A DNA stretch of 64,000 bases from Antitrichia curtipendula (Eukaryota; Streptophyta; Bryopsida; Hypnales; Leucodontaceae): NCBI GenBank assembly GCA_951230915.1, contig OX579639.1, forward strand, positions 11,222,001 through 11,286,000. The letters run 5' to 3'. The notes beneath the pieces were generated by a model. That model did not search any database and was not told the DNA's origin. It worked only from the letters and a program-made list of their open reading frames with translations. The first letter of the stretch is position 1. Every line of letters begins with the position of its first letter. Positions 1 to 64,000 of the stretch are shown here, piece after piece. Made by a program: the position numbers and the translations under genes.

Positions 1-2307
1 AACCTGGTCATGACTTAATGCAGGACAGTGGAAATCTGTATGACTAGAGAGTCAGTGAGTAATTACTTCGAGGTCTTGCATAATGCAAGATCAAACACTA
101 ATAAATTGGATGAGTTTTGGATAGATATCAGTGGTTGAGTTTGTATGAACATTTGGATAGAATTTTGACAAATTTGGATTAAAGTAAGACAATCATATGA
201 TTTGTGATAGCATGAAAATAGTGATGACTATTTTTTATTTAAAATATTTAAAATATTCATTTTAGAGTGCCTCACAAATTTGGAATATACTAAAAGTAGT
301 GTGAGTTAGTGTTACCATTGTGGAGTTCAATTATCAAATTAACATGAGTAGTGAAGAACTATTGAGAATGAATTGTCCTTGTATTAACCCATGTTGCATG
401 CAACTGTGTAACTCCTTGTGTATATGAAGGCTCACATTCTGCTGCTGGTAAAAACAAGGGTATGCTGGAAGTGGGAGTGCTTGAGACTTTCTGGAATTTT
501 TAAACCATAGGTGGACTGATATGGTCCCATTCATTCTCTGGCCAGCTAATTAGGGTTTCCTTGCCTGATTAGTACATGCTTTTACCAATGTAATTGGGCA
601 TTATGTGTTTTTCATTCTAAAAAGTTTTGTCCATCTGTTCATCCAAGTTTCATTCAAATGGAGGATTTCCCCCTGCAGTTTACACTGGGCCATGCTCGGG
701 GATTTTGTGAAAAAAAAGCCTCCTCCTGAGGCTATGCCCTCCTCATTGTTGCTTTTTATTTTAAATTACAAGATCCCCTCCTCCTTGAGCATTGCCCTGT
801 ATGCCAAAAGGTATGGGACATGTCCTGTGTGCAGTGCTCAAGTTGACACTATAGTAGAACCACCCATCGTTGACCACTTAAGTGATCTGTTCATGTTTTG
901 GAGCAGTATAAGGCATGTATATTTTCTGCCGCCTAGGAAGACAGAAATCAAGTGGATTGCAATTTTTTCTGTAATTTTTATGTCTGAATTGAAATTACTA
1001 TGAATTTCGGAAGCCGATAGTTGATCAAAACCTATAGCTGACATGTAGAGTCTTCCAATGCCAATCATTCAAGAACTATTTTCTGCTCACTGCTTTGGGA
1101 CATGTGTCATGACTCAATTAGTCGTAACTTTGAAAAGGAGAAAAAACACATTCAAAGCTTTGGTTGGAAATTGATTGCAGCCTTGGTTGGAAATAATACA
1201 CCCTACAGGTTGGGGATGGATCCCTGGTCGACAATGGGTGGTTTTACTACACCTTACAATAAATCCCCATGATGATGGTTTCAACTTTGTGTAAATATCC
1301 ACAGCTGAACACTATGACTATGATGATGGTGTATGATGGTATATGTAATTATTTAAGTATACCAGTACTTGACATCCTTTATGATTTTACTGTGTATGTG
1401 TTCCTGAAAAATTGCATCTGTTTCATCTCCAGTTTTCCTGACTGGGGACAAGCTTTCTAGCACAAAATCCACGTTATATTCTGCACCTCTCTTCAAATCA
1501 ACTTTGCCTTCATTGTCATTGTAGAAGTTCTATGATTGAAAGTGAAGCAGGTGACTATTTCTTTCTCCTTTCTTACTCTTTTGTGTTTTTGAGTTGTTTT
1601 GCTTGATTCTGGGGCTGTCACTGGCAGGGTCTTTCTAAACTTTTGGGTTTGGGGAGGAAAAGAAAGGAGAATGTTACCCTGCGTGCCCTCTGTTCAGGCT
1701 GTAATTTGACTCACATGAGATAGTGAGGAACAGATTCATTTGAATAAAAAATAGAATTTTCTTTTTTCATATCCCTTTTGACCCTTTAAGAAAATTAAAT
1801 TTTTTTTCATTAACCCCACCCCACCCCCCTTCTTGTAATTTTAGAAATCAACATACTTGACAAACAATATGGGACAAACTTGTATCCAGTATCCGTACCA
1901 ATATCCGTATCCCATATATGTATTTGTATTCGTGTCTAGTATCATATACATATCTATATTTGTATTTTGTATTCATTATGTATTCATTATGTATTCGTAT
2001 ATAATACAATATCCGAATCTAATATTCATTTTCATATTTGTATCCATATTCATATTTGGACAGCTCAGATTAAATCTCACAAGATCAACGGCTTGTGATT
2101 TTTTGAGAAATCAACAGCGATTTTAAAGGTAAGCATTTAAAACAAATAAAAAATCAACGGTGCAAGATTCTTCTCGCCTCAAGGGAGGGTCACAAATCAT
2201 CACGCTCTATCTATATAGAAGATAGTTACTCTGCGTGCCCTCTTTTAGGTTAAAATGAGTCTTTTAAGGAATGGTTAGGCAGTGAGTGCCTTCTGGATAC
2301 AAGAATC
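1..2307. other. AT-rich intergenic DNA, no supported gene
   Basis: No convincing exon was found. A reading frame at 605-1003 contains a lone C-P-V-C pair, but the rest of a RING is absent. Positions 1857-2050 are a degenerate array of TATCCGTA/TATTCGTA-like units; a similar array occurs near 29640-29745, so it is a dispersed low-complexity repeat. A near-identical string GTTACYCTGCGTGCCCTCT occurs in direct orientation near 1674 and 2227, about 555 bp apart, and may mark an old insertion. Confidence 0.5.
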
Positions 2308-5300
2308 CCTTGAGTTTGAGGAAGGGCTACTTCCATCTGGGCCCTCCAGATGGTTGGATGGTTGAGATTTGGGGGGGGGGGGGGGTTCTGGTTCGTTGCT
2401 TGGCTTAGTAACTTGGTTGCTTGGGTGAGTTTCCAGATGCCCTGCCATGAACTGAATTGAATAAACTCATTCAATAAACTCTCTTGCTTGGTGGTTGCTA
2501 AACTTATTCTTAGCTAGCTAGACATGCTTGAATTGCTTGCAATGCTTATAACTTAAGTAGGACACAAAGTTAAATCCAGCCCACAAAGTGGGCTGAGGAG
2601 GATAGTTTTGGGTGGTTTTAGGGGGGTAAAAGTAAAAAAAAGCCCCCTATTTTGAGCCGTGTCTAGGATATGTTTTAGACCCCACCTAGCTATTTGGGGG
2701 CTCTAATTGCAAATATGAATTCAAAATTTGCAAAAAATAAAATAATGTAAAAAATAAAATAAATTTAGTGGTTTCTCCGGGGTTTAAAATCCTATTTTTT
2801 TACCCTTTATCAGACAGGTTTAGCATCCCACAACATTCTCATGTGATGAGGGTCACAATTTGATCATATTCAAAAGGATCCTCCTCTCCAATCTCTCTCA
2901 AAGAATTTGTTGTGAATTTTTATAATACATTCTGTAGATCCCCTAATTGGCTTATAATTTTGATATTTTGTGTGGATATTTTGAGGCTTTTTGAATGATT
3001 TTGTTATGTTTGTTTACCAATTTGGTGCTTTTGTACATACTTATAGCCAAGTTGGAGTGTATTTTTTAAAGTGATTTTTGAGTTTAAAGTCCAATTTGGG
3101 AGAATGAGTGGTCTGGGTTGCCAGTTGGAATCTGCCAAGTTGGGATTGTGAGTGAATGAAGTCTGAATAGAGTTCGAGTTAGATGACTAGTTTTCTGATG
3201 TGATGTGAGGATTCCGAATTGGAGGCTAACTGGTTTCAAGGTCGGGCAATTCCTATTTGGAAGTTTATTTTTACGGTTTGAGTCTGGCGATTTGGGAAAC
3301 TGCCGTCTAGCTCCTATTAGGTGGTCGTCTTCAATTTGGTTGGCACCCAATGTTGAATGTGTCCGCTGCGAGTCCCAGCCAAGTCGTACTGTGTATTTGT
3401 TTTTTTCGTATGTTTGTATGAATGTTTCTTGGTTATATGAGTGTCAAGCCGATTGTGTGCTTGTGTGTTTCCAAGTTGGAAATTTGTGTGTCCAAGATCC
3501 AAGGTGGGATCGTGCCTGTGTAAGTCCTATTCAGAAGATGAAGATGAAGGATTGTCCTGATGTTTCTTGTGGAGAGAAGACGGAAAAATCCAATTTGGAT
3601 ATATGGTAAAGGCAGAAGGTTTGAAGCCGAATTAGAAGTTTTTGTGCCGAAGCTTAAAGTTTTATCATGCGTGTGATTTATTTCCAAATTGGAAGTGTAT
3701 GCTGAGTGAATCAGTGTAGAAGCGAACTGTTGTGGAAACGGAGGAACAAAATAATGATTGCCAAATTGGTGTAGTAGTGATTCCAGCTTAAAGGAAGTAG
3801 CTGAGTAAAGAAGATGAGGAGAATTCAAGGGACAGTAGAATTGTAGAAATTCAAAGTCCAAATTAGGAAGATTTTTATAAGAATCAATTATGATGAAAAA
3901 GACATAAAAAATATGTAAACGGTGATTTTGATTACCAACTTGGATTAAAAGGAAGAAGATTCATATCCAATTGGTGTTGTTGTGGTGTGGAAATGATATG
4001 GATGATTGAATTATGAGTTAATCTGTGATTTTTTGTATGAAGTTCAAGTTGGTATATACGTGAGTCTAAATTATGGAGAAATTAAAAGGAAGTTAAGAGA
4101 GTGTATTCTTGCTGTTAAAATTATTCCAATTCGGTCTGAGAAGTTCAAGTGTTAAGCCGAATAGGAATTGTCGGAGTAATGTGATGACAGCAAAGTCCAA
4201 TTTGGAGTCAAAAGTATTCGTGATTGAATGTTTTCCAAATTTGTATTTTGAGAGTTTGCAATTGATTTGAAACGAGAAGAGATTTATAAGTAATTGGATT
4301 TAAGAAAGGTATAAAAAAAATTGGAGAGTAAAAAATACCAAGTTGGTGAAAGAAGACATGCTGTAAGCCAAGTTGGAGCGAAAGAATTAGTCAGAAGGAG
4401 ACGTTCCGTTTGGAGTTAAGCTGGGAGCTACTGAAGACCAATTTGGGAGTACAAGGCCGAACCGGTGCTGTCAAGACCGATTTGGAAAAAGATGAAAGAA
4501 TTCAACTGGAGAATTAAAGATGAAGTCCAATTGGGTGATATTTTTCCTTGGTGGTTTTTAAGAATGGAGTGTTAATAAATTTAGCAATTAGGTTGTGCAA
4601 ACCGTGAGGAATTAAATTAATTCAAGTTGGAAGTATGCCTTTCTCGGTATTTTATTTCCTATTTAGTTGTCTTTTGTCGTTGTAGAAGTAAGCCTATTTA
4701 AAAGACCTCCCTTGGAACGAACTTTACTATTGATTTAGAAATTCCCAAATAGGATCTAAATCTATCTACACATTCCATCCTCAAATTGTCAATACATTAA
4801 CCCTAAACCCCTAATGTATATTAATAAATGCATTTGGCATACTTGATATATCACATACATATCACTTAATATTTCACACGTAGTCATCATGATTTTAAGA
4901 TGTTTCTTTAAAGTATAAACTTTATCATCATTATGTTACTAATCCATAAATTTTCTATCTCTACTATGGTTTAAAAGATTTTCTCCAATGCTCTTGAATA
5001 TTCTTGAATGTTATTTTCTTCACATCTTAAGAGTACCTTTTCTTTGATTGATTCTTACTAAATTCCCTCGTACAATGTCAAATGTCCTCACTCTTTATAG
5101 TTCTATTTTAATATAATTAAACCATACTCCTAAAGTATATTAATAGTGGATGAGATAAAAATGCAAGATTAAAAATTTGAATAGTGCTATTCAATGGAGC
5201 CATTCAATTAATGAATTAAAAATGTGCATAAAATCACTACTCTTAGAATGTTACATTTCAACCCATCACAACAAATTTCATACATAGATTGCCAATATAG

Positions 5301-5903
5301 TATTCACGATCATTTTAAAATCGTAATGGAGTGGAATTCAAAAACTTAGTGATGAATGCGATTATATTTTCTCCATTCTGTCAATTGTGACTAATGTTTG
5401 TGACTTCTATTTAAGGAGTTAGTAAAATTAATCAAACTTGACATTTACTTTTAGGTTCCATGTCGAAACGACCATGTACCTAAACACAACATTGGAATAA
5501 TGAAAATTTGTACCCATTCAAAATTGATTTACATGCACTTTGAACACTATTGTCCTAATGCCAAACCATCTTGATGGATTTTCTTTTACGCAAAGTATTG
5601 GTGAATTGCAATCATTCATCTACTTATGATTAAAAAAATTTAGATTCAATTTTTTTCCAAACCTAGGTGATTGCAATCATAGATCCCATATGGATAAAAT
5701 TTAAAATTAGGAACGTCGAACTTTTATTTATACATGAAGTTAAATATATAATATTATTGTTTACATTGTATGAAAAAAAAATTCTCTTTATCTCATGAAT
5801 GTTGGAATGATTGACCAAAAGAACTTAATGTACAACATTGGAAAAAAAAAATTACATAATGTGCAACATTTCAACCTATGAAACTATCATCTCATTGGAT
5901 TCT
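2308..5903 (+). repeat. Left arm of giant inverted repeat (~3.6 kb)
   Basis: This arm is the reverse complement of 7381-10972. The match starts near the CCCTTGAGTTTG string at about 2308 and ends at ATTGGATTC near 5903. Predicted ORFs of 142, 134 and 88 codons in the two arms are identical in translation, so divergence is very low. The differences I see are mostly near the outer end, for example around 2320 and near 2755. No transposase or recognised domain is encoded. The outer 400 bp contains a copy of the CCCC...TTGAATTCATA MITE family also seen at 22086-22448. The arm may belong to a foldback transposon, a recent inverted duplication or a haplotype-joining error. The ORFs are not called as genes because they track the motif array and lack recognisable domains. 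Confidence 0.9.
3019..4755. repeat. Dense array of CCAANTTGG-like motif, left arm
   Basis: Roughly 33 copies of a degenerate near-palindromic element with consensus CC(A/G)A(A/T/G)TTGGA lie in about 1.7 kb, one per ~52 bp. Clear examples are near 3019, 3046, 3091, 3139, 3213, 3471, 3590, 3685, 3759, 3936, 4196, 4340, 4368, 4437, 4478, 4528 and 4622. The DNA between copies is not repeated, so this is not a simple tandem satellite. The inner arm (4760-5903) lacks the array. Confidence 0.75.
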
Positions 5904-7380
5904 AACCTAAGATTTTGTTTATTTCATGAATGTTGGAATGAATGTTACAACATCGAAGACTACTTGTACAAAAGAAGCACACAAGGGTAAAATTGCGAAA
6001 GCTTTGTAGAAGTCAATTTTCAAATTGTGAGGGGTTGGATATATTTTTCAATGGAGTTATTGTCATTGAGTGCCACAATTGCTAGTATTCAATGAAAAAA
6101 GAGGATTATAGTATTGCACCAGATACTCATGAATGTGAGGTTGACCAAGATGTGGAATTGTTCTTTAAGGACTTGAATATATATTAGGAAGGTGGATGCA
6201 AATTTGTTTAATTCAAATTGGTTGTTTTGTGTTATTCATTTAATGAAGGTTCAATTATAGCGGTTTTAACTGCTATTTTATTATGGTTATTGTATTTGCA
6301 TATATTATATTCAACATTTATATTATGTTTTCTAAATTTGCTTCAATCATATGTATGCATCATATATATACTCAAAGTTTTATGATATATGTGTTTATGG
6401 CAATTCCAATGTACGTTAGTGAGTATTATTTGAATATGTTCTAAAAATTTTAAGAATGTTCAAAGTTTGTTAATTCACATGTGACTAATGTCCCCAACCT
6501 GAAAAGTAGAGGGTACTCACATTAGCAAAATGTAAACTAATTTTTTTGAAAGTTCAATCTTATTTAAACATTGAAAGAAAAATGGAAGTGAACATTTAAA
6601 GTAAACACTGGAGATTGAATGTGCGTGCAATATGAATTTAGTTTAAAAGTGTAAAATGAACTCATTTCTAAAACCATTGTAAACATTAATTGGTAATTGT
6701 CTAAAAACTTTAAGCAATACCGAAACCTATTACCGGGAGCTATTATGAATTGATGTTTCTTTAAACATTTATTTATCTTNNNNNNNNNNNNNNNNNNNNN
6801 NNNNNNNNNNNNNNNNNNNNNNNNNNNNNNNNNNNNNNNNNNNNNNNNNNNNNNNNNNNNNNNNNNNNNNNNNNNNNNNNNNNNNNNNNNNNNNNNNNNN
6901 NNNNNNNNNNNNNNNNNNNNNNNNNNNNNNNNNNNNNNNNNNNNNNNNNNNNNNNNNNNNNNNNNNNNNNNNNNNNNNNGGAGATTGAATGTGCGTGCAA
7001 TATGAATTTAGTTTAAAAGTGTAAATGAACTCATTTCTAAAACCATTGTAAACATTAATTGGTAATTGTCTAAAAACTTTAAGCAATACCGAAACCTATT
7101 ACCGGGAGCTATTATGAATTGATGTTTCTTTAACATTTATTTATCTTCAAATCTAAATAGTACATATGTGTCATCTTCATTAAAAGACAAGCATAAAGTT
7201 GAATTTCAAATAAAATGCATAGATGTTTTTCAAATCGATTCATAGAATAAAACTTCATTCAATTCACTAAAATTACGATTTCGACACTTTCATTTATGTA
7301 ATTTTTTATGATTGGTTGAAATAGTAGTGAAGTGGTTTATTTGAGATTTTGTTTCGTAGAGGTGTCCTCAACTTTTCTTG
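5904..7380. other. Spacer of the giant inverted repeat, with assembly gap
   Basis: AT-rich spacer between the arms, without a supported gene. It contains the run of N at 6780-6979. The 170 bp before the gap (6610-6779) recur directly after it (6980-7147) with only two 1-bp homopolymer differences. Confidence 0.75.
6780..6979. other. Assembly gap of exactly 200 N
   Basis: A round-number run of N flanked on both sides by the same ~170-bp sequence. This is the expected signature of two overlapping contig ends that were scaffolded rather than merged. The true gap length is therefore probably zero. Confidence 0.9.
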
Positions 7381-10300
7381 AATCCAATGAGATGATAGTT
7401 TCATAGGTTGAAATGTTGCACATTATGTAATTTTTTTTTTCCAATGTTGTACATTAAGTTCTTTTGGTCAATCATTCCAACATTCATGAGATAAAGAGAA
7501 TTTTTTTTTCATACAATGTAAACAATAATATTATATATTTAACTTCATGTATAAATAAAAGTTCGACGTTCCTAATTTTAAATTTTATCCATATGGGATC
7601 TATGATTGCAATCACCTAGGTTTGGAAAAAAATTGAATCTAAATTTTTTTAATCATAAGTAGATGAATGATTGCAATTCACCAATACTTTGCGTAAAAGA
7701 AAATCCATCAAGATGGTTTGGCATTAGGACAATAGTGTTCAAAGTGCATGTAAATCAATTTTGAATGGGTACAAATTTTCATTATTCCAATGTTGTGTTT
7801 AGGTACATGGTCGTTTCGACATGGAACCTAAAAGTAAATGTCAAGTTTGATTAATTTTACTAACTCCTTAAATAGAAGTCACAAACATTAGTCACAATTG
7901 ACAGAATGGAGAAAATATAATCGCATTCATCACTAAGTTTTTGAATTCCACTCCATTACGATTTTAAAATGATCGTGAATACTATATTGGCAATCTATGT
8001 ATGAAATTTGTTGTGATGGGTTGAAATGTAACATTCTAAGAGTAGTGATTTTATGCACATTTTTAATTCATTAATTGAATGGCTCCATTGAATAGCACTA
8101 TTCAAATTTTTAATCTTGCATTTTTATCTCATCCACTATTAATATACTTTAGGAGTATGGTTTAATTATATTAAAATAGAACTATAAAGAGTGAGGACAT
8201 TTGACATTGTACGAGGGAATTTAGTAAGAATCAATCAAAGAAAAGGTACTCTTAAGATGTGAAGAAAATAACATTCAAGAATATTCAAGAGCATTGGAGA
8301 AAATCTTTTAAACCATAGTAGAGATAGAAAATTTATGGATTAGTAACATAATGATGATAAAGTTTATACTTTAAAGAAACATCTTAAAATCATGATGACT
8401 ACGTGTGAAATATTAAGTGATATGTATGTGATATATCAAGTATGCCAAATGCATTTATTAATATACATTAGGGGTTTAGGGTTAATGTATTGACAATTTG
8501 AGGATGGAATGTGTAGATAGATTTAGATCCTATTTGGGAATTTCTAAATCAATAGTAAAGTTCGTTCCAAGGGAGGTCTTTTAAATAGGCTTACTTCTAC
8601 AACGACAAAAGACAACTAAATAGGAAATAAAATACCGAGAAAGGCATACTTCCAACTTGAATTAATTTAATTCCTCACGGTTTGCACAACCTAATTGCTA
8701 AATTTATTAACACTCCATTCTTAAAAACCACCAAGGAAAAATATCACCCAATTGGACTTCATCTTTAATTCTCCAGTTGAATTCTTTCATCTTTTTCCAA
8801 ATCGGTCTTGACAGCACCGGTTCGGCCTTGTACTCCCAAATTGGTCTTCAGTAGCTCCCAGCTTAACTCCAAACGGAACGTCTCCTTCTGACTAATTCTT
8901 TCGCTCCAACTTGGCTTACAGCATGTCTTCTTTCACCAACTTGGTATTTTTTACTCTCCAATTTTTTTTATACCTTTCTTAAATCCAATTACTTATAAAT
9001 CTCTTCTCGTTTCAAATCAATTGCAAACTCTCAAAATACAAATTTGGAAAACATTCAATCACGAATACTTTTGACTCCAAATTGGACTTTGCTGTCATCA
9101 CATTACTCCGACAATTCCTATTCGGCTTAACACTTGAACTTCTCAGACCGAATTGGAATAATTTTAACAGCAAGAATACACTCTCTTAACTTCCTTTTAA
9201 TTTCTCCATAATTTAGACTCACGTATATACCAACTTGAACTTCATACAAAAAATCACAGATTAACTCATAATTCAATCATCCATATCATTTCCACACCAC
9301 AACAACACCAATTGGATATGAATCTTCTTCCTTTTAATCCAAGTTGGTAATCAAAATCACCGTTTACATATTTTTTATGTCTTTTTCATCATAATTGATT
9401 CTTATAAAAATCTTCCTAATTTGGACTTTGAATTTCTACAATTCTACTGTCCCTTGAATTCTCCTCATCTTCTTTACTCAGCTACTTCCTTTAAGCTGGA
9501 ATCACTACTACACCAATTTGGCAATCATTATTTTGTTCCTCCGTTTCCACAACAGTTCGCTTCTACACTGATTCACTCAGCATACACTTCCAATTTGGAA
9601 ATAAATCACACGCATGATAAAACTTTAAGCTTCGGCACAAAAACTTCTAATTCGGCTTCAAACCTTCTGCCTTTACCATATATCCAAATTGGATTTTTCC
9701 GTCTTCTCTCCACAAGAAACATCAGGACAATCCTTCATCTTCATCTTCTGAATAGGACTTACACAGGCACGATCCCACCTTGGATCTTGGACACACAAAT
9801 TTCCAACTTGGAAACACACAAGCACACAATCGGCTTGACACTCATATAACCAAGAAACATTCATACAAACATACGAAAAAAACAAATACACAGTACGACT
9901 TGGCTGGGACTCGCAGCGGACACATTCAACATTGGGTGCCAACCAAATTGAAGACGACCACCTAATAGGAGCTAGACGGCAGTTTCCCAAATCGCCAGAC
10001 TCAAACCGTAAAAATAAACTTCCAAATAGGAATTGCCCGACCTTGAAACCAGTTAGCCTCCAATTCGGAATCCTCACATCACATCAGAAAACTAGTCATC
10101 TAACTCGAACTCTATTCAGACTTCATTCACTCACAATCCCAACTTGGCAGATTCCAACTGGCAACCCAGACCACTCATTCTCCCAAATTGGACTTTAAAC
10201 TCAAAAATCACTTTAAAAAATACACTCCAACTTGGCTATAAGTATGTACAAAAGCACCAAATTGGTAAACAAACATAACAAAATCATTCAAAAAGCCTCA

Positions 10301-10972
10301 AAATATCCACACAAAATATCAAAATTATAAGCCAATTAGGAGATCTACAGAATGTATTATAAAAATTCACAACAAATTCTTTGAGAGAGATTGGAGAGGA
10401 GGATCCTTTTGAATATGATCAAATTGTGACCCTCATCACATGAGAATGTTGTGGGATGCTAAACCTGTCTGATAAAGGGTAAAAAAATAGGATTTTAAAC
10501 CCCGGAGAAACCACTAAATTTATTTTATTTTTTATATTATTTTATTTTTTGCAAATTTTGAATTCATATTTGCAATTAGAGCCCCCAAATAGCTAGGTGG
10601 GGTCTAAAACATATCCTAGACACGGCTCAAAATAGGGGGCTTTTTTTTACTTTTACCCCCCTAAAACCACCCAAAACTATCCTCCTCAGCCCACTTTGTG
10701 GGCTGGATTTAACTTTGTGTCCTACTTAAGTTATAAGCATTGCAAGCAATTCAAGCATGTCTAGCTAGCTAAGAATAAGTTTAGCAACCACCAAGCAAGA
10801 GAGTTTATTGAATGAGTTTATTCAATTCAGTTCATGGCAGGGCATCTGGAAACTCACCCAAGCAACCAAGTTACTAAGCCAAGCAACGAACCAGAACCCC
10901 CCCCCCCCAAATCTCAACCATCCAACCATCTGGAGGGCCCAGATGGAAGGAGTCCTTCCTCAAACTCAAGGG
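7381..10972 (-). repeat. Right arm of giant inverted repeat (~3.6 kb)
   Basis: Reverse-complement partner of 2308-5903. It carries the mirror-image motif array at about 8530-10265, here reading CCAAATTGG, CCAACTTGG and variants. The homology ends near 10972 at CTCAAGGG. I see no target-site duplication at the outer ends. No coding domain was recognised. Confidence 0.9.
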
Positions 10973-11079
10973 GGCCTAGAGACGAGGGGTGGAAAAGCCA
11001 TTTGCATTATTGTGTGTCCTCTTTTGGGGAGAAGATTCAATGCTAAACTTTTCTTCATTTTTATTATGCAGGAAGCTAA

Positions 11080-11235
11080 ACCCCGTCCTACGAAGTGGGC
11101 CTTGCAACAAGGTGAATTTACCTCTTGGAAAAATGCAAGAATTTTTTATTTGCCACTCATGGTAAAACTTGTAAATTTTGAATTCATTATTTGCAATCGT
11201 AGCCTCCAAATTATCTAGGGAGAGGTGAAGAATAT
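11080..11235 (+). repeat. Fragment of GAATTCATA MITE family
   Basis: The segment reads through ATTTTTTATTTGCC, TTTTGAATTCAT and CTCCAAATTATCTAGG, matching the interior of the elements at 22086-22448 and 27258-27485 and the outer part of both giant-palindrome arms. No terminal inverted repeats are preserved here. Confidence 0.5.
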
Positions 11236-11309
11236 AGAATTAATGCAACAAATAAATAGAGAGCTTTTTTTTACACTTACCATGGAGAATACATAATTCA
11301 TCCTATTAA

Positions 11310-12254
11310 CCCCTAAAGGTTTTTGACTATGTTTTCACAAAAAACGCTCCCAAACTGCCATTTCTAGTACAAGTACTAAATTTTGGAAAAAAAACATTTT
11401 TGGACACATGTAATCTTAGGATCTTGTATTAAACTAGTTTGAGAAGATGCGGAAAAAATTTCAGAAATTTCCACTGTGTAGATTGCAAGAAATTAGCATT
11501 TGAAGTGACAAAAATCCTTTTTTTGTCACTGCGAAAAACCGGGCAGCTGCACTTCACATGGTCACATTTGTATGAAAAAATGTCCAAAATGGTGGTAACT
11601 CTTTGGATTCATTCTTCAAAGCAAGTTAGCTACATGCTTGAAAAATTTCAGATCATTTGGAATTGTACAACATATAGGAAAAAAATAGTAAGTAGAAAGA
11701 AGTAGAAAATGATTCAAAACACTAAATTGTTAAGGATTTAATTATGGAATTGAAAAATGCCAATCCAAACAATTGTAATGTTGTAATAAACAATCTACAC
11801 CTTGTGTTTATATTTTTTTCCAACAATATTGAAAATTGAGTTAAATAAAGGACTTCAAAGTTTATTTTAGAGTAGAGATTCCATAACTACCTGCAAACTA
11901 CCCACAACTAAAATTCCTCATAACTTTCATCTCATAAATCAAAGTGGAATGATTCAAAGCTTTCCTTGTGCACATAAATCTAGAGAACCAATTTCAAATT
12001 TTTATCTCTCTAGAAAATGATTTTTAAAGAAGTTTTTTTTGCTGCCCGGGCTGCCCGCCGAACAATGAAAACTACATATCATACCATAACTTTTTAACCA
12101 TGTGGTCAAAAGTTATGAAAATTGTTGGGCCCTAAAGCTACTCCTCGGACACATCTTGTGTGAAAATTTCAAAGACAAAAAATAAAAATTCCATTCGTGG
12201 TGAGCTGCCCCAAAACGCTATGTTGTCAAAAAACGGTGTTTGGTCCTTTAGGGG
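11310..12254. mobile_element. TTAA-flanked non-autonomous transposon (piggyBac-like), copy 1
   Basis: The element starts CCCCTAAAGG and ends CCTTTAGGGG, and TTAA lies directly outside both ends (11306-11309 and 12255-12258). A TTAA target duplication next to CCC termini is the piggyBac pattern, which is the basis for this inferred assignment. It is 945 bp long and encodes no transposase. Interior strings such as TAGGATCTT...ACTAG and TTGCAAGA recur in the elements at 50041-50840 and 52887-53799. Confidence 0.65.
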
Positions 12255-12611
12255 TTAATAGGGCCCGCTTTGTAGGATGGATTTAGCCTCATACTTTTGC
12301 TACCAATATGCTATGTTAGGATTGGTTTCAACATAAATGAATTATTCATTAACATTGGCAATAAGTGTCACATGCTTGATTGGTTAGAATTTCTTTGACA
12401 ATAATATCAAAATTGAATTTAGACTCAGAAAAGGTTTAGCAATATTATATTTAGCTATGAGGGTAATGGCGCTAGCATGCGAGCCTAGAAATGCAAGCCT
12501 AAGAGCCTTGAGCTTAGGTGTAAATAAATACTTTACAGCTATTGAAGGTGCCTAAAATATAAAAAGCCTAGACTCCTAGGCTTATGGGCTTAAGATCCCA
12601 AGCTCATCATT

Positions 12612-12820
12612 ACAAAGTTTAGACCCTACGATTTGGCAACAATTATCGTGCAATTATCGTTGTTTAATGGGTTTGTACCATAATTGTACTGACTTAGTGT
12701 ATTTTTATGCACTGAATCAGTACGTAAAAATACACTAAGTCAGTACAATTATGGTACGAACCTATGAAACAACGATAACCGCATGATAATTGTTGCCAAA
12801 TCGTAGGGTCTAAACTTTGT
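12612..12820. mobile_element. Hairpin MITE, ~209 bp, near-perfect fold-back
   Basis: The two halves are reverse complements for about 95 bp, starting ACAAAGTTTAGACCCTACG and ending with its complement, with a short centre near 12715. No coding content. It lies inside the hAT-like unit 12465-14367. Its target duplication is unclear. Confidence 0.75.
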
Positions 12821-13104
12821 GATGATATGCAGGGTTGCTATTTTGTGAGCCTGCAAGTGTGAGCCTGTGAACATATAAATTTTAGAGACTCCATTTTAAA
12901 AATTTGATCAAAATTTATTATTTTTGGTAAATTTTAGTATCTACTACCATGAACCTATTACCATGGTTCCTTCAACAATCTTAATGTGCTATTTATTGGA
13001 CCTTGCTAGATTTTTAGGAAAAAAAATTTGGTTATTAATTAGCATTCATTTGAAATTGACTAAGGTTGTTTCATTGAGATTTTAATTTTTATAATCACTC
13101 CCCT

Positions 13105-13410
13105 CTTAGAATTGGGCTCCTCTTGGCGCCGAGAGGAGCCTCCTAGCCATGAGGAGAATAAAACTTTAAATTTAAAAAAAAAGACCTCTTAGAGTTGGGC
13201 TCTCCTTGGTGCCGAGGAGAATAAAAAAATTTATTTAAAAAAAAAAAAAAACTTTTTTTTTTTTAAATTTAAAATTTCCCCCGCGGGTAGGGGCTCTCCT
13301 TGGCACCGAGGGGAGCCTTCTAGCCGCAAGGAAAAATAAAATAAAATTTTAAAAAATAAATAAAAAAATTCCGCAAGTACGGGCTCCCTTGGCGCCGATG
13401 AGAGCCCAAT
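13105..13410 (+). repeat. Four tandem units each with a GGGCTC...GAGCC stem-loop
   Basis: GC-rich palindromic cores lie near 13116, 13197, 13289 and 13380, about 81 to 92 bp apart, separated by A-rich spacers. The first core, GGCTCCTCTTGG followed by CGCCGAGAGGAGCC, is almost perfectly self-complementary. The later cores vary but keep much of the pairing potential. No ORF explains this. Confidence 0.65.
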
Positions 13411-13469
13411 TAAAAGAAGGAAGTGAGTGCTCAATTTTCTTCTTGGTATTGAAAAGTTCCACAAGTGAA

Positions 13470-13990
13470 CAATGATCAACTAATCAACAATTTGGTGTAA
13501 CTAAGCTCAATCCTTATAGAAATAACCCCTATCAACCAAATATTTTCTTCCAAAATCTTAACAAGTTCCATTATTAGCACATCAAGACAGAAGTATAGGT
13601 ACCTTCCATCGGCCCCAAGAAGATCCATGCTACTACAAGATAGTGATCAACAAAAATGAAATTTGGTACACCTAAGCTATTTTTACATATAATGAATTTC
13701 TATTAACTAATTTTTGTTTCTAAAATCTAAATAAGTCTACAGACTTACAAATCAAGACAGAAGTATTGATACCCTCCCATTGACTTTGAAAAGATCCATG
13801 ATGCTACAAAACAGTAATCAACCAAAATAAAATTCAATGTGACAAAAAGCATTAGATATAAAAATAATTCTTATTACAAATTTTTTTTCTAAAATCCAAA
13901 CAAGTCCAACAACAATCATGCATCAAGAGAAAATTATTAGTACCGTCCCATTAACCATTCAACTTGAGGGGACCCACGTTGCTATAGGAT
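13470..13990. repeat. Three diverged ~170-bp tandem repeats
   Basis: Each unit contains a version of ATCAAGACAGAAGTAT, then a TACC..CCAT string, then AAGATCCATG.TGCTAC and an AGTGATCAAC-like end. The units are clearly diverged, so the array is old. It is part of the inner hAT-like element. Confidence 0.55.
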
Positions 13991-14775
13991 AGTAATCAAT
14001 CATTATTCTATATGAACTTATTTCCATCTCCATTCATCTTGCACATCAATTAAGTTCATCATTTTCATAATGTTTACTTCTAATATTTTAAACAACAATG
14101 AAAATTCTAATTTTCATCTAAATTCTACAAAACCACGGTAATAGGTTCACGGTAATAGGTCTATAGTAATAGATACAAAAATTTACTAAAAATAAAAAAT
14201 TTTGATAAAAATTTTTAGGCAAAATCTATTCTTAGAAATATTCTTAAGTTTTCAAGTACTTCTTTAAATTTTTGATCTCACTACTCGCAGAATCCCTGCT
14301 CACCATTTATGGGCTCATGCTCGCAAGTTCACAAACTAGCACTGTTGTGATGATATGCTAGCAATCCTAGCTATAAGGGTGGACGTTTCATGCTAAATAT
14401 TTATTTAACTCTTAAAGTCATATTATCCAGAATCCATTTTGTTCCTCCAAATGGACGATGAGACTTTAAGAATTAAATAAATATTAATAATTAATAAGTC
14501 AAAAAGGGGGAGATCAACAACAAATAAAATCGACAAAAATTTGAAATTACTTTGAATATTTTTTTCTCCTAGATTATTTTTTTGTCTGCATGGAAAGCTT
14601 TTATTCATTTCATTTGGATTAGTGATGTGAAAATTAAGGAACTTCTTATTTTTTGGGCAATCATAGAAACTTCTTGAAAAAATAATATATTGGATTTGTT
14701 TTTGAACTCAATATTCACAATTCAAAAAAATTAAATCCACAAGGTTTAAATATGATTGCTAGAACAATCTCATTG

Positions 14776-14997
14776 CACTACAAGAGAAAGGGGTGTTTTA
14801 AGTGAGTTTTTAAATATAGTCCTAGAGATAAGATTATAAGTAACAACCTTTAATTAGATTTTTAGTAAAATTTTACTAAAAACTCATGTGTTTTTAGTAA
14901 ATTTTTACTAAAAAGCTCCTTAAAGGTCATTACTTATAATCTTATCTCTAGGACTATACTTAAGAACTCACTTAAAACACCCCTTTTTCTTGTAGTA
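14776..14997. mobile_element. CACTA-type MITE, 222 bp
   Basis: Starts CACTACAAGAGAAAGG and ends CTTTTTCTTGTAGTA, flanked by the 3-bp duplication TTG (14773-14775 and 14998-15000). The last base is A where G would complete the CACTA terminus. The arms pair over most of their length (the GTCCTAGAGATAAGATTATAAGTAA string and its complement), so the element folds into a long hairpin. Confidence 0.8.
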
Positions 14998-15330
14998 TTG
15001 TTGGGATTAGTGTGTTTCAATTCCCTTTTAAAGGTATTGATGATTTAATTTTTTTCCTTCAATTTTGTATGTACTTCTACTTAACAATTTTTTAAAGAAT
15101 GAAAATCAAGCATTAAATTTTTTCCCTAGACTTTCCTCCCTAAACCCAATTCATCTATGCATTCTTGTTTGGATTTTGCTTTCATATTTGGTCTATAATT
15201 ATGTTACTTGGTCTGTTGTGCATTATGATCTTTATTCACATGACAAATTGACAATTTTGAGTGTTTTTTGATGAAAAAAAGGCTTTGAGACTTTAGAAGT
15301 TAAATTTATAGACTAAAACAAGTATATACA

Positions 15331-15460
15331 CTACAAGAGAAAAGGGTGTTTTAAGTATAGTCCTAGAGATAACATTTTAAGTAATGACCTTTTTAGAAGA
15401 TTTTCAGTAAGAATTTACAAGATATTTGTGTCTTTCTAGTAGAATTTTACTAGAAAGAAC
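15331..15460. mobile_element. Truncated second copy of the CACTA MITE
   Basis: Begins CACTACAAGAGAAAAGGGTG and carries the TAGTCCTAGAGATAACATTTTAAGTAATGACC interior in part, but no matching right terminus is seen. It is related to 14776-14997. Confidence 0.55.
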
Positions 15461-16161
15461 ACACCATGAATGTGCAAAATGTGGTAGGACGTGTAGAATG
15501 CATAGACAATGCAAATGACAAGATGCAAAAGTACCAACATACAGTTGGGTAGGGTGAAAGTGTGCATTGGAGTAATGAAAAATTCTTTAGCAAAATGTTT
15601 TTCATGCCCATTCTTCACCTCTAAAGGAAAAGAATGGCCATTTTCAATCTTCAAAGAATGGGACTCCTGCAAACCACGGAGAGCCAATGAGAGAATGCCA
15701 TGTCCCCATTCCTTGAAGATTGAGAATGGGATGAAGAATGGGATGAAGAAGGTTTGACTACATCACGAAAATGAGCCTATTTTTTTCAATATCCTTGCAG
15801 TATTGCATTAGTACCCATGGAGAGGCTTAACAATAGAGTACCTAATTAATACTCTTGCAATACTGCAATTTAGCAATATTTAGTGTATACAAATGATGTA
15901 CTGCACTTAATTAAAAAACTTAAGTGCAATACTACAAGCAATACTGCAAAAGTATTGAGAAAAGGAGTGTTTGTTGACATTTTTGTAATTGAAAAATATT
16001 TAAATAGTAAGTATTCTATTTTTTTAAAACAAAGTATTAATACAATATAAACGCAATATTAGAATTTAAAAAAGAAATTATTATTGACTTTGTATAAGCG
16101 TAGTATTACATACAGTACTGCAAGAATATTAGCTAGTATAGCCCCTTTTGCAGTATTGCAT
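15460..16161. other. Repeat-rich DNA with CAATACTGCAA inverted repeats
   Basis: Several copies of GCAGTATTGCA and its complement lie at 15795-16160, including an inverted pair near 15797 and 15940. A smaller inverted pair with a TTGAAGATTGA core lies at about 15640-15725. No supported gene. Confidence 0.4.
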
Positions 16162-17577
16162 CTGTACAATTGGGTACAAAAACCTTACGAATTTTTGGCA
16201 TTCCCAGTGAAAGAAGTTCCACTGCTGCCAACTTTGACGCCCTCCCGAGGGTTGAAAGTTTGTTTTGTTGCCTTGAACTTCTTTTTATAAATTCATCTCT
16301 ATGTTAATAACATATGTGCAAAATTTCATGGCCAAAAGATTTACAAAAAAAAAGATATTCAAAGTCTACCAACATGTGTAGTTGCGAGAAAAATTTCACT
16401 ACTACCAACTTTGCCACCCTCCCAAGGATTGAGAATTTTTTTTTTTGCCATAAATTTTTTTACATGATATCCTGTCTATGTTGATAATATGTGTACCAAA
16501 TTTCAAAACCAAAAGATTTACACAAAAAAAGATATTTGAAATCTACCAACATAGGGAGTTGGAAAAACAATTTCACTACTACCAACTTTGCCACCCTCCC
16601 AAGGATTGAAAAAACTTTTTTTGGCATGAAATTTATTGTCATGGAAGCGTCTCCATGTTGATAATATGTGTGCCAAATCTCAAGTTCAAAAGACTCACAC
16701 AAAAAAATATATTTGAAATCTACCAACATAGGGAGTTGGAAGAGTGATTTCACTATTGCCAACTTTGTCACCCTCCCAAGGGCTGAAAAATTGTTTATTT
16801 ACCATGAAATTTCTGTCATGAGATCATCTCTAAGTTGGTGATATGTGTGACAAATTTCAAGTCCAAAACTTATACCAAGAAAAGGATATTTGAAATCTAC
16901 CAAGAGGTGTAGTTGTGAGAATGATTTTTTACATCCGTGTCAAACTTTAACCCACAAAATGACACTATAACAACTTAACAAGGGCTGAAAAAATCACTCT
17001 TCCAACTCCCTATGTTCATAGATTTCAAATATCTTTTTTTGCGTGAGTCTTTTGAACTTGAGATTTGGCACACATATTATCAACATGGAGACGCTTCCAT
17101 GACAATAAATTTCATGCCAAAAAAAGTTTTTTCAATCCTTGGGAGGGTGGCAAAGTTGGTAGTAGTGAAATTGTTTTTCCAACTCCCTATGTTGGTAGAT
17201 TTCAAATATCTTTTTTTGTGTAAATCTTTTGGTTTTGAAATTTGGTACACATATTATCAACATAGACAGGATATCATGTAAAAAAATTTATGGCAAAAAA
17301 AAATTCTCAATCCTTGGGAGGGTGGCAAAGTTGGTAGTAGTGAAATTTTTCTTGCAACTACACATGTTGATAGACTTTGAATATCTTTTTTTTTGTAAAT
17401 CTTTTGGCCATGAAATTTTGCACATATGTTATTAACATAGAGATGAACTTGTAAAAAAAAATTCAAACCAAACAAACAAACTTTCAACCCTCGGGAGAGC
17501 GTCAAAGTTGGCAGCAGTGGAGCTTCTTTCACTGGGAATGCCAAAAATTCGTAAGGTTTCTGTAGCCGACTGTACAA
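16162..17577. repeat. Foldback repeat built from ~175-bp tandem units
   Basis: The left arm (about 16162-16770) and right arm (about 16990-17577) are imperfect reverse complements. Each arm is made of diverged tandem units carrying CCAACTTTGNCACCCTCCCAAGG and ATATTTGAAATCTACCAACATA-like strings. ORFs here (for example 16460-16771 minus) only translate the same unit again and are not genes. The organisation resembles foldback transposons with satellite-like arms. Confidence 0.75.
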
Positions 17578-18108
17578 GTGGAGTCGGGGGCACTTTCCTG
17601 ATGTACCCTATAAGTCCCTAACGAATGAAATTTGCACTCCAAAGTTTGCTCACCGACCGACGATCTTGACACCGGATGATGAATATTTCGTCACAAATTC
17701 CGCAAAACATTCTTCATCCATCCAATACATCATCGTCACCGTCATCCCTTCCCGCTCCTGCCTTAACTTACCTGCAGTGCCCCTGCTGCTGTTTGTATGC
17801 AGCACCGTCGTCATGATGCACCTGGCTACCATTTTCCATGGCAACCTTTCACCTCCGCCTCCCTCGCTTTTCAACGTCTCGCGCCTCTCGTACGAGAGTG
17901 TGCACTCCTTTAGGGTTAGAGCTTCTTTTGCCCGTCAATTGTGAGGCATTAGCGCAGAATATTTCATGTCGATGTCCGTCGTACTCCTTTCGAAACGCAG
18001 CGCTTGCGGCCTTTTTTGTTTGGCCGATATCATCTAGCTTTCGGCATGCGTTTCTCGGGATACATTCTTAATTCGGCGTCATTCTTCTTCGGAGCCGTGT
18101 ATGGAGGA
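17578..18108. promoter_or_regulatory. GC-richer, CpG-bearing region upstream of BTB gene
   Basis: GC and CpG content rise sharply after the foldback repeat (for example around 17650-18060), compared with the AT-rich DNA to the left. Its position ahead of the tandem leader repeats and the BTB gene suggests the promoter or transcription-start region. Two overlapping ORFs on opposite strands (17650-17874 minus, 17666-17944 plus) have no recognisable domain and are not called. Confidence 0.3.
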
Positions 18109-18192
18109 TAAATGATTGACCTCTGGCAAAAGAGCGAATAGTGCTTTTTCTTTGAACGAGTATATTCACTGGACGAGAAAGTAGAGGTCGCC

Positions 18193-18225
18193 ATGGCGAA
18201 TTCAACTGATGGCGTACAGTTTTAA
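18193..18225 (+). CDS. 10-codon small ORF, repeat unit 1
   Basis: An ATG in the strong context CGCCATGG opens MANSTDGVQF and a TAA stop. The same-length ORF, with stop at the same codon, is kept in the next two repeat units. It may be an upstream ORF of the BTB transcript, if the leader extends this far, or it may simply reflect shared ancestry of the repeats. Confidence 0.3.
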   Translation: MANSTDGVQF

Positions 18226-18482
18226 CAAGGTATTTCTTTCTTAGGAGGCGAACCTTGTATGGTGGAGATGCATCGTTTCTAGATATGGCAAAGTTGCCGT
18301 ACGAATTTCTAAATTTCTGAATGCAATTTTCAAGAACTGTTTGATGTTCTTGATTAGGCGAGATTTTGCTTCCTAGATCTTGTTATGTGGATAGAGAATG
18401 ATTAATTCACCTGTATAGCTTAAGAGGTAATCGTGCTTTTTTTGAATGTGTATATTCTCTGAACGAGAAAGTAGAGGTCGCC

Positions 18483-18515
18483 ATGGCGAATTCAACTGAT
18501 GACGTAGAGCACTAG
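18483..18515 (+). CDS. 10-codon small ORF, repeat unit 2
   Basis: Encodes MANSTDDVEH with a TAG stop. Its start context CGCCATGG is identical to unit 1. The changed residues are near the C-terminus and the length is unchanged. Confidence 0.3.
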   Translation: MANSTDDVEH

Positions 18516-18780
18516 CGTAATTCCTCAGGGTACGATTTTAGCTTAGGAATTTAATTACTTGAGGTGGAGGTACGAGGTTCTGGATATGGAAGGATAGCTG
18601 TGCGATTTCAAAAATTGTAATGCATTTTGCAAGGACTTGATTGATGTTCTTCATTAGGCGGCGTTTACTTCCGAGGTGTATGTAACGTTGATGGAGAATT
18701 ATTGCTTGACCTTTAGAAAAAGAGACAAATGTCCTTTCTGGAACGAGTACGTTCACTGCACGCGAAAAGTAGAGGTAGCC

Positions 18781-18813
18781 ATGGTGAGTTCAACTGATGG
18801 CGTAAAGGAGTAG
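18781..18813 (+). CDS. 10-codon small ORF, repeat unit 3
   Basis: Encodes MVSSTDGVKE with a TAG stop, in start context AGCCATGG. Despite substitutions at codons 2, 3, 9 and 10, frame and length match units 1 and 2. Confidence 0.3.
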   Translation: MVSSTDGVKE

Positions 18814-19139
18814 CGTATTCTTTCGAGTTTTTTTTGCTTAGGAAGTGAACCACTCGAGATGGAGATAGGTTTTTGAAATGATCGAGGTGCTGTACGATTT
18901 CAAATTAGAGGACGAGAGGATTGACCGTCGAAGAGGTTGCTTTCTGCTTTAGGTTAAAGTAAAGCCGTGAGAAGGAATCCACTTTTTATTGTACAGTACA
19001 GGTCGAACAATAGAGACAAAGTGTTATAGTTAGAAGAATTATAAGTGCAATAATTTGAACAGGGCGTCTGTTCTGCAGCGTGCAGTTGTATATGTGCCGA
19101 AAGCTGCGGGTGGAGTGGGCAATGCTTCTACAAACAGGC

Positions 19140-21601
19140 ATGGCAGAGTGTATTTCCAGAGTGGAGACAACTACAAGGCTTGCGCAATTGCGTGTGGATA
19201 GCCTGGGAAGTGGCTGTTCTCGTCGATCTGACCCGTTCAAAATTGGTCTTTGGAACTGGTATGATTCAATTCCCTCTCGTTCGACGACTCATAAAATTCT
19301 GGTTTAGGGTTTGCAAACTTGTTCGTTCAGTCTTGCCGTATTGTTCTCCTTTTATTCCACGTCTTTCTAGAACTGAAACTCGCTACTTACGACTGAGCGC
19401 CTTGATGTCACCTTGACTGAAGTGATAAATTGCAATTGACAACCCTGTGGCGTTTGTGTGCCACAACTCTGGAAGAAATTGGTCCGGAAATGAAATTGCA
19501 CTCTCCGCATTCTGCACTTTCATAATGAAATTTCGAAATTAGTCATAGCTGATGCATGGTCTCTTAGAGTTAGTGCTTATGGGTGAATACTTTGCCTTCA
19601 GCAGTGTACACTGTAGGAATTCGGACAACTTTGTGATTCAGTGGGCGTTGACTGTCCATCAGCTTACCAAAATCATGCTTCTCTGTTGTGTGTTGGCTAT
19701 ATCTTGCATTTCAGATCCATAAATACTTCCGAAGTTTGTGTTGAGTTTCTTCCTTCGAAATGATCTTAATGTCGATGCCCGGTTTTTTATATCCTTAATG
19801 CATCTATTTTCTTGTCTCATGCGTTTCTCTGAGGTTGAACTTAGGCCAATCGACCTCGTTTCTAAAGAATTTGTAGAGCAAGAAGCATATGCATCGAATT
19901 ACATTCTAGTGATTGGATTCTTAGGGTGATGTTGCACCGGGGGTGGAGCAGACGAGATCTGATATGCTGCAGTTAACGCAATATGCTGGATTAAAGACGT
20001 CGCATCGGAGTATAGAAAGTGGATATAGTTTGTTTGACATTGAGTGCGAATGTGCTATGGCAGGAAATGAAGGTTTTCCTCTATTGCTGAACTTCTATGT
20101 TATAAACTCACACAGTTACTTAAGCATCTTGACATTGATTAATGCACAATTCGCTTTGAAAACGTTTATACTAGCTGAGAAATTGGGAATAGGGTGTGCA
20201 TTGCTCAGGATGATGGATATTGAATTTTGTGGTTAAAACTCCTCTGCTTACCAGAAGACTCTTTTTGCAGGCATATATTCATCGAGAAAAAGGCATCCCT
20301 GACTGTGCGCCTATACCCAGAGCATTGTCGTAAGGAGCAGTCACCAATTGCCAGTTTTACGGTTCGTATTCTGGTTCGGGGATGTGATGGCCAACCTGTG
20401 GCATCCAAAGATTTGACAGGTTTTACTGGACTTTTTCTTTGCCTCCAATTGTGTCTTCGGCGCTACAAGCATAATATCTTCACCAGCTTACACTTTTCAG
20501 TCGGCACAAGGGTTCACAAAGTTAACCACCCCTTGATTGTAAAGCTAAATTTTGTGCGTGTTATGTGGGCTGTTGACCAGTGAGTGACAAGTTGCTCCGA
20601 AGCTGCTCTGACGATTTTGTTTGGCCATTAGACTACTCCGTGGCATATGGAAAATTCCTCGTTGAAGTTGAATTCCACGATTTGAAAGTTGCATCTTCGC
20701 CTGTGAGACCTCTGTATCCAGACTTAATCCTCCTTCAGAATCCTAAGTTTGTTCAAGTTCTAATACATTCACAATAGTAATCTAGTACCTTGAACATGTT
20801 CTCGCAGCTCAGAATTAACGTATAATTCTCGAATTGTATCCTTCTCCGTATGCAAATGTCTCCACAAGTATTACACAAAGCTTGACGTTACCTGTGAATA
20901 TACAACTTCCGTGCTACTTTATCATTTTCTGTGAAGCTACGATTTCTGGATGTTATCATTCTAGTTAAAACGGATAGCATGATGTGCAGGGTGGCGAGCC
21001 ACATTCAATCTGGACAAGTGAAGAATACATACAATCACAAGCCCAGCTTGGCTTATCCAGGTGTCTCAGCAGAATGCTCGAAGAAGGAATTCACACTGAT
21101 GTGACGATCTTTACAGCATGTGGCAGCGTAGGGGCTCACCGAGCTATTCTTGCGGCACGGTCACCTGTCTTCGATTCCATGTTCTCTCACAACCTAAGTG
21201 AGAAGCAATCAGCCACAGTCCATATTAATGACATGTCTCTTGAGTCTTGTCGTGCGCTCCTCAGCTATTTGTACGGTAATTTGAAGTACGAAGATTTTCG
21301 AATGCATAGGATTGCTCTTGTGCGAGCCGCGCACAAATACGACATCGGTGACCTGAAGGAGGCGTGTGAAGCAAGCTTAGTGGATGACATTGATGGCAGT
21401 AATGTTCTAGCCAGACTGCAGGATGGATGGCTCTACCAGCTCAAGCATCTGAAGCGTGAATGCTTACGGTATCTTCTTGAATTCGGTAAAATTCATGACC
21501 TGCGTGAAGAGTTCGATGCATTTCTACAGGAGATTGACAAGGATCTTGTTGTTGAGCTCGTGCAAGAACAAATTAAATTACTCAAAATACATGGCTTGTA
21601 A
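19140..21601 (+). CDS. BTB/POZ domain protein, At1g21780-like (4 exons, 333 aa)
   Basis: Exons: 19140-19258, 20271-20419, 20581-20702, 20990-21601. All introns are GT/AG and the phases join cleanly, for example TG|G restores a Trp at residue 40. The product resembles Arabidopsis At1g21780, a BTB protein thought to act as a substrate adaptor for CUL3 ubiquitin ligases; I matched it from memory of conserved blocks such as RSDPFKIGLWNW, the DDFVW region and LSRMLEEGIHTDV. Residues 1-130 form the MATH-like N-terminal part. The BTB fold spans about 157-255, with GAHRAILAARSPVFDSMF and an LLSYLYG turn. A C-terminal helical extension follows to residue 333, close to the family length of about 326. 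In-frame Mets at 19080 and 19125 could extend the N-terminus; 19140 fits the family better. The exon 2 donor is inferred from phase. Confidence 0.88.
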
Positions 21602-22085
21602 CTTTCGGCGTTCAATCAGTTGCTGTGCATTCTGCACTCTGCTCACAATGGGTGTTGTCAGTGTGAGCAGGATGGGCACGAATCAGATGCTCACCATTCT
21701 TTAGTATGCCAAACAATGCCAAACAGCGCGCCCAAATATTTCTCTCCAATATGCGGCCTTGCATTATTCTTCATTTATCTTCATTTTCATTGTCTAGCTT
21801 CTCTTATTGCAGGGTCTCAATCTCTTGACACCCCTTTCTAGCCTTGAATGTCTGTTAAGTGGAGTCGTGAACAATTATCATACTCACCATGGGTATGCAC
21901 AAAGTGTCAGTGTCATTCATAACAAGTAATTTAGGCAAATGCATTAAAGGTATGTCCCCACTTGATGTTTGCAAAGAATGAATTTTAGAGTGTCCTAATT
22001 TTGAAAAGATATTAACCACACAGAAAAGTGCATTTCTCCTGGTGTGGTAAATATATTACCGTTTTCAGTTACATAGTATGTCGTT
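21602..22085 (+). other. Probable 3' untranslated and intergenic region of BTB gene
   Basis: No ORF with a recognisable domain follows the BTB stop codon. The transcript end cannot be placed with confidence. Confidence 0.35.
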
Positions 22086-22448
22086 CATGGCCAGGGAGGA
22101 TTGACCCCTGTATTGCCCCGTTTGTTACCCCTGCAGAAAACACTGGAATTTTTTATTTGCCGCATATAATGAAATTTTCAAATTTTGAATTCATAGTTGC
22201 ATTTAGTGGCCCCAAATTAGCTTGGGGGCTGTAGAAAATAGATTTTACACAGCACAAAATAGGGGGCATTTTTTCATATGCACCCCTGGATGGACTTTGG
22301 CAGGACGAGCGAGGGGTCCAGTTCACCCCCTGCCAAATTAGCTAGTACCATTGAAGAAATACAAAATTTAAGTGGCACAATATAGGGGGCAGTTTTTACA
22401 TTTACCCTTCGATGGGGGCAATACAAGGGTCAATCTTCCCTGGCCATG
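22086..22448. mobile_element. MITE with CATGGCCAGGGAGGATTGAC termini
   Basis: Terminal inverted repeats of over 30 bp read CATGGCCAGGGAGGATTGAC and continue through CCCCTGTATTGCCCC; the right end is the complement with two mismatches. The interior has TTTTGAATTCATA, a CCCCAAATTAGCTTGGGGG palindrome and two GGGGGC(A/T) blocks. It is about 363 bp, non-coding, and one of at least five family relatives in this window. Confidence 0.8.
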
Positions 22449-25261
22449 TGCTTGCAGACAGTTGTGATACAAGTTAGCTCAGTTCGACAGTAAGTTATTA
22501 CTCAGGCAAATCTTCCTTCCCCAAAGCCAAGTTTTTTTTCTTGGGTCCGTCGTTTCCCTGCTATCATTTCCTGGGATGGTTTCCCGCTTCTCCGATTAGT
22601 TCCCCGCCTCCTCTTTGTCGCTGCTTGAGTTCGCCATGAGTTCCTGCACATCTGGAATAACAAGCACTGCCGCACCAGTGTCATCACAGTTGAAAACAAG
22701 TTACAGTATCTGTTTTACGTTGATTTAGAAGCTCAGAGATAGGTTGTGCACTATCTGTGTTTCTGATCCTCGCATTTGACTCAGGGGATTTGTAGACATA
22801 TTTCTTGGCACAAATCAGGGAGTTTCGATGCCTCGCATCGTTTCGGGGGCTTATTCTGAGCACTCGGAGAAAGAGAGCTTCACAGAGAGAAAACGTTAAC
22901 TGCGGTTCCTGTTTCGAAACCAGAGGATGCATTTGTGACATTCATTTGGCTTGTTGGAATAGATATGGGCGATTCGTGGAATTGTTTGAACCCGGATCAT
23001 TCCCTAAATTGCATAGAGTAGCAATGCAAGTGATGCATGGCCGTTGTGGATCCGGTGCCAGGCCATTTCTGAGTTGGTTATTGAACCGACTGCACTGTGC
23101 AGCCAAGGTTGCAATATTGAGGTTGATCTTTATCTAGTTTGGGTAACTCGCGGTCAGGATCTGTGCTGTGCAATCGGCAACTGCATTGTGGACTTCAGAG
23201 CAATTAGAATTTTCCTAAAGTATCCAAAATATCAGTCAGAGTAGTGAATCGAGCTTGAGTCGGACTAGTGAGTCGAATCCTTTCGGGAGTTGCGGGACGA
23301 TAAATATTCACAGACACGGATGTGTTTCTCAAGGCAGCAAGAAGGCCGCTGGTGATGAGCGTCTTCGCAGTTGGAAGCTGGCGCAGCTGTAAGTGTTCAA
23401 TTATAGTGCAGTGAGAAATCTATGGCTTCCAATAGGTTCATGTTTAATAAAGGCTCAATCTTCCAATATACGAAAGCAATCTAAGCTAGCTAGAATTTGC
23501 TCAGTCTGTTTAGGGATTCTATCAAGCAAGCATCAGGAGCCACCTCCATGTCATCTTCTTCCTCTCAGTTGCCCCTTGTTCCATTGGATGATGATGGTTG
23601 TATGAGTTTCACTAACTAGTGCGCTGAAGAAAAAACTGGCAGGCCTAAGATTCATAATAAAACAGCCACACATTGATCAACATCCCTTCTAAAGCTATTA
23701 ACTTCAGCAACACAAACATACGGAGGTGGCGAAGCGGACCTTCCCCCCTGAACCGGAGCTATCCTACACTGCCGCTCTCCGCTGCGCTCCGCCTTCTCAG
23801 GAAACACGTAAGTATGTAAGAAAGGTACTAAGAGATATTCTCAACCTATATAGTAGGTCAGGTTGAGCTATAACATGAATAAACTGAAAAAACTGCACAC
23901 AAGCTAGCACCCTGCTCTTCTTTCGGTGCTTCATAGTGAAACTGAAGTTCAGCCGGAGTAGCCATGTCCGAGAGCAGCAATGCTAGATACAGTAAAAGGC
24001 CTAATCAAATCCCATCACACAATCTTAATCATTAGGAACACTGGACTTCTCAGATCTGGACGACTTCAGATTCTAAAAAATGCAAAGAGAACGAGAGCTA
24101 ACCTACCAGACCCCCAGCAGGAGCAGAGAAGAATAAAGGCAAAATCCACCTAAAATGAAACATTGGTCCATACAAGAAAGTTCCACGAAAGAGATCAATG
24201 AATTCACAAGTTGCACTATGAATCCTCTTCCAAACTTCTCACGCCACTGATCTGATGTCTCGCACTCCCACCATTGTGCTACTCCAACAAAGGTTTCTGG
24301 AGACACCAACACCTACACCATTTCGAACCGCTTGAATGTTCCGTACTATTGTTTCATTGCTCGCATACACTACAGGAAACATGATTTGATCTAAACCCTA
24401 AAGAACGAACACGGAAAGAAATCAATCCCCCAAACTAGAAGCCAAAACCTCAAAACTTGGCTGTAGCAAGAAAAATTCAAAATACAATTGTTCCAGGCGT
24501 TGCACTACTAATGCTATTCCAAATCTCTCACGCCATTGCTCGAGGTAAGGAAGAGCATACAGATCATACAATTGCTTCCTCCAATTAGGGTAAAATTGAT
24601 CAAGGGTGTAGAATGTGTCTCAAGTTGCTACCAACAACCCGAGATGTTCGAGAAACACTTTGCTCAAGCCACACTGAGTTGGCCAACATCACTGTTATGG
24701 AATGAGGCCGTCTTCTATCTTCTTCACCAAACTCCCCTACACAAGTCGGAAGAAAACCACTTAGAAGTTGGGGGAGCAGAGCAAGTGCGTTACACAACAA
24801 AGCTAAACATAACAACATTAGCCCTAATTCCAAACTCACACTAATTGAACCACTAAAAAGAAAAATCTCCACAATTTTACAGTTTTCAAATCTCCACAAA
24901 AATCTCCACAATTTTACAATCAATCATTGTGATACAAAAATCCAAACTCCAGAGATCAAAATGCAAGTTTTTTGGCAATAGAAACTTGAAATGCAGATAT
25001 TTGAAAAGCAGCTAAGCCATGTCATGAGAATAATTGTCAGGGATCCTTCAATGTCTAATGCAAGAATGTATATAAATTTACAAAGAGTATTTTTTTGTAC
25101 TAACAACAAATTGTCTTTATTAAAATTCCAAAAGTACATTTGAAGTTATAAAGATCTTCAAGTATGCAATTTCAAACTCTAAACATGTATTTTACTACTA
25201 TTTATATTAATTTCTTGTCAATGAATTTGTCACTATATTTAATTATTGGATTCTATAGCAA
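22449..25261. other. Intergenic DNA without a supported gene
   Basis: The GC-richer segment 22500-24000 has only short frames. One exon-like stretch at about 23722-23805 reads open on the plus strand (EVAKRTFPPEPELSYTAALR region) and ends at a GTAAGT donor-like site near 23806, but no partner exon was found. Two imperfect copies of a CTCACGCCA(C/T)TG-containing segment lie near 24226 and 24520. Confidence 0.4.
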
Positions 25262-26134
25262 TTACGTCCTTTTTAGCTCAAGATACAAGTTTGTCTTTGG
25301 GTCAGCACGATCCCAACGATCATTACCGAAATGAAATTGTTCACAAAATGCAGGGATAGATATGCCCCCTGAATTCTTCAATTTTTGAAGATATGGTTGT
25401 AAGACAATAGTTAAATACGCTGATGCTGCATTACTAGTTTCAATTGTGATCCGGAATTTTTCAGGATGAATCACATTGAATGGATCATTCAACAAGTTTT
25501 TAATGGGGCTGTTATCAATCAAAAGCGTGTTCAAACATGTTGCCCCACTTCCTAACTTGTCGTCCTTGAAGATATTATTTAAGGTTTTGAAAAGAATCCC
25601 CTTCTTTGGTACACTAGAACCCTTGTAGTTTGACTCATCACAATCCTCTCTACTAAACAACTTACAATCATTTAGGATTGGAAGGTCACATTCCTTCTTC
25701 ATGGCATCTATTATCTTCAATGCATCTTTCCGAAATGAACAAGTCCAAAATGCCACTTCAAAATTCTTCAAACAAAATAAGAGGAATTCTTTGAGTTTTG
25801 GCCACATACAGTATTGGTCCTTCATCTCAGTACAAACATGTTCCTTGATGTGTTTCAACAAAGTTCCATTCAAATCAAAGATAAGGAAATATTTCTCTAC
25901 CTTATCTTTGTTTGCTTTTTTTGTAACCTCCAAGTTTGCTATTGGGGATTTCAAGTGTTTAAGAGACATGTGCATATTTACTTGGATGCCCATTTGTGTA
26001 CCTTCATGGTCACACAAACTTGTAAAATGAGCATTAGGACTTTGGATGGATGCAAGAGGTGCAAAGGTTTGGGTCTCCATTGTTTTATTTGAACACAATA
26101 CTTCAACGTGAGTATTTGGTTCAATTAGTTTCAA
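25262..26134 (-). CDS. FCP1/SCP1-like (HAD, NIF domain) phosphatase-family protein, 290 aa
   Basis: A single-exon gene of 290 residues. The C-terminal 210 residues match the FCP1/SCP1 branch of the HAD superfamily, whose active members dephosphorylate serine, for instance on the RNA polymerase II tail. Motif I, normally DLDGTL, reads F-D-L-N-G-T-L at residues 86-92: nucleophile Asp87 is kept, but the second Asp is Asn89. Motif II is WTCS (130-133), a PKKG lysine follows near 177, and motif IV is LLIDNSP (204-210). The first 80 residues are low-complexity with no domain. Loss of the acid/base Asp predicts weak or no phosphatase activity, so it may bind phosphopeptides or be decaying. The frame is fully open, which argues against a pseudogene. 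Start Met at 26134 is the first in frame. Confidence 0.75.
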   Translation of the reverse strand: MKLIEPNTHVEVLCSNKTMETQTFAPLASIQSPNAHFTSLCDHEGTQMGIQVNMHMSLKHLKSPIANLEVTKKANKDKVEKYFLIFDLNGTLLKHIKEHVCTEMKDQYCMWPKLKEFLLFCLKNFEVAFWTCSFRKDALKIIDAMKKECDLPILNDCKLFSREDCDESNYKGSSVPKKGILFKTLNNIFKDDKLGSGATCLNTLLIDNSPIKNLLNDPFNVIHPEKFRITIETSNAASAYLTIVLQPYLQKLKNSGGISIPAFCEQFHFGNDRWDRADPKTNLYLELKRT

Positions 26135-26480
26135 GTGGACTTAATTCTACACTTGATCAATAGTCACTTACTTCAAAAAATTGTTTTATCAACTTTATCA
26201 ACTCTAAACTTAATCAATGTATATATGTGATATAATAATCAATAGTAGAAGACTGAATTTATTTATCTTGGCCAAGTCGCCTTTTACTTTTTTGTTAATA
26301 AAAAAGTACATTTTACTTTTGTATTAACGTAAAAGTGCATTAGCTTTTATTTTGAATGAACAGTGTTGATGTCGAAAGGATCACTAGATCATTCTCGTGA
26401 AGAAGTGAGCTAGATCATTCTCATTTCTTGTTGGAGTTGCAAAAACAAGAAGAATTCATAGAGTCCGTAAGAAAATAAAT

Positions 26481-26723
26481 TCACTTGTCGTAGAAATTGG
26501 TCACCTGAAGTGATTTGTAGAAACTCACTTCTAGCAATGCCTTGAAATATTCTTTAAAAAAATTTGGTCTCCAAGACTTCGAGGAACTGAAGGCAACATA
26601 AAATATACACATGATTTTGTTTTCTTGATTTCGTGCCAAGATGATGAAGCAATCGCCGTTCTCTTGCCACTCTCTATACAATGCTAGTAGTATTGCTGCT
26701 AACTTGTTGCACAAAACTTCCAA
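26481..26723 (-). CDS. Small ORF, 80 aa, unrecognised
   Basis: An open frame upstream of, and co-oriented with, the FCP1-like gene. It has a hydrophobic stretch near residues 35-50 and several aromatic residues. I recognise no family. It could be a remnant exon or chance. Confidence 0.15.
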   Translation of the reverse strand: MEVLCNKLAAILLALYREWQENGDCFIILARNQENKIMCIFYVAFSSSKSWRPNFFKEYFKALLEVSFYKSLQVTNFYDK

Positions 26724-27088
26724 TGGATCCTTGTCATTGAAAATTTATCATGGATTAGGGCGTGATTACCTAAGGTAGCTATTGATCAACTTCAAGAATG
26801 GATTCACATGGATCCATTATTTAGATGGTGCCATGATTTTCAATGATGTCAAAATCTTTATATCAAAGAAGTGTTCATTGATTGAACTCTAACTACGTTA
26901 CGTAGGACTGTGACTTTTGATAGAGTGCATTCCTTCATTTATTGCAAACCTTTGTTTTCAATCCACTACGCACTTACCTAACATGGCTAACTCCCATTGG
27001 ATATTGAGTCTCACTTTTGATATGCTTGAATACATGTAAAAATTGACACCAAAGATACATGTAAAAATTGACACCAAGGATACATGTA

Positions 27089-27250
27089 AAAATTGCCCCC
27101 TAGTTTGTGCTGCATAAATTTTTCATTTCTTCCCCTCTCCGAACGATTTTGGTGCCTCTGATTGGAAATATAAATTCAGAATTTGCAAATTCCATAATGG
27201 GCGGCAAAATAAAAAAATTCCAGGTGGTTTCTTTGCACTAAGGTGTCCCT
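27089..27250 (-). repeat. Inverted fragment of the GAATTCATA MITE family
   Basis: Read on the minus strand, this segment gives CTGGAATTTTTTTATTTTGCCGC and TTCTGAATTTATATTTCC, matching the interior of 22086-22448. It abuts the plus-oriented copy at 27258-27485, giving a head-to-head pair. Confidence 0.5.
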
Positions 27251-27257
27251 CAGGTGA

Positions 27258-27485
27258 GCCAGGGAAGATTGACCCCTGTATTGCCTCGTGTTTTACCCCT
27301 GCAGAAAACAATGGAATTTTTTATTTGTTGTATATGATAAAATTCACAAATTCTGAATTCATATTTGCAATCAAAAGCCTCAAGTTAACTAGGAGGCGTG
27401 ATGAAGAAGTAAAAAATTTAAGTGGCACAAAATAGGGGACAATTTTTACATATGGGGGCAATACAGGGGTCAATCCTCCCTGGCC
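27258..27485. mobile_element. MITE copy of the GGCCAGGGAGGATTGAC family, 228 bp
   Basis: Left end GCCAGGGAAGATTGACCCCTGTATTGCC and a complementary right end GGCAATACAGGGGTCAATCCTCCCTGGC. Shorter than the 22086-22448 copy and lacking part of the interior. Non-coding. Confidence 0.75.
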
Positions 27486-28595
27486 GTCGTTCATACATGA
27501 TATGAAGCTGAAGAATTGCTACCTTCTGCGTCTGTGCACTGAGTGACAAATAGGTGGCTCCAAATGCCTCACTATGTCTGCAGTTTCTCAAGAGATCCTG
27601 AATTAGCATTTCAATTTGCAGCAACTGCCGCATGAAATTCCAAGCTGCCTTCTATTGAACCCAACAGTGCCTCTGCAGTCTGATATAAGGTAGGCACCCC
27701 CCAAATGGCACCTGACCTTAAAGTGCCATCTACAGGTTGTGTACATTTCCAAAATCAGTTATGTACCTATTTGGATGGAGCGCTTTCAGAAACAAACTTT
27801 GACCCTTAATAACTTTTGCATTAGATGTTTAAATGCAACGTTCTTTGGTGTGTTGGAACCTCCTTTCACTTGCCAACAAGAATATATGAAAATTTGACCA
27901 GTCTAATAGTAGTAACTAGGCTCAGTAGCAAAAAGTGGCAGTTTTGGGTGTACCCACCTTAAATTGTAGACTTGCACATGATTTTGCAGCACATGATATT
28001 TCAGTGATCACTACTAATAGTACTCTCAATATGTTTTGATTCAATGTTGTTGTAATGTTGGGATCTTCTGTATTGGCTTTCATTTTGCTCTTCATTCAAC
28101 TACAGTATGTGACTTGATTTGTTTCAGATTCATATGTTGTGATCAGGGATTTTTTTTCCGTTTTTTAATGAAGTGCCAAGGTGGCGATATAAAATATTAT
28201 ATTTAGCATTCATCCAAATATTGGATAGGAAATATCAAATTTGCACATATCACATGTCTCTAATTCTGTTTTCATCCAAAATCTGGCGATTTCATCCTAG
28301 AGTTTATTGATTTTCAAAGTTTTTTGAGCGAAAAACAATTCAGTTTTTTGTCATTTTTTTAGCCAAATTAATTTTTTTTTGGTGCAATCTAGCACTAGAA
28401 AGCCAAAAAACAACAACCTTGGTTGTGATCCTTGCCCAAGGGTTGGAGAAAGAGTTTTGATGGTGGTATTACTTACTAGGATATTACATATTGTACCTGA
28501 AGTGGCCACAATACATATAAGACTGGTATACAACAACTCAAAAATACTCATTTTGTAATGACGCAGTAATTTAGGCAAACGTAGGTTATGGTGGT
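27486..28595. other. Intergenic DNA without a supported gene
   Basis: AT-rich, with scattered short frames and no recognisable domain, RNA gene or terminal repeat. Confidence 0.4.
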
Positions 28596-29010
28596 AAGGT
28601 ACTTTGCTCTAAGACTATCTACCTCCTTCAAATTGTCCCTATTATAAGCTAGAGAATGGAGATGAGGTGATCCTTAAATGTACCACTTTAACCACTAAAT
28701 GAATTGAGAAAAAATTATTTATTTATTTATTGAAAGAGCCAATCATTGTCTTTCACTGTTTCACATCTCTTTACAAGTTGCAAGTGGATGGATTTTGGAA
28801 GACCTATGATCACAAATAGGTGTCTATGACCCAAATCTTTAAAAATTTGTAAGTAATTCAAAAATGCTTGAAAAAATACAAAATCACTTGTGTTAAGATC
28901 CACACTTTTATTTCTTTCTCTAAAAATGATGTATTAATATTTTTGTCCATGGTAACCTATGAAAAAGGCAGACTAGCCTTTAAATGGTTGCTTTAAGAGC
29001 ACACTACTTT
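28596..29010. mobile_element. MITE of AAGGTAGTGTGCTCT family, diverged copy
   Basis: A 415-bp unit homologous along its length to 29185-29589, in the same orientation. Its ends, AAGGTACTTTGCTCTAA and TTAAGAGCACACTACTTT, are decayed relative to copy 2. It contains the shared interior GAGCCAATCATTGTCTTTCA and GGTTGCTTTAAGAG. Confidence 0.65.
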
Positions 29011-29184
29011 ACTACCTAACATCCCTTGTAAAAAAAATGATGTTGTGAAAGATTGTGACCTGTCTTTTGAGTGCATAGTCATAGTCACTCAATCATGCGT
29101 TCAAATTCAATTGAGTTCAATTGAATTGAAATTAATTCATTGCACTTCAATAAACCTCTCCACCACCACCACCACCACCCCACT

Positions 29185-29589
29185 AAGGTAGTGTGCTCTA
29201 AAAGCGTCCATCTTCTTCAAACTGCCCCTATTTTTAGGTGGAGAATGGAGATGGGTTGATCCTTAAATGGACCAGTTTAGCAATTGAATGCATGGAGAAA
29301 AAAAATACTTGCAAGAGCCAATCATTGTCTTTGATTTCCGCTCATCTCTTTACAAGTTGAAAGTGGACAGATTTTGGAAGACCTATGGTCACAAATAGGT
29401 GCCTATGCCCCAAAACTTTGAAAATTTATAAGTAATTCAAAAATGCTTGTAAAATTACAAAACCACTTTTGTTAAGTTTCACATCTATTTTTCTTTCTCT
29501 AAAAAATGATCTAAAAATAATCTGCCCACGGAAGCCTGTGAAAAAGGCGTACCATCCCGTAAATGGTTGCTTTAAGAGCACACTACCTT
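29185..29589. mobile_element. MITE with AAGGTAGTGTGCTCT termini, 405 bp
   Basis: Perfect terminal repeats AAGGTAGTGTGCTCT and AGAGCACACTACCTT lie between a 3-bp direct repeat ACT (29182-29184 and 29590-29592). Three-bp duplications occur in PIF/Harbinger and CACTA groups; I cannot choose. It is non-coding. Confidence 0.75.
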
Positions 29590-29592
29590 ACT

Positions 29593-29952
29593 TGTATTTT
29601 TGAACGTTGTGCAATCAATACAATCGATAGGAAATATTTTAATATATATTTGTATTTGTATCCATATTTCAATTTATATTTGTCTATACTTTGAAGTTTG
29701 TAACCATCTTTTGTACCATATTTTGTATGTATTGTGTACTATATTATATATTTGCTTTTGGACAACTAAGATCATCTTCAACAACTCTGAATTTTCCAGA
29801 GGATCGTCAACATTTTGAGGTGGTGGTGTTTGTGATGTGAAATGAGCGGCTGTGGATTTTTTGGGGGGGGGAGGGGGAGAAATTGAATTTGAACATGGTG
29901 TTTGTATCATCACAGGAGATAGATAGTTAACACGTACAGTACATGTGAATGA
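29593..29952. other. AT-rich linker with TATTTGTATCC-like repeats
   Basis: Positions 29640-29745 repeat the degenerate TATTTGTATCCATATT-type array of 1857-2050. A G-run of ten lies near 29865. No gene. Confidence 0.4.
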
Positions 29953-31011
29953 TCAACATATATAACTTTTAAAAGCAAGCTCTAACACCGTGTAATGGTG
30001 GCGGAGGGGGGGAGGGAGAAAGCCTTCGTCAGGCGGTGCTGTGGTGCCAGTTTCTGAGCCCCTTTGATCGTGTTGGCCTGCTTGCACGCCTTCTCCATTG
30101 TTCGATTTTGTATCCTCTGATTGCGAATTCTTCCGCGCTCCCCTACAGTCTTTCACCAGGTGCTCGGTTGAGAAGCAAAGTCGGCAGTGTATGGGTAGGT
30201 TGCAGTAGTCCACATCAATGACCAATTTTTCTTTAGTGTTGGCGTTAGTGATCCTGGGTTGGGTTTGCCAACCTGCCCCTGCTTGGAGGGCGACGCAGAA
30301 CTTCTGGTCTGCTGCATGGGCGTTGTGGCTGTCGCTCCCTAGAAGATCGCCCAGCCCGGCGGCGATTGCCTTTCCGACCTCTTGGAATTCCGATGGAATT
30401 CCCCGTAGGGTGACCCAAGTAGGCACTTTTAAGCGTGAGGGGTTGCTCGGGGTGAACCCTGTTGTCCAAGTCTGTAGGATGCATGTACCCCATTTCGAGC
30501 GGTGCGGCGTGAGCGTGAGCAATTTATGCTTGACTTCCCTCTTCCTAGTAAGGATCAAGAAGAACCTTTGCCCGAGGTCTCTCCCAAGTTCCACCCATTC
30601 TCCTCCTTGAGCTTGGAGGGACGCGATCCACTGTGAGAGGTTGGCCCATGGTTGCCTCCCACCCACAAAGTAAGCCACAATCGCAAAGTTTTCTAACTTT
30701 TTTGTTTTGCGTCTAACCACCTCCTGGTCCACCTTGACCTCAAGAATTGTATTTCGCAAGAGAAAACCCACGGAGCTGTGTGAGTAGCCTTTGGGGAGTT
30801 TCTCACCTGGAGTGGCCCTAGTCGGGTGGATCGGGGCGTTACGACCCATGTTGGTCACCGCAACAACCAGCTCGGGCTCGATCGCATCCCCCGCCCATGT
30901 TGCAGCTTTGGGGTGGCTCCGGTTGCTGAGTTGGGGCTCCACGGGTGTGTGCTCTAGCTTCTTCTTCAGGGAGTCGGCATACGAGTGTTTCTCCATTGAT
31001 ACCTGACACAC
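29953..31011 (-). CDS. LINE-type ORF1 protein (DUF4283 plus zinc knuckle), 352 aa
   Basis: A 352-residue ORF that looks like the gag-like ORF1 of plant L1/LINE elements. Residues about 80-225 resemble the DUF4283 domain (VGFLLRNTILEV at the start and a VTLRGIPSEF strand near 200). A CCHC knuckle, C276-x2-C279-x4-H284-x4-C289, follows as CRLCFSTEHLVKDC. The tail is polar and low-complexity. In active elements this protein coats the RNA. No reverse transcriptase ORF2 lies downstream on the minus strand within the window, so this is a truncated or orphan copy. Its 5' side runs towards the gap at 31275. A domesticated DUF4283 gene is the alternative. Confidence 0.7.
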   Translation of the reverse strand: MCQVSMEKHSYADSLKKKLEHTPVEPQLSNRSHPKAATWAGDAIEPELVVAVTNMGRNAPIHPTRATPGEKLPKGYSHSSVGFLLRNTILEVKVDQEVVRRKTKKLENFAIVAYFVGGRQPWANLSQWIASLQAQGGEWVELGRDLGQRFFLILTRKREVKHKLLTLTPHRSKWGTCILQTWTTGFTPSNPSRLKVPTWVTLRGIPSEFQEVGKAIAAGLGDLLGSDSHNAHAADQKFCVALQAGAGWQTQPRITNANTKEKLVIDVDYCNLPIHCRLCFSTEHLVKDCRGARKNSQSEDTKSNNGEGVQAGQHDQRGSETGTTAPPDEGFLPPPLRHHYTVLELAFKSYIC

Positions 31012-31274
31012 CGCACTTCTACGGAAACCCTAATTCCGACCTAATTCTAAGAAGACCCCCACCCAGTTTTGATTCCGTCAATACAGAGAATGCGGAAAAG
31101 AAAAGCCTACTTGGAGCAAACCTACATTACTGGATTGGGTTTGGTTTGCTTGGCTACCACGGATCACTCGATCGCTCCTAGATTGGGCCCAGCAGACGCC
31201 GGTGCCTTCGAAGCAGCGCTGCGGCCATCGTCCTATATTCAAGCTCTAACACTGTTGCAAAGAGCAAGTGGGAA

Positions 31275-31474
31275 NNNNNNNNNNNNNNNNNNNNNNNNNN
31301 NNNNNNNNNNNNNNNNNNNNNNNNNNNNNNNNNNNNNNNNNNNNNNNNNNNNNNNNNNNNNNNNNNNNNNNNNNNNNNNNNNNNNNNNNNNNNNNNNNNN
31401 NNNNNNNNNNNNNNNNNNNNNNNNNNNNNNNNNNNNNNNNNNNNNNNNNNNNNNNNNNNNNNNNNNNNNNNNNN
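31275..31474. other. Assembly gap of 200 N
   Basis: Unlike the first gap, the flanks here are not duplicates of one another. The true size is unknown. Confidence 0.9.
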
Positions 31475-31707
31475 GCATTTTTTTAAGCCAACAATTCACA
31501 GGGGTCCCAAACAGATGATTTCCATGGTGACCAGCTCGTTGTTTAAGGGTTAAGTTGCATCAAGCTGCTTTCAATTGAATAGTTGACACAATTTTGTACT
31601 GTTATGACTTAGAGACTATTCTGAGGCATGCCGGTCATGGCCACGTTGTGATGTGGGAGGGTTGAAATCAACCATTTGGCATAGCCATAAATAAGCGGAT
31701 GATGTGA

Positions 31708-31891
31708 AAGCCTCGAATTGTCCCACCCCGACGGCACGGTAACTGCGCCGTCCTTGGCTTTTGTTTTGTTGTGTCCTTTCTTTTCTCACCTCCCAGCCGC
31801 TTGCGGCTGGGCACTTGTATTCTTTCTTGCAGTATAGGCTCCCTTTATTTGTGTAAAAGAAAAGAAAAGAAAAGCCTCAAATTGGCCCACC
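31708..31891 (+). mobile_element. Short retroposon (SINE or truncated LINE tail) with target-site duplications
   Basis: The ~21-bp strings AAAGCCTCGAATTGTCCCACC (31708-31728) and AAAGCCTCAAATTGGCCCACC (31871-31891) differ at two positions and flank a ~142-bp insert. The insert has a perfect hairpin CCCAGCCGC-TT-GCGGCTGGG at 31795-31814 and ends in (AAAAG) repeats. Long variable duplications plus an A-rich tail are hallmarks of LINE-driven retroposition. The stem-loop before the tail may be the recognition structure. Confidence 0.7.
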
Positions 31892-34656
31892 ACCTGAGTA
31901 CAACATAATGCGGTTGCTTTCAGCTGGGACCAGTTCTATGCTTTGTGTGTGTACATGCCAAAAAGTTGAATGATCACTTTGAGTTATACTCGTGGCATCA
32001 GGCGGGGGATGCACGTATCTGTATTTTGGAAAAGATAAGAAGCTGGGCTACGTAGAACTGAAGTTACCACCCCCATCACCACTCCACCACTTGCTGAAAA
32101 TGAAAGGCTGGCCATCTGAGAACTCTCATTGTTGTTGTTGCTTTACATACATAAATTATGAAATAGGGTCCATGAGTTGACAAACCGTGGGTCACTGCAA
32201 GAAACACTTGTCCGCTTTTTTTTGTCCCCTTGGCCTTAGACATGTATTTTTTTGCTCATAACTTTTGTGTCATATGTTCATTTTTTAAATGAATTTGAAA
32301 TGAAAGTACATGTGGTAGTTACACACATTGAATAATTTTTTTCAATTTTTTAGAATTAATTTACTATTTTGAAACTACCCCTCATTGGATGTCTACCTTG
32401 GCTATTTAGAGGGGTGGGGTGTGGGTGGGTAGTACGAATTCCGATCCAAAAATACGAATTTGAAGGTGAAAATTAGGATACAAGGACTTCTACTAAAGAT
32501 ACACTAGCCTACAAAGAGATTCCTAAAAATAGTAAAGTGCCAACATTTCACATGTGCTCAAATTGCAATACCTTTGTTACTTTCTACAAGTGCAGACTGC
32601 AGAGGACACAATTTTTCTTTACCAAAGATGAAAATTGTTGAGAAGGAGCACTTTCTAATTCTTTATACATTATCCATATTTTATTTCATTTAAAAAATTA
32701 TTATTCTAAAAGGTCACAGTACTACAATACTAGGCCCATTTTGAGCCAAAAACGTGGTAGATGTTTTTTGCAACGACCCCTATTAGATTCTTGAAAGTGT
32801 ACTTAGGATATTAGTGAGTGTTCAGCATTTTAGTGATGGTATGCCACTATGCCAAACATCTTGAAGATTATAATAGTTCAAAAAACTTGATTTGCTTATA
32901 AACTCTTGACCTTGGAATTGGAGTTAGCAATTCAACAAAGATGTATTTGTACAAATGATCCAAACTATGTGAATTTTGACTTGGATTATAGAATCTTACA
33001 TTAATTCTTTAAAGACCATTGTTTTTTTACAAACTTGACAAAAGTTGGGGTCATAAAATTGGCAAGCTTGTGAATAGTGAAAGAAAGTTGTATTTGAGAA
33101 TCTAACTAGAAAGTTGTATTTGAGAATCTAACTAGAAATATGGATAGAAATCATTGTATATTGCTTTTGAAGAAAATATGAGGAGTATCAATCATCACAA
33201 TTGTAAGACTATAATACATATTTGCACATGAATATTTGAACATATATCATATGCGGGACGTGGATGTCAAAAGATGATTGGAAGAGTCCCAAGTTATTTA
33301 CTTTGGTAGTCAATTTGTGCAGATTATATCATCTAAACGATATTGTCCAAGGTGAAACTAAAAGGGTTAAATAATGGATTCTTAGGAATTGCTTACATGC
33401 CATATTTAACTACTTTTGGACTTTTGAAAGTCCAGAATTCATATTAGTCATCGGGAGATCTCTCGATTGAGCATCATGGGATCTATCTAAATCATTGGGA
33501 AATCAAAATTTTCATGGGGGGATCAATGCAAAACATCAAGAGATCTATACAAGCATCGGGGGATCTCCCGATCTATACAAACATCAAGAGATCCCCTGAT
33601 GTTTGTGTAAATCGTGCTTAGTTCAGGATTCAGTGAATAGTCCAAGAGTAGTTAAATACGCCATTTACCCTTAAGATGTGGCTTCTTAGTTGGCTTTAGC
33701 CTTCAGTAGTGCATTTAAATTGTACAATACAACCAAGGTAAATCAACCCATTGTATTTAGATGATCCATAGTAGACATTTACGGAATGCCCCCATTATGT
33801 TTTTTTTAGTTTGTGAGATTTTGACTTCAATGCATATCTTACATGACAGTTATGGAGTGATTAGTGACTTCATTAGGAACTACCAATTTTTTAGTGAGAA
33901 TTCATTGTAAGAATTGACTTTCTAGGCCTTCTATGTTAGAAAATACTATGATTGCTTTAGGTGAGCAAAATGAATATGATGGATTCAGATTTTGTTGGTT
34001 CTAAGGTAGTCTACACGTTCTTTTGGGCCATGTTGAATTGAGCACTTCAAAATTTCATAGCAAATTCATACTTTGTCAAAAAACATTATTTCAATTGCTC
34101 TCACTGTTCCTCACTCTTGCACTACTATGGGAAAAAAATTGAAAAATTTCAGCAACCACATGAGGTCAAACTCCTAATTTTGACCGTAGTGGATTGTTTC
34201 ACCTTACTATAGGGAATTTTGTTAAAATGGCAATATTTCATGTGCCATTTTCATCCTATCCGGTCTAAACCATAAAAGTGCCATTTTGGACAATTATAGA
34301 TTTCATAAATCTAGGACTTATATAGATTTTATAAATCTGAAATTGGTATAGATTTGAAACCATGCGGTTTGAACCATGAAAGTATTGCCTAGGAAAAGTA
34401 GATATTTTAGACATCTAGAAATGGTGTAGATTTCAAACATTTAGAACATATATACATTTCAGACCGCCCAATCTGAACTGCAAAAATTGCCAAAGTTGTG
34501 GAATGGCACCATTCTAATGAAATTTTCCATTATTGTAGACGATGGAATTGTGAGTTGTTGCCTACGATAGACTTGCCCAATACCACCATCCACCCAATTC
34601 CCCCACCTTTAGGACCCTTGAGTTCCATTTGCGTCAAATGGCCCACCTATTACCAC
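31892..34656. other. AT-rich intergenic DNA without a supported gene
   Basis: Short, diverged repeats only. At 33360-33675, inverted strings with TTTAACTACT(T/C)TTGGACT lie around several CATCGGGAGATC-like units (33440-33610), suggesting a decayed MITE. A 26-bp direct repeat AGAAAGTTGTATTTGAGAATCTAACT occurs near 33083 and 33109. Sequence at 34210-34540 resembles 59370-59490. Confidence 0.45.
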
Positions 34657-34679
34657 CATTAGAAGAAAATTCGGGTCTC
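34657..34679 (+). repeat. Left terminal inverted repeat of the 10.2 kb transposon
   Basis: 23 bp, CATTA followed by GAAGAAAATTCGGGTCTC, with an exact complement at 44843-44865. Confidence 0.9.
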
Positions 34680-35249
34680 TGGATGGCCGGTACTTTGGGC
34701 TTGAAAAATAATTTTTTGCTTTTTAGAAAATGGTCAATTCCAACATCATGGGTACTTGGCGCTTGTTGCCATCAAACCTGCACGCCAATGAGCTGTGGAC
34801 GGTACAGGTCGAGTTGTCACTGAAGCACTCAAGTGGCGCCTTGTTGTCAACAGCCGTGCACCAGGACTCTGTACAAACATTTGCCATGTTGGCAACTCAA
34901 CACTTGGGGCAATGAGTTTGGCACATAGATTAATATAGTTCGGTGACTATTTTAATGTTGACTGCGAGTACCAAATTGTGGATTATAATCTTTTAATCCA
35001 CGATTTGGAATTCTGATTTGGAAGCCACTATTTCCAATTAGTGTACTCAACATGTACAATCCAGTTGACGAGCGTGTGAATTGGGGGATGTGGGGAATGT
35101 CAACGTGGAGATGCTCGCAAGTTCTCAATTGTTGGAATTGCTTCCCGCCAAATGAGCTGGCCTCATTGCCGTTGCCAACAGGCTCATTGGCATCCCTCAA
35201 CTGGTTTTGGGGTGGCTTTGGCACACGATTTGAGAGATTTCGGTTTAGG

Positions 35250-38200
35250 ATGGCACTTCAGGACATTACCAATGTTGGAAAGGGTAGTTCGTATACAGCA
35301 GCTGTTATATTGGATAGTAAATTCGCCCCTATTGTGAGGAAAGGGGTTCGAATTGATCAGCAAGCCTCAAAAGCAGAGTTTCCAGCGTTGAGAGATTCTG
35401 GAGCCACCAACATTGATTTATGGTTGGATGGCAATTTGTACCCAACAGATCCTGTCACAGGGAAGCCACCACCGTTTCAAACAATCAAGAGTTGCTTAGA
35501 ATTTGTGTGTCACGGTGACTCTGGACTCCTAGGATATTCTAGAAACCTTGTTAGCACCTGTGACTCAATAAAAGGCTTGGAAAGGCAATTACAGGAGACA
35601 CAAGCTGATGCAATTCGGAAGAGGGAAGCCTTGCAAAATTCCATTGCGTTACTAACGCAGGATCTGGACGTTGCCAACAGTAGCTGGGCACAACGTTCAG
35701 AGGAACTTGTTGCAAGAAGTAAAGAGGAGATTGACACTTTGAAGAGCGGTTTAGACTTCTTTAGGGCTCGATGTGTAGCAGTCGAAGAAGAGTTGCACAG
35801 GAATGAGGACCAACACAACAACAACTTGCAGTTGGCGAACGAACAAGGACGACAAGGTGCGCATCAGAAGGTCTTGCAGTTGGAGCATGAACTCATGGAA
35901 GCAAGAAAGTCCATAGTGAAATTCCAAAGGAAAATGGAAAGAATGGTCAGGACTCCAGCAGGACCACAACTAAGACCATCGAAGGGCCTCGTTGAATTAG
36001 CGAAGAGTGGTGGCGCGTCGAGGGCTCGTATAGCCAAAATTCGAAGTTTGTTGCAACCGCAGGTAGTTCAAGCTATACACGCTGGCAACAGGACGTCTAA
36101 CAGAAGGAAACGTCTGTGTGGCGACAAGGATACCCAAGATGAGACCGGGCAGGCGATTGGACTATTGATGTCAAAGGGAGAGACGCTGGCGTTGATATCA
36201 AGTTCGCAACATAGTCATGCTGCAACCAGCATGACGAACCACTACCTTGAGAAAATTGGGACGGAGTTGGGAACAGAAGCAATACTAGCAGCGTGCGATA
36301 TGACTGGAGTGTCACAGAAAGGATATGGTGAGATCTACAAGACGATCAAAGGGCGAGTGCAGCTCGTTGACAAACGCTTGAAGCCAACATTCTTGCCAAA
36401 CCCGCACAAGGTTTGAAGTTATTATTCCCATTCCATGAATTTTGGCTATGCATTGTTGGAAACGAGTTGGGCTTACATTCAAAGTAGAGCGTATTGCTAT
36501 GCCTTGTTGGAAACGATGGAAAATTTCAATATAGGACATACTGGAGGGTTCTTGCATTAGCCTAGTCGATCGGAGCATTGGAAAACAGAATTATAGCAGG
36601 GGCCCCATAAACGCTGCTAGAGGGAGGGTGGTAACGTGTTTGCAGTCGCAAAACCTGGTTTAGGGTTCAGGGTTCTGGGCGATTTACATAACTTCAATAA
36701 GGAAAATCTTGTTTCCAACGGCATGTTAGTGGTGGGTTTAGGCTTACGTGGTGTTCTCACAATATGGACTATGTTGAACAGGTCAGTTTGTTGCGAACAG
36801 AACTCAATTCAAAGTTGACGGATCTTGTTGGCAACTATTACCATATTGACAGTACGTTGGAGTTGGTGGTGCAACCTTCAGTTACCACTGGAAAAGGAAG
36901 AAAGAAGAAATCAGACATATCAAGGGTGGTTCTAACGCCCAAGAATTCTTTGTTTGTTGACATCGAAGTGGTGCAGAGGACTATGGTGAAGCTATACCAA
37001 TTCACGACCGAAGGTGAATATCCTTCTTTTCAAAACATTCCTGTTCAAACGGTACTTGTTTCCAACGTGATTTCTTATTGACTTCTGTACATCAAGCGGT
37101 GTAGGGTGCTCTGACGTTGGAAACTGAACCTGCATGTCCAGAAGTTGGAAACAAGCCTTTAATTTTCGTCTTGAAGATGGACGAAGCAGAGATTGTACAT
37201 GGGAGAAAATTCGAAAGGGTGAGTTTGACGCTCATGAATCGTGCATTAGACACCAGCATACAAAAAACAGATGATAGATATTTTTCAGTCCAATCGGAAA
37301 CCGAAATCTGGCCTATCGCATGCTTTGAGGTGGCCAAGGAGTCGTATGAAGTTCTCCACTGGGTGTTCCAACAAACTCAGTTCCCTACACTCATCAAAGC
37401 GCAAGATGAGGGTCAACTGTTAAGAGTTGAGGGTGTTGGAGACTTCAAAGTAGAGTGGCATTTGTCAGCTGACATGAAGACAATTAAGTGTTTGTATGGG
37501 CTGAAGCATGGAGCCAACGCGATACACTCATGCATTTACTGTAACCAACAGCGGACAAAACCAGTGCTGGGAACAGCCGCGTCTGCTGCTACAGAGGCTA
37601 GGCGGAGAAAACATACATGGCATGGAGGTTTATTTGCTGGCAACGTGCAATGTAAACCGCTCGCCACTGACAGAGAATCACGGTGGAAGCCTATTCTACC
37701 CATTCCACTTGAGAGGGTACATATTTGTACCTTACATGCGTTAACTCGAATGATGGAGAAAATTCTTCACCTCCATTTCATGTTCATTTGGAACATGAAG
37801 AATGAGGAGCGTCAGCAACAAGCCATAGAGAATATGGAGAAGACTCTGTCAGCAGCTGGTCTTCACGGTGGAAACGTCCGCATCATGAAGGACCCAGTAC
37901 TCAGTGGCGCTTCCAACAGTGTCCCCATCAAACCCTCCCTCAGTGGTGTGACTGCAACTAGGATGTTCCAACCATCGACTTGGTCAGGGCAAGATCGAGT
38001 ATGGAAGGATGTCTTGCGCTCAGAAAATAACACTCTTCAACAAGGGAGGCAATATCTAGACAGGGTGGAAATGTGGCAGGCGTTGGAAACAGTGTTCCCT
38101 TATTTGGTTGGCCTTTCCTTGGATCAAGAGCAAAGGGAGACTTTCAAAGGTAAAATTGAGAGATGGGGGAGCCTCTACTTGAAATGCTTCGGGGAAGACC

Positions 38201-38797
38201 ATGTGACTCATTATATGGTGAGTACCGTCTATTGCCAACGTACATCTGCAGTTCAAAGTCAATGTTTGCCGTCATGTGGGAAGTTCATTTGACAAGCTTA
38301 GGGGGTCCAGGGTGTGATGGTATGTGAACTTGACACATTTCATGGCATCTCGTTTCACGCAGTGCAACATTTTTACACGTACTTCTACTAATTCCTTGAA
38401 TGCTGTGATTTGCTAGCATAATCTGGTGCGCCATGGTCCTTGGTATGTGGAAACGTATGGAAGTCTCGCTGTTTGGAACAACCAGGGCATGGAAAAATCT
38501 CATCACGCAGCTAAGGCTGCTAATCAGCATCACACTCAACATGGAGGCACTAAAGAGAGAACAAGCTCCATTGTTCAGCAATACCAACATTGGTACAGAA
38601 ACATACAACACAGGTTTGCCAAGCAGGAACGACTGAAGGACGTTGCCAACGCGACATCGATGGAAGATGATGCCCAAAGAACGGCAGCGACAACAAGAAA
38701 GAGGACGGCCTACAACACGTCAAATGCAATGGATGCAGCTAGAATCTGGAGGGAAGGTAGATCACGAGTAGGCCGTGCTTGGGTGGCGACGTCTTGA
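35250..38797 (+). CDS. DDE-type transposase-like protein with coiled coil (4 exons, 974 aa)
   Basis: Exons: 35250-36410, 36782-37051, 37105-38217, 38417-38797, all GT/AG and phase 0. The N-terminal exon has a long coiled coil (about residues 107-240) and then a GYGEIYKTIKG region ending in LPNPHK, which joins exon 2 at VSLLRTELN. Exon 3 has a candidate first catalytic Asp (KMDEAE, D503), a second Asp (LSADMK, D600), a zinc-binding pair HSCIYC (C620, C623) and the conserved-looking RVHICTLHALTRMMEKILH block. Exon 4 has WNNQGMEKSH, giving a candidate catalytic Glu874. The order D, D, CxxC, H-rich block, E fits an RNase H-fold cut-and-paste transposase with a zinc insertion; the residue assignments are mine. 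It would bind the element's ends and excise it. An in-frame Met at 35052 would add 66 residues. A GTTGGAAAC site overlaps exon 3's start. Confidence 0.75.
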
Positions 38798-39742
38798 AAT
38801 GGAGGGTGTAGCAAACAGCGGCACCATTTCCATAGCAACAGAGTTTAGGCCGTTGGCAACGACGGTGGCTGAGGTTTATTTAACGAGGCCACATACCAAT
38901 GTACTTAGTGGCGCTTCCATGTGTAGAAGTTAGAAACAAGCCTTTGAATTTACACCATAGTGTTTTTTTACTACAATATCCACTCATGGAAGGATTCTGC
39001 AAGTTTTTTTAGGTATCATTCACTTTTTCGGATAAAATCACTATAAACCACCAATTTTCACAGCAAGCGGAAAAATTTCCACATCAGAAATGTAAAGTTT
39101 GTACTGCCCAAATTTTGTTGCCAACAAATTGTCAAATGTACCCATTTTGATCCCACAGACCTAGGCAATTTTAATGCTTAAGAGGGACCCTAAACCGAAA
39201 ACCCTAAACCAAGATTCTAACCCCTAAACCCACGACCCTAGAAATTTGTGATCTCCTGTTGGCACCGTGCTTATAAAATAAAATGACTGGGTTCCTAGAG
39301 AAGTACCAGCTTCTCTTGCTGGGGTCCATGATGTGCCAACAGGAGACACTATGAGGCTCGTATAGCACTCCACAAAATTAGGCCATGATGGAAACAAGTT
39401 GCCATCAATGGATGAGGGAATCATAAGATACTGACCATAATGTAACGTCCCAAACACTCAATTAGGGCCTAAAGCGACATCTAATCATTAAGCTCATTGG
39501 CTCGTTGGCAACAGGAGGCGGCTGTGCCATCATGGAGCACGTTGGGAGTTACTGGCGTCATAAGCAAGGCACTTGCCCCATAAACCCCCAGCCTCAGGCA
39601 CAAGTGAAACTTCAAAGTACTTCTACGTTGCCATTGCTCTCTCTCTCTCTCTCTTGTGCGAGTTTCGCGCTGTTGGTTACACATTCCAATTGCACTTCTT
39701 CTCTCCTGTTGTCTTTGCAGCAGGTCAATTGTAGGTCTCACC
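38798..39742 (+). other. Intergenic part of the transposon between genes 1 and 2
   Basis: Contains GTTGGMAAC copies at 38852, 39117 and 39504, degenerate CCCTAAA-type strings at 39188-39225, and a (CT)n microsatellite at about 39637-39655 directly upstream of gene 2, probably in its leader. Confidence 0.5.
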
Positions 39743-41961
39743 ATGAGCGCGTCAAGCAGGAAAGCTCGTTCGAAAAGCGTTGTCAAAGGCAAAGCTCTCA
39801 TGGCGGCAGTGTTGGCAGAGTCTGCTCCTCCCCAGAAGCACCAAGTGCTTCTCCCCACCGATCCGGGATGGGGAACGTGGGAGGTTCCATTGGATTTAAG
39901 CGGGCTTCCACCAGCGTTGCAGAAGAGGCTGGTGACGTTGGCACCGTGCTTGTTGGGGAGGCACAAGGCGGTGTATGACGCAGAGTTCTTCCACAGGGTT
40001 TACGGATTGTGCAAAGAAGGGATCATGCCCAAGGAGGTGACGGAGGCTATGGTTCCCTCCTACATGTACGAGTCCATCTGGGTTCCTGGCGAGGGGTTGA
40101 ACAGGACACGGTACTGCTTGGACAAGTGCAGAGACCTCAATTCGCGGGATCTATACCTTCGGATGTACATGAGGGTTTATGGCGATGCACCTGACAACAA
40201 AGCCTTCAGCCAAACATTCTTGCGCGCGTGTGTGTACTTCTACAAGGAGGGGCGCAGGAACAAGGTGAATTGGGCAGCGGCTGCGGCCCAATTGACTGAA
40301 GAACGACTCGCTCATCCGGGCCTGAATCCCCTGAAATTGGGCCCTCCAGCATTGAGGGAGCAGATGTGGTCCATTCTGAAGGAGTTCCGGCTGTATTTCC
40401 AAAAGGAAGTTGGACTTCGGCCCGCTGGAAGCGAAGTTGGGCGCGAGGAGCAGGAGCAGCGAGAAGTTGAGGCCGTTGGCAACACTGACGGCGTTGACAA
40501 TGTTGGGAACAAGGTGGCCGCGCTGGAGAAGCAGATGAAAGAGAAGTCGGAAGACGTCAAGGGCAAATCCAAGTGCATTTCCCGATTGCGAGGTACCTTA
40601 AAGGGACTGGAAGGCACAATCTTCACGTTGGAAGCAGAAGACGAACGCCTCAACTCTGTGAAGGATTTCTTGCGGAGGCGGAGTAGAGAGCTTGCGGCAG
40701 CAGGGAACCTGTATGACAAGGCAACGGTGGACAAGGAGCAGCGGGAGGTGTGCAAGGACATCACTGCCAACAACGACAAGTTGGAGGAAGTTCAAGATTC
40801 GGTCCTTGAGAAGTCCAAATGCCTTAAGGAACTGGAGGAAGCCTTCAGGTTGAGCGAGGAAGGACTGGGGGATCTCCAGAAGCAGTTGGCAACAGAGAGA
40901 GCAAGCCAGTATTCCATCAAGCCGAAGAAGTTGGCTGACGACAAGGCGTTGGAAACGGGTGTCAAGCCAGTTCTTGAAGTGGATTCACCCTGCGGCTTGT
41001 GCTCTCAACTGTTTGTTTCCAACGGTGCTGTGCCCTTCTCATGTGGTTGCCTGTTTCACCCATGGTGTTTGTGGTCTGAACTTCTTTCGGGGAGTCGGGT
41101 GTGTCCAAGGTGCAAGAAAGGAGGTGACCGTCAGTGGCTGGAAGCATGGGGCTTTGACGCGTTGGAAACACAGATCCCGACTTGTGTTGGCGAGAATGAG
41201 GTTCCGCGTGAGGGGGCTTCTTATGGTGTCAGCATTCGGAAGAGGGAAGCCTCTGTGATCCCTGAAGGTGAAATAGCTCCGAAGTTGTTAAAGACACCGC
41301 TAGGTGCATCACCCTTGGCTGGTAAGGCCCAGCATTCAGTGCTCTCTCCTGTTGCTCCTAGAGAATACGTTTGGGCACTTCCTTGTTTTGCATTCAGGCG
41401 AAAAGGATCTCCTTATACAGAAGCGGTTGACGCAGCCGTGCGAGACTTAGCCTTTCACAGTACGTTTCTGGTAGCGTAATGTACTATATGCACTTAGTTG
41501 GTAATTGTCACTCAAATTTATAACACAACATCTGTAGTTCAAACCTTTGCTCTTCTCTTTTGTATTGTTGGAATTCTGTCTTTTCTTTACAATGTTGTGG
41601 TAATATTCATGTGGGATGTGCTCTGTTTCCAACAGCAAATGAAGCAGTAGCTGCAAGCAGAGGGGAGACGAAGCCCGAAAGAAGACCACCTTTGCCGCTC
41701 GAGGACAACAACAAAAGCAAAGCTCCCATGCCTTCAGATTCGGGGGCTGCTGCCAACGCGACCCCGTTGGCACCGACAGATGGGGCGGAGGCGGAGTTGG
41801 CAACGTCGCGTGAACCTCCCGCAGTGGGCCCGCCTGCCGCACCAGTGCACGTCGATCTTTCATCTGAGGGTGGATCTGCTGGCAGGCCTCAGGCAGCGGG
41901 TTCGTCATCCATAGATTCGGCGGATGCAGAAGTTTTGGATGCGCTTGTAGACCAAATTTGA
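39743..41961 (+). CDS. Coiled-coil and RING-like zinc protein of the transposon (2 exons, 680 aa)
   Basis: Exons 39743-41459 and 41636-41961. The donor reads ACA|GTACGT and the acceptor AACAG|CAAATG; the phase is consistent. The intron's acceptor lies inside a GTTTCCAAC motif. Residues 50-225 form an aromatic- and Arg-rich domain I do not recognise. A coiled coil spans about 255-390. A RING-like cluster follows: C417-x2-C420-x13-C434-x-C436-x2-H439-x2-C442-x11-C454-x2-C457. The C-terminal ~110 residues are acidic, Ala/Pro-rich and disordered-looking. The RING-like fold suggests ubiquitin or SUMO ligase activity or protein interaction; neither is shown. It is a candidate accessory or anti-silencing factor of the element. 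A Met at 39656 would add 29 mostly hydrophobic residues; I prefer 39743 (context TCACCATGA). Confidence 0.7.
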
Positions 41962-42833
41962 TTTTTTGTCGTGTTTAGAAGCGCCTTCTGTACATCAAGC
42001 TAGTGTAGGCAGTAGTAGACGTTGGAAACAGTGGATGTTTAGCAGGCCTACACTTGAAATGGCACTGATGGGTTTTTGAGGACAGTCATAGGAAGCAGAA
42101 ACTTCTTTCCATCATTTTTGTTCACCTGCCTTTCACGAATATGAAAATTCTGCATTTCCGCATATTTTCATTGTGATTTTGCATTCATTAGTTCTTCAAC
42201 TCTCTCGCAAGTTTTCGGTACCCATCTCTGTTGTCAACATGTTTTGTATGAATGCAGTTCCCTTCTGTGATTTGCCCTTGTTTACACACGCCATATGACT
42301 TAGATGGACGTGTACAAAAGAAAGCATTGTTGGAACAGGAAGTCACGAGTCATGATAGAGTTAGAGGAAATGAGAGTCATCTTGTTTCCAACGCAGTCAT
42401 TGTGAAGTTGTTGCCTCATTTTGTCAAATGTACAATCACCGTGATGTAATGGAACTCCTCTTGTTTCCAACACAGTCACAAACACCATAAACCGAGTGGC
42501 AACCAAGTCTGAAACACGTCCCAAACATGAGGAGTTCTTTTGTTTCCAACACAGTCATTTCTCATCATGAACCGAGTGGCAACCAAGTCTGAAACACGTC
42601 CCAAACACGAAGGTAACTATCAACGTCCAATTTTTTTTTTGATTATCAAAATTCAGCCTTACAGTGTTTCCTATGACGGTTGTTGCTTACACATAAGTCC
42701 TTATCTAACTCTATATCATCCTAAACCGACTTGTTTCCAACGTGACGTTGAAAGAGGCACCTGTAGGAATGTAAGTGCTAAAATGTCTCAAAACTGACAT
42801 TGATAGTTCTCTAAACTAACCATGCTCTACCAC
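41962..42833 (+). other. Intergenic part of the transposon between genes 2 and 3
   Basis: Holds motif copies at 42021, 42384, 42463, 42542 and 42733, all but the first as GTTTCCAAC. Two ~45-bp direct repeats, with CAACACAGTCA and AACCGAGTGGCAACCAAGTC, start near 42467 and 42546. The ends of genes 2 and 3 converge here. Confidence 0.5.
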
Positions 42834-44839
42834 TTAGTTGGTAATTGCCACTATCTCCAACGTCCACGGAGGAAGGACATCTGCTACCCTGTTGGCACCC
42901 TCCTGCCTCTGGTTTACAAGGATGTCTGCAAACCCTTGCTGACGGACAGAGAAGCGGAAGTCTTCTGGAACCACACCTCCCAAGGTGATATCCACCTCTC
43001 TGCGAATGTGTGCCAACGGCCATGTTCGACCCACCTGGAACCTTGCCACCGTCACACCTTCAAACAAACATGGGAGGACCACCATGTCCTCCTCCTGCAC
43101 TTCGTCTATCTGTTGCCAACTAACACCATCTGGCGCCAGACGCTCTCGGCCGTACTTGAAATTTGTGTACAACGTTGCTCGCCCAACATGGTATCTACAG
43201 CACACCCGACACGTCTAAGAAAGGTTGTTTTCAACGTTCGCAACAATTCACAAGCACCCTACACCCTAAAACACTCTCAATGGCACATGCAACAGTCTGT
43301 TGGCAACAAAAGTCTCCTTACCTGAAGGCTACAGTGTCCATTGAGATTGTGCACCTGACAATGTCCTTGCCGAAGACTACTTTTTGATGCCAACCTGCGT
43401 CCATGAGGCTCGTGAACAACTCATCGGAGGGGCTGTTGACAACGTACAGGACGGCAGTGCGTCTCATCCTCTCCTCCTCACACGCAAAAAGATCTACAAA
43501 TACATGCAAGGGCATAAACCACTGGAGGTGGCCCATGCGGCTTCCAGTGGTGGCCTTGGTGACAGCTTGGAAATCGGCCCGAAGCTTGAACCGAAACGCT
43601 TCACTGGTGTGCATGTCGGGGAGAGGCCATTCGGGATCAGTGAAAGGTGGCAACGACAGTGGCTCAACTGATCCATATAGAAGCCCTGGTGTAGGTGGCA
43701 CATAGACAAGGTTAGAAAAAAATATCCCATTCTCCAGAAGCTCATTGTAGGACCTCCCATTCCGAGTGGCTTCACCAATTTCGCTGTGCACAACAACGAT
43801 GACTCCAAGGATAGAAAGTGGGTCCACCCAGTCTTCAAAAAAGGATTGGTACAGAACTGTTTCCAACAGACAATACCACAAACCAAATTAGCAAAGCAGT
43901 GTAAAGCCCCAGCCACGTTTACTTTGATGGCCATCAAACTTTCAAGAACAACATGGCATCAAAGGTGGAAACAAAGCGCCATCTATTCTCACAATTGCAT
44001 GGAACCCGATCGTGGCGAATCTCTGGATCTAAGAGCACTTGATGCCGGTGGTAAGCATGTCTAACCAACACGGACTCCAATTCCGGCTTGTTGGAAACGG
44101 TCTTGCGCCCATCAAACTTGAACCGGAAGTCCATGATTTGAGCCTTGTAAGATCCCCTCATGCTCTCACCTCCATGCCGACGAGCCTCTCGAGCCCAAGT
44201 TCCATTTCTACCAGGGTTCAACCTCACCCACGACAACCTCTCGTATCTCGTTGGAATCCACTCTCCCTGGTTATTGTGTGTGTTGTGGAGCGTCACTGCT
44301 GCCACCTCCGAACGCGGTCTGCGATTCTCCATTCCTGATGACGTTGCCAACGCACAATTGATCACCTAACACTTGTTGGAAACGAGTTGCCAGTGATCAC
44401 ACAATTTGGGCAGCACTCGACAACACTGGCATCCACACAATTCATGGAACTACAATGCATGGAACTGTGACATTGAACGAGTGACGCGTTTGGACCCATT
44501 CTGAAATTGGAGCTCAGCCAATTCCGTGCCAAGTTTGAAATTCCCTCCAAGTTGTCAAACACATCGCATCATTGACAACAATGCGCGGCTCCACTACCGG
44601 TCCGCATGCGGGACTAGTCCCTGCGTTTGGTACGCCCAATTGGAAATTCGTTTTATAACCCTACACACAGGACAGGGGACAACGGTACGCCAATAAAATA
44701 TTGTTTCCAACGCGTCACTCCCATTGGTAGCAACGGGTGCTAAATCCCTCGTCATCACCTTATACTCCACGTTGGCAACGTGCAAGGTGGCATTTTCAGC
44801 AATTTCCAAGCACGAAAATTGCGTTGCCAACTTAGGCAT
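42834..44839 (-). CDS. Unrecognised protein of the transposon (4 exons, about 482 aa)
   Basis: Proposed exons, 5' to 3' on the minus strand: 44660-44839, 43993-44365, 43322-43856, 42834-43194. Junction phases agree, and the last intron is the clearest (CAG|GTAAGG donor, restoring an Arg codon). The first two introns are less certain; CCT|GTGTGT is an alternative donor for exon 1. The protein has a CPVC pair near the end of exon 1, a basic region in exon 2 (RRPRSE; RHAYHRHQ) and an alpha/beta-looking remainder with no domain known to me. Its ATG lies 4 bp inside the right terminal repeat, so its leader must include the terminus or start downstream. A DNA-binding or anti-silencing role is possible by analogy with the third genes of other large transposons, but the sequence does not show it. 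Confidence 0.5.
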
Positions 44840-44842
44840 CTG

Positions 44843-44865
44843 GAGACCCGAATTTTCTTCTAATG
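44843..44865 (-). repeat. Right terminal inverted repeat of the 10.2 kb transposon
   Basis: Exact complement of 34657-34679. The last GTTGCCAAC copy (44823-44831) lies 11 bp from its inner edge. Confidence 0.9.
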
Positions 44866-45634
44866 AATTTTAGCGACTCTTTATCATGATGACAATGCGC
44901 TTGGGGGAGTGGACACATCAATCCACGCTTTAATAAAGGTCTGCCCACTTATCAACAAGGGTCTGTTCACATTTTAACATTTTAAAATCATAGAAATTCC
45001 CTTCTTGTCGGAATGTCGGAATTTCCTTCTTTTTGCAAAAGACTTCTCCCAAATTTTTCAATCACTGAAAAGTATCTCCAAATAACAAATAACATCTCCA
45101 GATCTATGTGGTAATGGGTTGATCTACCTCATATCGTCTCTTCAGGATTCGGACTTCGTACCTGGCTGTAGAGATGGTAATTGTTCCAATTGCCATTGTG
45201 AAAAACTCTAAGGCAAAAACAAAGGGGAGCGTCCCCAGACCAGTCCAATTGTTGTTGTGGATTGAGGTGGTCACATTGGTCGAGCTAGCTTGTTCCTGTC
45301 ATCGCCGAGTTAGAAAGATCACTCTAGTCTAGAGATTTCTGCAATTTGCACAAGTTTTAACTTGACAGGATGCTCATCTCTGCTCACTACGGGAGTGTTG
45401 TGCAGAATCGTAGTGCGCAGAGATGAGCATCCTGTTCGGTGTGACGCCCCTGCAAGATGTCTCGTCGTATTGTGTAGAACCGCTTAGGGCAATCAACCCG
45501 CTTAAATTTTTCTTCGAGGGATCGATCCGATCCAGAGCCCATTGCAAATCTGCAAATGAGCTGTCCAGTATATCTGCATTTATGAAAGTTGCAATCTCAC
45601 AGTTGGCAATTGTTGACAGGAGGAAGTGAATTCG
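44866..45634. promoter_or_regulatory. Upstream region of the NPF gene
   Basis: Lies between the transposon and the NPF start codon. It contains a 27-bp inverted repeat at 45365-45435. A minus-strand frame at 45374-45658 has no recognisable domain and overlaps the NPF first exon, so it is not called. Confidence 0.35.
45365..45435. repeat. 27-bp perfect-but-one hairpin upstream of NPF gene
   Basis: The left arm 45365-45391 (ACAGGATGCTCATCTCTGC and CACTACG) and right arm 45409-45435 are complements with one mismatch, around a 17-nt loop. It could be a regulatory stem-loop, a small-RNA-like foldback, or the ends of a tiny MITE. Confidence 0.75.
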
Positions 45635-47793
45635 ATGCTCGTGGGAGACGGTTCCCATGATTGGAAAGGGAATGTTGCCAACAGGCTAAAGACCGGAGGA
45701 TGGCGAAGCGCTCCTTGCAATTTCGGTGAGTGATTCACCTGCGAACCCTCCCTCCCCCCCACGCCATTCCCAATTCCGTGACTCGGTAACGCTAGGCTAG
45801 GACATCGCGGACAGAATGTTTATGAGAAGAGAGCAAACCTGATGCAATTGATTTCAGTTTTTACCAGAACGTACACTGAATTGAAAACCCATGATCGTTG
45901 CGAGAGATAGTGACCAGTGTTGCTCTGTGATCGACAGTTATGGAGTTCGCCGAGACAATGGCATTCATTGGTCTGCAGATAGACCTGGTGCTGTACCTCA
46001 TCAGCGAGTTCAACTTCGGCCACACGAAAGCGGCCACCACGGTCACGAACTTCGCAGGCACGGCATTCCTGTGCCCTCTTCTTGGAGGCTTTCTGGCCGA
46101 TGCCTACTTCGGTCGTTTCAAAACCATTCTGGTCTTCGGCTGTGTCGAAATTGCGGTAAGATAATTCGTCTGTGCATACTTCAATTGATTTACAGTTGCA
46201 TGGATTGTCTCTTTGTGGCCTGAACATTTGCATTACTGTTCTTCGTTGCAGGGCATGTCATTAATGACCGCTTCAGCTTCAGTTTCATCCTTCCGACCAC
46301 AATATTGTGCGGTTACTCCCTGCGAAGCCGCAACATGTACACAGCTAGCTGTGCTCCATTTGGGACTGTATCTGGTTGCAATTGGATCTGGTGGCTTGAA
46401 GCCGTGCTTGTCAAGCCTCGGTGCCGACCAGTTTGACCAGACCCATTCGAAAGAGAGCCGGGTTCCACCAGTTTATTTCAACTGGTTTTTCTTCAGTTTC
46501 GTGACAGGAGGCCTACTCGGCGTCACCGTGCTAGTGTACATTCAGGATAATGTCGGCTACAGAATCGGATATGGGGTCTGCCTTGCCTTCGTGGCGGTTG
46601 GGTTGTGCATTTTCGCGGCTGGTTTCCCACTGTACAGATACAAGCAGCCTTCCGGAAGTCCGTTGACGCGAATTGTGCAAGTGGTTATTGCCGCTTCTCG
46701 TAATGCCCGACGCTCTCTCTCAGCGGAGGAGCACTTGTACGAGATTAACGACGAAGAAGCTGCAAATCTGGGTGTTAGAAAGATAGGCCACACCAACAAC
46801 CTTCGGTAACGTCCCTCAATTCCTTCATCCATACATTGAATTCCGTAATTATTGCAAGCCTTCAATTGATAGGATAATAACTGCTAGAACTCATTGACTG
46901 ACAAGGGAACTTGTGACGTCGATCACCTCAGTTTCCTAGACAGAGCAGCAGTGCTTGAGGATGAGAGGACGCCAAGCAGCAACTGGAGAGTGTGCACAGT
47001 GACACAGGTTGAAGAGACAAAAGCCATCTTGCAATTGATGCCCATATGGGCAGGAACCATAGTCATGAACGTTGTGCTGGCACAGCTTCAGACATTCACA
47101 GTGGAGCAAGGCTCCACGATGCAACGGAATATCGGGGGTTTCAGGTTCCCTGCTGCGTCCATCCCAGTCTTCCCTCTCATCATCATGACCATCTTGGTAC
47201 CTCTGTATGACAAGGCCTTCGTCCCCTTCGCTCGGCGATTCACACGTCATGAGAGGGGCATAACCATGCTCCAAAGAATTGGCGTAGGCCTCCTACTCTC
47301 CATTGTCTCGATGATAATAGCAGCGGTTGTGGAGTATAGGCGCATCAGCACGGCAGCAGCCCATGGGCTCCTCGACGATAACTCTGGAGCCACCATCCCC
47401 ATGAGCATTTTCTGGTTGGTACCTCAGTATTTCACCTTCGGGATTGCCGACATGTTCACATACATCGGTGTGATCGAGTTCTTCTACGACCAAGCTCCTG
47501 CCACCATGCGTAGTTTCAGTACGGGCCTGTCCTTCTGCACAATTTCTCTTGGCTACTTCATCAGTACGGCAGCGGTGAACCTGGTCAACAAGGCCACAAG
47601 TGCTAAATCTCATCCAGGATGGCTATCAGATAGTGTGCCCTTCAACCGAAAGAAGATCGACTACTTCTATTGGCTCATGGCTGTGTTAAGCTCCGTCAAT
47701 TTTATTTACTTTCTCTTCGTTGCACACTGCTATAAGTACCCCCCAAATGAAGTTGCTCCTCAGAAAGCTCCAGATGAAAGCCTTGATCACTAA
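45635..47793 (+). CDS. NRT1/PTR family (NPF) transporter, NPF4-like (4 exons, 574 aa)
   Basis: Exons: 45635-45725, 45938-46155, 46252-46805, 46932-47793, all GT/AG and in phase. The short first exon encodes the conserved DWKGN...KTGGWRSAP N-terminus before TM1. NPF proteins are 12-TM proton-coupled symporters for nitrate, peptides or hormones at the plasma membrane or tonoplast. TM1 reads E33-F-A-E36-T37 where most proton-coupled members have ExxER; NPF4 members recalled from memory (for example EVLEN in AIT1) also lack the Arg. Further family blocks are VTNFAGTAFLCPLLGGFLAD, LGADQFD and YFFNW-like YFNWFFF, a central loop about residues 230-320 with FLDRAA, and the C-terminal EFFYDQAPATMRS motif. 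Length fits the usual 570-600. Substrate cannot be told; NPF4-like hormone transport (ABA, GA) is a possibility. A single GTTGCCAAC lies in exon 1 (45674). Confidence 0.9.
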
Positions 47794-48752
47794 TAACCCG
47801 GGCAGTTACTTCTTAAGCCCTTCAGCTTTTCCTTATCTTGAAACAGAATGCCAGTATAAAGTTCACAAGTGAGACCTCTTTTTTTAAGGAGTTCATGTCT
47901 GATTAGACTCGGCAAGGCAATTTCCTTCCGACTACTATCACAAATACGTTAATCCACTGCTTGACATTGATCAGTTTATGATTCTCATTTAGAACTAGAA
48001 TTCCTCCACCGGCTGTTCTCTTCTACTTCTACGATCGGATCAGTAACAGTATACTCCTAGACTTTGGTGGTGAATGTTGAAATTGGTATACAGGAGAAGA
48101 TCCGAATTTGGATAAGATCGTTCTGAAGTAACGCAGCCAAATCATTGCTCTTGCTACGTTCATGAAGAATTGGCGATTTCAATGTAAGTGAAGTGAAAAT
48201 ACTAACTAAAGATGTGCTAAAGAGCAGCAATCGACTTCAAAGGTGCCATCTAACCGGACGAAGTAAACACGTTCTCTTCCAGAAATCAGACGGCCTCTTG
48301 ATGCGAATGAAGAAGCCACTTACTAAGCTGCATGGAAGGGAATTCCTCATAATTTCCATTCTCCCAAGTCTCCAAAACAAACATAGCGTCTGTCTCTGTG
48401 TCAAAATATGCCATGCCTAATCTGTTTGAGCAAGCTTCGGATGTTAGTCACTAAAATGATCGGATTCACAGATTTTTATTCGAATTGGTGGTATCATCTG
48501 CCAAACAATTTGACTAGATATGGTGTAATTCGAGATGAGTAGGATTTGAACATACTTGCTACCCTGCAGTATGCACGTCATGTACACCTGGAATAGACAG
48601 CAAGTGTAAGCGAGATTTACACGATTGTAACGACATCCGAGGACGTGCAGGTATTGCATGTTGATAATGTGGAGTGTGGACCTGAAATTCTCACTTCGGA
48701 TGATGTCAGTGAAACTTACAAGCCAATTTCACGAGCTTACCTTAGATTCATA
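47794..48752. other. Downstream of NPF, no supported gene
   Basis: Short frames only. A segment at 48690-48860 has a degraded AT-rich copy at 51730-51890. Confidence 0.4.
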
Positions 48753-48756
48753 ATCT

Positions 48757-48957
48757 CTCGGTTCTTCAACTTCAGAAATATGGCCATGCCGAATCGTCCG
48801 CGAGGATGTAAAGCTCATAACCGGTTTTCGTCGTGATCTCGCCGAGACGGCGTTTGACAATATGATTGACTCTGAGCAAAGGCTTTCAAGACTGATAACC
48901 ACAGGTAAGGAGCCACTTACGAACCTGCCGGAGAAGATTCTCGGCTTCTACAACTAA
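48757..48957 (+). pseudogene. Exon-like open segment, unrecognised
   Basis: Read from an acceptor-like TTCAACTTCAG near 48775, one frame encodes CRIVREDVKLITGFRRDLAE and continues for about 60 codons to a TAA at 48955-48957. A possible donor, ACAG|GTAAGG, lies at 48903. The same frame stays open beyond the stop to about 49254 with Ser/Thr-rich sequence. A diverged copy with extra stops lies at 51730-51890. It may be a remnant exon; no family recognised. Confidence 0.25.
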
Positions 48958-50040
48958 TCGTCCAATTCGATTCTCATCGAGAGTGACAGCAGTTCAACGC
49001 GGCAACTATCCTCACCGTCACGCACAGGATACTCAACCGCTATTTACCGTATCCCTGCCTTGATCACAGCTCCACCGACACTATCTACGACGACCATGCC
49101 ATCGGTGAATTCATCAATTACAATTGGATCACATACAGCTTCACAAGCAACTTCATTCGCGCAACAAATTTCTGGTCTTAGAGCGCAACCGGAATATTCA
49201 CATCTGAATGTGAATCTGAAGCCCCGATCTGAAGCAAATATCGCAGTAATCTGAGAAAATAACAGCACACTTTCCCTATCACAACAACCGAAGCAGAACT
49301 CTTTCCCTCGATTTCTTCCCAGACTTGAATTTTTCTTCTTTCACTCCGATACTTTAATTCTCTGACAAACAAACTTGATCATCAGCAAAATCCAACCGCA
49401 GCTCCTTAGAAGAAACAGAATTCGGCAAGCATCTAGTATTTCCATAAATTTCCTAGGACGACCTCGCTCATTCACGCTGTACAGAGCCGACGTGTAAGAA
49501 AGTAACCATCGCCAAGTACAACAATAAAATTCCTGGAAATAATCGTGCAAAAGATACAAACCTCAGCAAAGACGAATTCAGCGCCAAACGAAACTCTCAA
49601 TTGCATTGCTCAAATGACAATTCAAATTTGAAATGAAGGAGATGCCGGTCATGTAGAGCTTAAATTGCATAGACACCAAAAGCGGGGGAAGAAGGTCTAC
49701 CGCTCTCCTGGCCGCCCGATCAAGCTCCCCAGGGGATCACCGTCGATGTAGGTTGCACAGAACGAGGGTTGAGAGCGAGAAAGTTCTCACATGGGATACA
49801 TTTCAGAATCTAAATGATTTTGTTAAAGTGTCATGTCTTGAATACTAAAATAGTAGTATTTTATTAAAAATTTAATAATATGTGAATACAACAACAATAA
49901 AATGGTTTCATCAAGCTATAAGTTTCGTTAAGAAGATGTTTGAATGTCATCAAGTTAGGGGTTTTCCAGAACAATTGTACAAAAATGTGTAGATGAAAAT
50001 TTGGCAAGTGTAATTACAACTCAAATTGTATTCAAGATAA
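48958..50040. other. Intergenic DNA, no supported gene
   Basis: GC-richer up to about 49780, then abruptly AT-rich. Overlapping frames on both strands at 49044-49268 have no recognisable domain. Confidence 0.35.
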
Positions 50041-50840
50041 ACTAGTGTTTTTTTTCTTTCATATTTAACCATAGGATCTTTTCCTAGACTAGTATTAGAA
50101 TGTATTGAAAAAATTAAAAATTAAAAACTTTGACTGCATAGATTGTGCATCCAAAGTGAAGTAAACAAGTTTTTTTGCAACTTGGTTAACTACATTTTTG
50201 GCTTTGAATCTTCCTAAGTTAAAATTTTTGTACTATTGATTTTGATTTTCTAAGTTTTTATGTTGAATAATTGAGTTGAGAATTTGAAAAAAATTCAAGA
50301 AAAAAACATTTAATTTTTACTCATTAAAAAAATTGTTAAGTAGAAGTAGGCTCAAGATTGAAGGAAAAACTAAAACATTAATAGCTTTAAGATGGAATTG
50401 AAATACAATAATTCCAATGGTGAGATTGTTCTAGCAAGCAAAACTAGTCCTATTCAAGATTTTTTTTAAATTATAAAAATTGCATTCAAAATGATTTCTA
50501 CTAGTTATTTTTTTAAGAAGATGCTTAGATTGCTCAAAAAACTAAGATTGTCCATAACTTTCTCATCACTAGTCTAAGTAGAATGAATAAAAATTTTAAA
50601 TGTAGACAAAAATACAAAATTTTGACTTATTTTGACTTTTTGTGATTTTTTTGTGCTGCCCACTAAACTTCATTTTTGGCTTATTGTGCCATAACTTTTT
50701 CTACCAGACACTAATTGAAATAAAAGCTATATATCCACAAAGCTCTTGCAAGTTTTTACATCCTCAAAAAGTTTCAAAAACATTCACTGAAAATTGAGAC
50801 AATAGGAATCTACCTGGACCCAAATTGTCCCCCTAAGGGA
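50041..50840. mobile_element. Truncated relative of the TTAA-flanked element family
   Basis: Homologous for about 0.8 kb to 52983-53780, from TAGGATCTTTTCCTAGACTAG through TTGTCCCCCTAAGGG. The CCCCTAAAG termini and TTAA duplications are not preserved. Non-coding. Confidence 0.6.
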
Positions 50841-52886
50841 ATAGACGATATGGATGATGTTACATTAGAGAAATTAAATAATTATTTTTTAATAATAAAT
50901 TTTGTTTTAATTTTATATTATTCAATTAATTTTATTACGTTTGATATGAATAGGATATAGTTGTTAAATTATTTTAATCAATATCTTGAATATGGAAATG
51001 TCATAAGTTCAAGAATAGAGTAGATGTATTTTTTTAAGATTGAGACTTTTTGGTCTTGAAATTACACATTCATTGCAAGTATATTTTAACCATGGAATGA
51101 TGATACAAACAACAAGTTTGAGATGAATGGTTTTGAATGCTTATGTTAAATTTTGAAAAGTCATGTTTCATCCATTTTAATTTTTTTTAGACTTTGAAAT
51201 AGGTGGCAATAATCAAGGAGATAGAAATATGTTGTTTACAACAAGGTTTTATTACCTTTTGAAGGGCATAAGATTCAAAAAAGTGATCAATAGAATTTCT
51301 AAGATGATATTGTATCCAACTATCATGGTCAACATCAATAGTTCAACAACCACTTTTAGAATTAATGAATTTTAAAAACTATTTAATTTTTTGTAGGACC
51401 CTATATGTGGCATCACATCCAGTTAGGCATCAAAAGGAGACTTTGAGTCAACTTTGTGACAAAGATGGAAAGGTTGAACGTACAATAGAGTTGTAGTTGT
51501 TCTATCTTTCTTTTCCTTTTTGTTTCTCATTTCAACCATAGTCTGATTACAAAATCAACCATAATTCAATGTATGTGATAATTGTGGCTTTCATTGTACA
51601 CTTCTTTGACATTTGTGCTTCATAAGTTGTCACCTAACCACCTGAGTTGTCACTCTAAACTACAACTGATCGGAAACAAAACAACCTAATTAGCGAAAAT
51701 AGTTGGTGGTCAAAATGAGGTTGGCTACCTTATTTTAGATGATGTCATTAATTGAAACTTACAAGACAATTTTACTAGCAAACCTTTGATTCATAATCTC
51801 TCAATTTTCAACCTTAGAAATACAGCCATTCCAAATCATCAATGAGGATGTAATGCTCATAACCGGTTTTCCTAGTGATCTCGCTTATAACAACTTTGTA
51901 TGATCTATTTATTTAGAAACAAGAAAACTGACATGTCTTTTGAGGAATAAGATTATAAAAATATAGAATCTTCTTTTCTAGAACAAAAATAGATTAACAT
52001 TCAAAATAAGTAACTTTATTTTAGATTTTTGAAAATGAAACAAATAAATATTTCTTAGAGTACTATAGATCTTCAAATAATAAAGTATGGTACAACCAAA
52101 ATCTAATTGATTGGATCCTACAAAATATTCCAAAATATGTGCTTGACATTTCTCAAAATTCAAAGGTAGATGTTTTAGATTTTTCTTTAGCAACATCTAC
52201 ATGGAAAAAAATTTGAAATCACCCTAGTTTTTAATTTTTGATCTCCTAATTGGATGCATGGGTGCATCAATTTCAACATTGTAGAGGAGACACCACTTCT
52301 TCATCCAATCAAAATAAGGTTATTTATTTACCTCAAAATGTCTAAAAAGAATTTTCTTCCACCCTTACCATTCATGTCAAAGGAACTTGTCCTAAAATCT
52401 TGTCCATCCAATCTTTGTACAAGATTTCTTTAAATAATAATTTTTTAATATTATACTTTTTAATTTTTTGGAAAAATAAAGATTTTCATAGATACGCACA
52501 CATCCCAATGATCTCACTCTCAATAACTTAGTTTAAGAATTCATGAGATTTTTTCCAATCTTCCAAATTTGCAATCAAAAATTCAAAGAAGATACATTTT
52601 GTATTCATATGTTGTGAAGGATTAAGGGTCCCTCTATTCTAAAACAAGGTGGGCCTTAGTAATACTTGATTGTAAATTTACATCATTATTTACACCATTA
52701 TGAACATCAGATTTAGACTCAAAATTGAAACTTTATAAATTTTGTTTTTAGTTCATTTTTAAAATTAGAACAAATCCTAAAATTCAATGAATTATTGTTG
52801 TTGCAAGTTCTGTGTGTTAAAATTCAAATTACACAATTATAAAGTGTATTTCTCATTTTTACATTTTATTTAGAAGTGATTTTAAA
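50841..52886. other. AT-rich intergenic DNA
   Basis: No gene. At 51730-51890 lies a decayed copy of the segment 48690-48860, still recognisable by TCATAATCTCTC and GCTCATAACCGGTTTTC. Confidence 0.45.
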
Positions 52887-53799
52887 CCCCTAAAGCCCGA
52901 GGCCTTTTCTCCATCAAAACACACTCAAAACTTCCACTTCTATTGCAAAGAGAAAAAAAATATAAAAATTGTTTTTTTTGCATATCTAACCGTAGGATCT
53001 TATACTAGACTAGTATGAGAATGTATGAAAGAAATTTCAGAAACTTTGACCAAATAGATTGCAAGATATTTGCATTCAAAGTGAAGAAAACAAGTTTTTT
53101 TGCACCTTGCTTGACTAGATTTTTGGGCTTTGAACCTATTTAACTTAAATTTTTTGTATTGCTGATTTTGATTTTCAAAGTTTGTATGTTGAATATTTCA
53201 GTTGAGAATCTAGGAAAAAAAATTCAAGAAAAAAACACTAAATTTTCACTCATTAAAAAATTGTTAAGTAGAAGTAGGTTCAAGATTGAAGGAATAACTA
53301 AATCGTTAATAGCTCCAAGACAAAATTGAAATACCATAATTCCAACGGTGAGATTGTTCTAGCCAGCAAATTCAACCTTGTCTAACAATTTTTTTCTGAA
53401 AATTGTGAAAATTGCATTAAAAAATGAATCCTAAAAGTTATTTTTTCAAGAAGATGCTTAGATTGCCCGAAAAACTAAGATTGTCCATAACTTTTTCATT
53501 ATTAGTCCAAATAGAATGAATCAAAGCTTCAAATGTACACAAAAAGACATAGATTTTGGAAAAAATATTTAAGAAATTTATTTTGACTTTTTGTGATTTT
53601 TTTGTGTTGCCCGCCCAACTCTATTTTTGGCATAACTTTTTCTCCCGGGCACCATTTGAAATAAAATTTATATATCCACAAAGCTCTTGCAGAACCACAC
53701 AACCTCAAAAAATCCCCAAAAAGTTCTCCACAAATTGAGGTCACAGGAACCTACCCAGACCCAAATTGTCCCCCAAGGGGACAAATGGGCCTTTAGGGG
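52887..53799. mobile_element. TTAA-flanked non-autonomous transposon (piggyBac-like), copy 2
   Basis: Starts CCCCTAAAGCCC and ends GGGCCTTTAGGGG. The flanking duplication is TTAAA (52882-52886 and 53800-53804), containing TTAA. Length 913 bp, no transposase. Interior matches 11310-12254 and 50041-50840. Confidence 0.65.
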
Positions 53800-53804
53800 T
53801 TAAA

Positions 53805-54592
53805 TTTAAATATAAAAAAATGAACTGTCATTGTGATCTTCATTTTTGTAAGAATCTGAAAATTACTCTAACATGTACTTGAGCATGCATTATAATTTTA
53901 ATAAAAAATTCACATTATACTTATAAATATCACAACTGTCTGATTCTTTGTCAAAAGTTTTGAATCCTAAACACCCAAAGAAGAAAACTGGAAAGAAAAC
54001 TTTTTTTACAAATGAAAAATATCCAAATTTGATTGACCAATCATTTAAAGGCTATATTGACCATGATAATGGCACTTGGGCTTGAAGCTTAATGGATTTG
54101 AGAATGCAAATAATCACTTGAGAATAATGTGTACAATACCTATGACTAAAAAAGATGGATAGTTCCATATTATAACATTCATCTATGATAAAAAAATAAA
54201 AAAAAGTTTATTGGTATTTTGTAGTTGTAATGTTTTTTCTTCACCATCTCTTTGAAATTCTATACGATTTCAATTCTATACAAAAGATTTAGAAATTTTC
54301 TTACTCATAGAAGAAGTGTGGTTTCATCTTTGAGATATTTTTGTTTCAATCATACACTTAGACAATACAGAGCATAGAATGAAAAATTAAAGAGGCTACA
54401 ATGTACCATGTTGAAGAAAGTAAATTCATACAAATGGAATGTCACATTCAATTGAACATTAGACCAATTTGGGATCAAGGTAAGACCTAGGGCAAAAAGG
54501 TAGACAATTATGCCCATGTAGTGAGAAAACTACTTGGTGCCTCTCACTATTATTGTAGCCTTTGTGTACGTAGTGAGATCACTCAAAGAAAC
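53805..54592. other. AT-rich DNA downstream of the receptor kinase
   Basis: No gene or clear repeat. Presumably contains the 3' untranslated region of the minus-strand receptor kinase. Confidence 0.35.
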
Positions 54593-57119
54593 TTATACCA
54601 TTGAAGTAGGAGAAGGTACAATTGAAGTACTTGGAATAGAGCTATGTGAGAACTGTAATGAGTGATAAAGTCCGAGGGGCTTGGTGGTTGGCAAAGATGG
54701 CATTAATACCGTTGTGATGGAGGATTCATTTCCTATGTCTCGAATTTGTTGCAATAGTCTAATTACTTCTCCCATAGAAGGTCGAGCCTTGGGATTAGGA
54801 AGGCAACAAAAGAGTCCCAATTGAAGCAAACTCACAATCATTGTTGTGTCAATTTCTAGGTCCACATCTTTAACTATGGATTCTAGGTCGGTATTACAAT
54901 TCAAATGTTTAGACTCGCTTGGTGGTTGAGAAGTCTCAAGCATTTTTGGATCTGCCATACTAAAGAGTGAACCACTTTCATAAGCACGCCAAATCGTGAA
55001 CAACAACACAATATCTTCAGGCTCCACGTTCTCCATATCCAAGGGGTGTCTTCCGCACACTACTTCCAAAACCAAGATGCCAAAACTATAAACATCTGAT
55101 TCCTTTGTGGCTTTGCCTGTGTATGGCAATTCAGGAGCCATATAGCCAAATGTGCCTGCTGCCAAAGTAGTCTTCTCCAATTTTTGATGGTCCATCAAAT
55201 GAGCAAGCCCAAAGTCTCCAATATAGGCATTGAAGTCCACATCCAATAACACATTACTAGACTTGATGTCGCGATGCAAAATACAATTCAAACAATCTTC
55301 ATGTAAGTATTTTAGAGCTGCACCTACCCCTTCAAGAATGGAAAGCCGCATTTTCAATGATAGAACCTTCTGGTTCCCTTTTTTGTAAAGCCAATCATAG
55401 AGAGTTCCATTGGGCAAGTATTCATATACCAATAACAATTTGCCTTTTTCTTGACACCATCCTTGCAACTTCACCACATTTCGATGTCGAATTTGGCCTA
55501 AACTTGCCACTTCAGCATGAAAAAGGGATTCAGCTTGTGGAGATTCTGACATGTTGATTTGTTTTACAGCAATCAAAATACCACCACCTGCGTAAAACAT
55601 GGATTTCAACAACATTAAATTGAATTGAACTTTTTTCCCATTGATTAGAAACATCTTACGAAGATTGTGTATAAAGAGGTAGCATAACTACCTATGTTTA
55701 TGAATGCAACTCATGAATAGGCCTGCATGTTCTATTTGGAAAGAACTTTTGCTGAACATTGTTTAGGACTATTATTAGATGTAAGTTTCACAACACTATC
55801 GAACAATGCACACATACAAGTCCAAGAGTCTATGCATGATTGACTACTTTAGTTAGTGCACATCCCAGTTCACATTATGATTGATGTCCAAAGTTCTCTA
55901 GAAAGTCTACTTAAGAAACACTCCTCTCACCTTCCAAAGAGCCTTTGTAAACAACTCCTGTTCCGCCACGTCCGAGCACAATCCTTTCATCAAAGTTGTC
56001 CGTTGCCTTGCACAGCTCATTATACGAGAAGACACGTGGGCCTGTGGAATAACCCAAAGCAGTGGAACTGGTGGGCGGCGACGTAAACGAAAACACGGAC
56101 CAGAGAATCACCAACGCAGCGAGCGTTCCAAATAGAACTCCTGAAGTGACACCAACCCACGTTTTGGACTTCCAATATTGAAGCATCAGTTGGAACTTAG
56201 ACTCTGATATTCCGGTGCTGGAGAAGCTCCAGGACAGGAGCTCATGCTCTTCCAAATGGTTGACATCTGAGGCTCCCGAGAACAGGACTATCACTTCATC
56301 CCCGATCCATGTCGGAAATACGTAATTGGAAATGAGCAACTGCGGCTGGACAGGCTTGGGATTTGATGCTTTGGCCATTCTGAATTCCAGAGTCTGGGAT
56401 GAGCTAGAGAAATCAATCCAAGCAGTGAAAATTCTCCCATTCGAGAAATATGAGCAATGCGTGTCATTACCACAAAGGTTGTGAGTGAACGCTTCGACAT
56501 CATATTCAGTAGGAAGGTTTCTGGAAACCCTGATGAAGTTATTGCTGGGCTCCTCGTCGCGACTTGGATTGTAATCTGTGTCAAATTCGACTGAAAAGAT
56601 TGGAGGAGTCACTCGAATGTTTTGATTTCGGGGTATCTTGCATGCACCGAACTGTGAAAAAGTGGAGAACAGATCGTGCAGGGTAGCCTTGGGTATGTAC
56701 TGGGTCAATATAAAATTGAAGCTGCTCCCATCCAAGTTGTTGTTCATGTTGTCCCAAGGCACACCATGCGTGGTGAATTTGAAAGTGAAAGAGGAGCTGA
56801 AGGAAGCCACCCTGCCAGTTGCTACATTCTGAATGCGGACCGGTTTCCCATATACCAGCGAACCGCAAGACCCTCTGGAAGCAAGTGTCCTGGCACCTGC
56901 GTTGAAGACGTAGGAACGATGGTCGGGGTCGTACTTAACATCTCCAAGTGTGAAGAAATCGTCACGAGGCGCGAAGTTGGAGAGGGTGATTCGCGTGTCT
57001 GCAGTTGCAATTGGGTTAAGGAACACGAACAGGATGATGAGACGCAGAACAGCCGTTGTGGACAACATTGAATTAGTCACTATTTGCAATTGTGAGACTG
57101 ATCTCAATTTTGCTCCCAC
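54593..57119 (-). CDS. L-type lectin-domain receptor kinase (2 exons, 727 aa)
   Basis: Exons 55931-57119 and 54593-55587; the donor GAAG|GTGAGA and acceptor GCAG|GTGGTG join at a Gly codon inside the kinase domain. A signal peptide lies within residues 1-40 (a Met at 18 is an alternative start just before the hydrophobic stretch). The legume-type lectin domain spans about 43-295 with the VEFDT strand at 177-181. TM helix 321-344. The kinase has G-loop GRGGTGVVYKG (383-393), VAIK-type lysine in AVK (K405), HRDIK (501-505), DFG (521-523) and APE (547-549), so all catalytic residues are present and it is an RD kinase. Members sit in the plasma membrane and sense extracellular signals in defence and development. 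The C-terminal tail is Ser/Pro-rich. The intron falls between the G-loop and the catalytic lysine. Confidence 0.92.
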
Positions 57120-57903
57120 GACACCCGCAGGGCCTCCACTCTTACCACGGTAAGGTGATTATTTCTGTTTCTCGGATTGCCATTCGATACCGGTTTACAG
57201 TCTTACCAACAGAAATTAAAGCTTTGTGTCACTGATTCGCTCTCTCTGCCGCTAACAATAATTTCCCTGGTCCCCCCCTTCCGAGAACAATTGCAGCAGG
57301 ATGTGGGAAACTTCTGATATTCCCGTAGAGAAACAAGCTAGAACACATGCACGTGTTCGCAGTCCTTCAAAAAAGCTCTGCAGGACCGCCTAACGTAAAT
57401 TTGAGCGGCATGTACACGCACAACGTTCCCAACCCATCCCCAATGGCAGGTTTCCCTCGATCTTCGCACCTCTGAAGGCGCACATCCAGTTACTGACGTT
57501 TCCTAAGACGAAGAGGACTCGTCTCAGGCCCAATTCAACCGGTGAATTCCTGTCGTTATAGTACTTCTACTTGTTGGCTGCTCCGCTGTTGCGCCCAACT
57601 CAGATCTGAAAGCAAGGACAATCTGATCTCTGTGGTTTGAAGTATCCAGAGCGAACCTCGCATTCTCACTGATGCATTCTATTTCCTCCACTGACAATGA
57701 TATAACTTGCGATCGAGGGTGGCAACCTCATGACCAAGCTGGTGGTGAACTGCGGCTAGCTGGGAGTACCCAATTCCATGACAGTACGACAATACATGTG
57801 GCCACGTTGTGTGAGCCGGCAACTTGGACAGTACTACCACATACAGTAAGCCTGAGGTCACCTTCGGCTCACATCGGTCGAATAATTATTTCAAATTGCT
57901 TAA
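57120..57903 (-). promoter_or_regulatory. Upstream region of the receptor kinase gene
   Basis: GC-richer than the DNA beyond 57900 and without a supported gene. It probably contains the promoter and leader of the minus-strand kinase. I can name no specific element. Confidence 0.3.
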
Positions 57904-58614
57904 CCCCTAAATGACCACTGATTTCAAGCCTCACTTGCCCATCACTCAATGTGCTGCCATTTTGCAACTAGATATGTATGAAAAAATTTATATTTATTAT
58001 TCAAAGATGGAATTACATGTCTTCTTTACTTCATAAAAAAATTTAGATTTTTTTGTGAAAAATTGACTTTTTTGAGAATTTTTGAAGAGAAAGTGAAGAA
58101 AAATCATATCAAATAGAAAACTATTTCAAAAAATCTGAAAATTTCACGATGTGTGTATATTACAGTGACAAACATCATGGTGTAAACTCAATTTCCGTGT
58201 CATTCTATAATTAGAAAATAATAGACATTGAAAATACATCCAAAGTTCAAATTGCAATGAAATATTCAATATGAGGAATTTTTTCAAAATTCAAATTGGA
58301 GTAGAAACTAGAGTAGATGACCTTCATTTTTTTAGTTGGACTTTAAACAAAAAAATATCATTTTTGTGGAGAAATTTCAGCTTTAGAGCAAGGAACAACA
58401 ACTTCCCAAAATACACTAGAATAGCATATTTCGTGATCCGGTTTTTTTACTAACTTCTCATTTACATGAAGACAAACACTGGCAAAACTACAAATTCAAT
58501 TGGATACCCTTCATAACCCACCATGAAAGGTCAACAAGAAAAGCATGGATGAGAAAAAACTTCCAATCTCTGTACATCCAGGAGTGACAAAATGGCTCTA
58601 CCGGCGTTCCAGGG
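57904..58614. mobile_element. TTAA-flanked element, diverged member
   Basis: Begins CCCCTAAATGACC and ends GCGTTCCAGGG, with TTAA directly outside both ends (57900-57903 and 58615-58618). The inverted ends match only over CCC-T. Length 711 bp, non-coding. The interior shows no clear similarity to the other copies. Confidence 0.4.
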
Positions 58615-58618
58615 TTAA

Positions 58619-60045
58619 CTCCTAAACATCCAGAGTCTCAGTCTCTAGAATTCACCACTTGATAAAATTCATCATATATATGAATATTTTGGAATTCATA
58701 TAAATAAAAGTTTTAGATTTTGAGTTTTAGATTTCATCCGTATAGTTAGATTCACCAATGCTATCACTAATATTTTTTTTTAATTTTGAGAAGAAAATTT
58801 TGAAATTCCTTTAAAATTTGAATACTAGCAAAATATTATCATTTTTTTAGTGCAATTTGTTGGAATGAATTTGAAATGAGGTTCTTTTCACATGGTGATT
58901 TAAAAAAAATTGTGTTCTCTAAATCTATGACCTCATTTTTGCAAATACAGTTTTGAACTTTGAACAATTTTGAACAATTTTGCAATTTTGGCTTGGTCAA
59001 CCACTTGACATACTTCCACATTTGTAATTTTAGAAAAATACGTACTCTAGTAACACTATTTAAATCCAACCATTAGATAGGACAACAACTTGATAACGTA
59101 TCTCCACCAATTAAGATGACTTTCATCTAAGCAGTAATGAGAATGAAACTTGAGTTTCAATTTGTTAGTTGTCCAAAAATTGGATGTCAAAGCGCTTCAA
59201 GGTTAAAGGGCTGGTTTGACAATTCATTTTTTATAAAGAAGTTATTTGACAATTATTAAATATTTTTTCTTAACTCCTAATGAACCAAGTATCCGTTCAA
59301 CGTTCACAATAAATCTTAGGTAGGCTTCTACCAATATGAGTATTTTTTTTAAATGGTAATCATACCACAATTGTAGCACTTTTATAGTTTAGACCATGTG
59401 GTATGAAATCTATACTTGTCCTAGATGGTTTAGACTGCGTAGTTTTAAAATGACATATGGAGTATCACCATTTTAATAGAATTCTCTATCAAGTCAATTT
59501 TGGTTGAATGTTTGTAATGTTTTGACACAATGGAAGGTGTAAACATGCAAGGTTGCTAGCGTCTGAGCCTGTGAGCCTGTGAGCTTGTGAGTAGGAACTT
59601 AAAAAAAAAAGAAAAAAGGTGAGGGACCTATGACCATGGATTTACGACACTTTAAATTTCAAGAAATGTGAAGTCATTTAGATGAAATTTGACGCATTTA
59701 CTATTGTATTTTAAAGATGTTTTTTTGGCAACAAACAAATGTAGTCATTCTTGATAGACATCATGATATACCATGCAAATGAAAATAACAAATGTCCAAG
59801 ATATAGCCATAAAACACACATATCTAATTATAATAAAAATTCAACTATAATAATTTGACTCATGAGATGTGTCAATCTCAAGAGTCTAAGTTGCAATAGA
59901 CTTGGTCGCAGAACCCTTAGTTGTAGATGATAATGACTATGAACTCTCTCTACCTTCTGGATGCACTACCATCTATAAAATCCAAAACAATCAAAGCATA
60001 GGTAGCTTTCCATCTTCCAATGTAACATCCAATGTAATGTCCAAT
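58619..60045. other. AT-rich intergenic DNA with repeat fragments
   Basis: A hAT-end-like string GGTTGCTAGCGTCTGAGCCTGTGAGCC at about 59550 matches the subterminal sequence at 12831. Sequence at 59370-59490 resembles 34210-34540. No gene. Confidence 0.45.
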
Positions 60046-60305
60046 CACTACAAGAAAATGGGGGTGTAAATGACTGCAATAAATGACTTCTTCTCGACTT
60101 TGTACAGTCGTTTTTGGATTTTGTGACTGGTTTGCGACTGGGGTCCTTCGTTGTTGTCAAACTGTCATTGTGGACAGGTCGCCTTAAATGACTCATGGTA
60201 CTATTATCACCATCTTTTTCTTTCTAGGTGGAGGACGGATGACTAAGTCTGATGTGGAAAGTGCTTAGATGTAGAAAACCACGTTTACAGCCATGTGGCC
60301 ATTTG

Positions 60306-60530
60306 TGATCTACCTTTTTTTTAGATATTTGAAATTCAGATCTGCCTTTTTTCTAGATATTTGAATTTCATATCTACCTTTCTTTTAGATTTTAGAATTT
60401 CAAATCTCCCTTTTTTCTAGATATTTGAATTTCAGATCTACCTTTTGTCTAGATTTTAGAACTTCAAGTCTATTTTTTTTCTAGATTTCAAAAATTTAAG
60501 ATCTACCTTAATCCTAGATTTCAAAAATTT
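60306..60530 (+). repeat. Minisatellite of ~40-bp TCTACCTTTTTTCTAGAT units
   Basis: Five to six imperfect units of AGATCTACCTTTTTTCTAGA plus TATTTGAATTTC lie in tandem within the CACTA element. Confidence 0.7.
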
Positions 60531-60629
60531 AGATATTGATATTTAGTAGATTTCATTGGTTTAGGAAACCTTACAATTTTATAGATTTTAAAATTTCTTG
60601 AATTTTAAATATTTTCTTATTTTCTATAG

Positions 60630-60730
60630 ATTATAGAAATCTACAAATTGTAGAAATCTATAGATTATAGAAATCTATAGATTATAGAAATCTATAGATT
60701 ATAGAAATCTACAAATTATAAAAATCTTAG
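60630..60730 (+). repeat. Tandem TATAGATTATAGAAATC repeat
   Basis: About five units of a 17-bp AT-rich repeat within the CACTA element. Confidence 0.7.
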
Positions 60731-61504
60731 AATTAAATCAAAATAATTGACTGCATAAGACTACAACAACTTACAAGTCTTATATGTCCAACCTAATAAT
60801 ACTCTTTACAATTGATATGGGACAATTGATATAGTGGCATATTGACATATAGTGGCATATTGCGATTCACCATGACTCCATCGTGACTCACTTCTAAACC
60901 GCAGACACGTCAGCACAACATAATCCACGTAGGCAACATGAAATTGGCTCCAAAATTGCCTTTAGAGAATTTCCAGTCATAATGCAGTTGTAGCTTAGTG
61001 ACACCAAGTCCTAAAATATCACTTTCACCTTCACAGCAGGAAAAGAAATGAGCCGGGAAAGAAAACACGCATACAAACTTAGCTTTTCTTTCCATTCTTC
61101 ATCCCCCAGTCGCGTCCGTGACTTCAGGGTGACTGGGATCTGATCCACAAAGGGCATCGAGTGCAATTAGAGAGGGGCAGTTGCGGCCACGACTGCAGTT
61201 CCGGATTCCCGTGACTTTGCAGTCATTTTTACCCCCATTTTCTTGTAGTGAATATAACATCCAAGTTCTTTTATTTGAAGTCTACAAAAATTTGTCTTCT
61301 AAAATCATGAAAACATCACATAAAACACGGGGTTCTTAAAGTGATTGTACTCCCTCCTGGCAATGGCCCTTTTTTTTTGTCTCTCATTCAATCCTCAAAA
61401 CTCATCGACATCCAAGTCAATGGCATCAAAACCCTCAAAAGACTTCCAATACTTTACTTTCAACAAATGCGTGAAGGTGATGTGGTAGTCCAAATACCAC
61501 CCTT

Positions 61505-61950
61505 GGGTGGAAGCATGCTAATAGGAGCCAACTTAGCCGTAACCACTACTTCTTTTTTAAGAATCTTCATTCTAACTCTTGAATATAAGTTGAAATATGA
61601 AATTTTTTTTTATAGAGCATTGCTTTTTAGTTATGGCTACATGACATAATGTAAAAAAAATATTAATTATATTAAATTTCTAAGTATCAAAAGGGCCAAA
61701 ATGTAGCTGTAACCATTGCTTAATTCTGCTTAATTGGATTCAATAAGGATCCATCATAGATGATTTAAAGACTATTTTAGATGAATAAATAACAATTTTT
61801 GATAGAGTATTGCAATAAAAATCCATTACAAATGACTTAAAGACTATTTTAGATGAATAAGCGACAATTGATTGGTGGAATATCCATTAAGGACCTCTAT
61901 AAGCACCTCACTAACGTCTACGAGTGGCTCCTATTAGCATGCTTCCACCC
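61505..61950. mobile_element. MITE with GGGTGGAAGCATGCTAATAG termini, 446 bp
   Basis: The 26-bp ends are perfect complements (GGGTGGAAGCATGCTAATAG and on to GAGCCA). CTT lies directly outside both ends (61502-61504 and 61951-61953), suggesting a 3-bp duplication. The interior has an AAGACTATTTTAGATGAATAA direct repeat near 61770 and 61842. A 102-codon frame crossing its left border (61341-61649) is not supported. Confidence 0.75.
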
Positions 61951-61953
61951 CTT

Positions 61954-63305
61954 CCCTTGTTGAGATGAGTTGTTGTAAATGTCCGAAGTTGGTTTAGGAT
62001 ATATATGCAATCCGCCAAACTGCAATCAAGCTAAGTAGACAAGAACAAAGGAAGATCCTTCTAAGCAATTGCACCCTTTCAAAGAAGCTCCAACTTGAAA
62101 TACCTGCAATTAAATCAAAATGATTCATTATATACAAGTTTAGGATTCCAAAAAAACTAAAAAAAACTTTAGGTACATTATAATATGCAATATAAAAAAG
62201 TGATGAAAAAAAATGCTATATGGAAGAATTGAATAATAAATTTCAAGACCAACATGCTTAAAAAAAATTAAGAAAAAAAATGGGAAGACATATGTGACCA
62301 AAAATTGGGGGTCTAGCTAGTACCTCTAAGACCGTAGTCGGATCTGACTAAGGACTTGGAGGTACCAGCTAGACCTCCAATTTTTTGTACCTCTCTTTGT
62401 TTCAAATAAGTTTATTTAATTAGTAGACTCACAACTTCGTCTAAAATTCAGAAATTGCAATATGTAATCTTTATCACTTCTTAAGAAAATGAAAAGTGCA
62501 AAGTTGTGTGAACAAACCAAAAAATAACTCTTCAAATTGTTTGGCTAGAGCCTTTAAAATTCATGAAGGAATTACCCTTCTTGAAATAATTAGTTCCCTT
62601 CATATGTGCTATAAACCCTTGCTCTCAAATCTTCCGCCTCCATCCTTCTATATAAGCCGCTAGGCGCTTTGGGCTTTGTGGGACCTCCATGTTGATCGTG
62701 ATGTTATCACATGTGTTATCATCCCTCACTACCCCTCAAAGTACTCCATTGTTGCATCTTCAATCTTCAAAAAAATCAAAGTAATTATCTTTTATATTCT
62801 ATGAAATCATGTGCGTGAACATGAAGTAAAGAAAACTTTTTTCACTAGAAAAATTAATTAGTAAAAAAATTTAAAAATTTAACACACAAGAACTTACCCC
62901 CAACATACCAAATGCATTTGCTTAAGAAAGGTCCAAGATGTGTCTCCAAAATCGTTTTTTACAAAACTTTATAGCTTCATGAGACGGCAACAAAGAGTTC
63001 CACCACTTCAAAAACTTTGTCTTGTGATAAAAAGTGGTGTTGCAAGTAGCAACAAATTGCAACTTCTCTAGGGTCATCTTGGAGACTTCATTATTATTCT
63101 AGTGCTTTTCAACCTCTACAAAAACAATGTTTTTAGTTCATATGAAGAATAAACCTCAAAATACAAGGATGTCAAGAAATTTTTATGTGGAAAAAAACTC
63201 ACCTCTCCCAAGAACTCAAGACCGTTTGTAGAGTTAGCTAGCACGTCTAACTTCATCATTTTTATATACAATTTATTTGCCTTCTCCTTAGTTCACATTC
63301 TTATA
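61954..63305. other. AT-rich intergenic DNA with a hairpin
   Basis: No gene. A 42-bp-arm hairpin lies at 62300-62386. Confidence 0.4.
62300..62386. repeat. Long near-perfect hairpin, ~42-bp arms
   Basis: Arms 62300-62341 and 62345-62386 pair with about seven mismatches around a loop of about 3 nt. The core is GGTCTAGCTAGTACCTC and its complement. It may be a tiny MITE or a hairpin RNA source. Confidence 0.7.
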
Positions 63306-64000
63306 CACTATAAGAAACCCGCATTTTTTGGGACAAGCTGAAAAACATGCAGATATTGGGATTTTAACGTCAGGCATGCCCTTATTGATGTCCCAAAAAA
63401 TCCATTAAGATTGACGTGACAAAAACATGGTAAAATTTGAGAAAACATGCCATGTTTTTAGTGCAACGTCTGCATAGATATAGTCAAAAAAGGAGCCAAA
63501 AGTGTGCCATGTGGCAACCACATCACCTCCATGTAAGCACCATATAGGCGAGTAGTGCCACATGTTATTTTTTCACCCAATCTAGAGATGATGTGGCAGT
63601 TGACATCGAACTTGATGTTACACTATCTGAGAAAATTAATATTGTTTTGAGCAATGTCACCTTAGATGTCAAGAAGAATTCACTAGAAAAAAAACGTATC
63701 TGGCACAACTGACTACTATGCAACTAGTGTCCTATACAAATATCCTACGATTGTAATTCTCTCTATATGCATCAAATCTAATGTAATTGTTTCATGTCGT
63801 TGTTTTACAACATTGATACATTGTTTTAGTCCCAAAGCAGTCAATCTATAGTTGCAAAAAACAACTAGGAAACAATTAGGAAAAGATTGCAACTGTAAAA
63901 TGACCATAGTTGTTTCCTAGTCGCTTTCTAGTCATACACTAGTTGTTTTTTAGTTGTTTACTATAGGATTTAGAAAATTCAACTTTCTTGTTGATTTGGT
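63306..64000. mobile_element. Possible CACTA-like element start, running off the window
   Basis: Begins CACTATAAGAAACCCGCATT, close to the CACTACAAGAAA terminus of 60046. The right end is not seen, and no coding domain was recognised, so the call rests on the terminus alone. Confidence 0.3.

Follow-up and report, generated by a model that had tools for sequence, protein, structure and literature searches.

Why does one transposon carry the word GTTGGMAAC 36 times, within its genes as well as around them, and what protein might read it? The window (the whole 64,000-nucleotide stretch of DNA analysed) holds this element at 34657..44865, with no strand assigned. It is 10,209 bp long and lacks a target-site duplication. 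The 23-bp perfect terminal repeat of the initial annotation is real, with CATTAGAAGAAAATTCGGGTCTC at 34657..34679 on the plus strand and its inverted partner at 44843..44865 on the minus strand. It sits inside a 29-bp arm pair of 93% identity. The termini are CATTAG, beginning with CA, and every copy end that was read has the identical sequence except L048, which is cut by an assembly gap. The genome has at least 18 copies of the family, and the 12 that were fetched differ from the window copy by 1-30 SNPs over 9.79 kb. Across 13 insertions and one tandem pair the best candidate for a target-site duplication is one 3-bp match, and the rest are 0-2 bp. A tandem copy pair at C7:3.42-3.44 Mb was considered as a hint of replication and dropped, as a 200-N gap lies at its junction. 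The data support a complete three-gene DNA transposon, as had been proposed, which was mobile in the recent past. It is a plant-type element, recently active, with a RAG1-like transposase. Among the titles listed in searches of the open-access literature, none describes it.

The three genes were annotated as spliced and open; their frames are splice-consistent and homologues match the exons. Gene A is on the plus strand and has four exons: 35250..36410 (start codon inferred, coiled-coil-like by eye), 36783..37013, 37142..38217 (the transposase core, with a RAG1 fold) and 38417..38797. P0019 spans the first three and joins the end of exon 1 to exon 2. Exon 3 holds D codons at 37180-37182 and 37471-37473, a CxxC at 37531-37542 and an HxxxxH at 37720-37737. 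The presumed third acidic residue is the E (38492-38494) of NNQGMEK in exon 4. In the alignment the first D is present in 45 of 46 ungapped rows and the second in 53 of 53, the two C in 52 and 51 of 53, and both H in all 53. Of 13 further loci scanned, 12 have a stretch like NNQGMEK; it was not found in L032. Judging from the motif order, these D and E residues are probably catalytic. Gene A has the acidic triad of the CMCT clade, with C(2)C and H(3-4)H between the second D and the E, and it has a RAG1-type fold. By fold and motif it is a transposase. None of the 53 alignment members matches a Pfam transposase family at E up to 1.

Gene B (39743..41479, plus strand) is supported by homologues and a profile match, and it encodes a coiled coil and a predicted RING finger (40991-41113). 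The eight putative zinc ligands (C417, C420, C434, C436, H439, C442, C454 and C457) have RING-like spacing and are invariant in 3 of 3 rows. The profile matches RING2 (E 0.0038), and Pfam RING models give weak hits below the cut-off (E 0.046 and 0.23). Weak LcrV and P10 hits were dismissed, as both fall in the coiled coil. Gene C is on the minus strand, with exons at 43940..44332 (boundaries inferred), 43322..43860 (acceptor position tentative) and 42834..43194 (homologues' C-termini similar by eye). Its N-terminal half, exon 1 with the start of exon 2, is possibly BAH-like, and the fold hints come from the homologue P0112. Pfam gives nothing above cut-off for the three genes, and no DNA-binding family above cut-off for B and C. 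The three genes are linked in distant families as well, and there are also two-gene relatives with A and C in which no B was found. Identities are 88% for A, 54% for B and 80% for C in the family at C3:20.13 Mb, and 59%, 35% (residues 44-219) and 53% in that at C7:13.84 Mb. In both comparisons it is gene B that has diverged most.

Of 37 exact copies of the word in the window, 36 lie inside the element and one at 45674, as first counted. The 36 run over 34888..44831 (first 34888-34896, last 44823-44831), with 19 on the plus strand and 17 on the minus. GTTGGAAAC occurs 20 times inside and never outside, and GTTGSCAAC 16 times inside and once outside. One hundred dinucleotide shuffles of the window give a mean of 1.40 and a maximum of 5. 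The genome-wide count that had been called for gives 8,660 in 400.19 Mb, or one per 46.2 kb, far below the density of the element. At that density 0.22 sites are expected, so the enrichment is 163-fold and the original figure of over 200-fold was too high. Single-mismatch variants occur 0-4 times each, so the word is strict. G never precedes it, C never follows it and A or G follows in 33 of 36 sites, which gives an extended consensus of YGTTGGMAACR. A palindromic homodimer site, GTTG-S-CAAC, was rejected since the commonest form, GTTGGAAAC, is not palindromic and GTTTSAAAC is found once; the motif was retained as GTTGGMAAC. The use of both strands, unrelated flanks and the sharp base preference argue for a site read in DNA rather than an RNA signal or a copied repeat.

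One can imagine that the words do nothing and reflect local duplication or a skew in mutation or composition. One triplet of repeats does look like this: three units spaced by 79 bp at 42364..42557 (no strand assigned) hold one site each (42384, 42463, 42542). However, by eye the remaining sites have unrelated flanks, and a Markov-2 model expects 0.71 words in the element against 36 observed. The exons nearly refute this scenario. Of the 36 sites, 12 fall in the 5,855 bp of coding blocks and 24 in the other 4,354 bp of the element, where the blocks are hand-drawn and their gene C bounds differ slightly from the final exons. Permutation of synonymous codons expects 1.09 sites in these blocks, and 0 of 2,000 permutations reach 12. 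We find an origin without function scarcely credible. The earlier observation that copies sit in exons, unlike in VANDAL arrays, holds for 12 of the 36, and this dispersed short word appears to be selected.

If the word is selected, it could serve transposition. An accessory protein (B or C) or a subunit of the transposase would bind along the element and join its ends, or mark the element as self for target immunity. Gene A is a transposase and some sites are near the ends (34888; 44771 and 44823). In some plant elements accessory proteins bind subterminal repeats, as TnpA does in En/Spm. However, the sites spread across the whole 10 kb with no crowding at the ends, and end synapsis does not need exon sites above chance. 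We regard this role as rather unlikely, though its target-immunity form may still apply. Since the sites are placed along the whole length, coating is favoured over end recognition. It is quite possible, and it is the explanation we prefer, that the 36 words are candidate sites of one reader encoded by a transposon with a RAG1/Transib fold, and that this reader acts against silencing as VANC does. One sequence-specific protein would bind all the words, and selection would keep them from one end of the element to the other. Most likely the element itself encodes this reader. The first candidate would be gene B, with its coiled coil, RING and fast divergence, and the second gene C, possibly BAH-like. 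The reader may coat the element, genes included, and recruit or expel chromatin factors. Silencing would then be unable to spread and the transposase gene would stay expressed.

The reader could instead be a host transcription factor or chromatin-boundary protein, for which the element gathered sites for tissue expression or openness. In such a short word one can picture half sites for plant or animal factors already known. A second repeat family has accumulated a word of its own, CCAASTTGG (C1:401-406 kb; window 3.0-10.3 kb), which also fits a host reader. However, the reversed-pattern control occurs 8,184 times genome-wide, an excess of only 476 for GTTGGMAAC, and extrapolation gives ~650 for the 18 family copies, so the word shows no sign of wider genomic use. 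Promoter function also leaves sites throughout the exons unexplained. We think a host reader unlikely.

A related scenario is that the host recognises the word in order to silence the element. When 13 young copies are compared, C>T SNPs occur at 18 of 712 CG, 8 of 776 CHG and 13 of 3,135 CHH positions. This concentration at CG and CHG over CHH is the mark of methylated copies; it fits host silencing and counts against anti-silencing. Yet selection should remove a silencing tag, and this word exceeds expectation in exons and occurs in most cousins, which makes a tag very improbable. SNPs are no scarcer at motif bases than expected (2 of 71, 2.2 expected), which also counts against the explanation we prefer. 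CpG depletion, considered as a gauge of protection, is uninformative, with values of 0.66 for the element against 0.53 and 0.63 for the flanks.

Among cousin loci with 73-88% transposase identity, 11 of 12 are enriched, at 2-6 sites per 4 kb against 0.09 expected, which is fewer than in the window element. Nine of the 12 resemble one subfamily. L037 (73% identity, with stops) has 0 sites in 4 kb. L059, a 59% relative in which A, B and C are all present, shows not one GTTGGMAAC over the 7 kb read; this speaks against the explanation we prefer. The refutation test set out in the initial annotation gives a mixed answer: the genomic background is low and 11 cousins share the motif, but L037 and L059 lack it in the DNA read. 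L059 has 10 one-mismatch words in those 7 kb against ~4.6 expected from the window background. It has no word of its own of comparable strength in that stretch, which covers genes B and C in part; the best is a weak GCKGCAGCA-like word (8 against 0.2 expected), perhaps codon-driven. On this evidence GTTGGMAAC marks a single clade rather than the gene family as a whole.

Alignable cousin DNA is ~75-86% identical in its main stretches. Window sites are kept in 4 of 75 cousin comparisons (36455 in L027, L032 and L036; 38082 in L038). An identity of 81% alone would leave ~11, so the sites are no better preserved than the DNA around them, which weighs against the preferred explanation. At 35670, 37144 and 38082 cousins frequently miss a site by a single base, and nine cousin loci carry one at element position 3253, where the window copy misses it by one base. 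These positions imply that sites are made or broken by single substitutions, in an unpolarised direction, while their number stays high. Independent gain is less well shown because 28 of 42 cousin sites are in unalignable DNA.

We tentatively entertain a wider reading, that point mutation gives each transposon family in this genome its own dispersed 9-bp code, exons included, and that self-encoded readers treat each element as a unit. If this is true, GTTGGMAAC in a RAG1-fold family and CCAASTTGG in another repeat family are two such codes, VANC-like self-recognition evolved convergently outside MULEs, and codon choice, even protein sequence, is bent to keep the code. In the literature found, as far as its accessible text goes, transposon proteins that counter silencing at specific sequences are described from Arabidopsis VANDALs, whose words have spread through noncoding DNA by tandem duplication. 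A second case, in an unrelated transposon and with a word that extends throughout exons, would suggest repeated evolution of self-recognition codes, and codes able to override codon choice. The idea can be tested directly, since copies are nearly identical and candidate readers are named.

The element further represents a transposon lineage of RAG1 fold that lacks both a Pfam match and a target-site duplication and has a RING-finger and perhaps a BAH-like partner. Transib has 5-bp target-site duplications and CAC-type ends, unlike the CATTAG ends and lack of a 5-bp duplication here. RAG1 carries a RING and RAG2 is a kelch protein. Our element shares with RAG1/RAG2-type transposons a RAG1-fold transposase, a convergent partner gene (C) and an element-encoded RING finger. 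However, the RING is on a separate protein, the partner is perhaps BAH-like and not kelch, and the ends are not RSS-like, so the likeness is one of layout only. VANDALs have a MULE transposase and a target-site duplication of about 9 bp, whereas this element has no MULE Pfam match, the CMCT residue pattern, a RAG1 fold and no duplication.

The cited facts on comparison systems are drawn from PMC5735166, PMC10398659 and PMC12730594. The CMCT clade (EnSpm/CACTA, Mirage, Chapaev, Transib, Plavaka and RAG1) has the triad with C(2)C and H(4)H between the second D and the E (PMC12730594). Our element shares these, the RAG1 fold and termini starting with CA, but unlike CMCT families it has no Pfam transposase match among the 53 alignment members. 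EnSpm has CAC ends and 3-bp duplications (PMC12730594), in contrast to CATTAG ends without duplication. Zisupton/KDZ elements are likewise DNA transposons of eukaryotes and may include chromatin-related genes, but Zisupton has 8-bp duplications (PMC12730594), and this element has neither these nor a KDZ Pfam hit. The VANDAL/VANC precedent of the initial annotation is the closest in the literature found. VANC21 reads YAGTATTAY in VANDAL21, and the family words described are 8-9 bp (YAGTATTAY; AGTTGTCC/AGTTGTAC), sporadic elsewhere, and lie in noncoding tandem repeats in a single orientation (PMC5735166). Like VANDALs, our element is a multi-gene DNA transposon with a variable non-transposase protein (PMC5735166) and a dense, element-specific short word that is rare elsewhere. 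Unlike theirs, its sites are single and dispersed over both strands (19/17), form no tandem array save the 79-bp triplet, lie in coding blocks in a third of cases (12/36) and are made or broken by single substitutions.

The transposon at window positions 34657-44865 (10,209 bp) ends in a perfect 23-bp inverted repeat, as the initial annotation had it, and this repeat lies inside a 29-bp arm pair at 93%. The terminal sequence is the same in every copy end read, save one interrupted by an assembly gap. Neither 13 insertions nor the outer flanks of a tandem pair show a target duplication; exact matches at the junctions run from 0 to 3 bp, and reach 3 bp once. It is a TIR transposon lacking a target-site duplication in the 13 insertions read at both ends. 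Plant-telomere-like ACCCTAAAC words are present in several loci, and these words together with the many introns of the genes point to a land plant.

Inside the element GTTGGMAAC is found 36 times, and the rest of the window has a single copy, in line with the at least 36 and one first noticed. Dinucleotide shuffles of the window give a mean of 1.40 and a maximum of 5. The genome (400.19 Mb, 303 contigs, with the window at C7:11222001-11286000) holds 8,660 sites versus 8,184 for the reversed control, a background far below the element's density. At that rate the element would hold 0.22 sites, so the strong enrichment stands, but it is 163-fold and not over 200-fold as claimed. Under a Markov-2 model built on the element's own sequence, 0.71 would be expected. 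The word is strict, with only 0-4 occurrences of each one-off variant, and Y and R are preferred as its outer bases. The sites are split 19 to 17 between the + and - strands, with a mean spacing of 284 bp and no periodicity seen by eye within the element.

Sites in exons were also claimed, and 12 do lie in the coding blocks we drew (5,855 bp). Synonymous codon permutation of these blocks predicts 1.09; none of 2,000 permutations reaches 12, and the maximum is 5. Outside the blocks, over the other 4,354 bp, sites are 2.7 times as dense. At position 37144 the element has GTTGGAAAC (VGN), where 11 of 12 cousin loci have GTTGGAGAC (VGD) and one has GTTGGGGAC; this single base creates a site and alters the protein. 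We argue that GTTGGMAAC is very probably a selected, putative binding site.

The transposase exon used as query matched at least 110 places, at least 18 of which are at 100%. For gene B there are 18 matches at 99-100% and for gene C 19, the extra one (C6:3664411) being without a listed gene A. Besides the window's copy, 14 of the 18 were fetched as 10-kb stretches, and three on small contigs only as 4-kb loci. The pair L048 and L049 (C7:3.42-3.44 Mb) was excluded from the SNP comparison, leaving the window's copy and 12 others. This pair is a tandem, 9,045 bp apart with a 200-N gap between, that may be an assembly artefact; one of the two lacks its first 1.36 kb. The insertion flanks of L045 and L060 (C10:7.22 Mb) resemble, by eye, mutual inverted copies (CAACAATCTTGAATTAAGTCA / CAACAATTTTGAAGAACTCA), as though insertion had taken place at a hairpin-prone site, a pattern not general among copies. 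The 13 compared copies differ from the window's by 0-30 SNPs, and counting the word in each gave 32 or 33 sites within the first 9.79 kb. SNPs show no avoidance of the motif (2 of 71 fall in it). C>T changes among the copies number 18/712 at CG, 8/776 at CHG and 13/3,135 at CHH. This concentration at CG and CHG indicates, from sequence, that the copies are or were methylated.

The 12 cousin loci (L027-L038; 73-88% protein identity, about 4 kb each) hold 6, 5, 2, 3, 3, 5, 5, 3, 3, 5, 0 and 2 sites, 42 in total, where 0.09 per locus is expected. They are not independent, since one subfamily apparently covers nine. In aligned DNA the element's sites are kept in 4 of 75 comparisons (three loci keep 36455 and one keeps 38082), versus about 11 expected from 81% identity alone. 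Four of the 42 cousin sites are common with the element, 10 lie opposite an element non-site and 28 are in unalignable DNA. Cousins also hold 4-14 one-mismatch words per 4 kb, where 53.8 kb of background in the window has 35, so decay may be under way at some of their sites. The 59% relative L059 carries gene B at C7:13845915 and gene C at C7:13849053. It has 10 one-mismatch words in the 7 kb read, with neither a GTTGGMAAC site nor a comparable word of its own there. The expectation that related elements share the motif thus holds for the cousins, one locus excepted, and fails for this relative in the stretch read. Diverged gene-B-like stretches (26-34%) at C4:30014999-30016270, C4:29538133-29539461 and C8:8008338-8009618 adjoin cousin transposases in opposite orientation, as though two B genes were present in that subfamily. 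Identical scores are also seen at seven gene-C-like places (C3:78952, 142615, 154857 and 179477; C1:41003316 and 41042776; C7:22562104), which show 47%, a 274-aa frame with one stop and no listed transposase nearby, perhaps a repeat with gene C alone.

For a second word, CCAASTTGG, the genome-wide count is 6,111 versus 1,757 for its reversed control (3.5-fold, every site being counted on both strands). It is clustered among the first places listed, such as 14 in C1:401162-405747. Within the window, 3017-4438 holds 13 copies of CCAANTTGG, its inverted copy at 8836-10257 another 13, and the remainder one. These two stretches lie in the arms of a 3.6-kb inverted duplication at 99.8% (2307-5902 and 7380-10972) flanking a 200-N gap. 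At least 56 places match this repeat, and no gene was found for it. Dispersed words may therefore be a more general feature of this genome's repeats. The window also has tandem arrays at 16220-17519 and 60307-60731, with units of about 177 bp, 32 bp and 17 bp; the 177-bp array forms two blocks, apparently inverted relative to each other.

We favor, with reasonable though not strong confidence, a putative reader encoded by the element itself. It would coat the whole element, and this coating would keep the element open in the manner of VANC. The full account, a candidate reader coating its own element with anti-silencing as the benefit, is tentative, at a little under even chances. The main rival is that the sites serve transposition or self-immunity. 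The methylation signature is as compatible with an arms race as with failed protection.

PMC5735166 and PMC10398659 describe VANC words as same-orientation, noncoding and spread via tandem repeats. The words of this element, in contrast, are dispersed, on both strands and in exons, and the element itself has a RAG1-fold transposase. The element is not a member of VANDAL/VANC, but by analogy its mode of action may be like theirs.
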